64,000 nt of DNA, taken from positions 4,512,412-4,576,411 of the forward strand of contig NC_087385.1 of the NCBI RefSeq assembly GCF_963675165.1, in the 5' to 3' direction. Positions 1-64,000 of this stretch are shown in pieces (within the stretch, counting starts at the first letter, position 1; each line of letters opens with the position of its first letter). The notes beneath the pieces are model-generated. The model worked only from the letters and a program-made list of their open reading frames with translations, was not told the origin of the DNA and searched no databases. A program made the position numbers and the translations under genes. Source of the stretch: Halichondria panicea (Eukaryota; Porifera; Demospongiae; Suberitida; Halichondriidae).

Positions 1-3000
1 ATGTCAGGGTCTGCCCTGTGCAGTTTGGCTAGGAAGTAGGCCAGCATGGCTCTCTCTGAGGGAGACACCTCCACGTTGAATCCCTGTGGGGAAGTGCATG
101 TGTGTACTGGTTACTGGACTGTAGCTATACACTGTGTACATTGGTCTCCTCCTGTGGAGGTGTAGAGTGGGTGTTCATACACACTGAGTGGGTGTGTGAT
201 TGTATACATGGCTGGTGTGGGTGGGTTAATTGGTGTACCTTTTTCTGGATGAACTGGTCAAATCTGAACGGGAAATCTCTGTCCACTGGATGACGTATCG
301 CTATGCACACGTACATCACATGAGCATTGCACGAAGTCTTAATCACATGACTTACCACATAGGTCGGCCTGGAATGGCTTGTCAGGAGGTGGTTTGTCAA
401 ACCGGATATCAGGATGCACCAGACTACCCAGACACAGAACCTGCACAGAATAATCGGTCATTGTTACCATAATACACGTCGTCAGTTGAGATTATTTCCA
501 ACCGAGAACTACCCTAAAATGCTCACACTATTATTTTACTTCCCTAAGAGACCACTTCCAAAATGGATATGACGTCTCATTAAAGATCTGATTACATACA
601 GTACATATGCATTCAGACTACACACACACACACATGAATGGCAATGGGGGTGAGCATATGCCTGGGTGTCCTGTGTAAGCTGCAGTAGGTTGGTTTGCTG
701 GCTGCAGTTGGAATGATTGGCATGCGAGACACCAGCAATTAGTCGAGCTAAAGTTCCACAAGGCTATCATGTGTTCACAATAAATAAGATAATTCATCAG
801 AGAGTATGGCCCAAGGCTGCACTATAACGATATTTAGAGCCAGCAATTTACTGTAATAATATTCACATGTCCAGCACATTCCAATAGACCACACACAATA
901 GTGTTGAGATAGTGAGAGCCAGTTAATCCAATTCCATTGTCAAGTAACCACAACACATTCCAATGAAATTAGGCCAGCCAGTCACAAGGCACCATTGGGC
1001 CGCTAGCTGGGCACACCTACCCAATGTGGGTGGTCATTCATAGCATGAAATATCCAATAGACCTCTCGTATATTCATAATCACGCTACAAAGAACAGGGT
1101 TAGTCATGAACGGGAGGGGTTTGTGGCTCGAATAGACACTTTTACTAGATAGCTTAGGTACAGTCTACTGGCTTAAAAAGTGGTTTGGAATGGAGGAAAA
1201 CGGGGTGAGGGCGAGGTGTGAAAAGATGGGAGGGGGGCTCTTCATTAACTCTTCATTAACTTACTTACTGGAATTCTATGTTTTGCTTAATTACCTCATT
1301 AGATCCTGTTTTTGGATTCAGGGTAATTTTAACAGACAGACTCATGACAACCAGTGGAGGAGGTGGTTCTTGCTCTGTTGCCACGATAACCTGATCCATG
1401 TCTGCAACTATAGCCTCACACTTGCACCAGCTGATGTTGAGCTGTGGTATACCTGCAGGGGTAGCCAAGTAAGGAGGGCAAGGAGGAAGGGGGGTAGCAA
1501 ATAAGGGGGTAAGGAAGAAGGGGGTAGTCTTACTGGGGCATTTGATGTGGAGCCAGCTAGGGCCTCTCAGCTTGCAATGGAGAATGAGTTTCTCGAGGCT
1601 GCAGGAGGGATTACATGTACAGACAAGGAATAATATACCCCTACAGCGACATGTACTGGGCACAAGGGAGTCACACACACCAACATCTCACCATGATGTG
1701 TTGGTTCCAAACACTCGACTGTAGCTCCGCCCCTTATCGTCCATGGGTGGGGCTGGGTACTCACACGAGTACTTGACCTCCAGGTATTCGCACTCTGAGG
1801 GTACATCCGGCAGATCAAAGGCATACCTCTTGGTCACTCTCTTGGAGGAGAACTTGAGTATCTGGTGTCTGTCAGCAAACTTCTCACTGAATTCCTGTCA
1901 GTAATATGAGGGAAAGATAAGTGGATAGAGTGGTGCCTTCAATAAAAGATGGGACCAGTAACATTGAGTCGGGTAAATGACACACTGTGAGAGCTGAAAT
2001 AAATGGACTATTTTAAATCAGCTACAAGTACATGGAATGCAAGCTCAACACCCCCTCAATGTAAATCTGCAAGGTCACTAGCCTCGATCCCAGGCCGCAC
2101 TTCTTCTGAGAGTGGGCATGGTAACGACTACTTGCGCATGCGCCAATCTCACCCCGGTATCTGGGGGCTTTGGATAACATCGTATATGACGTCACAACGA
2201 ACGGAAGTGGATTGAATGAAGTAGAAAGTTCGATTGAAGGTTTCTAGCCCATCTGATAGAGTTCTGAGCTACCCTTAGCCTGCTATGTTAACAAAAGACT
2301 CACAGCCTGCAACAGTGTGGATGACAATCGTCAAGATTAGATAAGAGTGCAATCGTCTGAACGGAGTGAAAGCTGACATAGCTAATAATTATAGGCAAAA
2401 GAAACCATTAAATAAAATATAACTGATTTAATGAGCCATTCGCAGTTTCACAGTATAGCATGGCTTAGTGTTTGAGAAAAGCATATGACCACTGGCAGGA
2501 TCAACCATGTAACTATCGGGACGCCAGAGCATACGAGACACACTGTGTCACTCGAACGTCCTCGTTCAGAGGGCCGGCCAACGCATCACACCAGTGCGGC
2601 CACACGGACCGCAGAGGGTTCAACAATTTTGCAAATCCTCGGCCACAGACTGACCAACTGAAGGCAGGAGAAGGCAGCAGGAAAAGGCAGTTGAGGCCCA
2701 CTCGTTGCCTGCAGATACAGTCAATCACAGGGATCGACGATATGCAATTGTAGATAGGTGTGGCCTGTGACTGTCCATATTATGGACAGGCCATGCCCAT
2801 CTACTCTACTAACCTTAAAGGTGAAGTAAATTCTGCTAAATTTCTGTGAAATTAATGCTGTTTCTAATTACTCGCGAGTGGTTTTAATTAGATTCATTGC
2901 ATTTTCCAATTATCTGCGAGTTACACATTTTTACTAGCATTCACAGAAATAGCAAATTAATAACCTGCGAAAATTTGTTACCATAAGCTGCATAGCTCTG

Positions 3001-5015
3001 TGTATGACTTTTAATAATTACGAATTTGTATTCTTTGTCTGTATATATTTATTCTTTTTTCTGGTGGGAAATTTTACGGGGAAAATATCCAATAATTTTG
3101 CGCATGCGCAAATAATCAGTAGCAGCTTCTTCAATTCAAGGCCCCAAGGCCTGTGAAGGAGGCTAAGAGGTCACATGACTGACTCACAGTGTATAAGTCC
3201 TCCATCTTGACGTCCTGGTCTGTGGGCTGGCCTGATTTGGAGAGCATCTTCTCTCGAGGGAGGAAGTAGAGACAGCGATTGACGTTCCTCACCACCACAC
3301 AACAGCTGGACAGGACGAAGGTGGGGCAACAATGGTTGATATAAGGTTTGGAATGAATGCTTTGATAAGTGGCCTGGATTGACAGTGTGGCAGCTGTTGG
3401 TACAGATAATGTGTTGGCAGTGCTTCCTGTCATGTCCCAAAGTGGGAGATACCTACAAGTCACCATTAGTCTGTATATAGAGGTGATGCTCACCTGACGA
3501 ATGCCTGCACGTCTTGCACCCATACCTTCCCGAACAGGAACACAGAGCCCGGCTGATGATAATGATTCTCATAGGCATCCAGCCAATAGAAGGGAAGTAC
3601 ACACTCTCCATCCACCTCCTGTGTGGGCAGGGACGATGCGTCCAGCTGTACACTCGCAAATGCCTGCACATGACAGTAAGGATAAGATTTTGAGAGACAT
3701 GCGCAAGGACAGGGAGAGAAGTAGTACTAAAAGTAAAGGTGGTTAGAACTGCTACTCACATCCTCATTGCTCTGCTGTAGGTCCCCCCTCACTGTCTCCC
3801 AGCCAGTCACTGACACCGCCTCCTCTGGCCTGTGTGGATGGGAGTGGTCATACATGTGCAATCATTACTCTAGCTACAGACAACACACACTGATATTCTT
3901 ACACATCAACAGCCATCATGTCCTCTTTGTCTTCCTCTATCTCTTCGCTCACTACCATCACATCCTCAGCCTCCACACTATCCTTCTTCGTATCCACTCC
4001 CTCCACATTCCCCGCCCCCTCATCATAGTCCATACCCATACCGTAATCATCCAATTCCAAAGCTGACAGGGGAGATGGCTCCCTCCTCACTGGGCGGGCA
4101 GGACGCATCTCAGACTTGATCACTCGTATTTTCTTAAGCCCCCCCGTACGAGGTGCTTGAGGGGTAGACGAGAGACGAGGGGCAAAGGAGGAGCGGGCAC
4201 GAGAGGGTGTGGTTTGGTGGGGGCGTGGCACCTTCCTTCCACTAGAAGATGGCTTATCCTAAAATTATTATATCCCTAAATTTGAATCCATGACTACTGT
4301 ACTACCTTAATTTCCATGAGGAGGTCGGAGAGCAGATCATCATTCTTCACCGTAGCTGTTTCCTGCATGTATATGTACATTACTACCCTGGTAACAGATT
4401 GGCAGAGTGGTGGCAGCTGTTCACCTCTTTTTTCTTTCTCTTGCTTGGCTCTCCCATGCTCAACAACATCTGTTTGATGTCACCAGACGGCTTGGCCATT
4501 CTACGCCCTGGGGCAGACTGGGAATGTAATCCAGTCATAAAAATGATTGAATAAGCACTGTAGATACACGGTCTACTCTTTAAACTCACATATTTCTTTT
4601 TCCCCTTCCCCTTGGCCGTAGAGGTAGGTGTGTCGTCCACCTCCTCATCGAATATCTCTCGACCATGCTCAGTGTACGCACCATCTGCACAAGCAATTTA
4701 AACAACCACACAACACTCAGACCACACCCCTCACCATCATCCAATACGAACCCCTCCTCCTGCCGCTGCTGGACAATCTTGGCATATTCTGACTCATTGA
4801 CATACTCAAACACATCCTCCGCTACCTCCAGCTCAGAGTCCTCGACCACTCCCATTTCACGACCCCGTCTGTAGAGATGAGATATGACATTACCACACAC
4901 ACTCCATACTCATCACTAACTTGATTTTTTCTAAAGCCGAGGATGCTCCTGTGTTCTTCTTCTCTCTCCTCTTGCGTCTCACAGCAATGGTATCAGAAGA
5001 TGGCTGGTCCTCCAT
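1..5015 (-). CDS. POLA1: DNA polymerase alpha catalytic subunit (5' portion, partial)
   Basis: Catalytic subunit of the replicative polymerase alpha-primase complex, which acts in the nucleus to extend RNA primers. Fifteen exons (- strand): 5015-4921, 4868-4735, 4684-4590, 4517-4425, 4362-4306, 4258-3903, 3829-3760, 3663-3494, 3305-3188, 1894-1692, 1598-1534, 1452-1295, 440-356, 300-239, 83-1. All phases are consistent and give about 614 residues with no stop. The start is ATG at 5015, MEDQPSSDT. The acidic and basic N-terminal tail holds DGREIFD-like and IKQMLLSM segments. Family-diagnostic blocks follow: [73 protein letters not shown]-like [12 protein letters not shown]. The polymerase active-site motifs lie beyond the left edge. 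Intron 9 (1895-3187) is long and carries an rRNA-derived fragment. The gene is divergent from the SEFIR1 gene. Identity is very secure; individual splice sites are predictions. Confidence 0.95.
2412..2512 (-). pseudogene. Degenerate 5' end of 18S rRNA inside a POLA1 intron
   Basis: Read on the minus strand from 2512 downwards, the sequence follows the universal 5' end of eukaryotic 18S rRNA: GGTTGATCCTGCCAGT-like, then CATATGCTT, GGCTTAATC-like (mutated) and CGAATGGCTCATTAAATCAG. Several substitutions and small gaps are visible, for example CATGGTTGAT in place of CCTGGTTGAT and a shortened stretch near 2452-2460. Similarity fades below about 2412, so only about 100 nt of the 1.8 kb gene is present. 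It sits in POLA1 intron 9 and is best read as an inserted rDNA fragment, not a functional rRNA gene. Confidence 0.85.
2513..2750 (-). other. Possible 5' external transcribed spacer remnant of rDNA
   Basis: The segment lies immediately upstream, in rRNA sense, of the 18S 5' terminus. It is noticeably more GC-rich than the surrounding intron (for example GGGCCGGCCAACG and CACACGGACCGCAGAGGG). An rDNA fragment that includes the 18S start would be expected to carry the adjoining external transcribed spacer. No direct homology can be recognised because spacers are species-specific, so this is inference from position and composition. Confidence 0.4.
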
Positions 5016-5255
5016 TCTATGTGAACGGCTGTCTGCTGTGCGGTAGATCTATTACAAGTATTGGTTTAGGTGCAAAAAAGTGGGTGTAGTAAAACACTTG
5101 GATAGCTCCACCATCTTTTCCACATTGCACATGCGCACAGTCTAGTTGCTAGACTTGAACTCTGTACTCCACGTGGACTGGCTATTAAACTACCCCTATA
5201 AAACCTCATGCAGGCAATGTTGTAAACAACTTTCAGTTTTTTCTGAGCGTCTGAG
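5016..5255. promoter_or_regulatory. Divergent intergenic region POLA1 / SEFIR1
   Basis: Only 240 bp separate the POLA1 start codon (- strand) from the SEFIR1 start codon (+ strand), so both promoters must lie here or overlap transcribed sequence. An NRF1-like half-palindrome, TGCACATGCGCACAG, lies at about 5126-5140. No clear TATA box is seen. Its role as a shared promoter is inferred from spacing. Confidence 0.5.
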
Positions 5256-8200
5256 ATGCTTTGCAAAGTGCTCCTCGTCTCTCTAGTGCTGGCAGCTGTA
5301 GCTGTGCAAGTGCTGCTTGCAAGTGTGGCCTGTGCTAGTGCAGGAGGGAGCTGTGAGCCCATGTCTATCAGTAAGGTGAGCTGAGCTGAATAGCTGCAAT
5401 AATAATTCTGAGCTGCAACTTTTATAGCTATTGTCTAAACAGTGCTGCTTTCTATGGCCTTGGGGTAGCTAGCAGCATGCGCTTTCCCACGCCGTTAATC
5501 TACTATGTTATGTTTAGCTATATATGTGGTAGATGGTCGCAACCACTGACACGATATAATATTATTATCATTGATCCCCGGTTCAAAATTACTATACAAA
5601 CGTTATCGCTCAAAACGTTATCACTCAACCATTTTTTACACAAGTTTTTACATGTCATAAGATAAACTGCTCCTTTGAACTTAATTCAATATTCTCACCA
5701 TTTCAAAGTACTTCTGCAGTGTGTAAGTTTCAGTATAGTAGCCTGCTTTCATGTGTGTTTTACTTGTGTTACCCTCTTTACTAACCTCTTTGTACTATTC
5801 ACTGACAGGCTCTGTCTGACCCGACTGCAGGCCAGCTGGAGCATGGTGAGTTTCCTAACTTTAATAATTTGATTGACCCATACCACAGAAAATCTCCACA
5901 AAAGCCCCACTGTCAATTTTTGGAAAAATTTAGCAATTAAGGTTTCTTAGTGAATGTTGTTGCTGGTTGTGGGTATGTAGAGGGAGCTAGCATTGAAAAC
6001 ACATGATTATCACTTCCGTTTTGATTTCAATGGTTTTATCTTGATCGCAGAAGTCGTCCATGCAGTTGTGGAGAGAAACTACTTTAATCCCCCAGGTTAG
6101 TACACACAAAGATCTCAGTATTTTCAAAACACATTCAATAATTGATGGAACTGTTTATCAACTTGGAGCATGTTATGAGAACTATGCGCATATCGCAATA
6201 CTGATAGCCGTCAGAGGGATCCGATTATATCTAGTGCACACACATGGTATAATCATCCTTTGTGAATCTCACAGACACAACCACGTTCAATTGCCCCTCC
6301 CCCTCCGACAGTCTGCTTGAAGTGAAAAACTTGTCTGTGTCTCTGTTCCCTAATGCTGAGTATCCAGACTACTACAATCTCCTCCTTCAGTGGATATCGG
6401 ATGGTACGCAACTATTTCCATGAACTTACTATCATTGTAATTTGTCTTTTGCCGCAGGAAACTCTGAAGGGTACTTCATCCAATTGACAAAGGAGGGACG
6501 ACATAAATTCTACAATACTCAAATTAACAACCCTGTAAGTGTTGCAATAATGTTCACTTATATTTACATGTACATATTTTTTAATTTCATTCTCAGATGG
6601 TTACTAGTGTCCTACTGAAAGAAGTGACTTTTTATCCTTACTCTCCTAGCTCACTATCGATTCAAGTACAAGTAAGTTTATCTTTGTATTTATCAATAAA
6701 GTGCTCAGTGGTCTGTCTGTTTTAGCCCAAATCACGCAGCAGTTCTTGTGCCTCTGTAACGGTATCAGTGTCTGTGGACTTGTGTGATGCATTTGTATAC
6801 AATCAACACTGCTCCCAACGTAAGTCCCAACGCATTATCGATATGCATCACACAATTACGAATCGTCCCAACACAGGTGTTCAGCAATCCACGCCTGATA
6901 TAGCAGAATTTCAAGTCCAAACAACTTTGTTGTCTAGTGATCCACAGCTAATGAGCATGCATTTATCTTGGGAGACTCGTGATAAGAGTGTCATGATTGC
7001 CCTCACGTCAACTGGTCAAAAGAACACAGATTGCAGTAAGCCTGGTCGACAGCCACCCTGTTTCATTGCCAGCAACACGGTAAGTGCATGAGCTCACTCT
7101 GCATCGTAAGTAAATTGATTGATTATTTGTTTCTCTTCTTAGAATTCAGTGACTGTTTCTTTGTTGAATGCTTCCACTAAGTACACAGTCACTGTAAGTC
7201 CTTCAATCAGTGTTGCCTTGTCAGCAATGTTATGTACCCCCTTCGCACACAGCTTCATATATTCGACCCCTCCCCTTGTCATCCTAATTTAGTTCACCTT
7301 TTAGACGGATGTAGTAATGGCCGCTGTTGCAACGACTATTCTCCCATACCATTACCACTTCCAACCAATATAACGTCCACTTATACCACGCCTACTCCCT
7401 CCTCTGTCAACACACGAGTCACAACTTCACAAGCAAATTCTCATACAGAAGACACTCACACAGAAGACGCTCATACAGAAGACACACATACTCATACAGA
7501 AGACGCTCATACAGAAGACGCTCACACAGAAGACGCTCATACAGAAGACACCCATACAGAAGACGCTCATGCAGAAGACTTGCGTGCAGTGTATAGCAAC
7601 AATATTTCGCAAGAGAACTCTAGTGGTAAGCACAATTAATCTAGGGCATACCATTAAAGATTTTACTAAATCCCCAAAAGATGTTCTTGAAGGTACGAAC
7701 CACTAAACCAGTTTCAATTCCCCTCTATGAAAGCCACCTCTTAAGCCAACCACACAAGCCATGCACTTTCAATTCTCTCGCATACCCTCACAGAATAGCA
7801 CCTGTTAGTGACATCATGGTCTGTTTACATTCTTTGGGTAAACCTTGTACACCACTGTCCACTGTATGCCACCCACGTGCAGGCCTGGTGATTGTCGCCA
7901 TAGCAGTGCCCCTAGTCATTATTGTGGTCTCAGTGTGCATCATTGCAGTATCAGTGATTCTCTATAAGGCCTCCAAGAAACGAAAAAGGAGAGTACCTCC
8001 TACCCATGTGATGGCCAACAATCCCATTGTTGAATACCCTTCCTCCACCACGACACTTCCTGACATAGGAGAAACATCCATGGAGTCCCTGAACAATATT
8101 GAACTATCCCCTGTGAAGCCGCTAAACAGTCAATCAAGTCCTATCCGAGGTGTATCACCTGACAGTCCTTCTGTAGTAGTTCTATACTCTCCAAAGACAC

Positions 8201-8625
8201 CAAACGTTGAGATAAGAGATATTCTTGGAACGCTGGTAGTGGGATTGTGTCAATATGGCATCAACGCTAAGTCTCCAGACACCTGCGTCAGTGACAGTAT
8301 CTCTGCCTGGCTTGAGAGTGAGATGGAGAACTCTATCGTACTCCTTGTGTGCAACGAAGCCCTAAAGAGTGACTGGGAGTGTGAGAGGCCTAGCAAGCTG
8401 GTGTGTTCCCTCAGACAGCTGCTACACGGCAGTTTGGTGGATAGGGGACTCTCAAACTTTGCTACTGTGTTTATGGGCAAGGATGCAGAGAGTGGTTATG
8501 TGCCAAGTGCTTATCTCAAGCCCCAGAAGCAATTCACTGTCAGAGACATTAGTGATATTGATGATATATCACATTTTGTGTTTAAGATTCCACGTTACGA
8601 AGCATGTTACGAAGCATCATTTTAA
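5256..8625 (+). CDS. SEFIR-domain IL-17-receptor-like membrane protein 1
   Basis: Predicted type I membrane receptor that would signal through its SEFIR domain to CIKS/Act1-type adaptors (family inference). Exons: 5256-5375, 5809-5845, 6051-6095, 6275-6403, 6458-6534, 6597-6671, 6726-6819, 6877-7079, 7143-7193, 7253-7625, 7883-8625; phases close to give 648 residues. A signal peptide is visible (MLCKVLLVSLVLAAVAV). The Cys-containing beta-rich ectodomain is followed by a Thr/Pro segment and repeats of HTED(A/T). One TM segment lies near residues 403-428 (LVIVAIAVPLVIIVV), then KKRKRR. The SEFIR domain starts near 498 with VVVLYSPKTP and includes ENSIVLLVCNEALKSDWE. From about 7998 the last exon is nearly identical to those of SEFIR2 and SEFIR3, although the ectodomain is quite different. 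That suggests gene conversion or shuffling of the signalling end. The ligand is unknown. Confidence 0.85.
7441..7585 (+). repeat. In-frame 15-bp minisatellite (HTEDA repeats)
   Basis: About nine units of roughly 15 bp (ACAGAAGACGCTCAT and variants) encode HTEDA/HTEDT in the juxtamembrane stalk of SEFIR1. The units differ by single substitutions, and one has an HT insertion. It is probably a length-variable extracellular stalk, and nothing comparable is present in SEFIR2 or SEFIR3. Confidence 0.85.
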
Positions 8626-8719
8626 TATGTATTATAATTATGTTTTTTACTTTGTGATAATTTTTGTATGAGTATGGTCAGTCAGTAATTTTTTTTTTTT
8701 TTTTTTTTTTTTGCGAATT

Positions 8720-11700
8720 ATTTTTATCTCCATATATACCCCAATACTACATAATATTTACGTTCTATTAAATTAAATTTGGTCTTGGAACGAGTCATGC
8801 ACATGCGCAATATATTACTCATGTCCTTTGACATAATTATCTGCTCTATACAGACTATCTAAGCTCATGACAGCCTCAACATGTCTGTTCATTGGTCACA
8901 TCAGAGTGCATTACTAGTACTACTCACCTGCCTGCTCCACCATTTTACTGGAGGTGAGCTTATCTGCGGTTCAGCTATTGGAAACTACGACTGCAATCAT
9001 GTCGACATTGACCATATCTGCAAGGATGAGGTTTGTGGGTTTTAGCGTATGGAATTGTGGTAAATCTACCTGAAATCTAGACACACTCATTTAATGTATT
9101 TGTTTGTGTTTGTTGTTATATACCTCGGTGCACATGCGCCAGGGACGTACAGTAATCAGTTAATTTACATGTAGCTATAATTATTACTTGTTACTATCTA
9201 TCGTTTTATAAGCTGTAAACCTCCTTTCCATGCAGACACAACCCCCTCCTGTATGTCCCCCAGTGGCTCCGCTCTCTCGTGAGTTAAAGCATTGTGCACA
9301 ATGTAGCCAGTTGTCTGTGTTTAACCTATCTCAAAGTACTAGCTAATAAGGAGTATTTACTATGATTCCATTGTGTTGGTTGCAACCAGGAACTCCCTAT
9401 GGGGAATATATTTAGGTAGTGTACTAATTGAGATTTTATTCTCTTACAGTCAACACTGATGGCACTTACTTCAGAATAGGTGAGTCATATCCTGCTCACC
9501 GTACATGCTTGAGGCTATAATTATAGGCTGCTCTGCCTCACCAACAAATCAACAAGCAAGAAGCTCCACGACTGATGCACAGCTGTCACTAACGCCAGTC
9601 GCACACAATTGTTGGGAATACAACCTCACAGTGTCATGGACGTTCAATACAACTAGTAAGTACACCAATATAATGCTTTGTGTGTAGTCTATGTACACAT
9701 GTATGGTTCCCATGCTGTCTGTAGTTCCAACAGGATCAAGATATGAGTTAAAATATTTTAGTAGAAATGGAGATCTCATCCGCACAATATGCTCACAAGT
9801 GAGGACATCTCATTATTCGCTATTCGTGCAAGTATTTTCATTTTCTAGCAAATTGACTGGACTCGCAGTTCATTTGATGGATTGGAATTTGGGGAAGATG
9901 TACATGTAGTTGAAGTAAGAATGTATAGAACTGTCATGTACATGTGTGCAACAGAATTGACTATTGCAGTTAACTGTACTGGCTGCCAATGACTCTGAAT
10001 CTGTGTTGTTGGTGATAAGAACTGAATTAACTCATTCTCTGTCTTCATATTATGAAATTTTACCTGTCTCTCCATATCGCTGCGGTCTAGTGGGTAAGTG
10101 AATACAGTAGATACATTCAGACATGGTAGTAATGTTCTAATCTGTACAGAGAAGATACGAACCAGTCCTGTGACTAACCTCTTTCACACTCTAAGTTTGA
10201 AGGAGGGTACATACCGTGTGGAATTGACGTGGGAGCCACCCGCTCCAGTGGTACAATACATGATCCCTGTGACGTATTTTGTTACCCTATTCAACAGTTC
10301 ATTCTCGACTACAGTTCACACCAACCAGGTGCAGTTCCCTCAAAACAACAATGCTTATACTCTAACCATTGTCCCTTTTTCTACAGACTCAGATGGTTAT
10401 CTACTCCCTAGAACCCACGAGAGAGCACTTTATCAAGGTACCCATTCTTCATCAGACCTTGTGCTTGTCTCATGACCCACTAAAATTTAGTAATCCATTG
10501 TCACTACCCTTGATGTCATTACCTGCTCTTGCTGATTCAGGTAGAGCCCTTTGTGCCCTGTAGCTCTACTTGTGGGAGCAGTGAGAATCGCACAATACTA
10601 AGTGGTAAGTGATTGTTACCGGTACACTGTGTGTGAAGCTGTAGTACTTGATTTTCGTTGACACTGTGTTTTTGTCTCACAGCTCCTTTTACTTCACCGA
10701 ATATCTCACATATTGTAACACTCTCGCCGACTACCATTGAAGCTAAATGGAATGATATCCCAGAATCAGATCTGAATGGAATTATTTCACAGTACGAGGT
10801 CCGATACAAAGTTGTGAACGAAAGTATGTTAGATTCAATCTTCACTCGTAATCTGTCCGTCCTTCTATCTGATTTGAGAGCATCCACTGCGTACGAAGTG
10901 TCTGTACGAGCCTACACCAGTGTAGGGCCAGGTCCATTCTGCATGGCTGTTACAAACCAGACCATGGATGAAGAAGTAGCTACTGTTGATGTTGCAATTG
11001 TAGCTGGTGTCTCAACAGGTGTTGTTGTTGTTGCGGTCTCCTTCTGTGTGGTGTTGTTCATCACCGTACTCGTGTTGATTAGAAGAAAGACAGAGGAGGC
11101 GGAAGTGACATCTGATAATAGGGCCAATCTATCACGACTAGATATCTCAAAATCACCCAGTGAAGTAACATTTTGCTGTACAGAATCACCTCTTGATAAA
11201 GAATCACCTCTTGATAAAGAATCATTTCTTGATTCTTCATCTGATTACAGCTTTCCAATGTCACGTCCTACCCATGTGATGGCTACCAACAATCCCATTG
11301 TTGAATACCCTTCCTCCACCACGACACTCCCTGACATAGAACAAACATCCATTGAGTCCCTGAACAATATTGAACTACCCCCTGTGAAGCCGCTGAACAG
11401 TCAATCAAGTCCTATCCGAGGTGTATCACCTGACAGTCCTTCTGTGGTTGTTCTATACTCTCCAAAGACACCAACGTTCGAGATAAGAGATATTCTTGGA
11501 ACGCTGGTAGTGGGATTGTGTCAATATGGCATCAACGCTAAGTCTCCGGACACCTGCGTCAGTGATAGTATCTCTGCCTGGCTTGAGAGAGAGGTGGAGA
11601 ACTCTATCGTACTCCTTGTGTGCAACGAAGCCCTAAAGAGTGACTGGGAGTGTGAGAGGCCTAGCAAGCTGGTGTGTTCCCTCAGACAGCTGCTACATGG

Positions 11701-11940
11701 CAGTTTGGTGGATAGGGGACTCTCAAAATTTGCTACTGTGTTTATGGGCAAGGATGCAGAGAGTGGTTATGTGCCAAGTGCTTATCTCATGCCCCAGAAC
11801 CAATTCACTGTCAGAGACATTAGGGATATTGATGATATATCACATTTTGTGTTTAAGATTCCACGTTACGAAGCATGTTACGAAGCATCATAATATGTAT
11901 TATATGATTTTTACTTTGTGATAATTTTTTGTACAGTGCA
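8720..11940 (+). repeat. Tandem duplication unit A (contains SEFIR2)
   Basis: From the motif TCTCCATATATA...ACCCCAATACTA through the promoter, all introns and the coding exons, this unit matches unit B at 13163-16110 with only small indels and substitutions. Intron positions and phases are identical. It is a recent segmental tandem duplication. Confidence 0.9.
8881..11893 (+). CDS. SEFIR-domain IL-17-receptor-like membrane protein 2
   Basis: Exons: 8881-9030, 9237-9279, 9450-9479, 9527-9655, 9725-9798, 9849-9914, 9970-10093, 10150-10328, 10387-10437, 10541-10604, 10683-11893. Phases are consistent and give 706 residues. The ATG at 8881 starts a signal peptide (LLVLLTCLLHHFTG). The ectodomain has short Cys-bearing exons, then a fibronectin III-like module ending HFIKVEPFVPCSSTCG. 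A second clear FN3 module (about 304-400) holds EAKWNDIPE and TAYEVSVRAYTSVGPGPF. TM lies at about 408-436, followed by RRKTEE. The SEFIR domain starts near 558 (VVVLYSPKTP). The short intron 10329-10386 is supported by the paralogue, where it differs in length by 2 nt while the flanking codons stay conserved. A small coding duplication (SPLDKE twice) distinguishes it from SEFIR3. It is probably a receptor of immune or epithelial signalling; the ligand is unknown. Confidence 0.88.
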
Positions 11941-11944
11941 ACAA

Positions 11945-13161
11945 CCAAAGAGAGTAGATTTTTTTTTTTGGTACACATTTTTTACATTTTGTGGCATATC
12001 TTCTAAAGTAAAAGTGATATGATCTATTTGAGTGCAGGTACTGAAAGTTCAACTATTGGCGCTTCCATTGGACCACCACCTGTTACATCACATGACATCA
12101 TCAGTATAAAATGGCTGTCTGAAGATGTGTACTTCCGAAAATATGTTAGGAATAGAAGTAGCTTATTTGTTTGAGTTAAGATCTGAAATTTGTTGTGCAT
12201 GTACCTGAGTATATTGCTCATCTTTTGAGCTTCAACAGAAGTCTGGGCTACTAGTAAGTTCTGAGAAATACTGCATTTTGTTGTTTTTTGGTGGCAAATA
12301 TGTTAGGAATACAACTTTAGATTTTATATTAGTTAAGGTCTGATTTTTGAGCAGCATGTACTACAATAGTGTACTTTTCATCTGTACTAACTTACAGGAG
12401 TTAGGCTAGCCTCTTCTTTGCTAGAGCGGCCCATCTTGTCAAAAACAGTGCTTTTTATGACTTTTGGGGCGATTTGGCTACGTAGTAAGCTCAATTACCA
12501 CGCCCCTGTGACACAGAATGACCAACACCAACTGTGTATTTGCAGGTAGACATCACATGACCTTTGGATGTAGCAAATAACAACAAGATGATTTGTGATG
12601 TCACAAATCAATGAATATCATTGCTACGTCAGCAAAAGTAGCAAAACGGAGCAAAATCACCATTTTTGACAAGAAGGGCCGCTCTAGCAAAGATGAGACT
12701 TGTCTAGCTCCTGTAAGTTAGTACAGATGAATTCTATGCTATTGTAGTACATGCTCCTCAAAAATCAGACCTTAACTAGCATAAAATCGAAAGTTGTATT
12801 CCTAACATATTTGCCACCAAAAAACAACAAAATGCAGTATTTCTCAGAACTTACTAGCAGCCCAGACTTCTGTTGAAGCTCAAAAGATGAGCAATATAGT
12901 CAGGTACATACACAATAAATTTCAGATCTTAACTCAAACAAATAAGCTACTTCTATTCCTAACATATTTTCGGAGGTACACATCTTCAGACAGCCATTTC
13001 ATAGTGATGATGTCATATGATGTAACAGGTGGTGGTCCAATGGAAGCGCCAATAATTGAACTTTCAGTACCTACACTCAAATAGATCATATCACTTTTAC
13101 TTCAGAAGATATGCCACAAAATGTGAAAAAAATAATATAAAAAAAAATCTACTCTCTTTGG
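11945..13161. mobile_element. 1.2-kb foldback (giant inverted-repeat) element
   Basis: The left arm (about 11945-12447) and right arm (about 12660-13161) are imperfect reverse complements over about 500 bp. Both ends begin with CCAAAGAGAGTAGATTTTTT, read inward. About 210 bp of spacer separates the arms. No open reading frame of note exists; the two short mirror ORFs near 12024-12221 and 12887-13084 are simply the arms read outward and inward. The structure fits a non-autonomous foldback/MITE-like DNA transposon. It sits exactly between the two SEFIR duplication units, so it may have been involved in, or inserted after, the duplication. Confidence 0.85.
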
Positions 13162-13162
13162 A

Positions 13163-16110
13163 GTATTATCTCCATATAATTATACCCCAATACTAATGGC
13201 AAACATAATATTTACGTTCTATTAAATTAAATTTGGTCTTGGAACGAGTCATGCACATGCGCAATATATTACTCATGTCCTTTGACATAATTATCTGCTC
13301 TATACAGACTATCTAAGCTCATGACAGCCTCAACATGTCTGTTCATTGGTCACATCAGAGTGCATTACTAGTACTACTCACCTGCCTGCTCCACCATTTT
13401 ACTGGAGGTGAGCTTATCTGCGGTTCAGCTATTGGAAACTACGACTGCAATCATGTCGACATTGACCATATCTGCAAGGATGAGGTTTGTGGGTTTTAGT
13501 GTATGGAATTATGGTAAATTATACCTGAAATCTAGACACTCATTTGTTTATGTTTATTGCTATATGCCTCGGTGCACATGCGCCAGGGACATACGGTAAT
13601 CAGTTAATATACATGTAATTGTAGCTATAGTTAATACTAGAGCTATCGTTCAATATTTTATAAGCTGTAAACCTCCTTTCCATGCAGACACAACCCCCTG
13701 TATGTCCCCCAGTGGCTGATCTCTGTTGTAAGTTAAAGCATTGTGCACGATGTAGCCAGTTGTCTGTGTTTAACCTATCTCAAAGTACTAGCTAATAAGG
13801 AACATTTACTGTGTTGGTTGCAACCAGGAACTCCCTATAATTATGGGGAATATATTTAGGCAGTGTACTAATTGAGATTTTATTCTCTTACAGACAACAA
13901 AGATGGCGAATACTCCACAATAGGTGAGTCATATCCTACTCATCACCGTACATGCTTGAGGCTATAATTATAGGCTGCTCTGCTTCACCAACAATTCAAC
14001 AACAAGCAAGAAGCTCCAACACTGATGCACAGCTGTCACTAACGCCAGTCGCACACAATTGTTGGGAATACAACCTCACAGTGTCATGGACGTTCAATAC
14101 AACTAGTAAGTACACCAATATAATGCTTCGTGTGTAGTCTATGTACACATGTATGGTTCCCATGCTGTCTGTAGTTCCAACAGGATCAAGATATGAGTTA
14201 AAATATTTTAGAAATGGAGATCTCATCCGCACAATATGCTCACAAGTGAGGACATCTCATTATTCGCTATTCGTGCAATGTATTTTCATTTTCTAGCAAA
14301 TTGACTGGACTCGCAGTTCATTTGATGGATTGGAATTTGAATGGGGGGAATATATAGTTAAAGTAAGAATGTATAGAACTTATCATGTACATGTGTGCAA
14401 CAGAATTGACTATTGCAGTTAACTGTACTGGATGCCAATGGATCTGAGTTGTTGGTGATGAGAACTGAAATAACTCATTCTCCATCTACATATTATGAAA
14501 TTTTACCTGTCTCTCCATATCGCTGCGGTCTATAGTGGGTAAGTGAATACAGTAGATACATTCAGACATGGTAGTAATGTTCTAATCTGTACAGAGGAGA
14601 TACGAACCAGTCCTGTGACTAACCTCTTTCACACTCTAAGTTTGGAGGAGGGTACATACCGTGTGGAATTGACGTGGGAGCCACCCACTCTAGTGGTACA
14701 ATACATGATCCCTGTGACGTATTTTGTGACCCTATTCAACAGTTCATTCTCGACTACAGTTCACACCAACCAGGTGCAGTGCACTCAAGACAACAATGCT
14801 TACACTAGCCATTGTCCCTTTTTCTACAGACCCAGATGGTTATCTATTCCTTAGAACCCACGAGAGAGCACTTTATCAAGGTACCCATTCTTCATCAGAC
14901 CTTGTGCTTGTCTCATGACCCACTAACCCATTGTCATTGCCCTTGATGTCATTACCTGCTCTTGTTGATTTAGGTAGAGCCCTTTGTGCCCTGTAGCTCT
15001 ACTTGTGGGAGGAGCAATCGCACAATAATTATACCTAGTGGTAAGTGATGTACATTGTGATTGTGCAAAACACTGTGCATTAGTAATATTTGTCTCTGTC
15101 TCACAGCTCCTTCTACATCACCGGACATCTCGCATACTGTAACACTCTCACCTACTACAAACCCAATCCCGCCTACTATAACACCCTCACCTACTACAAG
15201 CCCAACATCGATCACAAACAAGACGGAAGTAGCTACTGCAATTGTAGCTGGTGTCTCAACAGGTGTTGTTGTTGTTGTTGTTGTCTCCTTCTGTGTGGTG
15301 TTGTTCATCGCCGTATTTGTGTTGATTAGAAGAAAGACAGAGGAAGCGGAAGTGACATCTCATGATAATAGGGCCTATCTATCACGACCAGATATCTCAA
15401 AATCACCCAGTGAAGAAACATTTTGCTGTCCAGAATTACCTCTTGATAAAGAATCATTTCTTGATTCTTCATCTGATTACAACTTTCCAATATCACGTCT
15501 TACCAACAATCCTATTGTTGAATCCACTTCTTCCACCACGACACTCCCTGACATAGAACAAACATCCATGGAGTCCCTGAACAATATTGAACTATCCCCT
15601 GTGAAGCCGCTGAACATTCAATCAAGCCCTATCCAAGGTGTATCACCTGACAGTCCTTCTGTGGTTGTTCTATACTCTCCAAAGACACCAACGGTCGAGA
15701 TAGAAGATATTCTTGGAACGCTGGTAGTGGGACTGCGTCAATATGGCATCAGCGCTAAGTCTCCAGACACCTGCTGTGTCAGTGACAGTATCTCTGCCTG
15801 GCTTGAGAGAGAGGTGGAGAACTCTATCGTACTCCTTGTGTGCAACGAAGCCCTAAAGAGTGACTGGGAGTGTGAGAGGCCTAGCAAGCTGGTGTGTTCC
15901 CTCAGACAGCTGCTTCATGGCAGTTTGGTGGATAGGGGACTCTCAAAATTTGCTACTGTGTTTATGGGCAAGGATGCAGAGAGTGGTTATGTGCCAAGTG
16001 CTTATCTCATGCCCCAGAACCAATTCACTGTCAGAGACATTAATGATGTTATTGATATATCACACTTTGTGTTCAAGATTCCACGTTACGAAGCACGTTG
16101 CGACGTATAA
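13163..16110 (+). repeat. Tandem duplication unit B (contains SEFIR3)
   Basis: Second copy of the unit at 8720-11940, with matching promoter, introns and exons. Differences include an ATAATTAT insertion near 13840, a 2-nt insertion at 14531-14535 that affects the reading frame, and loss of most of the second FN3-coding region. Confidence 0.9.
13335..16110 (+). CDS. SEFIR-domain IL-17-receptor-like membrane protein 3 (possibly disrupted)
   Basis: Paralogue of SEFIR2 with the same signal peptide. Exons: 13335-13484, 13688-13727, 13894-13923, 13974-14105, 14175-14245, 14297-14362, 14419-14527 or 14538, 14595-14773, 14830-14880, 14974-15040, 15107-16110. At the seventh exon a 2-nt difference from SEFIR2 puts TAG in frame at 14533-14535 and breaks the phase if the conserved donor at 14539 is used. 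Splicing at an upstream GTCTAT (14528) would restore the phase. So the gene is either a pseudogene, truncated, or uses a shifted donor. The second FN3 module is replaced by a short Thr/Pro stalk (TLSPTTNPIPPTITPSPTTS). TM (VVVVVVSFCVVLFIAVFVLI), RRKTEE and a full SEFIR domain (LLVCNEALKSDWE) remain intact, which argues against long-standing decay. Confidence 0.75.
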
Positions 16111-16275
16111 TTTTATGGAGATGTATAACATTCTGCAACCAAAACTGTGTGCATTTTTTTGATAGAATCACAACTTTGCATACAGAAAAATGTTGTATGG
16201 ATTCCACATAGCTAGTGTAGATCTACCAGTGCGTGAGATATTCTGTTAAGTAGTAAGTTTGACTAGATTGTGAGA

Positions 16276-19200
16276 ATGGGGCTAGATATAATACTGGTGA
16301 CAATGCTGATACTATTGGGAGTGTGTAAAGCTGCTGCGATTAACACCAGGAATGATACTCTGTTGGGGCTGTGCCTGCAAGATGATTCCCACTGTACAGA
16401 GCTTGGACCAAATGAAACCTGTAGGAGTCGAGGGAATGAGCAAGCTGAGAGATACAACACTGGGATATGTGTGAGTCAGTGTGAGTGGTGTTCATTGTGG
16501 TTTGGCAACGTGGGGGTGCTCAGAATTTGATGATATTCATAAAAATTAATCATACCAAACAAAGTTGTGGTTTATTAGCATTGTAGCTAGATCTACATAC
16601 ATAATTATGTAGCTGACATCGTATAAATATAGAGAGTAGACGTTTCTTGTTCAGTTGGTGCACATTGAACCATTCCTCTTGTGTGTTTGTGATTGTGAGT
16701 GTATAGAGAAGCTATACGTACTGTGAACACAGCGGCTTGTATATACAGAAGCATCATATTGCATGGTTACTTTGTGGTTACCACAAGGCTTTGTTGAAAT
16801 GTCAAGCATGTAACAGCTCTAGGTTGAAGCCATCCTGTAATCAGTTACACATTATAACTGATTCCCTTCTATATACATGTTATTCTTTTCATATACCACC
16901 ACAGAGGTACGAGCAAACAATTCAAACTTCAAGTAAGTTCTCCCTGTATCATGTATTCTGTATACTGTACTGTACTAAGAAACATCAAGTAAAATTCTCA
17001 CTTATTGCTATTTGCATCTACACATTTATTGCTATTTGCATCTACGCATTAACTGTTATGCATGCACAGCCTGTAAGTACAAACCTGGAGCATCACCGGA
17101 ATCACTAGAAGAGGCCCTATGTCCCCAAGCTAGTGAATGTGAGCCTGAGCCAAATGCCGTATGGCCAGTGATGAACTACACACTGATACACGACAACAAT
17201 AATCCAGAATTCTTTATTGTTGATATTCGTTGGCAGGAAGGTAAGCATATACCATAGTTTAAATAATTATGTCATCTGCCTCTAGCTCTGCGTGGTAAGC
17301 ATACCATAGTTTAAAGATGTCATCTGCCTCTAGCTCTGCGTGAAGTGTATCAATTGATATATTTATCTGGTATACCAGTATATATATACATAACGTGTGT
17401 TATGCTATGATACGTGCAGTGAATGTGTCGGGGTACTCAATAACTGTGTCCCTCCGGCAGTGGAGTTGTCCTGTTGGGGAAGTGTACCTCCAGTGCGGCA
17501 CAACTGATCTCACCTCAGTAAGTCAGTACACTAGCAATAAACAACACTCTGGCATGTACTGTGTGCAGGGCTCCAATGGATTCTTATATACCCACATACG
17601 AGGGTACCATCAAAACGAGCAGTCCAAAGACGGGCAGCTTTTTATCAAGGTAATAGACCACCACCCTCACTTAATTTAGCTGTGTACCCTATCTAGCTGA
17701 CTCCCCACGGCTGGTGTGATGGCCCCCAGCTGAGTCTGGATATACCTGAAGCCTGTTACAGTCTCTGTCCAGGAGCTTGCTCTGTCTGTGAAGAAGGTGA
17801 AACTTTAGATTGACGGAATTTAATCAAAGTTGCTAATAATCTCTCATTGTGTAGATGAATCTGATCCAGCCCTTCCAACTGAACTCTCAGTCTCGCTCTG
17901 TTGGAGCCCCGTTAGCAATATGAGCACAGCTACTGTTGCATGGCAATCGAACAGAACATACTACAGTGCCTACCCCAACCAGACTTACTATGCAGCTGTG
18001 TTCAGAGATAATAAGATTGTCTCCAGACATATTGAGATTGTAGGACGAGTACGTTGATTTTGTAGTTGATTGAGAATTTTTAATTAATTTCTCTCTTCTC
18101 CTTAGACCAATGTTACACTGCACAACCTCTCACTAAACCACAGCCATAAATATGTAATCAAAGTAAGCTCAGTATTTCATATGATAAACTAATTTCAACA
18201 CGGTTACACTATTCCCGTGTAGGTCTGGCCATTTGATTGCAGGTGTGGGCACATCTCTGTTCAAAAAGAATTCTCTTTGGGTAAGTAGTTGCTTTATTAG
18301 GCTGTCATTGTTGTTTACATTTCATACGTACACAGGCAGCACCAGCACTCCCCTGTGTCCTGGTTATGCTACCACAACTACTCGTACCAGCTTCACCACT
18401 AATCCGACTTCCACACATATCTCGCTTCACACCAGCTCTCCTACCCTCACCCTCTCCACCACTCTCACACCCACACATATCTCGCTCCACACCAGCTCTC
18501 CTACCCTCACCCTCTCCACCAGCTCTCCTACCCTCACCCTCTCCACCAGCTCTCCTACCCTCACCCTCCACACCAGCTCTCCTACCCTCACCCTCTCCAC
18601 CACCCTCACACCCTCACAGACCATTCCCTTCCCAAGCTCCACTCCTTTCACATCTTTCACTGACTGGCTGTACTTACTCCTCTTCTTTGTCATTGCTGCC
18701 TCTGTTACATTCTTCATCATTGTAATCATAATTTATCGCTTCCGATATCAAAATTCGCGCCTACCTTTCAACGACTCGACCAACAGCCCCTCCCTGACTC
18801 CACAACCACTGACTACAAACGTGCTACTGGTTTATTCCCTCAGAACTTCAACTGAAGATATTGAGAATATTTTAGCAAATTTTGCTGTTCCATTGCAACT
18901 ATACGGGATACAGGTGATATTCTACGACATGCTGTGTGGTCAAGTGGGTATTCCCCAATGGATGGAAAATGCTGTCACTCAGAGCAGCAAAGTGTTTTTG
19001 GTGTGTAACAATGAGTTCAAAACAGAATGGGAGGATCCATCTGTTTCACCACTGGAGGGAAACTTAGTGCATATTCTCAAACAGAACTTTTTTGCTCATG
19101 TCAGAACAAGTTCAGACTACATGTCGAAGTATGCTCTACTGTTTATGAGCTCTCGTGAGAGTGAAAAGTGCATTGCCAGCAGCTACCTACTGAACTTGCA

Positions 19201-19297
19201 ACGATTTGTGGTGGACCCAGTCGACCCCTCCAGGCTAGACCAAGTGGCAAGGTTTATTACAAACACTAAATCGTACATTCTGGACATGGGAGACTGA
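16276..19297 (+). CDS. SEFIR-domain IL-17-receptor-like membrane protein 4
   Basis: Exons: 16276-16470, 16905-16932, 17070-17240, 17420-17517, 17569-17649, 17697-17796, 17855-18048, 18106-18162, 18223-18280, 18336-19297; phases close to 647 residues. Signal peptide MGLDIILVTMLILLGVCKAAA. The ectodomain is Cys-rich (CYSLCPGACSVCEE) with an FN3-like unit ending KYVIKVWPFDCRCG, which parallels HFIKVEPFVPC of SEFIR2. A Ser/Thr/Pro mucin-like stalk of repeated SSPTLTLST precedes the TM (YLLLFFVIAASVTFFIIVII). The SEFIR domain includes VLLVYSLRTSTEDIENILANF and SSKVFLVCNNEFKTEWED. It is clearly more divergent than the SEFIR1-3 group and is likely an older member of the same cluster. Ligand and pathway are inferred only by family. 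Confidence 0.85.
17241..17342 (+). repeat. Intronic ~50-bp tandem duplication including the splice donor
   Basis: Two adjacent copies begin GTAAGCATA(TA)CCATAGTTTAAA and end CTAGCTCTGCGTG. The first copy starts at the 5' splice donor of SEFIR4 exon 3, so the duplication also copied a donor-like GTAAGC at about 17294. The second donor would add an in-frame-ambiguous piece to exon 3 if used. Confidence 0.85.
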
Positions 19298-19560
19298 GAC
19301 AATTGCTTAGTGTGTATGTTTCATTCATCTGCCACCCCTGCTGTAAGGAAGTGATTGATCGCTTACCCATCCCTGTTCATGTGTGTGTACATTTTTATAG
19401 CATCTACAGTCATTGTGGTTTCTAGTATCTGTGGTGGTTTTGTAAATTACCACAATTGGGTAGAGGGTGTGGCTGGGATCACGGAAAGGTCACGGAAAGG
19501 TCACTGAGAGTAGTTTAATTTTACGTTTGTCAACAAACAAACAAATCTGAAGGCAGGAAG

Positions 19561-22186
19561 ATGGAGAAACCTTGTGAAGCACCTCAGTCTACGATTAACG
19601 AGAAGACACTACTAGTTAACACAGCCATTGTAGGGAAAAAGCCATCAGAGTCAAGCAGCCATTCTCCAGACAACCTCCGCACCTACTGGTGGAGATGGAT
19701 TGTTCTGTGTATCTTCGCTCTCAATCTAGCTATGACCAACATCATATGGATACCCTCAGCCCCCATAGCAAACACGATCATCTGCTACTATGATGTGTCT
19801 CTGTTCTGGGTGAATTCCCTGTCGGAAGTGTACATGCTCACGTACATAATCCTCCTCTTCCCCGCGATGTGGATGTTGGACAAGTATGGACTGAGACTGA
19901 GTGTAATGCTAGGAGCAGGCTTTGATGCAGCAGGGGCCGCACTCAAACTGGCAGGCACAGGTCAGACTGCATGCACTCACTGTTGATGCATCATCACAGA
20001 CAAACTACCTTAAGGTCGGTATTATTAACGGGTTGTTATTTTAGCGAATTTAGCGAATTGACATTTTTTCGCTAAATCAACCACTCGCTAATAATACAAA
20101 CACGTCAGCATTACGTACAATTAGAGAGTAATATTGATTCAAATCGCTAAAATTAGTACCCGCCAATAATACCAACCTTAAGGTACCTACTCTTTGTATA
20201 ATTATGACTGTATCTAATTATGTACCCATTGTTGTGATGATAATTATCATGACCCCATACCACAGGCTCCAACTTTTTCTGGCTCCTTATGTTTGGTCAA
20301 TCACTGGCGTCACTCTCCAACGTCTTCATCTGGACAGCTGCTCCTCTCCTTTCTGAGGTGTGGTTTCCACCAAAAGAGAGGGCCACAGCCACAGCTATTG
20401 GGGGAGCCATAGCACCTCAGGTAAGTCAACATTTTTCGTGTATTAGCATTTATTGACTGAAAAACCTTTTTAGTTAGGCATTCTGCTTGGTCTGGGATTG
20501 ACCCCATTCATAGTGCACAGTGACCTGAATCTCCAGTTTGCAGTATGCGGGAACACAACCAATCCTCCCTATGCCAGCCCGGGGGAAACTAAAGAATGGT
20601 CCGACTTCATATTCTCCAGACTCTTGTATTTCAATATTGGAGTGGCTGCATTGGGCCTCATTGTGTTCATCTTGACCATATTTTGTGAGTAATTTGAGGT
20701 ATTTCTTGTCTCTGCACATAATGATGCCTTCTTGCTCACTCTTGGCCAGTATTCCTACTAATGTCAAACAGTCCCTAGTTTCCTTCTAATTCATCCGGGT
20801 GTGTCCTTTGCTTTTCTCCCATTCTCTTATCACATAGCTATACGTGTGTATCGCTAGCAGAGTATACATTATGTGTCACAGGGTTTTGTGATGCCCCGCC
20901 CACTCCTCCGAGCATCTCTCGTAAGCTGGAGAGCGAACACAAACAGTCGACAGGTTTTCAGCAGTTCAAAGAATTCCTCATCACCACACTAGGGGCATTC
21001 AAGAATGTCTATTTTGTTCTCTACATGATTGTAGCTGGTGAGCCTGCAACAGTTCTAGATGCGCTGTTCTATTATACTTTACATATACACACAGCCATAA
21101 TCATAGCAGTTGCAGGCTCTGTAGTGTCTGTCATTAATGAAGTGGTCCATCCTTACTTTCCGGTGAGCTAGTTTCATTGCATTATTCTAATTATAATTAT
21201 GTATGTCACAGGACTATGATGAGGAAATAGGGTACCTTGGCATCACTGCACAAGCAACCTCTATTCTCTCCATGTTTGTAGCTGGTCGTGTGCTAGATTG
21301 GACCAAGGCATTTTAGTGAGTCCAATATGTTCTGTGAGTGGTACAATTACTCATGTTGCACGATAATTTGCTCTGCACAGTGCTGTGAATCTGGTCGTGT
21401 GCATACTCTCTGTAATCTGTGTGACTCTCTTCGCTGTGTTGATTCTGTTCCAGGACAATTTCTACCTCCTCTATATACCCTTTGTTTTCTTGGGGTAAGG
21501 TTTACTCACCACACACCAGTATAGCCATGGGGATTTATTTCCGAAATGGGCCTGTTTTGATAGCTAATAATTTAGTGCTCGTAATTTGAGTGAGGATTTT
21601 TGTAGCCCTTTGAAAAGCCTATATCTTATTTAGATCAGTCATGATTGCTTCCGTCCATTCTCGAAGAAGCATATGCTATAATTATGACAACATGCTGTCC
21701 TAACACAGATTGAGCATGGCTTCTTTTCAAGCAGTGGCTTATGAGTATGCTATTGAGATGACCTACCCCCTACCAGAGGGTACCTCCAGTGGCCTCATCA
21801 ACTCTGGATCACAGGTACATGTACTGTACATTCGTCAATGCTTTAATGTTTGTGTTTGGAGGGGAATCAGTTCTAGCATACACAAAAACAAAGGTTGTAT
21901 AGAGACAAATTTGTTGATTTTGGCTGAGATAATAACATCATCTTTAGAGCTATAATTATACTGAATTATGTCTATTTTCAGCTCGTACTCTACCTAACTT
22001 GTATCTGTATACCCCGTGCAGATTCTCTCGATTATTACAATCAGCTTTGTAGGTCACTTTGCCGATAAGAGCGTGGACAATGTTCCAGTGGGATTGTGGT
22101 TCATGGTTGGACTCACTTCTCTGGGCTGCCTCATCACCATCTTTGTCAGACCAGAACTCAAAAGAGTTAAAATTGACAAAAAATAG
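19561..22186 (+). CDS. SLC49/FLVCR-like major facilitator transporter, copy a
   Basis: Exons: 19561-19960, 20266-20420, 20474-20684, 20882-21037, 21095-21162, 21212-21315, 21381-21494, 21709-21814, 22022-22186; 492 residues. The family's roles include haem, choline or ethanolamine transport, but the substrate here cannot be read from sequence. It has a cytosolic N-terminus of about 45 residues, then WRWIVLCIFAL and about 12 hydrophobic segments. Family-like blocks are WIPSAPIAN, YDVSLFWVNSLSEVYML, MWMLDKYGLRLSVMLGAGF, LLSEVWFPPKERATATAIG, and the late YPLPEGTSSGLIN. Exon 1 uses donor GTCAGA. A MITE lies in intron 1. It is followed head-to-tail by a close paralogue with identical exon phases. 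Confidence 0.9.
20006..20185. mobile_element. 180-bp MITE in transporter intron 1
   Basis: The terminal inverted repeats are TACCTTAAGGTCGGTATTATT at the left and its near reverse complement ending AATACCAACCTTAAGGTA at the right. Interior sub-terminal inverted motifs are TTTAGCGAATT / CGCTAAAATTAGTACCCG. It has no coding capacity and is probably a non-autonomous DNA transposon. Confidence 0.85.
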
Positions 22187-22455
22187 CGCACAGGCATAGT
22201 TTTGTATTTTGTATGTACATGTTATTATTTAATGTACACATGTAGTCTATTAGCTACATATGTACTGGATCCAAGCACATTATGCAGCAGAGCAGTGTCC
22301 CATGACTTGTTGTCCCATGACTTGTTGTTAATTGTGTATACATGTACATAAAAAAGTGGGCGTGACTAGATTCTAGCATAGATTGTGTTTATAGTCACCT
22401 TTGGTAGCTAGCTAGCTAGCTGAGCTCAGCTGATTTATTTATTACGTGTACATAC

Positions 22456-24645
22456 ATGGATGGGGGCAGTAACAGTCAAGATGTTGTGCTATCTCATGAA
22501 AAAGCACCTCTGCTCAGCTCAACCAAAGTAGACACAGCTACAGACAGGTCTATCCAAGCAACCCAACCGTCTGCTGAACCAGTTATTCGCACATACCTGT
22601 GGAGATGGATTGTCCTTATCATCTACTCAGTCGTCTCAATTTCAGTCAACCTAGTATGGATATCATCAGCCCCTATAGCAGACATAATGACCTGCTACTA
22701 TGATGTGTCCGTGTTCTGGGTGAATGGACTGTCTGAGGTGTACATGCTCATGTATTTGATCGCTTTGTTCCCAATTGTCTGGCTTCTAGATAAATATGGG
22801 CTAAGACTGACAATGATATTAGGGGCTGGTTTCAATGCTGCAGGGGCTGCACTCAAAGTGGCAGGCACAGGTAAGGAAGTGTATAGTCTCGCCGGGCCAT
22901 ATACTTTGAAGGGAGCAACAATTAATTTCTCCCCTTCAAAGTATCTATGGCCTGTACGGGCCGTGCTGTGAGATTGACTGAACAGCCATTTCAGTTCTAG
23001 GGAATCATGCTCTTGTTGCATTGTGAATTGTGAATAGAGTGCTATTTTACAGGGTCAAATTATTTTTGGATAACTATGTTTGGTCAGACTCTGGCGGGAT
23101 TGTCGGATGTGTTTATCTGGACAGCTGGTCCTCTCCTTTCTGAGGTGTGGTTTCCATCAAGAGAGAGGGCCACAGCCACAGCTATTGGAACAGCCATTTC
23201 AGTCCAGGTGAGTTGCAATAAGATAGTTTGTCTTATTTATATATCTGTGCATGTGGTGCCCCTCATTATTGACAATCGCTTGTCAACAAAGGTTGTAACA
23301 GCATCCAGTTTTGGTAGGGCCCATAGTACCCTTCTTAAAGTAATCTCCATTTGCAGTCTGGTGTTCTGCTTGGTCTGGGGCTGACTCCGTTCATAGTGCA
23401 CAGTGACCTGAGTCTCCAGTTTGCAGTGTGCGGGAACACAACCATTCCTCCCTTTGCCAACCCGGGGGAGACTAAAGAATGGTCCGACTTCATATTCTCT
23501 AGACTCTTGTATTTCAATATTGGAGTGGCTGCATTGAGCCTTCTTGCATTTATTTTCACTCTTATAGGTGAGCTGATAGATATTTCTTTGATGATAGTAC
23601 CAATGTGTGTTTTAATGACCACATGGCTGTATCTTTTCTACAGCTTTCCACAATGCCCCGCCCACTCCTCCAAGCATCTCTCGTAAGCTAGAGAGCGAAC
23701 ACAAACAGTCGACAGGTTTTCAGCAGTTCAAAGAGTTCCTCATTACCACACTAGGGGCATTCAAGAATGTACACTTTGTTCTCTACATGATTGTTGCTTG
23801 TAAGTGGCTTCTTGCATCTTATAATTATAATCACTGTAATTTGCCATAGCAATAATCCTAGCGATGGCTTGTACTATGGAATCCGTCATCAACGAAATAG
23901 TCCATCCCTTTTTCCCGGTAAGGTTACTGGTGTTCCTGTTCTGTCTATTCAAATGCATTTTAACAGGACTATGATGAGCAAATAGGGTACCTTGGGATCA
24001 CTGCACAAGCAACCTCTATCGTTGCTATGTTTGCAGCAGGCATTGTGCTTGATTGGACCAAGGCATTCTAGTGAGTGTTAAACATTGCTAGTAGCTTCAT
24101 GAATTTGAACAGCTCATCATTGTTCTTTGCATTATTTTTTCCCCAGTGCTATGAATCTGTTTGTGTGTGTACTCTCTGTCGTCTGTGTGGTAGCATGGGC
24201 AGTGTTAATTCTGTTCCAGACAAATTTTTACCTACTGTACATACCCGCCGTACTTTTAGGGTAAGCTCCTCCAATTATCCCCTCTGACCATTATACCAAT
24301 CCTTATAACATTTACATAGACTTAGTATGGCTTCCTTCCTTGCTGTGGCTTATGAGTATGCTATTGAGATGACCTATCCCCTCCCGGAGGGTACCTCCGC
24401 TGGCCTCATCAATGCTGGATCACAGGTGAGCTAGCATAACTATAGCACAACTTTTATTTCATGTGTTTTTCCCCCACCCTCAGCTGTTCTCCATTGTCAT
24501 CATAACTATAATGAGCTACTTTAACAGTGTGCACATGGAGTCAGTGGGATTGTGGTTCATAGTTGGAATCACTGCTCTGGGCTGCCTCATCACTATCTTT
24601 GTCAAACCAAAACTCAGAAGAGTAAACATTGAGAAAAAACAATAG
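22456..24645 (+). CDS. SLC49/FLVCR-like major facilitator transporter, copy b
   Basis: Exons: 22456-22870, 23053-23207, 23357-23567, 23644-23799, 23850-23917, 23967-24070, 24147-24260, 24320-24425, 24484-24645; 496 residues, with the same intron phases as copy a. Conserved blocks are WISSAPIAD, CYYDVSVFWVNGLSEVYML, WLLDKYGLRLTMILGAGF, LLSEVWFPSRERATATAIG, SLQFAVCGNTTIPPFANPGE and YPLPEGTSAGLINAGSQ. Exons 3 and 4 are almost identical to those of copy a, whereas the N-terminus and last TM exon have diverged. Conversion between copies is possible. The substrate is unknown. Confidence 0.9.
22885..22965. repeat. Intronic hairpin
   Basis: GGCCATATACTTTGAAGGG(A) at about 22898 is answered by CCCCTTCAAAGTATCTATGGCC at about 22931-22952, giving a ~20-bp stem with a short loop in intron 1 of transporter copy b. 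It may be a very short MITE remnant. Confidence 0.6.
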
Positions 24646-24690
24646 TATTATACTTTTTTAGACTGTTATCTTGTGAGCACACAATATATT

Positions 24691-24696
24691 TTTATT
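24691..24696 (-). terminator. Poly(A) signal, NME8-like gene
   Basis: AATAAA on the minus strand, about 110 nt past the NME8 stop at 24804. It lies beyond the + strand stop codon of the convergent transporter at 24645. Confidence 0.6.
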
Positions 24697-24727
24697 TTTA
24701 TCATGCATGTCAATAATAGAGTGGGAT

Positions 24728-24733
24728 AATAAA
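24728..24733 (+). terminator. Poly(A) signal, transporter copy b
   Basis: AATAAA 83 nt past the transporter stop codon. Together with the minus-strand signal at 24691 it implies that the two convergent transcripts overlap antisense by some tens of nucleotides. Confidence 0.6.
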
Positions 24734-24803
24734 AATGGCATAAGTGATAAGTGTTGCAAGTGACAAGATAGATACACGTATAATTATCATTAAAGAAAGT
24801 CAA

Positions 24804-27800
24804 TTAACTGTCCTCCTGGGGTGGAGAATCATCCCCTTCCTCCTTGGGTGCTACCTTTTCAGCAACCCCTTCCTCCTTGGGTGCTAACTGTTCACCTTCC
24901 TCCTTGGGTGCTGTCTCTTCAGCAACCCCTTCCTCCTTGGGTGCTGTCTCTTCAGCAACCCCTTCCTCCTTGGGTGCTGTCTCTTCAGCAACCCCTTCCT
25001 CCTTGGGTGCTGTCTCTTCAGCAACCCCTTCCTTCTTGGGTGCTAACTCTTCAGCAACCCCTTCCTCCTTGGGTGTTGTTTCTTCAGCAACCCCTTCCTC
25101 CTTGGGTGTTATCTCTTCAGCAACCCCTTCCTCCTTGGGTGCTGTCTCTTCAGCAACCCCTTCCTCCTTGGGTGCTGTCTCTTCAGCAACCCCTTCCTTC
25201 TTGGGTGCTAACTCTTCAGCAACCCCTTCCTCCTTGGGTGCTAACTCTTCAGCAAACAATTCGTCAATCTCTTTGATAGCATGCTCATTACTGGAGCTCC
25301 CATGGACTGCGTTTTCGACAATGGACAGACCGAACTGAGCCCGGATTGAGTTAGGTTGTTGATCCTTGGCCTCCTCTGGGTTCACAGGTCCCATCAGAGC
25401 CCTCCAGCCCAGCACTGCATCCTCACGAGACAACACCATGAACAAAGACTCACCACTGCAGCAGCAGAACACAGTCACATAATAATAGTCATGGAAATGT
25501 ATAGTATAAAACTGTGGGTCATAAGGACAACTACTGTACGTAGCACACTGTGGGTATAGTGGGTGTATCATTATCTCACGTTGTCATCATTGTGGTGAGC
25601 TCTTCAAAGTACTCAGAGTCCTTGTGTCCACTGTATAACTGCTCAGCCATCTCCTTGGTCAGCTGGGCCTTCTTGCTCATGGATATCTTAAACCCAGACT
25701 CCTCAATCTTAGACAGAATATCTTCTGCAGGTAGAAGACAAAAGTGATGCTGAAAATAAATGACAACTTGTAGTGGAAATCAGGAACCTATTACCAGACG
25801 ATGGTCGATATAATAAGAATTTCACCACGTGCACAAACCTTGCTCGTTGAAAGCTCCTGGCTTGATGACTGCCAACGTATTCTCCACTGGAAAAAAGAAC
25901 CCGATTTCTTTCTCAGCCTCGTCAGGATTGGACGACCCGTGGAGCGGGTTGATTTCTGCCCCCTCCACTGAGAACTCAGCTCGAAGATTGGGTTGTGCGT
26001 CGTCAGACCTTCACAAATTATATGCACTAAATTGTAAACTGCTATTATTATTAGCTTACGATTCAGGGTCCTCTTGCTCAGCTTTTTCAACAATCTTTGG
26101 ACCCAATAGCTTCCTCCACTCAGAAACTGCCTCCTCTCTTGCAAGACAGAGAGCCAGCATGGGGCCACTATGTGTACAGTTGCAGTTGCTTGAATGTATG
26201 TGTTGTGATATCAAGATATTGTTGTTACCTGGACATGCTGGTGGTGAGGGAGTCATAGAAGTCTTTGCCTTCATGTTCCTTATAGAACTCCATGGCTTGT
26301 TCCTTAGTGAGTGTAAGTTCCTTTTGAAAGGCCACTTCAAATCCAGCTTCATTAATTTTCTCCATTATAGCCTCTGCAGCAAAATTTTATACTTACGTTT
26401 ACCACTAGTATCTATGTATCTCACCTTTGTGCATGGCCAATGCCTCGGGGCGAATTAGAGCAAGGGTCTTCTCAATAGGAGGCTCAGTACCCGGTACCCA
26501 TGGCACTTTAAATCGGGGCAGAAAAAAGGCCAATTCTCGAGCAGCTGTTTCCTGAGAGTCACTGGCATGTACTGCATTCATCTTAGCATCTGTACCAAAG
26601 GTTGCTCGCAAACTGAGGAAAAATGTGATATAACATGAATCAATATCACACGAGTGTACCTCTCAGGGGCTTCTGTTTTTGCCAGCTCCACATCTTTTGG
26701 CCCAATGACAGTTCGTAGGTCCTCCAAGACACCTTCTCCAGTGTCACCTTTGGTTAGTACCAGCGTCATGCACGGGCCACTGCTCATGAACTCAACCAGC
26801 TCCTCAAAATGATCCTACACGATGTGGGAAATTGACATACAATCATGATTATTATATTGCAGATATACCACAGAATGCCGAGAGTTTTAGATCTTAGCTT
26901 ACCACTCCTTCATGCTGCTTGTAGAATTCAGCTGCCTCCTCTTTGCTAAGAATCCTCTCTTCCATGGCTAACACTTCCATTCCCTCAGCTTTCAACTGTA
27001 AAGTACCCATGTACATACCACATTCACTCAATTAAAGGGTCTTACCCTTTCCACAATTTCGTCAATTTTCCCAGCCTGGACAGCGTCTGGTTTGATGACC
27101 ATGACGGTGCATTCCTTGCGAGTTGGTTCAGGCCTCTGTTCCTCAACTGGCTCCTCCTCCACCACTTCATCCTCCAGCACCACCTCTTCAGCATCCAGAC
27201 TCTCGTCCACAATCTGAATAAGAAGTAGTAAATACAGCAGAATTCTCAGTGCCTTCTCGGTGGCTGACATTATTTTAATCACGCTTACTGGAGTTCTTTC
27301 AATGCCCTCGTCGATGACCTTGTGCTCTATTTCCAGCTGTTTCTTAATATTTTTCTCGAGTTGAGGCCCCATTGCCCCTCTCACCACAGACACCAAAACA
27401 CCACCCTACAAGAGAACACAGTGAGAGCATTTATAAGAGACCAGATATCCGTATAACTGTAGGGCTAGATCTACATCACGGTCATGATTATTGATTACTC
27501 ACTGAGTACATGAGGAAAGTTGGTTCAGAGTGCCCCCTGTATGGCTCCAGGAAATCAATGGTGTTGCTCTTTGCCTGTAGGTGGAGGTGTAGAAATTTAT
27601 AGTAAAAATTAATAGGTAAACTTACAATAGCAAATCTGAGCAAATCATCTCCGAGCTCATTCTTGAGTCTCCTGAATAGCCCAGTCACAGCCTTGCACGG
27701 TCCACACCACTCAGTGTAAATGTCCATCACTGGAGAGTGTGAGAATGAGTATAAGTATCAATGTACAGCTAGCTAGCATACCTTGGAGTCCTTCCTTTGA

Positions 27801-27919
27801 CACAAAGTTATTCCATTCTTCCTCGCTCTCCACAGTCTCCTATATGCAATAGATGTGTGTAATAGTTAACTATTCAAATACCCACATACCTGTAATGCAA
27901 TCTGCCTCTTTGGTGGCAT
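24804..27919 (-). CDS. NME8: Thioredoxin-NDPK axonemal protein (NME8/TXNDC3-like)
   Basis: Homologue of sperm/ciliary outer-arm dynein thioredoxin-NDPK chains. Exons (-): 27919-27890, 27839-27782, 27729-27626, 27574-27503, 27405-27289, 27213-27046, 26995-26903, 26814-26660, 26612-26425, 26373-26229, 26167-26060, 26008-25839, 25724-25580, 25455-24804; 734 residues. The start is ATG at 27919 (MPPKRQIALQ). The thioredoxin domain has WCGPC intact. After an acidic linker come three NDP-kinase domains: CTVMVIKPDA...NAVHASDS, KTLALIRPEA...NPLHGSSN and NTLAVIKPGA...NAVHGSSS. All three keep the catalytic-position His. The C-terminus has an unusual tail of about 13 units of an 11-residue (AP)KEEGVAEE repeat. 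It is convergent with the transporter and divergent from PAK. Confidence 0.93.
24826..25252 (-). repeat. 33-bp coding minisatellite in NME8 C-terminus
   Basis: About 13 direct copies of a 33-bp unit (coding VAEETAPKEEG and variants LAPKKEG, ITPKEEG) run to eight residues before the stop. Units are nearly identical, and one is shortened (EQLAPKEEG). The tail is strongly acidic/lysine-rich and probably disordered. Long open frames on the opposite strand here are by-products of the repeat. Confidence 0.92.
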
Positions 27920-28320
27920 CTCTTGCTTCGGTTTGTGAGAGAAAAAACTGTCAAGATCAAAGCAAAATTTATGTTGGCTAGTTGCTATGCTAAGAAGCAG
28001 CCCCGCCCACTTTTCTGCAGAAGTGAAGTCACGTGCTATTAAAAACACAACTTCCCTTTTCCGTATACTAAAGTGCAAATGTGCTGGATTGTCATTGCTG
28101 AAAATGGCGAGAGAGCTGTGACCGTTCTGAAGACTCTACTGACTCTGAACAAGCTGCCCAAGGTCCCAACAGTCATCCAGTCTTGTCACCGTACGTGGCT
28201 GTCCTGATCGTGTGTCTAAACTATTACCAGTGAGGGTGTGAAACAAGTACTGGAGCATCCTCAGATAGCTGGTCTATCAGTTGAATCATATCCCACCACA
28301 CGTACGTACATATAAAGACA
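27920..28320. promoter_or_regulatory. Divergent intergenic region NME8 / PAK
   Basis: The 401 bp separate two opposite start codons. An imperfect RFX X-box-like palindrome, GTTGCTATGCTAAG, lies at 27981-27994, followed by a GC box CCCCGCCCAC at about 28001. An RFX site would fit a ciliary gene such as NME8. A short upstream ORF (MAREL) precedes the PAK ATG at about 28105. The regulatory reading is inference. Confidence 0.45.
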
Positions 28321-31995
<3,675 letters not shown>

Positions 31996-32415
31996 ATGCA
32001 TCTTTCATTGATAGCGGACTGCTATAAACAGTTACTTATTATTATGTATTGTAGGATCAATTTGTGAGTACGTGTGTGTATGTGTACAATGTAGTGTAGA
32101 TGTGTGCTGTAAATTAGTGTTTCAATTGACTTGTTTTTAGTCGTGCACTGATTGGTTGTACACTGTTTGTTATCACTGTTTCAATGACTTGACGTGTGGA
32201 TCTGATGCCCTATACCAAAATAGTTGACGATGCAAGGTGGCAAATAATAATTGAAATTCATACCCCTCACAGATTATCAGCCGTTATTGTTCAATAAGGT
32301 GACCTGATTTTAGATAACAGCAAAATCATAAGTTACAAAACATTAGCTATAATAATTTTATTATACAATGTCATAATTATGTTTCACTACTACAAACACA
32401 ACAGCAATTGCACTA
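31996..32415. other. Convergent intergenic region PAK / MCCC1
   Basis: This AT-rich, non-coding stretch lies between two stop codons. It contains the MCCC1 poly(A) signal at 32357-32362; no canonical AATAAA was found for PAK on the plus strand. Nothing else is recognisable. Confidence 0.7.
32357..32362 (-). terminator. Poly(A) signal, MCCC1-like gene
   Basis: AATAAA on the minus strand, 54 nt past the stop codon at 32416. Confidence 0.65.
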
Positions 32416-35400
32416 TCATTTGTTAAATTCAACAACTTTAGAGAATGGGGGTACACTGTCTTTGATATCATAGAACACACTCTTGATGACACCATCTTTG
32501 TCAGCCATAATATTGCTCTGCAGACAAGGACAAAAACGAAATCAATACTATGTAGCAACTGTAATTATAGTCATGCACGAGTGAGTGCTCATAATTATAA
32601 TTATGGTTTCAAATTAAGGGCCCGTACTACAAGCACATGAATTTTTTGTGTCTGTAAATACCTCCATTTTCATTCCTTCAACTGTCATGACAATGGTTCC
32701 CTTGGTTACTTTGTCCCCCGCTGCTACGCCCACTCGAACAACCGTTGACGGATACTTGGGTGACCTCACTCCCCCCTCCTCTGACTTTTGCTTCTTTTGG
32801 ACAAACTCAGCCATTGGTAGCTCCACACTGAAGCTTCCTGCCTGCATGTGAGGTCAACAACAAAAATCAATCTTGTTTAATAAAGATTTCAAATAAGGGC
32901 TAAATAGTAAAAAGTTATAAGGTCTGCGGGCTAAATAGCAACAAGTTATAAGGTCTGCCCATTATGCTGCATGCATGCACTCACTCTAGTAAAGATGTGC
33001 AGTTGTCTGTCGACCAAGGCTACATTAGCTTGAAATGTCCTCTCTCCAACAAACCCCTTCACCGTACCACCCTCTTCCAGCCAGCTGCTGGCCTCCATTG
33101 GAGAGGAGTCTCCCATAGACACTGTGTATCGATTGTTTCCTCTGTATGACACGTCTACTTCTACGGCTGCAAGGTGTTACAGAGTAAGTATTTGGTTGCA
33201 AGGTGACAATGCATGAACTCACTGTTGTCTTTGTCTTTGAGGCAGACTGTCCTATTGTGCACAGTGTTGACTCTCTGTGCAGACATGTCACAGAATGGGG
33301 AGAAAGGATCTGAAGAGATATAATTTCACCACCAAATTAGCATGTACAGACAGCATAGTGACTTTGTTACTAGAGCCTACCATGAACATAGGCTTCAGTA
33401 GATTTGTGAGATGCTCCTTCAAGAGCCAGTAGGGAGAGTGCTGCCTCCATGACTGACAGAGAGGGTAGGGGTTGAGGTGGCGGGAACAATGCCTCACTGT
33501 GTTGCTGCAGAAATTGTAAAGTTTGTCACTTCCTTGTACACTCTCAGGGTACACATGAAAATTAGCTCCTTAAATTAGGCAATTTATCAAAGCTATCTAG
33601 CACTTGTTTTTGGGGACCCATTATAGTAAGGAAATATGCGTATGGATTTTGTACCTCAATAAATCCAGTGTGAACATCTCCCTCTATGAACTGAGGATGG
33701 GAAGACAGCCTCTGGAGGAAGTCAATGTTGGTGCTCACACCGGCAACCTGCAGAGTGAATGCTGTCACATAACCTAAATATTCCCACACAACGAGCACCT
33801 GATAGTGTTTCAGTGACTCAGTGAGCTTCTTGAGTGAGGACTCTCTGTCCTCTGCCCACACTGCCAGCTTGGCAATCATTGGGTCGTAGTATGTCTTCAC
33901 TTCATCTCCTGCACAATAATGATTGTGATGAAAGAATCAACTTAATTTCTGCGATACAAAACAGGGGAGGGCACTGCACAAAGATACCTTAGGTTGTTCC
34001 TACACCTATGAATACAAAAGTGAAAGGCTGTACCTCACTGGTTGCTAAGGCTTTTGTCAACAAACAAAATACTACCTTGTTTGACGCCAGTGTCCACACG
34101 GATGGTCTGTGACGTGGTGGGCGGGCAAAGGTGGTGCAGGTGACCAGGACTGGGTATGAAGTTTCTACACAGCACAATTAAATCAAACACATAACACAGT
34201 GTACATAATATTACATGAATAGCATTTACAACAAAACTTACTTGTCTGGGTTCTCAGCGTATATTCGAGCTTCAAAAGCATGCCCTCGAGGGACGAGTTC
34301 AGATTGGTTTTTAATTGGTAGGGGTCTCCCCGCTGCTACTCGTAGCTGCCATTCCACCAGGTCAGTTCCTGTAATCATTTCAGTGATTGGGTGCTCGACT
34401 TGAAGCCGAGTGTTCATCTCCATGAAGTAGAACTTTTGCTGGGCGTCCATGATAAACTCCACTGTCCCGGCACCCACGTACCCAACGGCTTGAGCAGCAC
34501 TAACAGCTGCAGAGTATATCCCCTCTCTAACGTCTGATCTCAGGCCAGGCTGAAGGAAAGGATCACCAACATAATCACAACTAGATACAGTCAGAAAGGG
34601 CCAAATCCCAATCATTACTGTAACAATATTATTGTTACTACTGTATCTCTCCATTCTCTCCTAGCTACCTAACTTACTGCTGGTGCTTCCTCAATAATCT
34701 TCTGGTGTCGTCTCTGTACGCTACAGTCCCTCTCAAACAAGTGCACAGTGTTACCTTGCTTGTCTGCAAAAATCTGGATCTCTACGTGTCTTGGCCTCTC
34801 CACAAACTTCTCCACCATGACCTTATCATCACCGAAACTCTTGAGTGCCTCAGAGCGACAAGCATCCAGTGCCTCCTGGAAGTGGTCAGCCGAGGGCACT
34901 ATCCTCATGCCCTTACCTCCTCCACCCAAGTCAGCTTTGATCATCACAGGGTACCTACAGAATAGTACGTGCTATAATTAACAACACCAGTGAACACACA
35001 CACACACACACACATTACAAGGCAATAGAGTGATGCACGAGGTAAAGGGCTCACCCCATTTTGTCGGCCTCTACCTTGAGACGTGGGTCTGATTGGTCCT
35101 CTCCAAAGTACCCAGGTACCACAGGCACACCTGACTCACTCATAATCCTCTTAGATACTCTACATGGCACACACAGGAATGATATGTACAATAGCCCGGC
35201 CTATATCCTCACCTCTTGACTCCCATCTTCTCAATGGCAGAGGGGGGTGGGCCAACAAACTCCACCCCCTCATTTGTACACAGCTCAGCAAAATGTTTGT
35301 TCTCGGACAGAAAACCGTAGCCTGGATGTATGGCCTGTGCTCCTGTTGCCTTGGCAACTTCTATTATTTTGTCCTGTCTCAAATAGCTCTCACTAGAAGG

Positions 35401-35836
35401 GGCAGGGCCGATACAGTAGGCCTCGTCCGCCTTGTGTGTGTGTGTGAGGTGAGTGTGGTGAGTGATAATTGTTTTGTGACTGATTGGAGGGGTGTATAGA
35501 TTACAACATATCGGGTATTACCACATACCATATCAGCGTGCATTGTATTCCTGTCGGCCTCACTGAAGACAGCCACCGAGCGAATACCCAATCGATGTGC
35601 TGTGCGCATAACCCTACAAGCAATCTCTCCACGATTGGCTACCAGGATCTTGTCGAAGAGTTGCTGTGAGTCTCCCGACAGCTCTCTACACAGCCACACA
35701 CTGCACAGTACAGAGGGAGCACACACTCACTCAACAGTGCACAGTGTATCTAACACTAGCACTAGGCTCATACTCACCTGCGTAGATGTCTCTTTTGCCC
35801 GACCAAAGGCAGTCTAAGACACCTCAGGGCAGCCAT
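32416..35836 (-). CDS. MCCC1: Methylcrotonoyl-CoA carboxylase alpha (biotinylated) subunit
   Basis: Mitochondrial leucine catabolism: the ATP-dependent biotin carboxylase half of 3-methylcrotonyl-CoA carboxylase. Exons (-): 35836-35778, 35685-35529, 35430-35213, 35159-35055, 34954-34678, 34549-34242, 34164-34076, 33908-33799, 33747-33655, 33504-33381, 33309-33223, 33166-32985, 32841-32662, 32517-32416; 696 residues. The N-terminus is Arg-rich and lacks acidic residues ([20 protein letters not shown]), a likely transit peptide. Biotin carboxylase blocks: [70 protein letters not shown]. The C-terminal biotinyl domain has MKM with biotin-acceptor Lys near 661. The MCC-type middle region separates it from propionyl- or pyruvate carboxylase. 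It lies 156 bp downstream of PHB2 on the same strand. Confidence 0.94.
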
Positions 35837-35992
35837 TGCTTGCTTTAATTATTAAATTGACCTATCCGACCTCCACTAGATCTATAAGGATATTCACGGT
35901 TCCCATTCACAAACACTCAAACAACCAAAATAGCTACATAAACATGAATTTTCTTCTATATAGGCAGTAACAAAATAATATCTAACAGTGTT

Positions 35993-37372
35993 TCACTTTT
36001 TAATTGGTGTGTGAAGCTCTCTGTAAAGGAGAGGAAAACGTATTCAATGAAGTTAAAACTCACAAAATTGTTCATACCTTTCACCAACTTCCATTGACTT
36101 GAGATTGAGCATTAGAGTCTCTGCATTCAAGTACACTCTATTTTGGGACTGTGCAATCTGCAGCAATATAGAAATTCACACTGAAAAAAGAAAAAGGCAA
36201 TTAAATCATTTTCTTACCGTCCTTGCAATGGTCTGTGCAGCTCTAATTCTTCTCAGCTTGAGATATCCAGGGTTGCCAGCAATAGCTTTACCAATGTGGA
36301 GAAGAGGTTAAGGATAGCAACACAACACAGAGTGTATAAATCAAGTATCGAGTATATAGAGGATATCATTGTGGCTGCTTCAGCCTCTCCCTCAGCCTGT
36401 ACAATCTTTTCTTGTCGTTCTTGCTTAGCCTTCTCCACCACAAACGTGGCACGCTGAGCCTCTTGTTGAGCTGTGGGAGGGTGGGGTTAGTGAAATACAG
36501 CTGGCTTGTACTTATATTTTGTGAGCTCACCAACTTGCTTGGACTCCACTGCGGCTGTGTATTCTCTGCCAAAACTCAAGTCAGTCTGTAAGCGCCATTA
36601 ATGATTGCATATATGGAGTCCTAAATAATGCATTAACTCACAAGTGACACATCATCCAGAACGAGGAAGAAGTCTTTCGCCCTCTCCACAAGCTGTTCCC
36701 TCACCAGATTGCTAACCTGGAAAAAATTAATTGCAAGGAATTACACAATTTTCTCTCTTACCTTTCCACGCTGAGTGATGAGTTGGGACGCATTAAACTG
36801 AGCGACCACAGCCTTCAACACCTGCAGAGGACACAGTATCACTAAACAAGTACTGTATCAACCCTGAGAATGCTTCCTTTAAACTCACCTCATTGCAGAT
36901 AGAAGGCAATACTCTCTCATCATAGTCCTGGCCCAGTTGACGGTACAAGCTCGGCAGCTCAGACTGACTGGGTCGGAAGAGCACTCTCAGTCCAATGTTG
37001 ACCATCTGCAGATCCTTGGATCCAGTCGGAGATGTGAGGAGCTTGGGGCGAGCACGAATGTCATAGATTATGGGGTATTGGAACCAAGGTATGCGGAAAT
37101 GAAGACCTTCCCCATAGATGGTTTTCTGGACTCCACTGATTCTACTGAATATGATGGCACGATGACCACCATCAACTGGAAGGAGTGTGACTTTAATATA
37201 ATTATGGCAATAGTGAATACATCAAAGAATCCTCTACCAGACTACCTGTGTACAGTGACTGAGATATTCCGTATCCAATGACAGCTGCAGTCCCTAACAG
37301 CTGTAGTCCAATCCCAGTGCCCTTGGGTATTCCACCACCACTTTGAAACAGCTTCTGTAACTGCTGGGCCAT
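35993..37372 (-). CDS. PHB2: Prohibitin-2
   Basis: Inner mitochondrial membrane scaffold, normally a ring complex with PHB1. Exons (-): 37372-37246, 37190-36889, 36821-36762, 36716-36642, 36585-36531, 36470-36367, 36295-36218, 36157-36078, 36020-35993; 302 residues, close to the human length of about 299. Starts [11 protein letters not shown] hydrophobic N-terminal segment ([15 protein letters not shown]) is followed by the SPFH domain: [71 protein letters not shown]. The coiled-coil has [20 protein letters not shown]. The [18 protein letters not shown] and [15 protein letters not shown] blocks match the family. Frame continuity between EAEAATM and [10 protein letters not shown] requires removal of an AT-AC intron (36366-36296). 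Confidence 0.95.
36296..36366 (-). other. U12-type AT-AC intron in PHB2
   Basis: Read on the minus strand the 71-nt intron begins ATATCCTC, the minor-spliceosome donor class. It contains ATCCTTAAC about 10 nt upstream of its AC end, matching the U12 branch site TCCTTAAC. Removing it joins ...GAAGCAGCCACAATG to ATTGGTAAAGCT and restores the conserved protein. No GT-AG pair does this. Confidence 0.9.
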
Positions 37373-37467
37373 CTTGTCTAGCCTTCTTTTGTGTCCACGT
37401 GGTCAACACTTGTTAGGATTAGTAGCCGCGGTGTTGTTTGAATACTTTCTGCCTTCAGACAATCCTT
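37373..37467. promoter_or_regulatory. PHB2 upstream region
   Basis: Short unique sequence lies between the PHB2 start and the T-rich end of the retroelement. No core motif is recognised. The insertion leaves under 100 bp of original upstream sequence. Confidence 0.35.
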
Positions 37468-39475
37468 TTTTATTTTTTATTTTTTTTTTAATAAAGAACA
37501 TGTAGGGTAATGTGTACAGGGAAGGACTTCTATGTAGACAAAATAAAAGGTGGATGGTACAGAAATTAAAGGTACATACAAAGTTTCAGTTTATTGGTGG
37601 AGGTGGGCCTCCGAGATCACCAGGTCGATAGCCCCAGATCTAAAGGGGTGTTCACTTGACGATCTGGATCCTCTAATGGCTTGGATAGATGAGCGAAGGA
37701 GGGAAAAGGTTAGTCTGCAACGGAGCCAGCATAGTGTGCTGCTATACGATTGGTCCCATTTAGATGATAACATAGAGGCGAGCCTCTTGTAGAAGGTAGT
37801 TGCTTCACGAGCTAGGCCTCTTGTTGCAGAGAGGACTAGTGGGGAAAAGGATGCCTGTTCAATGTCTAGAATTCTTTGTTCATAGGCCCTTTTTCTTTAT
37901 TTGCTCATGCTTGCGATAGACTGTTTGAGAGTCTGTGTGTCTGTTGGATGCAGCGTGTGGGTTAAATACCCTAACATCAAAATAGGTTCTTTCAAAGGAG
38001 CCACCCCATACTCCATTGGCTGCAATGTCTAGGCGTGCACCTGGTTGTATATTGGCACTTGCTCCTGCTAGGTTCTCCCCCGTAACCGGTAACAGTTCAG
38101 GTTCGGTGCACACGTTGTTGCAGACCTCACTAAGAAGATCTGCAGTCAAGTCTCTTATCTCGTTATGCCGAATAGACGGAAAACCGCCCTTCACACAAGA
38201 GAGAGTGTGACGGTGAAGGAATAACCACAGGCACATTTCGAGGGTAGCTTGTTTGGGGTACAACCATAACGCAGAGATAGAGCGTCTCTAAAGGCTTGTT
38301 TATGAAGGGTGAAACCATGGGTTTTGAGCGGTAGGGTGGTTAGCCATGACGATTCTTTAGACAGATTAACAGATCTTCTCATGTCGGTAGAAAGTAGTGG
38401 CGTCAGTGTATTGATGTCGTTCTTGGTTCTCTCTCTGTTTTGCTGGCCTACGGTAGATTTGGCCATTAGTGACTCCGAGATAATCTCCTGCCCATAGTGT
38501 GTGTCTTGTTTGATGATATGAATACAGAGGGCAGATGTGACGTATCGAGAGGCATTGTAATCATGAGTAGCCTGTTTAAATGGTATACGGATACCTAATC
38601 TACCTTCCCTTGCTGGAAGGGCAAAGAGTGTACATTCAGTATCATTTGGTGGAGGAGTACCGGTGAGAGAAGGGATTAGGTACTTACGCAGTGCTTCGTC
38701 CAGCGGTGTCAGTACTTGACTCATGATCCTGTTTGGTGTTGTGCGACACATATAGGTCCATTTGCTTGATAATCCATGGTTTAATGCAGAGTAGGCAGTT
38801 GGGTAGTGGCAATATCTGCAAGGTTTGTCACGAGTGCGAACCAGCTGGCAACTTTAGACTCAGCGAAGGTCTCCATGTACCCTGGGGAGCCAATGGGTGA
38901 TCCTAGGTAAGGTCTTTCATCCGGAGTGACGTTCACACCAGTCTGGTGGAAGGTAGTGGACCCAATGGCGTGGAATCCCTCCTTAGTAACCAACCATGTC
39001 TTCTGAGGGTTCAGGTAGTACCTAAAGGCTGGGCCTTTTTTGGTTAAGGTGTCCCACCACTCACGTAGGTCCGATATTTTCCCCGCAGCTGCAGCGCTTG
39101 GGTGGTTTTACTGTTTGAGAGTTTTTTGATGAGGGGAATGCTGGCCAGAGCATACATAGGCATGGCAAGGGGGTCACCTTGTGTGGTGCCTTCTTGGGAG
39201 AGTAAGCAGTCTCCATCAACGTATAGATCTGTGGGCTCTCTGTAGGTACGTATTGATGAGGATGGTGGCCAATGCCGGGCAAAGTCTGCGTATATTGTGG
39301 AGGGCCACTTTGCGGTTCAGCGAGTTAAATGCGTTGGTAGCATCTGCTAGGAGAATGGCTTCATTGTCATCTGAATCAAGGCACCTTCTAGCTGCGTGTA
39401 CAGCGGCTTCTATGCCCTCCAACTGCCTTCCACAGAGTTGATACAGCCTGACACTTCTCTTGGATGTCAGGTTTA
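37468..39475 (-). mobile_element. 5'-truncated, decayed reverse-transcriptase retroelement, copy 1
   Basis: Read on the minus strand from about 39470 down, fragments in shifting frames give a continuous retroelement-like protein. A piece with ADATNAFNSLNRKVALHNIRR (RT palm-like) comes first, then GDPLAMPMYALASIPLIKKL, a WLVTKEG segment, ALPAREGRLGIRIP, then HGFTLHKQAFRDALSLRYG, CACGYSFTV, GGFPSIRHNEIRDLTADLL and RLDIAANGVWG...[11 protein letters not shown]. Frameshifts and stops break it into several ORFs. A T-rich run on the plus strand at 37468-37495 equals a 3' A-tail in element orientation, so it looks like a target-primed, 5'-truncated insertion. The RLD...FDVRV segment resembles a PD-(D/E)xK-type nuclease region, which is inference. 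It lies between PHB2 and the kinase gene. Confidence 0.8.
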
Positions 39476-39588
39476 ATTAAGGACAAGGTAGCTTTGGCAA
39501 TTATTCTTCAGACGATCCTTACCCTTTCTATGAGCTGCTTTTACTGTGCTTTTACTATATATCTAGAGGCGCTCAGCTTTTCCAACGA

Positions 39589-42500
39589 ATGGCTGTGGAT
39601 ATCAAGGGTGCTACTGTGGATAAAAGGTACTATGTAGACAAAAAGATCCAAACTGGATTCTATGGGGCCACTTGGCTATCCAAGGATCTGAGGAATGGCT
39701 CTGCTGAAGTGTGCTTGAAGGTATGTAGGCATAATCCTCGTAATAGTTATGCTTATTGATGTTGTGCACAGACTTTCTTTTATGAGAAATCTGCACAACA
39801 AGAGTTAGCAATTCTCAAAGAGATGACGTTAGGAAAGTTTCGTCATGAAAACCTCTGTACTGTGCTTCACGTCTGCGTTGACAAGGCCCCTGTGCGATCC
39901 GCCACAGGTGAGTTGTAAAATGGTACTCACAATGAATGTGACTACCCTACAACTCACTGTAGGGAAGTTGCTCACTCATTCCAGCTATGTGGTGTTTGAG
40001 TACTGCAGTGGGACGGATCTGTTCAACTTTCTTGTGACTGGACCATTTGAAAAGATCAATAGGTGATCAAATTATATCATTGCTTGTACAGTATAGCCAG
40101 TACATGTAGTTACATGCTAGAAATATATCACTTCCCTGCCCCGGCATCAATTTTGAGCTGGTCAATTTTTACATGCGTGCTCAGTGTAGTACATCACAAG
40201 ACTCATTGCTAACATTTGACCTTTGCACATAGAAAACTATGATACATCGCGCAGCTAACTAATTATGCTCTTTCACTCTGTGTCTCAACCAACAACTGGC
40301 TACCTTCGTATCTTGTAGAAACATGTCAATTTTAATTCCAGAAAATGATATCCAGGGTGTCATATAGGATTTTGAGGGCACACAGAGTGTGTTGCCGGCT
40401 ATGGAAATCCAGGGGCATGCCCCCCTGGAAATTTTTTGTTGATTAGGTGGTCTTAGGTGAATTCTGGTGGATTTTGGGGATTGCCTTTGCATTCTCAGTC
40501 GTACAACTAGTACCTGAATGCAAATTTTAGGGAGGGATATCCCCCCCTTAACCCCCTTGTATGACACCCGTATATCATAACTACTTGACCACAATTTCTG
40601 GTACCGCCTACATGCTCTGTAGATTGCAGAGGGAGTGAGAAACAAGTACTGTTATAGCGGGTAAATTTGGCAATTGAATTATTATTGGTGATTTTTAATT
40701 TGACGATATGCTGCATAGCGATCTCGTGCGATGTACTGGGACGCTAAAACACTGGTAATTTAAATTTTGGTGACCCTCCCTTGATTTACCAAATCGTCAA
40801 AATTAATTCGTCCCCACCAATACGATAATTGATTTGGAGTGGCCTAAATAACTATTTTCATCTTTTGTTATCAGAGTGAGTGGTTTTCCTGAGCCACTGG
40901 CCCAGCATTACTTCACCCAGACCCTGCTGGCGGTGGCCTACCTCCACGAAAGAGGCGTGTTTCACAGAGACATAAAACCAGAAAACTGCGTTCTCGATGG
41001 AAACTTCAACCTCAAACTGACTGACTTTGGAACAAACAAAGTAAGTCATGCAGCAGCCATCTAGCTTACTTTGCCAATAAATCACCTTGCATGCACTCGA
41101 TATATACTTGCTGTACCTAGGTACCACTGTAGTGACATTTTTGTAAGCCAGGTATGTAATTCTGACTATTGCTGCAGATACTGACAGAGTCAGGTGACCC
41201 AGCTCAGGTGCTGCGTACAGCCACTAAGGGGATTGGCACTGACTCATATCGTGCTCCTGAGGTGAACGGGGTCAATGGGTACGACCCCTCACTGGCCGAT
41301 GTATGGTCTCTGGGAGTCACTCTTTTCTTTATGGTTAGTGGATATAAGTTTGTTATTTTTCAGCTATTAAATCACACAACTTTTCTACATGACACACGCA
41401 CACGGTCAGGTGGGTATAGAAGAGATGGTGGCTAAGGTGAGCAGCCTGGATCCATACACAAGACAGATGGTGGCTCCTCTAGGTATCGTGTTCCCCTTCC
41501 CACTGCACTGCTCTAAACTTGACTGTTTTATGAATGCAGCACTAGTTGACAAAGGTACAATGGATGATAAGTACTAAGTTTTTATAGAGAGTATCCTAGT
41601 TGCTCGAGTTTTGGTCGCTTAATTTTCGCTTTGAAAACAATACCCATTTGAGAAGACACTACCCTTTTTTTCTAAAACTAAAAAATTGATTCTGTAGCCC
41701 AAAAGCAATCATTAACATATCGTAGCACTACCAAACAGCAACTAAATACATGTTTTGAAATTAGAGGTTTCTAAGATACCTTTGAGAGCATTCCATTTCA
41801 AAATTAAAGTGTTAACCATATAGATTTTGGTAGAATAAGCTCTCTGTATACTTAGTGGTCCGTACGTCCAGCTCCCCGTAACGAACAGTTCTGGACAGAG
41901 TGGGATGACCTCTATCGCAAGTTCTCCCCACGATTGGTGAATCTGTTCAATCGTGTGTTTCATCTCCAGCCGACCAATAGGATCACAATCAGAGAGCTTG
42001 CCCAACACTCCTGGGTGTCCAAGTCAAGCAGACTACACCCTAAGGAGATTCTCATACAAATGCGTGATAGGTGAAGTCAGATATGGCATACCCATTAATT
42101 CACTCACTGTCCATTACCAGTACCTTAGTGTGATTGCACACATGTTAATACACCTTGCACATGACACATACACAGGTGTCCCAGTAGTGTGTCCCTTTCG
42201 CAGCAGCCCTCTCCAAGAGTACAGGCTACTAAGACACTTGGCGGAGTCGATCAGGCCTCTCTCCGCTCTGCCCTCAGTTCGTCAGAGGTGCCAAACTACC
42301 TCACTGACTCAGAGCTGTGGATGTACTCTGAGACACTCTACCAACTGGAGGAGACACAACTCAGCATTGTCCTAGAATCAGCTGACATTCAAGAGTTCAT
42401 CCTTGACATCAGCTTTTGTCGAAAAGTATTGACAACCATTCTTACTGAGCCTCAAGTCCACGAACACAGGTAAAGGGTGCTGCCAGCTCCTCAGCAAAAA

Positions 42501-43284
42501 GTAGTACACGTGATCGTATCTAACCTCCTCTGGTACTCTGCTCTGGTACAAACTAATAGTACTTGTATTCTAAACAAAGTATAATAATTGAGTTCAATTT
42601 TGCTTACACTGGACTCCACTGTCTTTCCACCAGATCAATAGGTTCCCTGCATGGAGGGTGGGTGGTGAACTACCTGTCTGCCATCGGGTTCCTGCCCCAA
42701 GGATCTGTACTCTATCTACCCCAGGACCGCCTAAACCTGCCTCTCATATCAGCAGCGACCATGATTTTGGATGGCCTGGAAACTGCTGTATTTAAAAGTG
42801 CTCTGGAAATCGATTGGTGTGTGTGTGTGTGTGCGTGTGTGCGTGTGTGCGTGCGTGCGTGCGTGTGTTTACCAGCTCAAGTTGACATGATCAATTTATT
42901 GTTTGTTTTTGTTCCAGTATGGACGACGAGGAAACACCTACTGATCTCTCTGTTGCCGGGTCATTGCCAGGAGATGCATTATTACAGTCAGTAGTTACTC
43001 TAAAAGCTTTTACTTTTTACCAAATTCTTAATGATCTCTATGCATGTTCTCACAATCAACCTCTTTTTGATACCAGGTTTACAGGGTTCTCGTTCAATAA
43101 TGACAGCGGGTTCCCCACACCGCCATACAGTCAGTCGGAACAGTCAACTGACCACGTACCACTACCACCCAGACCAGCTGGAATTCTCAGGAGATTCTCC
43201 TCTGAACCTAACTTTGCCTACATACACAACATGCCCATGGACATTGCATCCAGTATAGCTGGCTCTATCCCTCAAGGTTTGTAA
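39589..43284 (+). CDS. Serine/threonine protein kinase, CAMK/SNF1-like, unassigned
   Basis: Exons: 39589-39720, 39772-39907, 39963-40062, 40875-41040, 41178-41333, 41410-41482, 41540-41554, 41872-42070, 42176-42469, 42634-42816, 42918-42986, 43077-43284; 576 residues. Kinase domain at the N-terminus: glycine loop IQTGFYGAT (first Gly replaced by Gln), VCLK lysine, [12 protein letters not shown] hinge, HRDIKPEN catalytic loop, DFG, SYRAPEV, DVWSLGV, all others intact. It is therefore probably active. The 15-nt exon 41540-41554 and the acceptor at 41871 are the least certain parts; they were chosen because the phase closes and FW..W is kept. The C-terminal half has no recognised domain, ending in a Pro/Ser-rich tail ([29 protein letters not shown]). 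A (TG)n repeat starts at the donor of exon 10. Substrates are unknown. Confidence 0.8.
42817..42868 (+). repeat. (TG)n/(CG) microsatellite at a splice donor
   Basis: The intron begins GTGTGTGTGTGTG and continues as TG/TGCG repeats for about 50 bp, so the 5' splice site of the kinase gene is embedded in a microsatellite with many alternative GT dinucleotides. Confidence 0.9.
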
Positions 43285-43913
43285 TTTTAGCCATTTCACA
43301 TTCGTATTTGTAAGTCGATCATGGAAGTTTGGCTAGGCCCTATCACAGAATAACATTTATGCTAAGATCAATAATTGGTATACCCAATAAAATTTGGGGT
43401 AATAAAATTATAGAATTTTGCTCTTGTAGCACAGAATTCAAAGGAAAACTATGCTAATGAAAGCATCGCAGGTGCTGATGCCTCGGTGGAGATGCCAAAG
43501 CTACATAACATAAAGCTACTTTTTATTCAGTCCAATTCATGCATGCAAACTCAAAGAGTGGGTAATGATCAACCATGAATGTTGTTACAAACGATCGATG
43601 CCAAAAGTTCAAGTCTAAAATTAATGGCTGCCGTCTGCAGAGCCTTGCAGCTCTCTTCTCACTCATGCAGCTACCAATAGCTAGCGTTCTAGTGCAGAGC
43701 TAACTACTAAGTAGAGTAGCAACACTCGGTAAACAAGTTTGGCTACGTGCTCTTCTGAAAAGGCTGCAATGGCATTCCAAGTAAGCAAACTAGGCATAAC
43801 TCGAGAACGAAGCATTATTTTGCAAATCCACGAATTAAAGTCCAAGTAAACATGACTAGAAGCCTATAGAAACTCTTACTTGCACTTGATTCATCCTTGA
43901 GCAGCTGTAGCAG

Positions 43914-43916
<3 letters not shown>

Positions 43917-43950
<34 letters not shown>
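43917..43950 (+). repeat. (CA)n microsatellite
   Basis: About 16 CA dinucleotides in intergenic sequence. Confidence 0.95.
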
Positions 43951-43954
<4 letters not shown>

Positions 43955-45660
43955 AGAAACACACTACCGTATACCTCGCTTGCGCATGCGCACCGAGGCA
44001 TAACAAATGCCATAGACTATTGGAATGCAATGTTGCTCAAATTTGAGCAAGCAACAATCTGATTCAGTACTTTCCACAATGACGCCACAAACAGTTAAAA
44101 TTATTTGCCTTTCAAAAAGTGTAACACGACTAGGATCTAACAACTGTAGTAACCACAGACCAATTCTGTGGTTGGACTGTTGGGTAGTTAGAGCACAGCT
44201 GGAGCAGTTAGAGCAGCAAGTTAGAGCATTAGTACAACCAGTAGGTTGCACATAGGATTGACAGTGCAGTAGTGTGTGTTTTCAATTATTGCACAAATTT
44301 TGACTCGTGTTTAAACTGCTCTATTTCTGCAGGGAAAAGCCACAGCAAGAAATGGACTGGATAGATAGCCTTTTATCTGTCTAAATGTGTGATACTATAC
44401 CACACTTACGTCACCACAAATTGATCTCATTGGTCAACAGCTGTAGGATATATAGAATATTAGCATACAGCCCCAGGCATGCACAGTTTTTCAAGCTGTT
44501 TTTTTGTTTTTTCATTTGTTCAAGAAAGTAAGCAAAGAGAAAAGAGCCATGCTTGACGGTACTAAGACTCAAAGCGACGGCAGAAACACGGAAGGTGCTC
44601 TCCAATAAGATGGCTAAGCTTCCATGGGTCCATGGGCGCGGTTTAGATACATTTTATTCAAGAAGAGCTTGCGACTCCAGTAAGGGACGTTGAATGGTCA
44701 ACGCTTGGACCAAGGAAGCTCTTGAGCATCTGTAGGAGTCAACATGTTGCTCATGTAGCTCTTTAACGGCTGCAAAATCCGGCATAGTCTTGTTCTTTTT
44801 TGCAGTCTGCATCGTGATTGAATTGTTGCTAGGGGGAGGTCCTTTTATAGTGCTGCGGTCACGTGGTATAAGTCAGATATGCCACACCTACTCGGAGGAT
44901 ATGCACCCTATATATCCTCCTCTTAGGTGTGGTATATCCTATACATATTTGAAAAATTGCACTATTTTCATATTTCACCGTGTTTCGTCTGACTGACTAA
45001 GTAAGTTAGTAACTTTCTTGAAAAGCATTTCCTCCTTGTACAGACATGTTCAGATACAGCCTCTAGTCGACTAGAACCCGGACCATGGGCGTTTTTCTCA
45101 GAATTTCTTTTGCTTCCAAGAAGCAAATGACCTCTCAGGCTCCACTTTTCTTACCTACGCAATTCCGCCATCTTTAAATAACTGCCACAGCAACGCACAT
45201 GGCAACTTATGAGATGGGCGTGGCTTTGACATCGATAACACAAAACCTCCTTTCTTCAGCTCAGCTCTCCATTCTCTCACTTTAGGTATGCTATTTATGC
45301 TAAACGTATGCACTGACTGGATATACCATAGCCATAGACTTCCATGCTTTTGCACTTGGAAGTATATCTATAGTATAGTACAGTATAAACATGGCTGCCA
45401 TATTATCACATAGATAATGAATAAAATATTATTATTCCAGTACTGTCTTCTCTTCTTGAACTTCTCTTGCTTCTTGATGTTCCTCTTGAAGTTCTTAGGT
45501 ATTTCACTTTCGTTATGGAGGAGTATAATAATTATACTTCTGTCCAACGACCACTTTTATAATTATATTATCTTAAGATTACAGGACGATAACAAATTAA
45601 TCAACGTCACATTAATTCTATCTTATCAATAATGTACTACTGTATGAAAAAAGAAAGGGA

Positions 45661-46107
45661 ATCAAAACTAAAAAACATTTGCAATGTAAACGTTGCTAGG
45701 GTTGCCAGGAAAAGAAAAGCGCGAAAATGCGAAGAAACAAGAAATTCGGCGAGTGTATAACTCCAATCTGTTACAACGTCATTCACATGTACAGTCGAGT
45801 GGCCTACTGTACTGTTGATAAGGAATTTAGAATCAAAATACAGGTTGAGTAAAATGCACAGTCATTGCACTAAATAAGAATTCACCTTTGGACAGTGAAA
45901 CTATTATTACTTGCAATGTGAAAGGATTGGCCAGGAAAAGTACCAAAACAAGTATAGCTTAAATTTCTTGAAACAGTACATGTGAATGACGTTGTAACGG
46001 ATTGGAGTTATGCACTCGCCGAATTTCTTGTTTCTTCGCTTTTTCGCGCTTTTCTTTTCCTGGCAATCCTAGCAACGTTCACATTGCAAATGTTTTTTAG
46101 TTTGATA
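45661..46107. mobile_element. ~450-bp inverted-repeat element, 130-bp arms
   Basis: The left arm (45661-45792) contains AAAAAACATTTGCAATG, GTTGCCAGGAAAAGAAAAGC and TTACAACGTCATTCACATGT. The right arm (45976-46107) is its near-perfect reverse complement. About 183 bp of AT-rich spacer separates the arms. No coding capacity; likely a MITE/foldback transposon. Confidence 0.85.
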
Positions 46108-47201
46108 GATAAAGGAGAGAGAGATTGGAAACGGAAGTCAAAACGTCTACTTTATTCCAGGGGGTGTGGCTTAATTCAGAAATTATCCACATTGCCAGCC
46201 CAAACGTGGGAAAACAAGCTTTATTTAAAAGCAAATCCAGACCCTTCCAAACCTTCCCAAAGCTTCGATACAATGCCCCTCCATGGTAGGCATAACTTAG
46301 AAATGACAAAAAAATTTAGATTGTTGTGAAGTTGCTAGAGGGGGATCAAGTCTAATATAGCTAGAGCTGTCTAACTAAGTAGTGTGCTGTGTCTTATATG
46401 GTCTCAAGTATTGTGGAAGTGCAAGCAGCAGAACTCTTACATTGACAGTAAGACAATCGTTTGTCTATGGTTTGTCTTTTTGGCCATTTTTTCCAACGTT
46501 AAAACAGCAGCGTCGATTAAACCGCATTGGCAACGTGGTTGTTCATTTGAACTTTTGCTTGGCCAATAATATCCATAGAGCACTCGCAACAGTGCATTAA
46601 CTAGTATTTATTACTAGAATGTTTTGCGAGCATCAAACATAATGATGCGAACTTGAAATACTTTGCAAAAATGAAATCACGAAACCTAAAACTAGTACTG
46701 GTGACAGAACACAATAGGTTAGATCGCAACGGGTCAATGCTGATTTAGTTGATTTGCAGATTTGCAAAGGTTTTTCACCAGCAAAATATTCTAGTAATAA
46801 TTAGGCCAGTGTTCGTCAATGTCTTGTTTCTGGTTTGGAAATCACCTTACCACTAGTGAGGTAGGGAGGTTATCATTATTTATTATTGTGACATCACTTC
46901 CTGTAAAACCCCATTTCCTGCTAATTAAAATAACCACACTGGATATACAATAAAACCACAAATATGAAAAAGGAAAATCTTACCTAATCTATGCTGCAAT
47001 CTATGCTATTTATCATGTGACACACCCACAAGTAGGTGTGGCTAATGAAAATAATGGAGTGATGTCATAATAATGAGTTTTTTGATGAGGCAGTGAAATT
47101 TGAGGAGGGAGGTAACCAGAAACAAGACATTGATTAACATTGGCCTTATGGTATTCAGTTGTTATTCAGTAGATCTTACGTGTCTACCTCACACACTCCA
47201 C

Positions 47202-48001
47202 ATGAATACTTCTCACACAGATGAGTCGTCACAAGACAGTATGGCGTGGAGTGCACAGAGCTCACAAGAAGAGTGCCCTGAGGATTTTTTGACCCCTAAC
47301 AGAACTGACTACAGCCATTGTCACCATCTACTTCCCTTGGGCGTGGCAATAAATACCAGTAAACCACGGCAATACAAGTGAGTTGCATAATAATATTGTT
47401 GATTTAAAAGTGCTGGATAAGTCCTAACAGTATGCACACGTCTTTTTATACATGGTATACAGTTACATATAATGTATAGTTTTAGCTATCTTAATATTCT
47501 CTCTGCTACATAATTATAGGGCAGCTGCTTTGTTCTGCAAGCTCTCTGGTCTGCTGACTAGCTATGGGCTCTATCAGGTGGTACTTAACGAGCAGCTGGC
47601 CCTCTACTGTCGAGGCAGTGCTGCCAACTTTTCTGCCAGAGTGGTTCTTATAGACCTTGCTACTGGACAGGGTAAGCACTGTGTTGTGTACTGTGTATAA
47701 GTTTGTATGTGAGGATGCAACTACATGTACAGTCATGATGTATACATTGAATCACAAGTCATTGTCTTTGGGCATTTTTGGTGATGGATGATCATGACAT
47801 GTATTGGGGTATTTGTTCAGTATCATCTATGCATGCATATCAGGACCATTGGTCCTCAGTGAATGCATGTGTTGAGCCTTAATAAAATTTTGTTTGTGTT
47901 CATCTGCAGTGGGCATCTCTTGCTGGTGTTTCACAGGACGAGATGAGTGGATGGCTATTCTGACAAGAGTTAGCAGCGACATGACCCCTAGCAACAAATA
48001 A
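47202..48001 (+). CDS. Small conserved-looking protein of unknown function
   Basis: Exons: 47202-47377, 47520-47671, 47910-48001, giving 139 residues; an in-frame ATG at 47148 would add 18. Phases 2 and 1 close correctly across ATTATAG and CTGCAG acceptors. The N-terminus is Ser/Glu-rich (ESSQDSMAWSAQSSQEECPE). A more structured half follows: ALFCKLSGLLTSYGLYQV, CRGSAANFSARVVLIDLATG and a C-terminal TGRDEWMAILTRVSS. I do not recognise the family. No signal peptide or TM is seen. The gene is convergent with RPAP2, the stop codons being 124 bp apart. Confidence 0.6.
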
Positions 48002-48125
48002 ACTATAATTGTGGTATAGCACTACCTGGTACACATGCGGTTATTGTTCATTCATTTTTGTACATGGTTCAAAGTTTGAATTTTTTTGTCATGAAATCAG
48101 ATAATCAGCTGAATTTTTCATAAAA

Positions 48126-51100
48126 TCAGATTGAGTCAATTACTGGGTTAATTAGTTCCTTTGCTTTGATAAAGAGTATGTCAAAATGATCTTTACTGGC
48201 TTTCAACTCAGTCAGAGAAATGTCCAGAGCCTTCTTGTTTACTGCCTCCTGTCCGTGGAAACTGTAACAAACAATCATGTATATAGTCATTGTATGGCAA
48301 TGAAGAAGTACACTCACAACAGTTGAGTATAATAATTGTGGTACGTGCTATACACAACACTTACAGGGCAATCAGCAGTAGTGCAATGAGCTTCCACTGA
48401 GGGGGCCTGAAGGCCACACATTTGTTGGTCAATCTAAGGGACAGAGACAATCATAAAAACTGACACAGAAACAACCCACCTAAAAGATGAGGCCATTTCC
48501 ATTACACCACTTCCCTCACCAAGAGACTGTAGCGTGGAGCGTAGCTGGCTCATAAACAGGGATCTTTGAACTTGACTAACACACATGTCGTGTAGCGGAG
48601 GATGGAACACACCTTCAGAGTGGTCATGCTGCTTCGTTCCTACAGTGTTCAACCAAATGTCCAATGAGTCGGATATTTGTTGAATGTACTTGTTTGCAAA
48701 CTGTTCATCGCCACCGCCACAGTTAAAGGGATGGTTTGATACCGAGGTATTTTTGTCACTCAGGCATAAAGATTCAAACGAAGATAAGTTTATAGCGTGT
48801 AATGGAGCATCATCGGTTGTGATGGGTTGTGATGAGCTATCATCGGTGGTTGGTTGCTGCTTGGTATCCACCGAGACTGGTTGTGATGAGCCATCATCGG
48901 TGGTTGGTTGCTGCTTGGTATCCACTGACACTGGTTGTGATGGGCCATCATCGGTGGTTGGTTGCTGCTTGGTATCCACCGAGACTAGTTGTGATGAGCC
49001 ATCATCGGTGGTTGGTTGCTGCTTGGTATCCACTGAGACTGGTTGTGATGAGGTAGCTTCGGTTACCGGCTTACAGAGGGGGGAGTCTAACAGGGGGAGA
49101 AGCTGCATGGACCTGCATTGTAAAAACAAACATGTTACCGCAACACATGTGTACCCCCTTACACATGTGCTGTTTTGTGTGAAGTGTGTTAATGCAACAC
49201 ATATCAACATGTGTGACATATCAACATGTGTGTGTGCTAAAACTACACACAGCTCCATTTTAACACATATCTCCTACTCAAATGTGTTTAAACGACACGC
49301 AATTTGTTGCTAATTTAACACAGCTTAGTTTTAACGCAGATCTCTTACTTAAGTGTGTTTAAATGACACCTTACTTGTGTTATATTTAACACACACTGTG
49401 TGCTCGCTTTACTTCAATATTATAGATGCAAGAATAGAATGATACATTCATGGATAGGACAGGGTTATTAAAAGTCAACATGATGAAAATTCTTATTCAC
49501 ATGCACATACATTTAATTGTGTCATGCATGGATACTCAAGAAAAAATTGTTGTTTATAACTGTTGACTTTATAAACATTGTAGTATGACAAATACATTTC
49601 TGTGTTGTACAAATAAATAAAAGTGTTTTTCATCGTCGGTAATAAATTATTTCACCGAACACTCTTCATTGGCTTGCATGCATGGGCAAAACTCCTTCCC
49701 AGAATGATCACGAATCAGGCCGGCCCTGTACACACAGAGAACGTAAAGAGCACTATTTACATGCAGTACGAACTATTCAGTGGAGAATTAATGTCGTAGC
49801 CGTATAATATACTTTATTTCAATGTTGCTATGGGGGACCAGGCCATGATCATAGATACAGACATACTATATAGATAGACACACTTGCTTGATCCAGTGTA
49901 TAACACTTTCTTTGACTGAAAATAATTATAATTATGGGGACTAATTTACATACTGTATCTACTCCTTAAAAACTTAGACTCGCAAGCCGTCACTGTTGCA
50001 GGCGAACAGTAGACTGGTCAAACTCCGTGTTGAGACTTGTGTAACGTTTGCCACGATATTTGTGGCAACTAACCGCATGCGGTTACCACAAGATCAATGA
50101 TAGTGACGTTTCACTAGAAAACTCTACGTATCACATGCAGTATACTGACGTCACGAAAACCGCAGCCACTTAAAATATTTCTGATATGCTGGCTGTGCAA
50201 CACGAGTCTCAACACGGAGTTTGACCAGTCTACTGTTCGCCTGCAACAGTGACGGCTTGCGAGTCTATAAAAACTGGCTAACTTATCTTTTAGTATACCC
50301 TGTTAATTGTTGCTTGGGGCTTAGAGCAACCTGCTGCATGCAGACAGAGCTATAGAGACTAGACTGAAGACTGCACTTGCTTGTATTAAACTTGGTGTCC
50401 ATATTTATTGGGTGTGGTCCAACTTTTGTGCCGCACCCAACTATATCCCATGGCTATTAGAATGTTTTTTTGTTTTTTGTTTTTTTAATAATAATAATAA
50501 TTATTGCAAGTGAAAAGATAAAACACAAAAAAAAAAAAAAAAAAAAAAAAACAAGAAAAAAACAACAACATGTGACATAAGTTCCTGGGAAAACACATGT
50601 TTCAGACCGATAGCACCCGGCCTTCTTGGGTTGCTAGGTCAATAGTGCCGGTGTCTAAGGCCTTCCATGGTGTGGTGGTGGTGAATGACTTCCTAGAGCC
50701 TCTGATGCACATAATCTCTGATCTTATGAGGGAGAAATTTAGCCTATACATCTCATCCAATTTAGAGTTGTGCTGTATGTTTTGTCATGTTTCTCTGCCA
50801 GCATTGAAGCTAGTTTCTTGTAGACAATAGCTGCAGCCGGACCCATACCTCCAGCAGCAGAGAAAACAAAGGCGTAAACGATCCATGTTCGACTTCTCTT
50901 ACACGCTGTTCATAAGCTCTCTTCTTCTCCATCTCGTTTCTTCTGTAGCTCTGGGCCATGGTGGAGCGGCGATAGGTAGGTGCGTACGGGTTGAAGACCC
51001 TGACATCAAAAAATGCACTCTGTCTATCGTTGCTCCAGAAGCTCTGGGCCACAACATCAAGGCGAGCCCCATTCTCGCGGTTGGTTGTCCTAAGTTGGAA

Positions 51101-54100
51101 CTGCTCTTCCGTCACAGGCTGTAAGGTTGGTTCAATACCCACATCTGGACATACTTCGCTCATAAGATTTGCTGTGATGTTGCGTATTTCATTATGTCTT
51201 ATTGTTGGAAATCCTCCCCTAGAGCAGCTGAGTGCATGCTCTACTGTGAAGTGATGTCCACAGACACAGTGAGAGGGTAGGTTCTGAGGCCGCCAGCCGT
51301 ACCTGAGGCAAAGAGCATCTCTGAAGGCTCCCTTGTGTAGCATGAAACCATGCTCTTCAATAGGCAGCGCTGTTATCCAGCTTGAGGTACCTTTCTCTGA
51401 GCATATTCCAACCATTTTTTTCAAATTGTTTGGTAGTTCTTCATTTAGCTCACTTGCTGTCCTGGCTTCCATCTGTTGGCGGAATTTTTTGGCATTGTTC
51501 CTCAGTCTGGCTTGCTTTTGCTTCATTGTAGGTTCGTATATATCGGATTGGTCAAGTATCAGGCTGACTAGTGGTGCTGAGATTGACATGCTCATCGTGA
51601 ACTGGCCAGGGCTTGTTTCACACGGGTTTGCTATACCAAGTCCCCCATGGCGGGCTGGGAGTGCCATTATCTGTCTTTCCAGATCATCAAAGGCATTCTG
51701 TCCAGTCAATTTTGGACGACTTGGTATAGCAAACCCGTGTGAAACAAGCCCATGCAGTCACTCTGAAGCTAATGTGACACTGTTGTTAGGTGAGAAGTAG
51801 TTTTCTTAAATTGTAATGCTATCTAATTCTATAGGTATTAAATTCGGAGCGGCCTGGTTTGAATTCTTCAGACCCGTGCTGTTCTTCTAGAGCAGGGAGC
51901 ACAAGTCTCAAGTCATCAGAAATATAGAAACAAACTCCAATTAATGTCTGGCATAAAGTTGAAAATCAATCCCAGTGTTGTTTAGGTAAGAAATTGTTTT
52001 TTAAATTGTATAAAGCTATTCAGGAATCCAATCTTCTATAGGTAATATGGAGCGGACCTGTTTTGCCTTTAGACCCTTTGCATCTATAAAGCTAGAGCGA
52101 GCAGAAATCAAACAGAGGGTACCAAACATTGTCACTATTTTGTGCACTTCTTAATTTAGAGATGTATGACTGATGTTCGATATCATAATTATTATTCCTA
52201 ATTTTATTCTCATATGTATGTCTTAAACGTTCACAATTAAACATGCAATCATACTGTATTATCATGTAGCTTCTTGTTTCTATTGTGATGTACTATAATT
52301 ATGCGTATCATGTGAGCACAGCAGTAACTGATACATGATTTAGCATCACCTGCTCTTTTAACACATGATTGTGTTTAGTGTGCTATTTTATGGGACAATC
52401 GAATAACACACATTCTTAAATAACACAGTTACGAATAACACAGTTAATGATTTAGCACACCTGCTTTTAACACATGTGTTTAGTGTGATATTTTAAGGGA
52501 CAATCGAATAACACGTTTGTTTTTACAGTGTGATAGCCATTATAGCTATTGAAATTTGGTTTTAGCTGACAAAACATACCGCTTTGTTGTCCTAGCCATT
52601 GGAGGGAAAGTAGAGAGTTGGGAGCGGTAGAAATTTGAAGCTTTGAAACACTGAGAGCTACAAAACTTCTGCAGAGACAAACAGAATAAAATTTATTGAA
52701 TGGATTTTCGCTCACCTTTCTCTGAGTGAGATCCAAGACTTGGTTGGTTGCCGTGGATATGTGGTATTTTTGTTTTGGTACGTTGACTAGTTGTTGGTCA
52801 CAGAGAGGGTACCCACAGAGGTGGTCGATGTTCCTCTCGTCCACCACGTCACTGTACTGACTCACAGTGAGAAGGTCAGCCTGCATAATCATGCACACTT
52901 ATTAACACAGGGAGTATTTACAATTATGCGAATACTGGTTAATAAGCGCATGCGCCTATAGAGGAAAGAGCAGACCTCTATGTATGTGCCTATTATCCAG
53001 ATGTGCTTACAGAGATTAATACAATTAACCACGCCCATGATGTTTCAATCTCTTCTATTAACTGGCTCAATCGTTGTCTGAAAGAGGTCTATATAGTCAT
53101 ATCAGCGTAACACAACTAGAGGAGACTTCTCATCTATAAAGAAGTGTGGAGACCAGTTGTTGGGCAGAAAACTGTGCAGAGAATCATGCGCTTCTATCGA
53201 GGCTTTTGGTCTGCTAGCCTATTAGTTAATATGCGCTTATTAACTAAGTGCGCTTATTAATATGGTAACATATTAAAGTACAACTACCGTACTTCTTCTA
53301 AAAGAGGCCGCCGCTTTTTAATAATTACGATATCAGCTAGGGCTATAATTAGAGACAGAAAATTAGATTTGGTCCAAAGAGCAGCATAATTAGAAGGGCG
53401 CCTTATTATTTGAGCAAGTGGTATCCTCAATTTCAGGCCGCCCAAAAAACATTATGGAACTCGAGGTTCAGGTTTGTAAAATGAAGTATATCCTTGACCT
53501 TCCAACTGGCCTTTTTGTGGCAACTACAGGTGGAGGAGGTGTCTCACACATCCTCAAGCTTCATGAAAATAGAAGTGATACTGGCCTCCATTTAGCGACC
53601 CCCAAAAAAATCTGTAGCCACGTGGAGCTCTGTAATTATAGAGACCTCAAAATTACTTTTCAGTCTAGGTGGCGCATAATTAGAAGGGCACCTCTTTTAG
53701 AAGTACGGTATACAGTAGACTCTCGCTATTCCGGCTCTCTGAAGTACGGCCACCTCGATATACCGGCTCTGTGAAGTACGGCTACCTCGATATACCGGCC
53801 ATTTGGCTTGGCACGGAATGCTAGCTATAATTATGTTTACTGCACAAAACTCACCCTGAAGTACGGCCACTCGCTATTCCGTTTACCGGCCAGTGCTGGC
53901 TGTCCCAAACAAGGTTTTTAATGTAATTTTATACGTATATTACGGCCGGATATGACGTTTTGGGTGTGGTTTAGCAAATAAAATTGGTTAAATAGAGAAC
54001 AGAATGATTCATTATCCTACATTATTTCGAGACAAGAACCGCAAAGTAGTAATTAGATTCAAGGTAAGGTCGTTTTTAAGCCGCGGCTATTTCCTGAGCT

Positions 54101-54924
54101 GCAGCCACCTCGCTATTCCGGCCAAGCTGCATGGTCCCAAGGGTGACCGGATTAACAAGAGTCTACTGTGTATACAGTAGACTCTCGCTATTCCGGCTCT
54201 CTGAAGTACGGCCACCTCGATATACCGGCCATTTGGCTTGGCACGGAATGCTAGCTATATGTTTACTGCACAAAACTCACCCTGAAGTACGGCCACTCGC
54301 TATTCCGTTAACCGGCCAGTGCCCAAACAAGGTTTTCAATGTAATTTTATACGTATATTACGGCCGGATATGACGTTTTGGGTGTGGTTTAGCAAATAAA
54401 ATTGGATTACATTTAAATAGAGAACAGAATGATTCATTATCCTACATTATCCTCGAGACAAGAACCGCAAAAGTAGTCATTAGATTCGAGGTAAGGTCGT
54501 TTTTAAGCCGCGGCTATTTCCTGAGCTGCAGCCACCTCGCTATTCCGGCCAAGCTGCATGGTCCCAAGGGTGACCGGATTAACGAGAGTCTACTGTATAT
54601 GAGTAATTTTCTGCAAACGTTTGTATGAACTACCATTTAAATTTCGTACAGTGCTTAGGATAGTGCAGTGACGATAAACATATTTCATTTTCGTATGATG
54701 CTCTTCAATACGAAAATAACCCACTATAACCAATAATACTTAACTGCCTGCAGTAGTCGGCTCTCAGTGATGCCCATCTCCAAGAGTTCCTCAATGCACC
54801 TCAGAGCAGAAGTTCCGTCACTGTTAAAGTAAAATTTATATAACCAGGAGTACTCCTGCATGTAAACTTACATTGCCATTTCCCTACCCCAACGATTTCG
54901 GATTTCAGCAGGTACGTCTGCTCC
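48126..54924 (-). CDS. RPAP2: RNA polymerase II-associated protein 2 (Rtr1/RPAP2 CTD phosphatase family), 5' end open
   Basis: Nuclear factor binding RNA polymerase II and acting on CTD Ser5 phosphates. Recognised exons (-): 54924-54872, 54820-54745, 52880-52716, 52668-52580, 49112-48480, 48433-48365, 48261-48126; 407 codons in consistent phase. The start codon was not found; the exon at 54924 begins after an acceptor, so at least one upstream exon is missing. The Rtr1-type zinc region is diagnostic: [47 protein letters not shown], with the Cys pairs CX4C and CX3C. The middle is a low-complexity insert with four [17 protein letters not shown] repeats. The C-terminus ([16 protein letters not shown]...HFDILF) matches the family's helical tail. 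Two introns of 3.5 and 1.9 kb are full of transposons. Confidence 0.88.
48826..49055 (-). repeat. 54-bp coding repeats in RPAP2
   Basis: Four direct copies of a 54-bp unit encode [18 protein letters not shown], with variants SSQLV and GPSQPV. A partial fifth copy (SSQPITTDD) follows. Open frames seen on the opposite strand here are antisense by-products. Confidence 0.92.
49978..50265. mobile_element. ~290-bp MITE with 62-bp terminal inverted repeats
   Basis: The left end, GACTCGCAAGCCGTCACTG, through CTCCGTGTTGAGACT (49978-50038) is the reverse complement of 50204-50265. The interior has no ORF. It lies in the long RPAP2 intron. Confidence 0.9.
50815..51705 (-). mobile_element. Retroelement copy 2: C-terminal part of RT-associated polyprotein
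   Basis: A 299-codon open frame matches copy 1 at 37468-39475: [71 protein letters not shown] and [11 protein letters not shown]...[11 protein letters not shown], with a terminal [10 protein letters not shown]. The CxC...HxxxC pattern may bind zinc. The RT palm is absent, so the copy is 5'-truncated. T-rich sequence near 50466-50487 on the plus strand would be its A-tail side. It sits inside an RPAP2 intron in the same orientation as the host gene. Confidence 0.8.
51610..51751. repeat. 34-bp inverted repeat at the 5' edge of retroelement copy 2
   Basis: The segment 51610-51643 (GGGCTTGTTTCACACGGGTT...) reappears inverted and perfectly at 51718-51751, separated by 74 bp. The first arm is part of the retroelement ORF and the second lies just outside its start, so a piece of the element was inverted at the 5' junction. 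Confidence 0.85.
53285..53710. mobile_element. ~426-bp MITE, TACCGTACTTCT family
   Basis: The terminal inverted repeats are TACCGTACTTCTTCTAAAAGAGG at the left and CCTCTTTTAGAAGTACGGTA at the right. Internal GGGCGCC / GGCGCATAATTAGAAGGGC motifs are repeated. It ends exactly where the next MITE begins. Confidence 0.85.
53711..54172. mobile_element. Pogo-like MITE, copy 1
   Basis: The ends TACAGTAGACTCTCGCTATTCCGG and CCGGATTAACAAGAGTCTACTGTGTA form terminal inverted repeats resembling the Tc1/pogo class (CAGTAGACTCTCG), which targets TA. Internally it repeats TGAAGTACGGCCACCTCGA. Non-coding. Confidence 0.85.
54173..54598. mobile_element. Pogo-like MITE, copy 2
   Basis: Closely similar to copy 1 over its whole length, in the same orientation and directly adjacent; the junction reads ...GTATACAGTAG. 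The ends are TACAGTAGACTCTCG and CGAGAGTCTACTGTA. Confidence 0.88.
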
Positions 54925-55269
54925 CTACACGCACATATAAAGTTTGACTCTCACAGTCACAGACTTGACACTAGAGCACTACAGACAAGTAAATCATCCA
55001 AGTCCACACGTACGTACGTACCTCTGATCCGACTTGCACTGTCTTCTAGACACTCTATTTTAGTCCAAGGCCGTAGCAAGCGGTCAGGCTAGCTGGTAAG
55101 TGACCACTTTTTGGAGCTAAGTAGGTAATGGTCGTCATGATTGAAAATTGCATAAGTGGTTTCCTGGTAATGGTCGTCACTATTGTAATCGATAACTATA
55201 CTACTTCATAGAGGGAAGTGCGGCCTGGGATCGAGGCTAATAGTCGATCCGACATACTTGAACTTTCAC

Positions 55270-56910
55270 TAATTAGATCCAGAGGAGGTTCGGACATCAC
55301 TTGAACTTTCACTAATTATGACCTTTTAATGACATTCAAATTACTTTTCGTTTTTGCTGACTCAGCAGTAGCGTTCTCTGCTAGTCTCTATTTTAGCCGC
55401 CCTCTAAAAGTTGGGCGGCCTAATCACGAGTCTATGTTATAGAGGGCGACTGATTTTTTTTATTTTTTATTTTTTTTTCTTTATAAAATTTAATGCAGAG
55501 CATAGGTGCGTACCAACTAGCAACTGAGAGCTAATATTAGGTAGCCCTAACAAAAACAGCAAAAGGCAAAACAAAAAAACAACAAAAAAAACAACAAAAA
55601 CAAACAAAACGAACAAAAAAACACAAGTAACTAAAAAGTGCAGGCAGTGACAAGGACAGTGAAATACAAATTAATTAACAGACACAAAACTGTAAGTAAG
55701 GGCAAGCAGACAATTAATTATAAGTAAGTAATTTATGAGACAATATTTCTGCACGGTTTCTGTCGCTGAATCTGTTGACAGCTAGTTGTGTTTGGTGTCT
55801 ATGATGGTTACTGGACCTAACCCTATCAGCACATAATACCCATACTAGCTAGATCCAGTCATGTTCTACTGCTGAGTCAGCAAAAACGAAAAGCAATTTG
55901 GCCTGGAATGTCATTAAAAGGTCATAATTAGACTACATTACATCATCTGTAATTGATCTGATTGGCTAAAAAAACAGTAGATTACATGGAAGCATAATCT
56001 ACAAGAAGTTACTTATTCTACAGGAAATGGGCGCATATTCTACAGGAAGTGGACACATATTCTACAGGAAATGGACGCATATTCTACAGGAAGTGACAAA
56101 TAATTTGCAGGAAGTTCTTAAAAGTTGGAATGAAATTTTTAGTGAAAGTGACAAGATGACAAAAACATTATAAAAAAGACAGAATGCAATAGTTTGTTCA
56201 GTCAATATCCATTCTTTCCATGTCCACTGTTGCTTTGTATTGCTTTTTCCAGTTGGGCATGGGCAAGGGGGGCCAGGAAGCATCAAAAACACTTTAGCAG
56301 TCGCTTGACACTTTCTATTGAGTTTTCAAGGTTCCATGCCGGTCCAGTCTGCTCTATACCACCCTCCACTCCACCACAGAGCTTCATTCTTCTTCTTGTA
56401 GTGTTGCAGTCAGTTCTAGCATAGTTCTAGGTTATTTTTACTTGTCTGTTCTTTCCAGTATCTTCAAGAAGCGTTTCACAAGCTTTACTAAGTTTTACTG
56501 TAGTTTTTCATTGTTTTGAAGCCGTCTTCTTGTCTTTTTCTGTCAACTGGTGTCTCTCACAGCTCTCCAGCTCGTCCAGCTCGCACAAATTCAATTTCTG
56601 TTGCTACGCACCAAACCTGGCTTTTTATAACCACGCCTCGCGCATGCGCAATGAAGTCCAAGTTAGATAGACCACACCCACTCAGAATATGCGTCTTAGT
56701 AACCACCTTGGTTACGGTTAGATTCCCTCGGCTTTGCGCCTCGGGCTAACCGCAACCGCAGAGGTTACGTAGACGCATATTCTACTCTTAGGTGTAGTCT
56801 ATCCTATACTTAGTGAAAGTTCAAGTGATGTCTGGGGCCAAATTGCTGCTGAGTCAGCAAAAACGAAATTAAAAGGAATGTCATTAAAAGGTCATAATTA
56901 GTGATTGAAG
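55270..56910. mobile_element. Composite inverted-repeat region upstream of the desulfhydrase gene
   Basis: The motif block CACTTGAACTTTCACTAAT + TTATGACCTTTTAATGACATTC + CGTTTTTGCTGACTCAGCAG occurs at 55276-55374. It recurs inverted in part at 55868-55931 and again, more completely, at 56811-56903. Between them are T- and A-rich runs (about 55450-55620), tandem repeats and a TATGCGTCTTAG / AGACGCATATT inverted pair (about 56690-56780). No gene is supported. It reads as nested DNA-transposon remnants reaching the first exon of the downstream gene. Confidence 0.7.
55985..56125 (+). repeat. ~30-bp tandem repeats
   Basis: About five imperfect copies of ATTCTACAGGAA(A/G)TGG(G)CGCAT with GGAAGT/GGAAAT alternation. 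Confidence 0.8.
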
Positions 56911-56916
56911 AACATA

Positions 56917-59114
56917 ATGCTGTGCTCCTTACCAAGAGCTGGTCCAACAGCTTCAGCTGTCCTTAACAATTATTCTATGGCCATAACATTATCTGGAGAT
57001 ACCTACAATTCCCTGCAAGACTACCACCCTCCCTCCTGGGCCCAGCACATCAAGCCCCAGCCCTCTCAATATGTACAGGTAGATCTACTCATACAGTATT
57101 AATACTGAGCCCATAAACAGACGGCTAACTTCAACGCAGAGGAGGTCCGACATGCGTGCACGAATCACTACAAGTTCAGTGCATTGATGTCATTGAGGTC
57201 ACGTGATAATGCCTGTGGACAATGCACGGAACTTGTAGTGATTTGTGCATGCATGTTGGACCTCCTCTGACTTCAACGTATACTTGGGGATCACATCTGG
57301 TGAAACCGACTTCCTTTTATGGAATCGACTAAGTGCGTGCAAACCGCAGCCCTGCATTGCGTATAATACGTGCAGGGATTCAACCACTCTGCATATTAGG
57401 AAATGCAACGTGATCCCCGTATAGTCGTTCTCTTATTTATGGGCTCCTGGTTACCGTATAGCGGGAAATTTTCTGTTAGGTGCAGTGGTGGATCTAGAAA
57501 AAGTGGTAGGATGCTGAGCAAGAGGGGCAAAGAGCATCCCACGTGGTAGCGCGCGAAAATCGAGGATTTGATGTCATTTCCGGTGCATGGGTGCGGTATT
57601 ACTGTGACATTAATAATTTTTTTATTAGGTGTGGTTTGCATTGCAGAGGTTCCTTGCACTCTGTATTTACTTGTCGAGTCTAGTCTGCACTGCAGTGCAG
57701 CTAGTCAAGTAAAAGACATTACTGAAATAGATATAGGTCTACAGCTACTCTACTAGCTATATATAGTAGAGCTACTCTATACGGTGATGGTTGATATACT
57801 TCTTCAGCTTGCAATGAGGCCCACTCCCATCCACCGCTGGGTGTTGCCAGGGGTACCTGAGGGAGTCCAGGTCTCTGTCAAGAGAGACGATATGACGGGA
57901 AGCCTTCTCTCTGGGACTAAAGTATATATCTATGAATCAAAATCGCAGTATAAATTCATGATTCTATAGATTCGTAAACTAGAGTTCTTGCTGGCTGATG
58001 CCCTTCAGAAAGGGTGTGACAATGTGATCACCAGTGGGTTTATGGAATCGAACTATGCTAGGACAACAGCCGTGGCTGCCAGGCAATTAGGTCTGCAACC
58101 TCACCTGGTTTTGTGGTGGAGAGAAGGAGAGTTGGTGAGTGAACTACATGTTATCATTTTTACATATAGAGCCATGCTCAACATTGAATCAATTAATATA
58201 TTCAACCGTTTATATATAATTATAGGATCAAAGTGCAGTGGGATGCACTGGCAATATGTTTCTGAATCACTGTGTGGGTGCTAAAATAATGCTCGTTCCT
58301 CCACTGAAGTACTCAAGCACAGTGAAGGGTGAGGAGAGCCTGAGGCAGATTGTGGAGGAGTACTCACGAGTGCTGAAGTAATGTAATAGTTTACTGCATG
58401 TGCTCGCATATTATCACGTAGGTCACAGGGAGCTAATCCCTACATCGTACCTGAAGGCTCCGATGAGCTTGGACTGTGGGGCTACATTCAAGCATTCCAA
58501 GAACTACTGGAACAAGTACATATAAGCACATGCATGCACTTACTTTGACACATTGTTGACTCGTATGCAGGGGGTCGCTGAGAGGTATGATGATTTGGTG
58601 GTGGCTGTGGGGAGCGGAGGGACAGTGTGTGGACTAGCACTAGGCAACTATCTCACAGGATCAAAGCTCAAGTTAGTACACATACAGCATGCAATTAATA
58701 CTCTGACTATACTAAGGATTGTTTACATGCAGGATCCATGCTGTGTGCATATATGAAGATGCCGACTATTACCATAGACGCATTGACAAAATCCTTCATG
58801 CAGCAATGGGCCCTGAAACCAACTCAGAAGGAAAAGCACTACGCTCCCGAAACATTGTGGACATTATTGAAGGCTATAAAGGCCAAGGATATGGCCTCTC
58901 AACACAAGAGGAGCTGGATCAACTGTTAGAGGTATTTACTGCAACTGGTGTCCCTGTGGACCCTGTGTACACTCTGAAGGGGGTGAGGGGGATGCTGTCA
59001 GAGCTCGCTGACAACCCGAGGAGGTTTGCTGGGAAGAGGGTGCTCTATCTACACACTGGTGGAGTGTTTGGACTATACGATTGGACTATACAATTGTATG
59101 AAAGAATGGCATAA
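56917..59114 (+). CDS. D-cysteine desulfhydrase / ACC deaminase-like PLP enzyme
   Basis: Fold type II PLP enzyme of the tryptophan-synthase-beta superfamily. Members deaminate D-cysteine to pyruvate, H2S and ammonia, or ACC to 2-oxobutyrate. Exons: 56917-57078, 57808-57921, 57970-58134, 58226-58377, 58422-58515, 58571-58671, 58733-59114; 389 residues. Diagnostic blocks: [48 protein letters not shown] (PLP Lys about residue 92), [41 protein letters not shown] phosphate loop, [24 protein letters not shown]. The usual GGIQSN is changed to SGFMESN, so the substrate may differ. The first ATG was chosen because no in-frame ATG precedes it and the family N-terminus follows. The substrate cannot be settled from sequence. 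Confidence 0.92.
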
Positions 59115-59834
59115 GGCTATTGAACAATCAGACTTCTATTAATGTGTTCAGTTAGATGTATCAGTTATAGCTGCATATATTTTTGTTGGCAAGAGTGAAC
59201 AACAAAAAAAACTTTCTTCATCTTCTCACGACTTGTAATAGGGATCCGAAGTTTTTTTTCCTGGTGATGTTGAAATTAGGTCTTAAAGTCATATCCGAGG
59301 GGTCCGCCGCTATGAAAATGTGTACGAGGTTCGGGAGATTTTACAAATATATTTCGGATTTTGCAAGGGACTGCATGCAGAGGCCAGATAACAGCGCTAT
59401 ATATAAATGCATTGTTCCAGGTTTAACCTGTCCTTCTATTATTATCCAAACTCCTGAGGTGCGTGGATCTATATAATTATAGTTAATGTATTTCGCTATA
59501 GCCCCTTGACTGCATTTATATAAAATGTGTTAATATAAAAAAAAACCCATTTAATTTGTGTAAATAAGTATAGTAACACACACTGTGAACTGTAAATTAA
59601 AAATTATACTCCCCTACAATTTAATACAGATCCATTTATTGTTTTTTTCACTTCGAACACACTTGAAACCAGCCTCCCAGTTTACATACTAGCTCACACC
59701 CAAACATTTTTGAGCCATTATCAGGATAGCCTCGATTCCAGGCCGCTGAGAAAGGGGCTGGAGCGAGGCTATTATCAGGACTGCCAGTCAATTGAAATAA
59801 TTATCTTCACTATTTCTTTGTTATACACAGCCAA

Positions 59835-60130
59835 TAATCCACGGGCCTGTTTCAGGCCGTGGGGGGGGGGGAATCAGCTGAATACGGGCCAGAATACAGG
59901 CCTGTATGCGGATGTAATTGCCCACGGCCTGCTTACATCCTGGAACCATAGACCCATTACAGCACGTACATCCTGTCCTGAATATAGCCCGTACTTAACG
60001 GGCCTGTTTCAGCCTGTACTACCCACGTCCTAAATACAGCCCGTATTTACAGCCTGTATTCAGCATGTATCACCCACGTCCTGAATACAGCCTTACATAA
60101 TTATACGGCCTGTATTCACATGTATCCTGT
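59835..60130 (+). repeat. Degenerate repeats of GGCCTGTATTCAG / CTGAATACAGCCCGTA
   Basis: At least eight direct and inverted occurrences of a ~16-nt motif (AGGCCGTG, ATACAGGCCTGTAT, GAATACAGCCCGTATT, CAGCCTGTATTCAG) can be seen, together with a G run near 59862. Non-coding; could form stems. Confidence 0.7.
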
Positions 60131-60654
60131 ACATTCAATGCATAACGCATGCGCACTAGGGTAAGCCCGGAAATGCAGGTGAATTTCATTAATTGAATTT
60201 GAGAAGATCAAGATGAGCAAAAGCAAGGTAAACAACAATAATAATAGAATCGAATCCTAAAAACGAAGTTATAATAATACAATTAGAATTTTTTTTTCTA
60301 AAACCTTTTTATACAGCAGCAGTTCACCATTCCCTTTTTATCGAGTGGACTCCCTCGGTCTGTAACAGAAGAAGGGAAACAGTAAGTAAACAAAACAGTA
60401 TTATACCGGTAAATTAGCCTTTTAGCGTAATAATTGGCGAGTTCAGAGTTGGGACGGTAGAAAGCATCCTTAAAGGATTGCGATCGGGTGGGATAGATGT
60501 CACCAACCGATTTTTGAAGGATAGCAGTGAGGTATGTGAACAAGTCAATTTAATAATTATTCTGGAAGGTGCGCACATACACCATACACACAGCGTTCAC
60601 AGGTTAGTTAAATAATCTGATTGTATGGAGTACCTACAGGAATGGAACGAGTTG

Positions 60655-62760
60655 ACACGAAGTCATCCAGTCAGACAAACGGCAAGCAAAAGGGCTCCCT
60701 GTTATTACAGTGCCGCTCATGTTGTACACTGACGATACAAGTTGGAACAGAAGTCGAAAGTGGACAATCGGGCCCTTCTTTTAGCAGGTGAGGATGTTTG
60801 TACGCATTCCCAATGCTATAATTATTGTGATTTGTATGTAAGACTGCCAAAAAAGCAAAACAGAGCCTCAACAACATTCACCTTATTACTTGCTCCAACC
60901 AAAGTGCCATGTAAGGAATTGGCAGAGGGCTTCATACACAACCTAATACAATTGGAAGAGGGTGTGGTGATGTACGATGCGCATCTAAAGACCAATGTTC
61001 TTGTCAGAGCCCCAGTGATCCTGATAATTGGAGACAATCCCCGACACTCTGAGATCTTATCACACATGGGGAGTATAGCCAACAAATTCTGAAGGATGTG
61101 CATGGTGAGTGTTGATTAAGCAATAGAATAACATGTCTTCAGTGTGACAAAACAACGACCCCAGCTATTGTCGGGAGGCTGAGAACAAAGGAGACACAAA
61201 TATCCCTCATCACAATGGCAGATGAAAAAAGAAAGAGAACTCCTGCAAACAAAATACGATGATGTGTACAATCTACTATTCCAACTATCGGTGGACTTGT
61301 ACAGGTAAAAGTGATTGAAATGCACATAATTTCAATACACACGCATTATTGTTTGTTCTCTTAACAGAAGCATTCAGGGATCTGATGGAGAAGTTAACTG
61401 CTAGACAGAAACAAGAGGTGTCAGCCTTAATTGACCAGTTCCCACGCTCAGGCCTGGACATCCACATTAACGGCAGCATGCATGACGAGATATCACCAGT
61501 CATGCGTGGGAAGGGACTTCAAGGCTCTTGCTCAAATAGCTCCGTTTGTGCTTCGGCAATATTTGAGCGATGGAAAAAGAGAAATATGGCTGCACCTCTC
61601 AAAGGTACACCTAAATTACTGTGTAACGCAGTTAATTGACACTAAATGACATTAGGTTTTTAAAGGAGCGTACTCTCATACGTAGTACAACAACCACCTC
61701 CATTGAAAAACTGAGCACATCGTGTCTACAATCTCACAAGCCTCACATGCTCAATAAGCCGAAGTTTAATATTTTACTACACCTATAGCAGAGAATGTAA
61801 AACATTTTGGGCCCCCTCTGTGTTTAACGCTGAGAGGTGAGTATTATAGCTGATTCAGCAACATTGAATCACAGATGTGAAAGCTACAACGGTATCATGA
61901 GGAAACAGAATCTCCACAGTAATAGACGGGCGTAAAGTCATGACATTACAAATTGATTTGCCACACTGGAACAGCTCCACACTACCTGTGTCAAGGAGGT
62001 GTTGATCCAAACGACAGCACAGTGAGGTAATAATAATCATACCCACGCAGAGTTGTTAAATACTAAACAGATTTGGCAAGGGACTCATACACCTTATAAA
62101 ACAACTATCTCTACGCCCCACATTCTTTTTTGGGAATGCCAGGACATGATAGTCAGAAGGACATAGTCCAACATGGTGCACCAAGAAAGGGGTCAACATC
62201 AATACTTTCAAGACATTGCTCTTAGATTTACAAGCAAAGGGTATCCTTTAATGACCTGGAGCTACACCTGCACACCGGCATTATGCCTCTCGGCCAGGCA
62301 CGAATGCATGGTACAATGGTTCTCACCAACATGCATGGTCCAGACAGAAATCATACAGCCATACAAGGCTGTTTACGCACAGGAGGTGGGGGTGATAGAC
62401 GTGGGAAATTATATCTCTTTCCAAAGACATGATTGTGTAAGATAGCACAACAAAATGCATGCATCACTGTCAGAGCTAGCTTTAGGATGTTGAGATATGC
62501 AGACTCATCTATAACCACAGTGTCTGTATTTTGCTTTCCTAAGTGTGGTGAAGATCAATGTATAATTGAAATTAAATTACGATGGGAAAACTTTTACCTT
62601 TTCACATATTTAAAACGCTTTCATGAAATCCAAACAGGTTTGGATAGGCTAACAAGCGTGATTGTTCAACAATTCTACAACCCTGCACTTCGACCACCTG
62701 ACGATAATCTCATGACACTGTCGTCCACACATTTACCTGCATCTTATTTCTAGCATGGAA
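60655..62760 (+). pseudogene. Decayed Plavaka-like (En/Spm superfamily) transposase
   Basis: Ordered blocks in different frames match Plavaka-type transposases as I know them. They are LPVITVPLMLYTDDTSWNRSRKW (60676-60760), a VRAPVILIIGDNPRHSEI block then HMGSIANKF (60999-61090), CDKTTTPAIVGRLRTKETQ (61142-61198), GLDIHINGSMHDEISPVMRG then in another frame DFKALAQIAPFVLRQYLSDG and REIWLHLSKV (61450-61600), VKHFGPPLCFNAER (61797-61837) and ESYNGIMRKQNLHSNRRA followed by a stop (61879-61932). Some junctions look intron-like; others are plain frameshifts and stops. An inactive remnant is the best reading. Terminal repeats were not identified. Confidence 0.75.
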
Positions 62761-64000
62761 GATTGGTGGCATGTTTCTGTCGAGACGGCACGCAAGAGGC
62801 ACCGATTTTGGTCCAGTGACTGATCCCTACTAGAAGTCAGAATGAACAACATTGCAACACACTACATAGCCAGATTAAGTGTTTTGTAAGCCAAGGAATC
62901 CCATTTGATAATCACCTTCATGTGCATCACATTACCGGTTATGTCGTTTGCCAGAGGGAAGATGAGGGGCATTTGTTCAAGGTAATTGCCAGCCTTATAC
63001 TAAAACGCACTACTCTTTTTTTCATTTTTATAGAATAGGAAATATCCTAAGGCAAGGGCGTATGCCTGGTGTTGGTATGGAAAGGTTTTTGGAGGCACTG
63101 AAAGACAAGGAAGCTGGGTTAACATATATAGCTGTGCAACAGTGAACTCCTGCAATTGATATCAACTACATGAATGAATCATACATTAGCATGAATATGC
63201 AAATAATAAACTACTTACATAGTATAGGAAACAGCATGCTATTGGGCTCTAGAGCTAGATGGATTTTAGGGAGATTTAAGATTTTACCGTCCAAGGGCTT
63301 ATAAAGAGAAGAGGGCATGCAACTCAGGCTATTCTCAGAATCAGCACTTTATGTAGGAGTTAACCAAGGGGGAACTGGTTGAGGCAGGGACGTGGTTTGG
63401 CCAATCATGCGCACTGGCATTAGCTACCTCGTACATCAGAACATTGTTATAGTACACATGCGCATTGGCTACATCGTGTGCTTACTGTGCATGCCCGGTA
63501 AGTATCCAAGCGATTCCATGGGGCTCTTGAACGGTCACAACAGACCTTACCACGGCTACGGTGACCACCGTGGCAGCAGGCACGTCTACAACAACCCCAT
63601 CTGGCTTGGGGAGCAGCAACAGCTACCATGCTGTGTGGAGGCTCTCTGGATGCTAAACTGATATCGCACAACGGGGTAATGCAACCAAGGGGAAAACATT
63701 GTGTGTATATATCAAGGGTCTAGGACCCGGCTTCATGTGTGAAAATGGCTTGTTTTGACTGGAATGACGGCAAATGTTCCTCTCCATACTGTCGGTTCAA
63801 ACATGCTTGTGCTCATAACTAAGCCCGTCAGGAATGGAACCTGAGTGTGGTGTTGTTACTCATGTTGAATTGACATTAAATATTATGACATTAAATATTA
63901 TGATGGTATGGTGGGTACTGGTCGTTGGTTGGTTGAGTAATCCTCCGGCAACAAAGCCGCGATGAGAACTTATAACAAGAGTTGAGCATGCAAGTGGTGG
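62761..64000. other. No supportable gene; possible zinc-knuckle fragment
   Basis: Only short ORFs are present. One at about 63745-63822 reads MACFDWNDGKCSSPYCRFKH then ACAH, which resembles the CxxC-H-C knuckle found near the ends of some transposon proteins, but it is isolated. Two further MITE-like CACATGCGCATTGG motifs occur near 63460. Direct AAATATTATGACATT repeats lie at about 63878-63902. Confidence 0.45.

Follow-up and report, generated by a model that had tools for sequence, protein, structure and literature searches.

The receptor gene cluster

Within the window (the whole stretch of 64,000 nucleotides analysed here), four adjacent, receptor-like genes, all on the plus strand and referred to below as genes 1 to 4, occupy positions 5256-19297 (Table 1). 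Their models were spliced by hand, with GT/AG ends at every intron and with most introns measuring 47-80 nt; in genes 1, 2 and 4 the resulting reading frame, distributed over 10-11 exons, is open from end to end. The presence of four neighbouring genes on the same strand, as proposed in the initial annotation, is therefore borne out by the splice models. According to hydropathy, the products of genes 1, 2 and 4, as well as that of an additional receptor gene found elsewhere in the genome (L014; see below), contain one N-terminal and one strong internal hydrophobic segment, the latter being the transmembrane (TM) segment, and would fit a type I single-pass plan with a predicted signal peptide; in genes 1, 2 and 4 the cytoplasmic domain comprises about 150 residues in the spliced models. 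The part of the protein close to the membrane differs from gene to gene, consisting of HTED repeats in gene 1, of a fibronectin type III (FN3) domain in gene 2 and of a Ser/Thr-rich repeat in gene 4. The common receptor plan originally ascribed to all four genes thus holds for genes 1, 2 and 4, which are open and show the expected hydropathy, and fails for the literal product of gene 3.

Table 1. Positions in the window of the receptor-like genes and of their principal features
Feature	Position	Strand	Description
Gene 1	5256..8625	+	11 exons, 648 aa; predicted signal peptide, Cys-containing ectodomain, HTED-repeat stalk, one TM, SEFIR
HTED/AED repeat stalk of gene 1	7423..7575 (approximate)	+	From translation
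Tract common to genes 1 and 2	7995..8665	+	95.4% identity; juxtamembrane part, SEFIR, start of 3'UTR; blastn and sliding identity
Gene 2	8881..11893	+	11 exons, 706 aa; two FN3-like domains and a third, canonical FN3, one TM, SEFIR
Canonical FN3 of gene 2, membrane-proximal	10709..10936	+	Pfam fn3 1.2e-9, 38.6 bits
SEFIR of gene 2	11438..11890	+	Homology to SEFIR of gene 4 and L014
Gene 3	13335..16110	+	Interrupted tandem duplicate of gene 2; literal product 201 aa (predicted signal peptide and D1)
In-frame TAG in exon 7 of gene 3	14533..14535	+	2-bp insertion ('TA') relative to gene 2
SEFIR-coding stretch of gene 3	15655..16107	+	Open, downstream of the stop codon
Gene 4	16276..19297	+	10 exons, 647 aa; Cys-rich ectodomain, two FN3-like segments, Ser/Thr-rich repeat stalk, one TM, SEFIR
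SEFIR of gene 4	18815..19294	+	Pfam SEFIR above cut-off

Gene 3 and the evolution of the cluster

Sequence comparison identifies genes 2 and 3 as the two members of a recent tandem duplication, with an identity of 89-100% across the reported blocks; the membrane-proximal FN3 of gene 2 is missing from gene 3, where its place is occupied by a Thr/Pro stalk. Since the 2-bp insertion puts a TAG in frame at position 14533, gene 3 probably no longer makes a receptor: in the model homologous to gene 2, this stop precedes the exons for D2, TM and SEFIR, and the product, as read literally, would be a secreted D1 fragment of 201 residues. The sole in-frame alternative donor scores -4.4 bits, as compared to 3.1 to 11.3 bits for the 29 donors of genes 1, 2 and 4. 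The extra bases, and the TAG with them, may be an assembly error.

The SEFIR ends of genes 1-3 had been described as nearly identical, and indeed the DNA identity of their SEFIR exons is about 93-97%. Strong conservation was considered as the cause of this identity, and dropped in view of the sharp edges of the tract common to genes 1 and 2; this tract, 670 bp long, begins just past the TM segment and stops in the 3'UTR, and is flanked by DNA that cannot be aligned. These edges make the SEFIR tract of gene 1 look like the outcome of gene conversion or of a recombination event, and not of conservation. As to the proposed divergence of ectodomains and stalks, the stalks do differ; the four genes do not, however, represent four independent designs, genes 2 and 3 being a recent duplicate.

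Two further observations concern this pair. The segment 8792-9041, which includes the promoter side and exon 1 of gene 2, is 100% identical to its counterpart in gene 3, whereas much of the remainder differs by 3-15% or more, and this contrast suggests a recent local gene conversion at the 5' end. Between the two genes lies a foldback element (11961-13147), composed of two 506-nt arms, 92% complementary, and of a 175-nt spacer, which may have been involved in duplicating the gene.

The cytoplasmic SEFIR domain

The cytoplasmic domain of these receptors is a SEFIR domain, as judged from profile searches, homology and structural modelling. The SEFIR of gene 4 reaches 25.5-28 bits against a Pfam cut-off of 23; genes 1-3 gave no match to Pfam SEFIR, and their domains are recognised by homology to that of gene 4 (32-35% identity, E 1e-9 to 4e-13), L014 being matched as well. 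The SEFIR of L014 itself scores 18.6 bits, under the Pfam cut-off. An AlphaFold model was obtained for L014, with the four SEFIR sequences of the window as alignment, and its SEFIR region has a pLDDT of about 80; among the VIA structural matches listed, which are taken up by SEFIR and TIR entries, the best are with prokaryotic SEFIR (Z 15.3 and 14.4), followed by the SEFIR of human IL-17RA and by an ACT1/IL-17R assembly (Z 13.1 each). When the SEFIR profile was compared with PDB sequences, weak matches only were obtained, prokaryotic SEFIR and TIR among them. The description of the genes as SEFIR/IL-17R-like receptors is therefore upheld by Pfam in gene 4, by homology in genes 1-3 and by the fold of the paralogue L014; the profile search that had been suggested succeeds for gene 4 and not for genes 1-3.

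The ectodomains

The extracellular part is less amenable to classification. The membrane-proximal FN3 of gene 2 is the only one above the Pfam cut-off, so that of the one or two FN3 modules originally recognised a single one stands at this level; D2 of gene 2 falls just short (23.3 bits versus a cut-off of 25), D2 of gene 1 is a weak fn3 match (16 bits) and the ectodomain of gene 4 has no Pfam match. D1 of L014 was modelled by AlphaFold as strands, with a pLDDT of about 70. On the basis of the weak Pfam scores and of this strand pattern, the ectodomains other than the canonical FN3 of gene 2 may be described as FN3-like.

Their assignment to the D1/D2 kind of the IL-17 receptors is less certain. 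No match to the Pfam models IL17R_fnIII_D1/D2 was found in the window genes or at their genomic place; the comparison by hhalign of an ectodomain profile with IL-17RA and IL-17RB, whose sequences were verified against PDB chains, was not significant; and the alignment of single exons yielded nothing usable for the identity of the ectodomains. The local alignment of gene 4 with human IL-17RA has a Z of 3.9 versus shuffled sequences and ends at the same place in D2, this being one among eight comparisons (p 0.01), and the corresponding alignment of gene 1 gave no signal. Given that the D1/D2 tests are negative or weak, an IL-17R ectodomain is not claimed here as proven.

A fifth receptor and candidate ligand and adaptor genes elsewhere in the genome

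The search for related genes covered the whole chromosome-scale assembly (131 Mb, 39 contigs). A fifth SEFIR receptor, L014 (also L023), is located on contig C10 (286120-287895); it encodes 680 residues and is intronless, as opposed to the 10-11 exons of the window genes, and is probably a retrocopy.

Seven IL-17-like ligand genes, unlinked to the receptor genes, form two clusters on contigs C3 and C15. The Pfam IL17 domain PF06083 is found in two genes on C15 and in four on C3, six of the seven members being matched at E<=10; the best of them, on C15, scores 38.9 bits (cut-off 24), and the other five are weaker. A profile built from the seven ligands, searched against the whole PDB, matches only IL-17F (E 1.2e-4) and IL-25; for a ligand model of low pLDDT (40.6), every one of the 50 Foldseek matches listed is either a chain of the IL-17 family or comes from the entry of an IL-17 complex. 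These genes are thus predicted members of the IL-17 cytokine family, with an IL17 domain and a predicted cystine-knot fold. In the C3 cluster (1463998-1474032; L025, L026), four IL-17-like genes of type A alternate with one intact and two broken genes of type B.

Candidate adaptors were identified at two sites. On contig C4, CARD (33 bits), SEFIR (44 bits) and Death (25 bits) domains are matched by Pfam in neighbouring, separate exons; on contig C8, SEFIR occurs in three copies, with a Death domain confirmed in two, and one of these loci (L047) is a single open frame containing both domains. Combining SEFIR and Death, the loci on C8 and C4 are predicted ACT1/CIKS-like adaptors.

Two signs mark the genome as that of a demosponge. 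The assembly carries, on contig C2, a cluster of three silicatein-type active-site motifs, with no match in the control, and a translated stretch has silicatein alpha as its best PDB match; the best identity to the Antennapedia homeodomain in the genome is only 49%, with no Hox-like homeobox.

Relationship to known systems

The predicted plan of the sponge genes (type I single-pass, putatively FN3-like ectodomain and cytoplasmic SEFIR) is common to the IL-17 receptor family, including IL-17RA-RE, IL-17RD/SEF and ILCR-1/2 of C. elegans, and so is the presence in one genome of IL-17-type ligands and SEFIR adaptors; the differences reside in the sponge ectodomains, which are not recognised by Pfam IL17R_fnIII_D1/D2, and in the addition of a canonical FN3 (gene 2) and of repeat and mucin-like stalks. 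The DD-SEFIR adaptor plan has been reported for non-amniote ACT1 (PMC7190641) and a SEFIR-Death adaptor for Trichoplax (PMC6321704). As in these adaptors, SEFIR and Death occur together, within a single protein on C8 and in neighbouring exons on C4; the C8 protein differs in its Pro-rich linker and its SEFIR-before-Death order, and the C4 locus in the addition of a CARD. A transmembrane SEFIR protein of Trichoplax likewise unites TM and SEFIR in a non-bilaterian; the available portion of that report (PMC6321704) describes no detected FN3 and names no ligand, whereas both FN3 and ligands are found here.

Among sponges, 1-2 SEFIR sequences have been counted in the genome of the demosponge Dysidea avara, and in the available portion of that source they figure only as a domain count, without receptors or ligands (PMC12909245). 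The published surveys consulted here record no IL-17 cytokine from Porifera. In Amphimedon, no IL-17 was found either by Huang et al. 2015 (PMC4517768) or by Saco et al. 2021 (PMC8353272); the latter authors indicated Cnidaria as the oldest phylum with IL-17 and mentioned a single Pfam entry from Amphimedon for which no genomic position could be established (PMC8353272). IL-17 has been described as the only cytokine family common to vertebrates and invertebrates, arisen in ancient eumetazoans (PMC13105070). In two expression studies on sponges, IL-17 figures only as the name of a KEGG pathway. Searches of the open-access literature turned up no description of IL-17 receptor or ligand genes from a sponge. 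The locus had been put forward as a candidate for an undescribed system; the kind of protein is in fact a known one, the IL-17 receptor, and any novelty may lie in the host, the genome being that of a sponge and carrying IL-17 ligands and adaptors.

Interpretation of the cluster and of its proposed pathway

We consider it likely that the cluster represents members of a sponge IL-17 receptor family, belonging to an axis of ligand, receptor and SEFIR adaptor; such a pathway seems to be present in sponges because receptors, IL-17-type ligands and matching adaptors share one genome. By analogy with the known family, a secreted, dimeric IL-17-type cystine-knot cytokine would be bound by the ectodomains of a pair of receptor chains; an adaptor of the SEFIR-Death or CARD-SEFIR-Death type would then be recruited by their paired SEFIR domains in the cytoplasm, and would start signalling of the TRAF/NF-kB type. 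It is on this analogy that we infer ligand binding by the ectodomains, receptor dimerisation, adaptor recruitment and a role in immunity.

The initial annotation had read the cluster as a recognition family in expansion, its signalling output being conserved, and a related proposal is that the receptors recognise patterns directly, their variable ectodomains binding microbial or self molecules and their SEFIR output being borrowed from the IL-17 receptor family. The great divergence of the ectodomains of genes 1, 2 and 4, which remain below the Pfam IL17R models, and the variable, repeat-rich stalks would suit this proposal. In the genome, however, only five SEFIR receptors were found, one of which (gene 3) is broken, as well as genes for IL-17-type ligands, and in the sole recent pair, genes 2 and 3, dN/dS is below 1 and about equal in the ectodomain (D1-D2, 0.69) and in the SEFIR (0.57), as calculated according to Nei-Gojobori with gene 3 read through a frame-keeping donor. 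Diversifying selection on the ectodomains was thus given no support by this pair, which bears no sign of faster ectodomain evolution. With five genes, similar dN/dS in the two parts and an identity of gene 1 that is confined to a tract, the evidence gives no support to a recognition family in rapid diversification, and the claim of an expanding one is for the most part not sustained; direct pattern recognition itself appears improbable.

A still smaller chance is given to the view of the cluster as a decaying remnant, in which, after tandem duplication and gene conversion, no more than one or two receptors still work and the other copies are broken. It would account for the interruption of gene 3, for the FN3 deletion that separates it from gene 2 and for the broken type-B IL-17 copies on C3, but genes 1, 2 and 4 are fully open across their 10-11 exons and the dN/dS of the SEFIR, although calculated from few changes, is below 1 (0.36-0.57). 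That the cytoplasmic domain is TIR-like or otherwise Rossmann-type, and the IL-17R label wrong, is very hard to credit: Pfam SEFIR does miss genes 1-3 and many TIR domains match the L014 model at Z 11-12.7, yet gene 4 exceeds the SEFIR cut-off, none of the receptors passes that of Pfam TIR, and the best four structural matches listed for L014 are SEFIR or IL-17R/ACT1 chains, TIR domains following at Z 12.7 and lower.

If the cluster is read as part of an IL-17 axis, we lean, with somewhat less assurance, towards the view that a complete axis in demosponges predates the split between sponges and other animals, instead of being eumetazoan in origin, and that the SEFIR output has been kept while ectodomains and stalks have changed beyond the reach of current models. 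That a single demosponge assembly contains ligands as well as receptors and adaptors likely moves the origin of the axis back, and the axis becomes testable, with named genes, in an animal devoid of neurons and gut.

Other features of the window

Downstream of the cluster, two similar starts of MFS-like transporters lie in tandem (19519-19986 and 22420-22971), with a weak match to Pfam MFS_1. On the minus strand, two related open reading frames sharing a PAR.G.LGI motif (38191-38853 and 50810-51757) are perhaps retroelement remains, the second having no match in a Pfam search; the open frame at 48434-49273, also on the minus strand, contains repeats of 15 protein letters. A further minus-strand frame (24804-25583) encodes a nucleoside diphosphate kinase domain (69 bits), followed in the same frame by many EGVAEETAPKE repeats.
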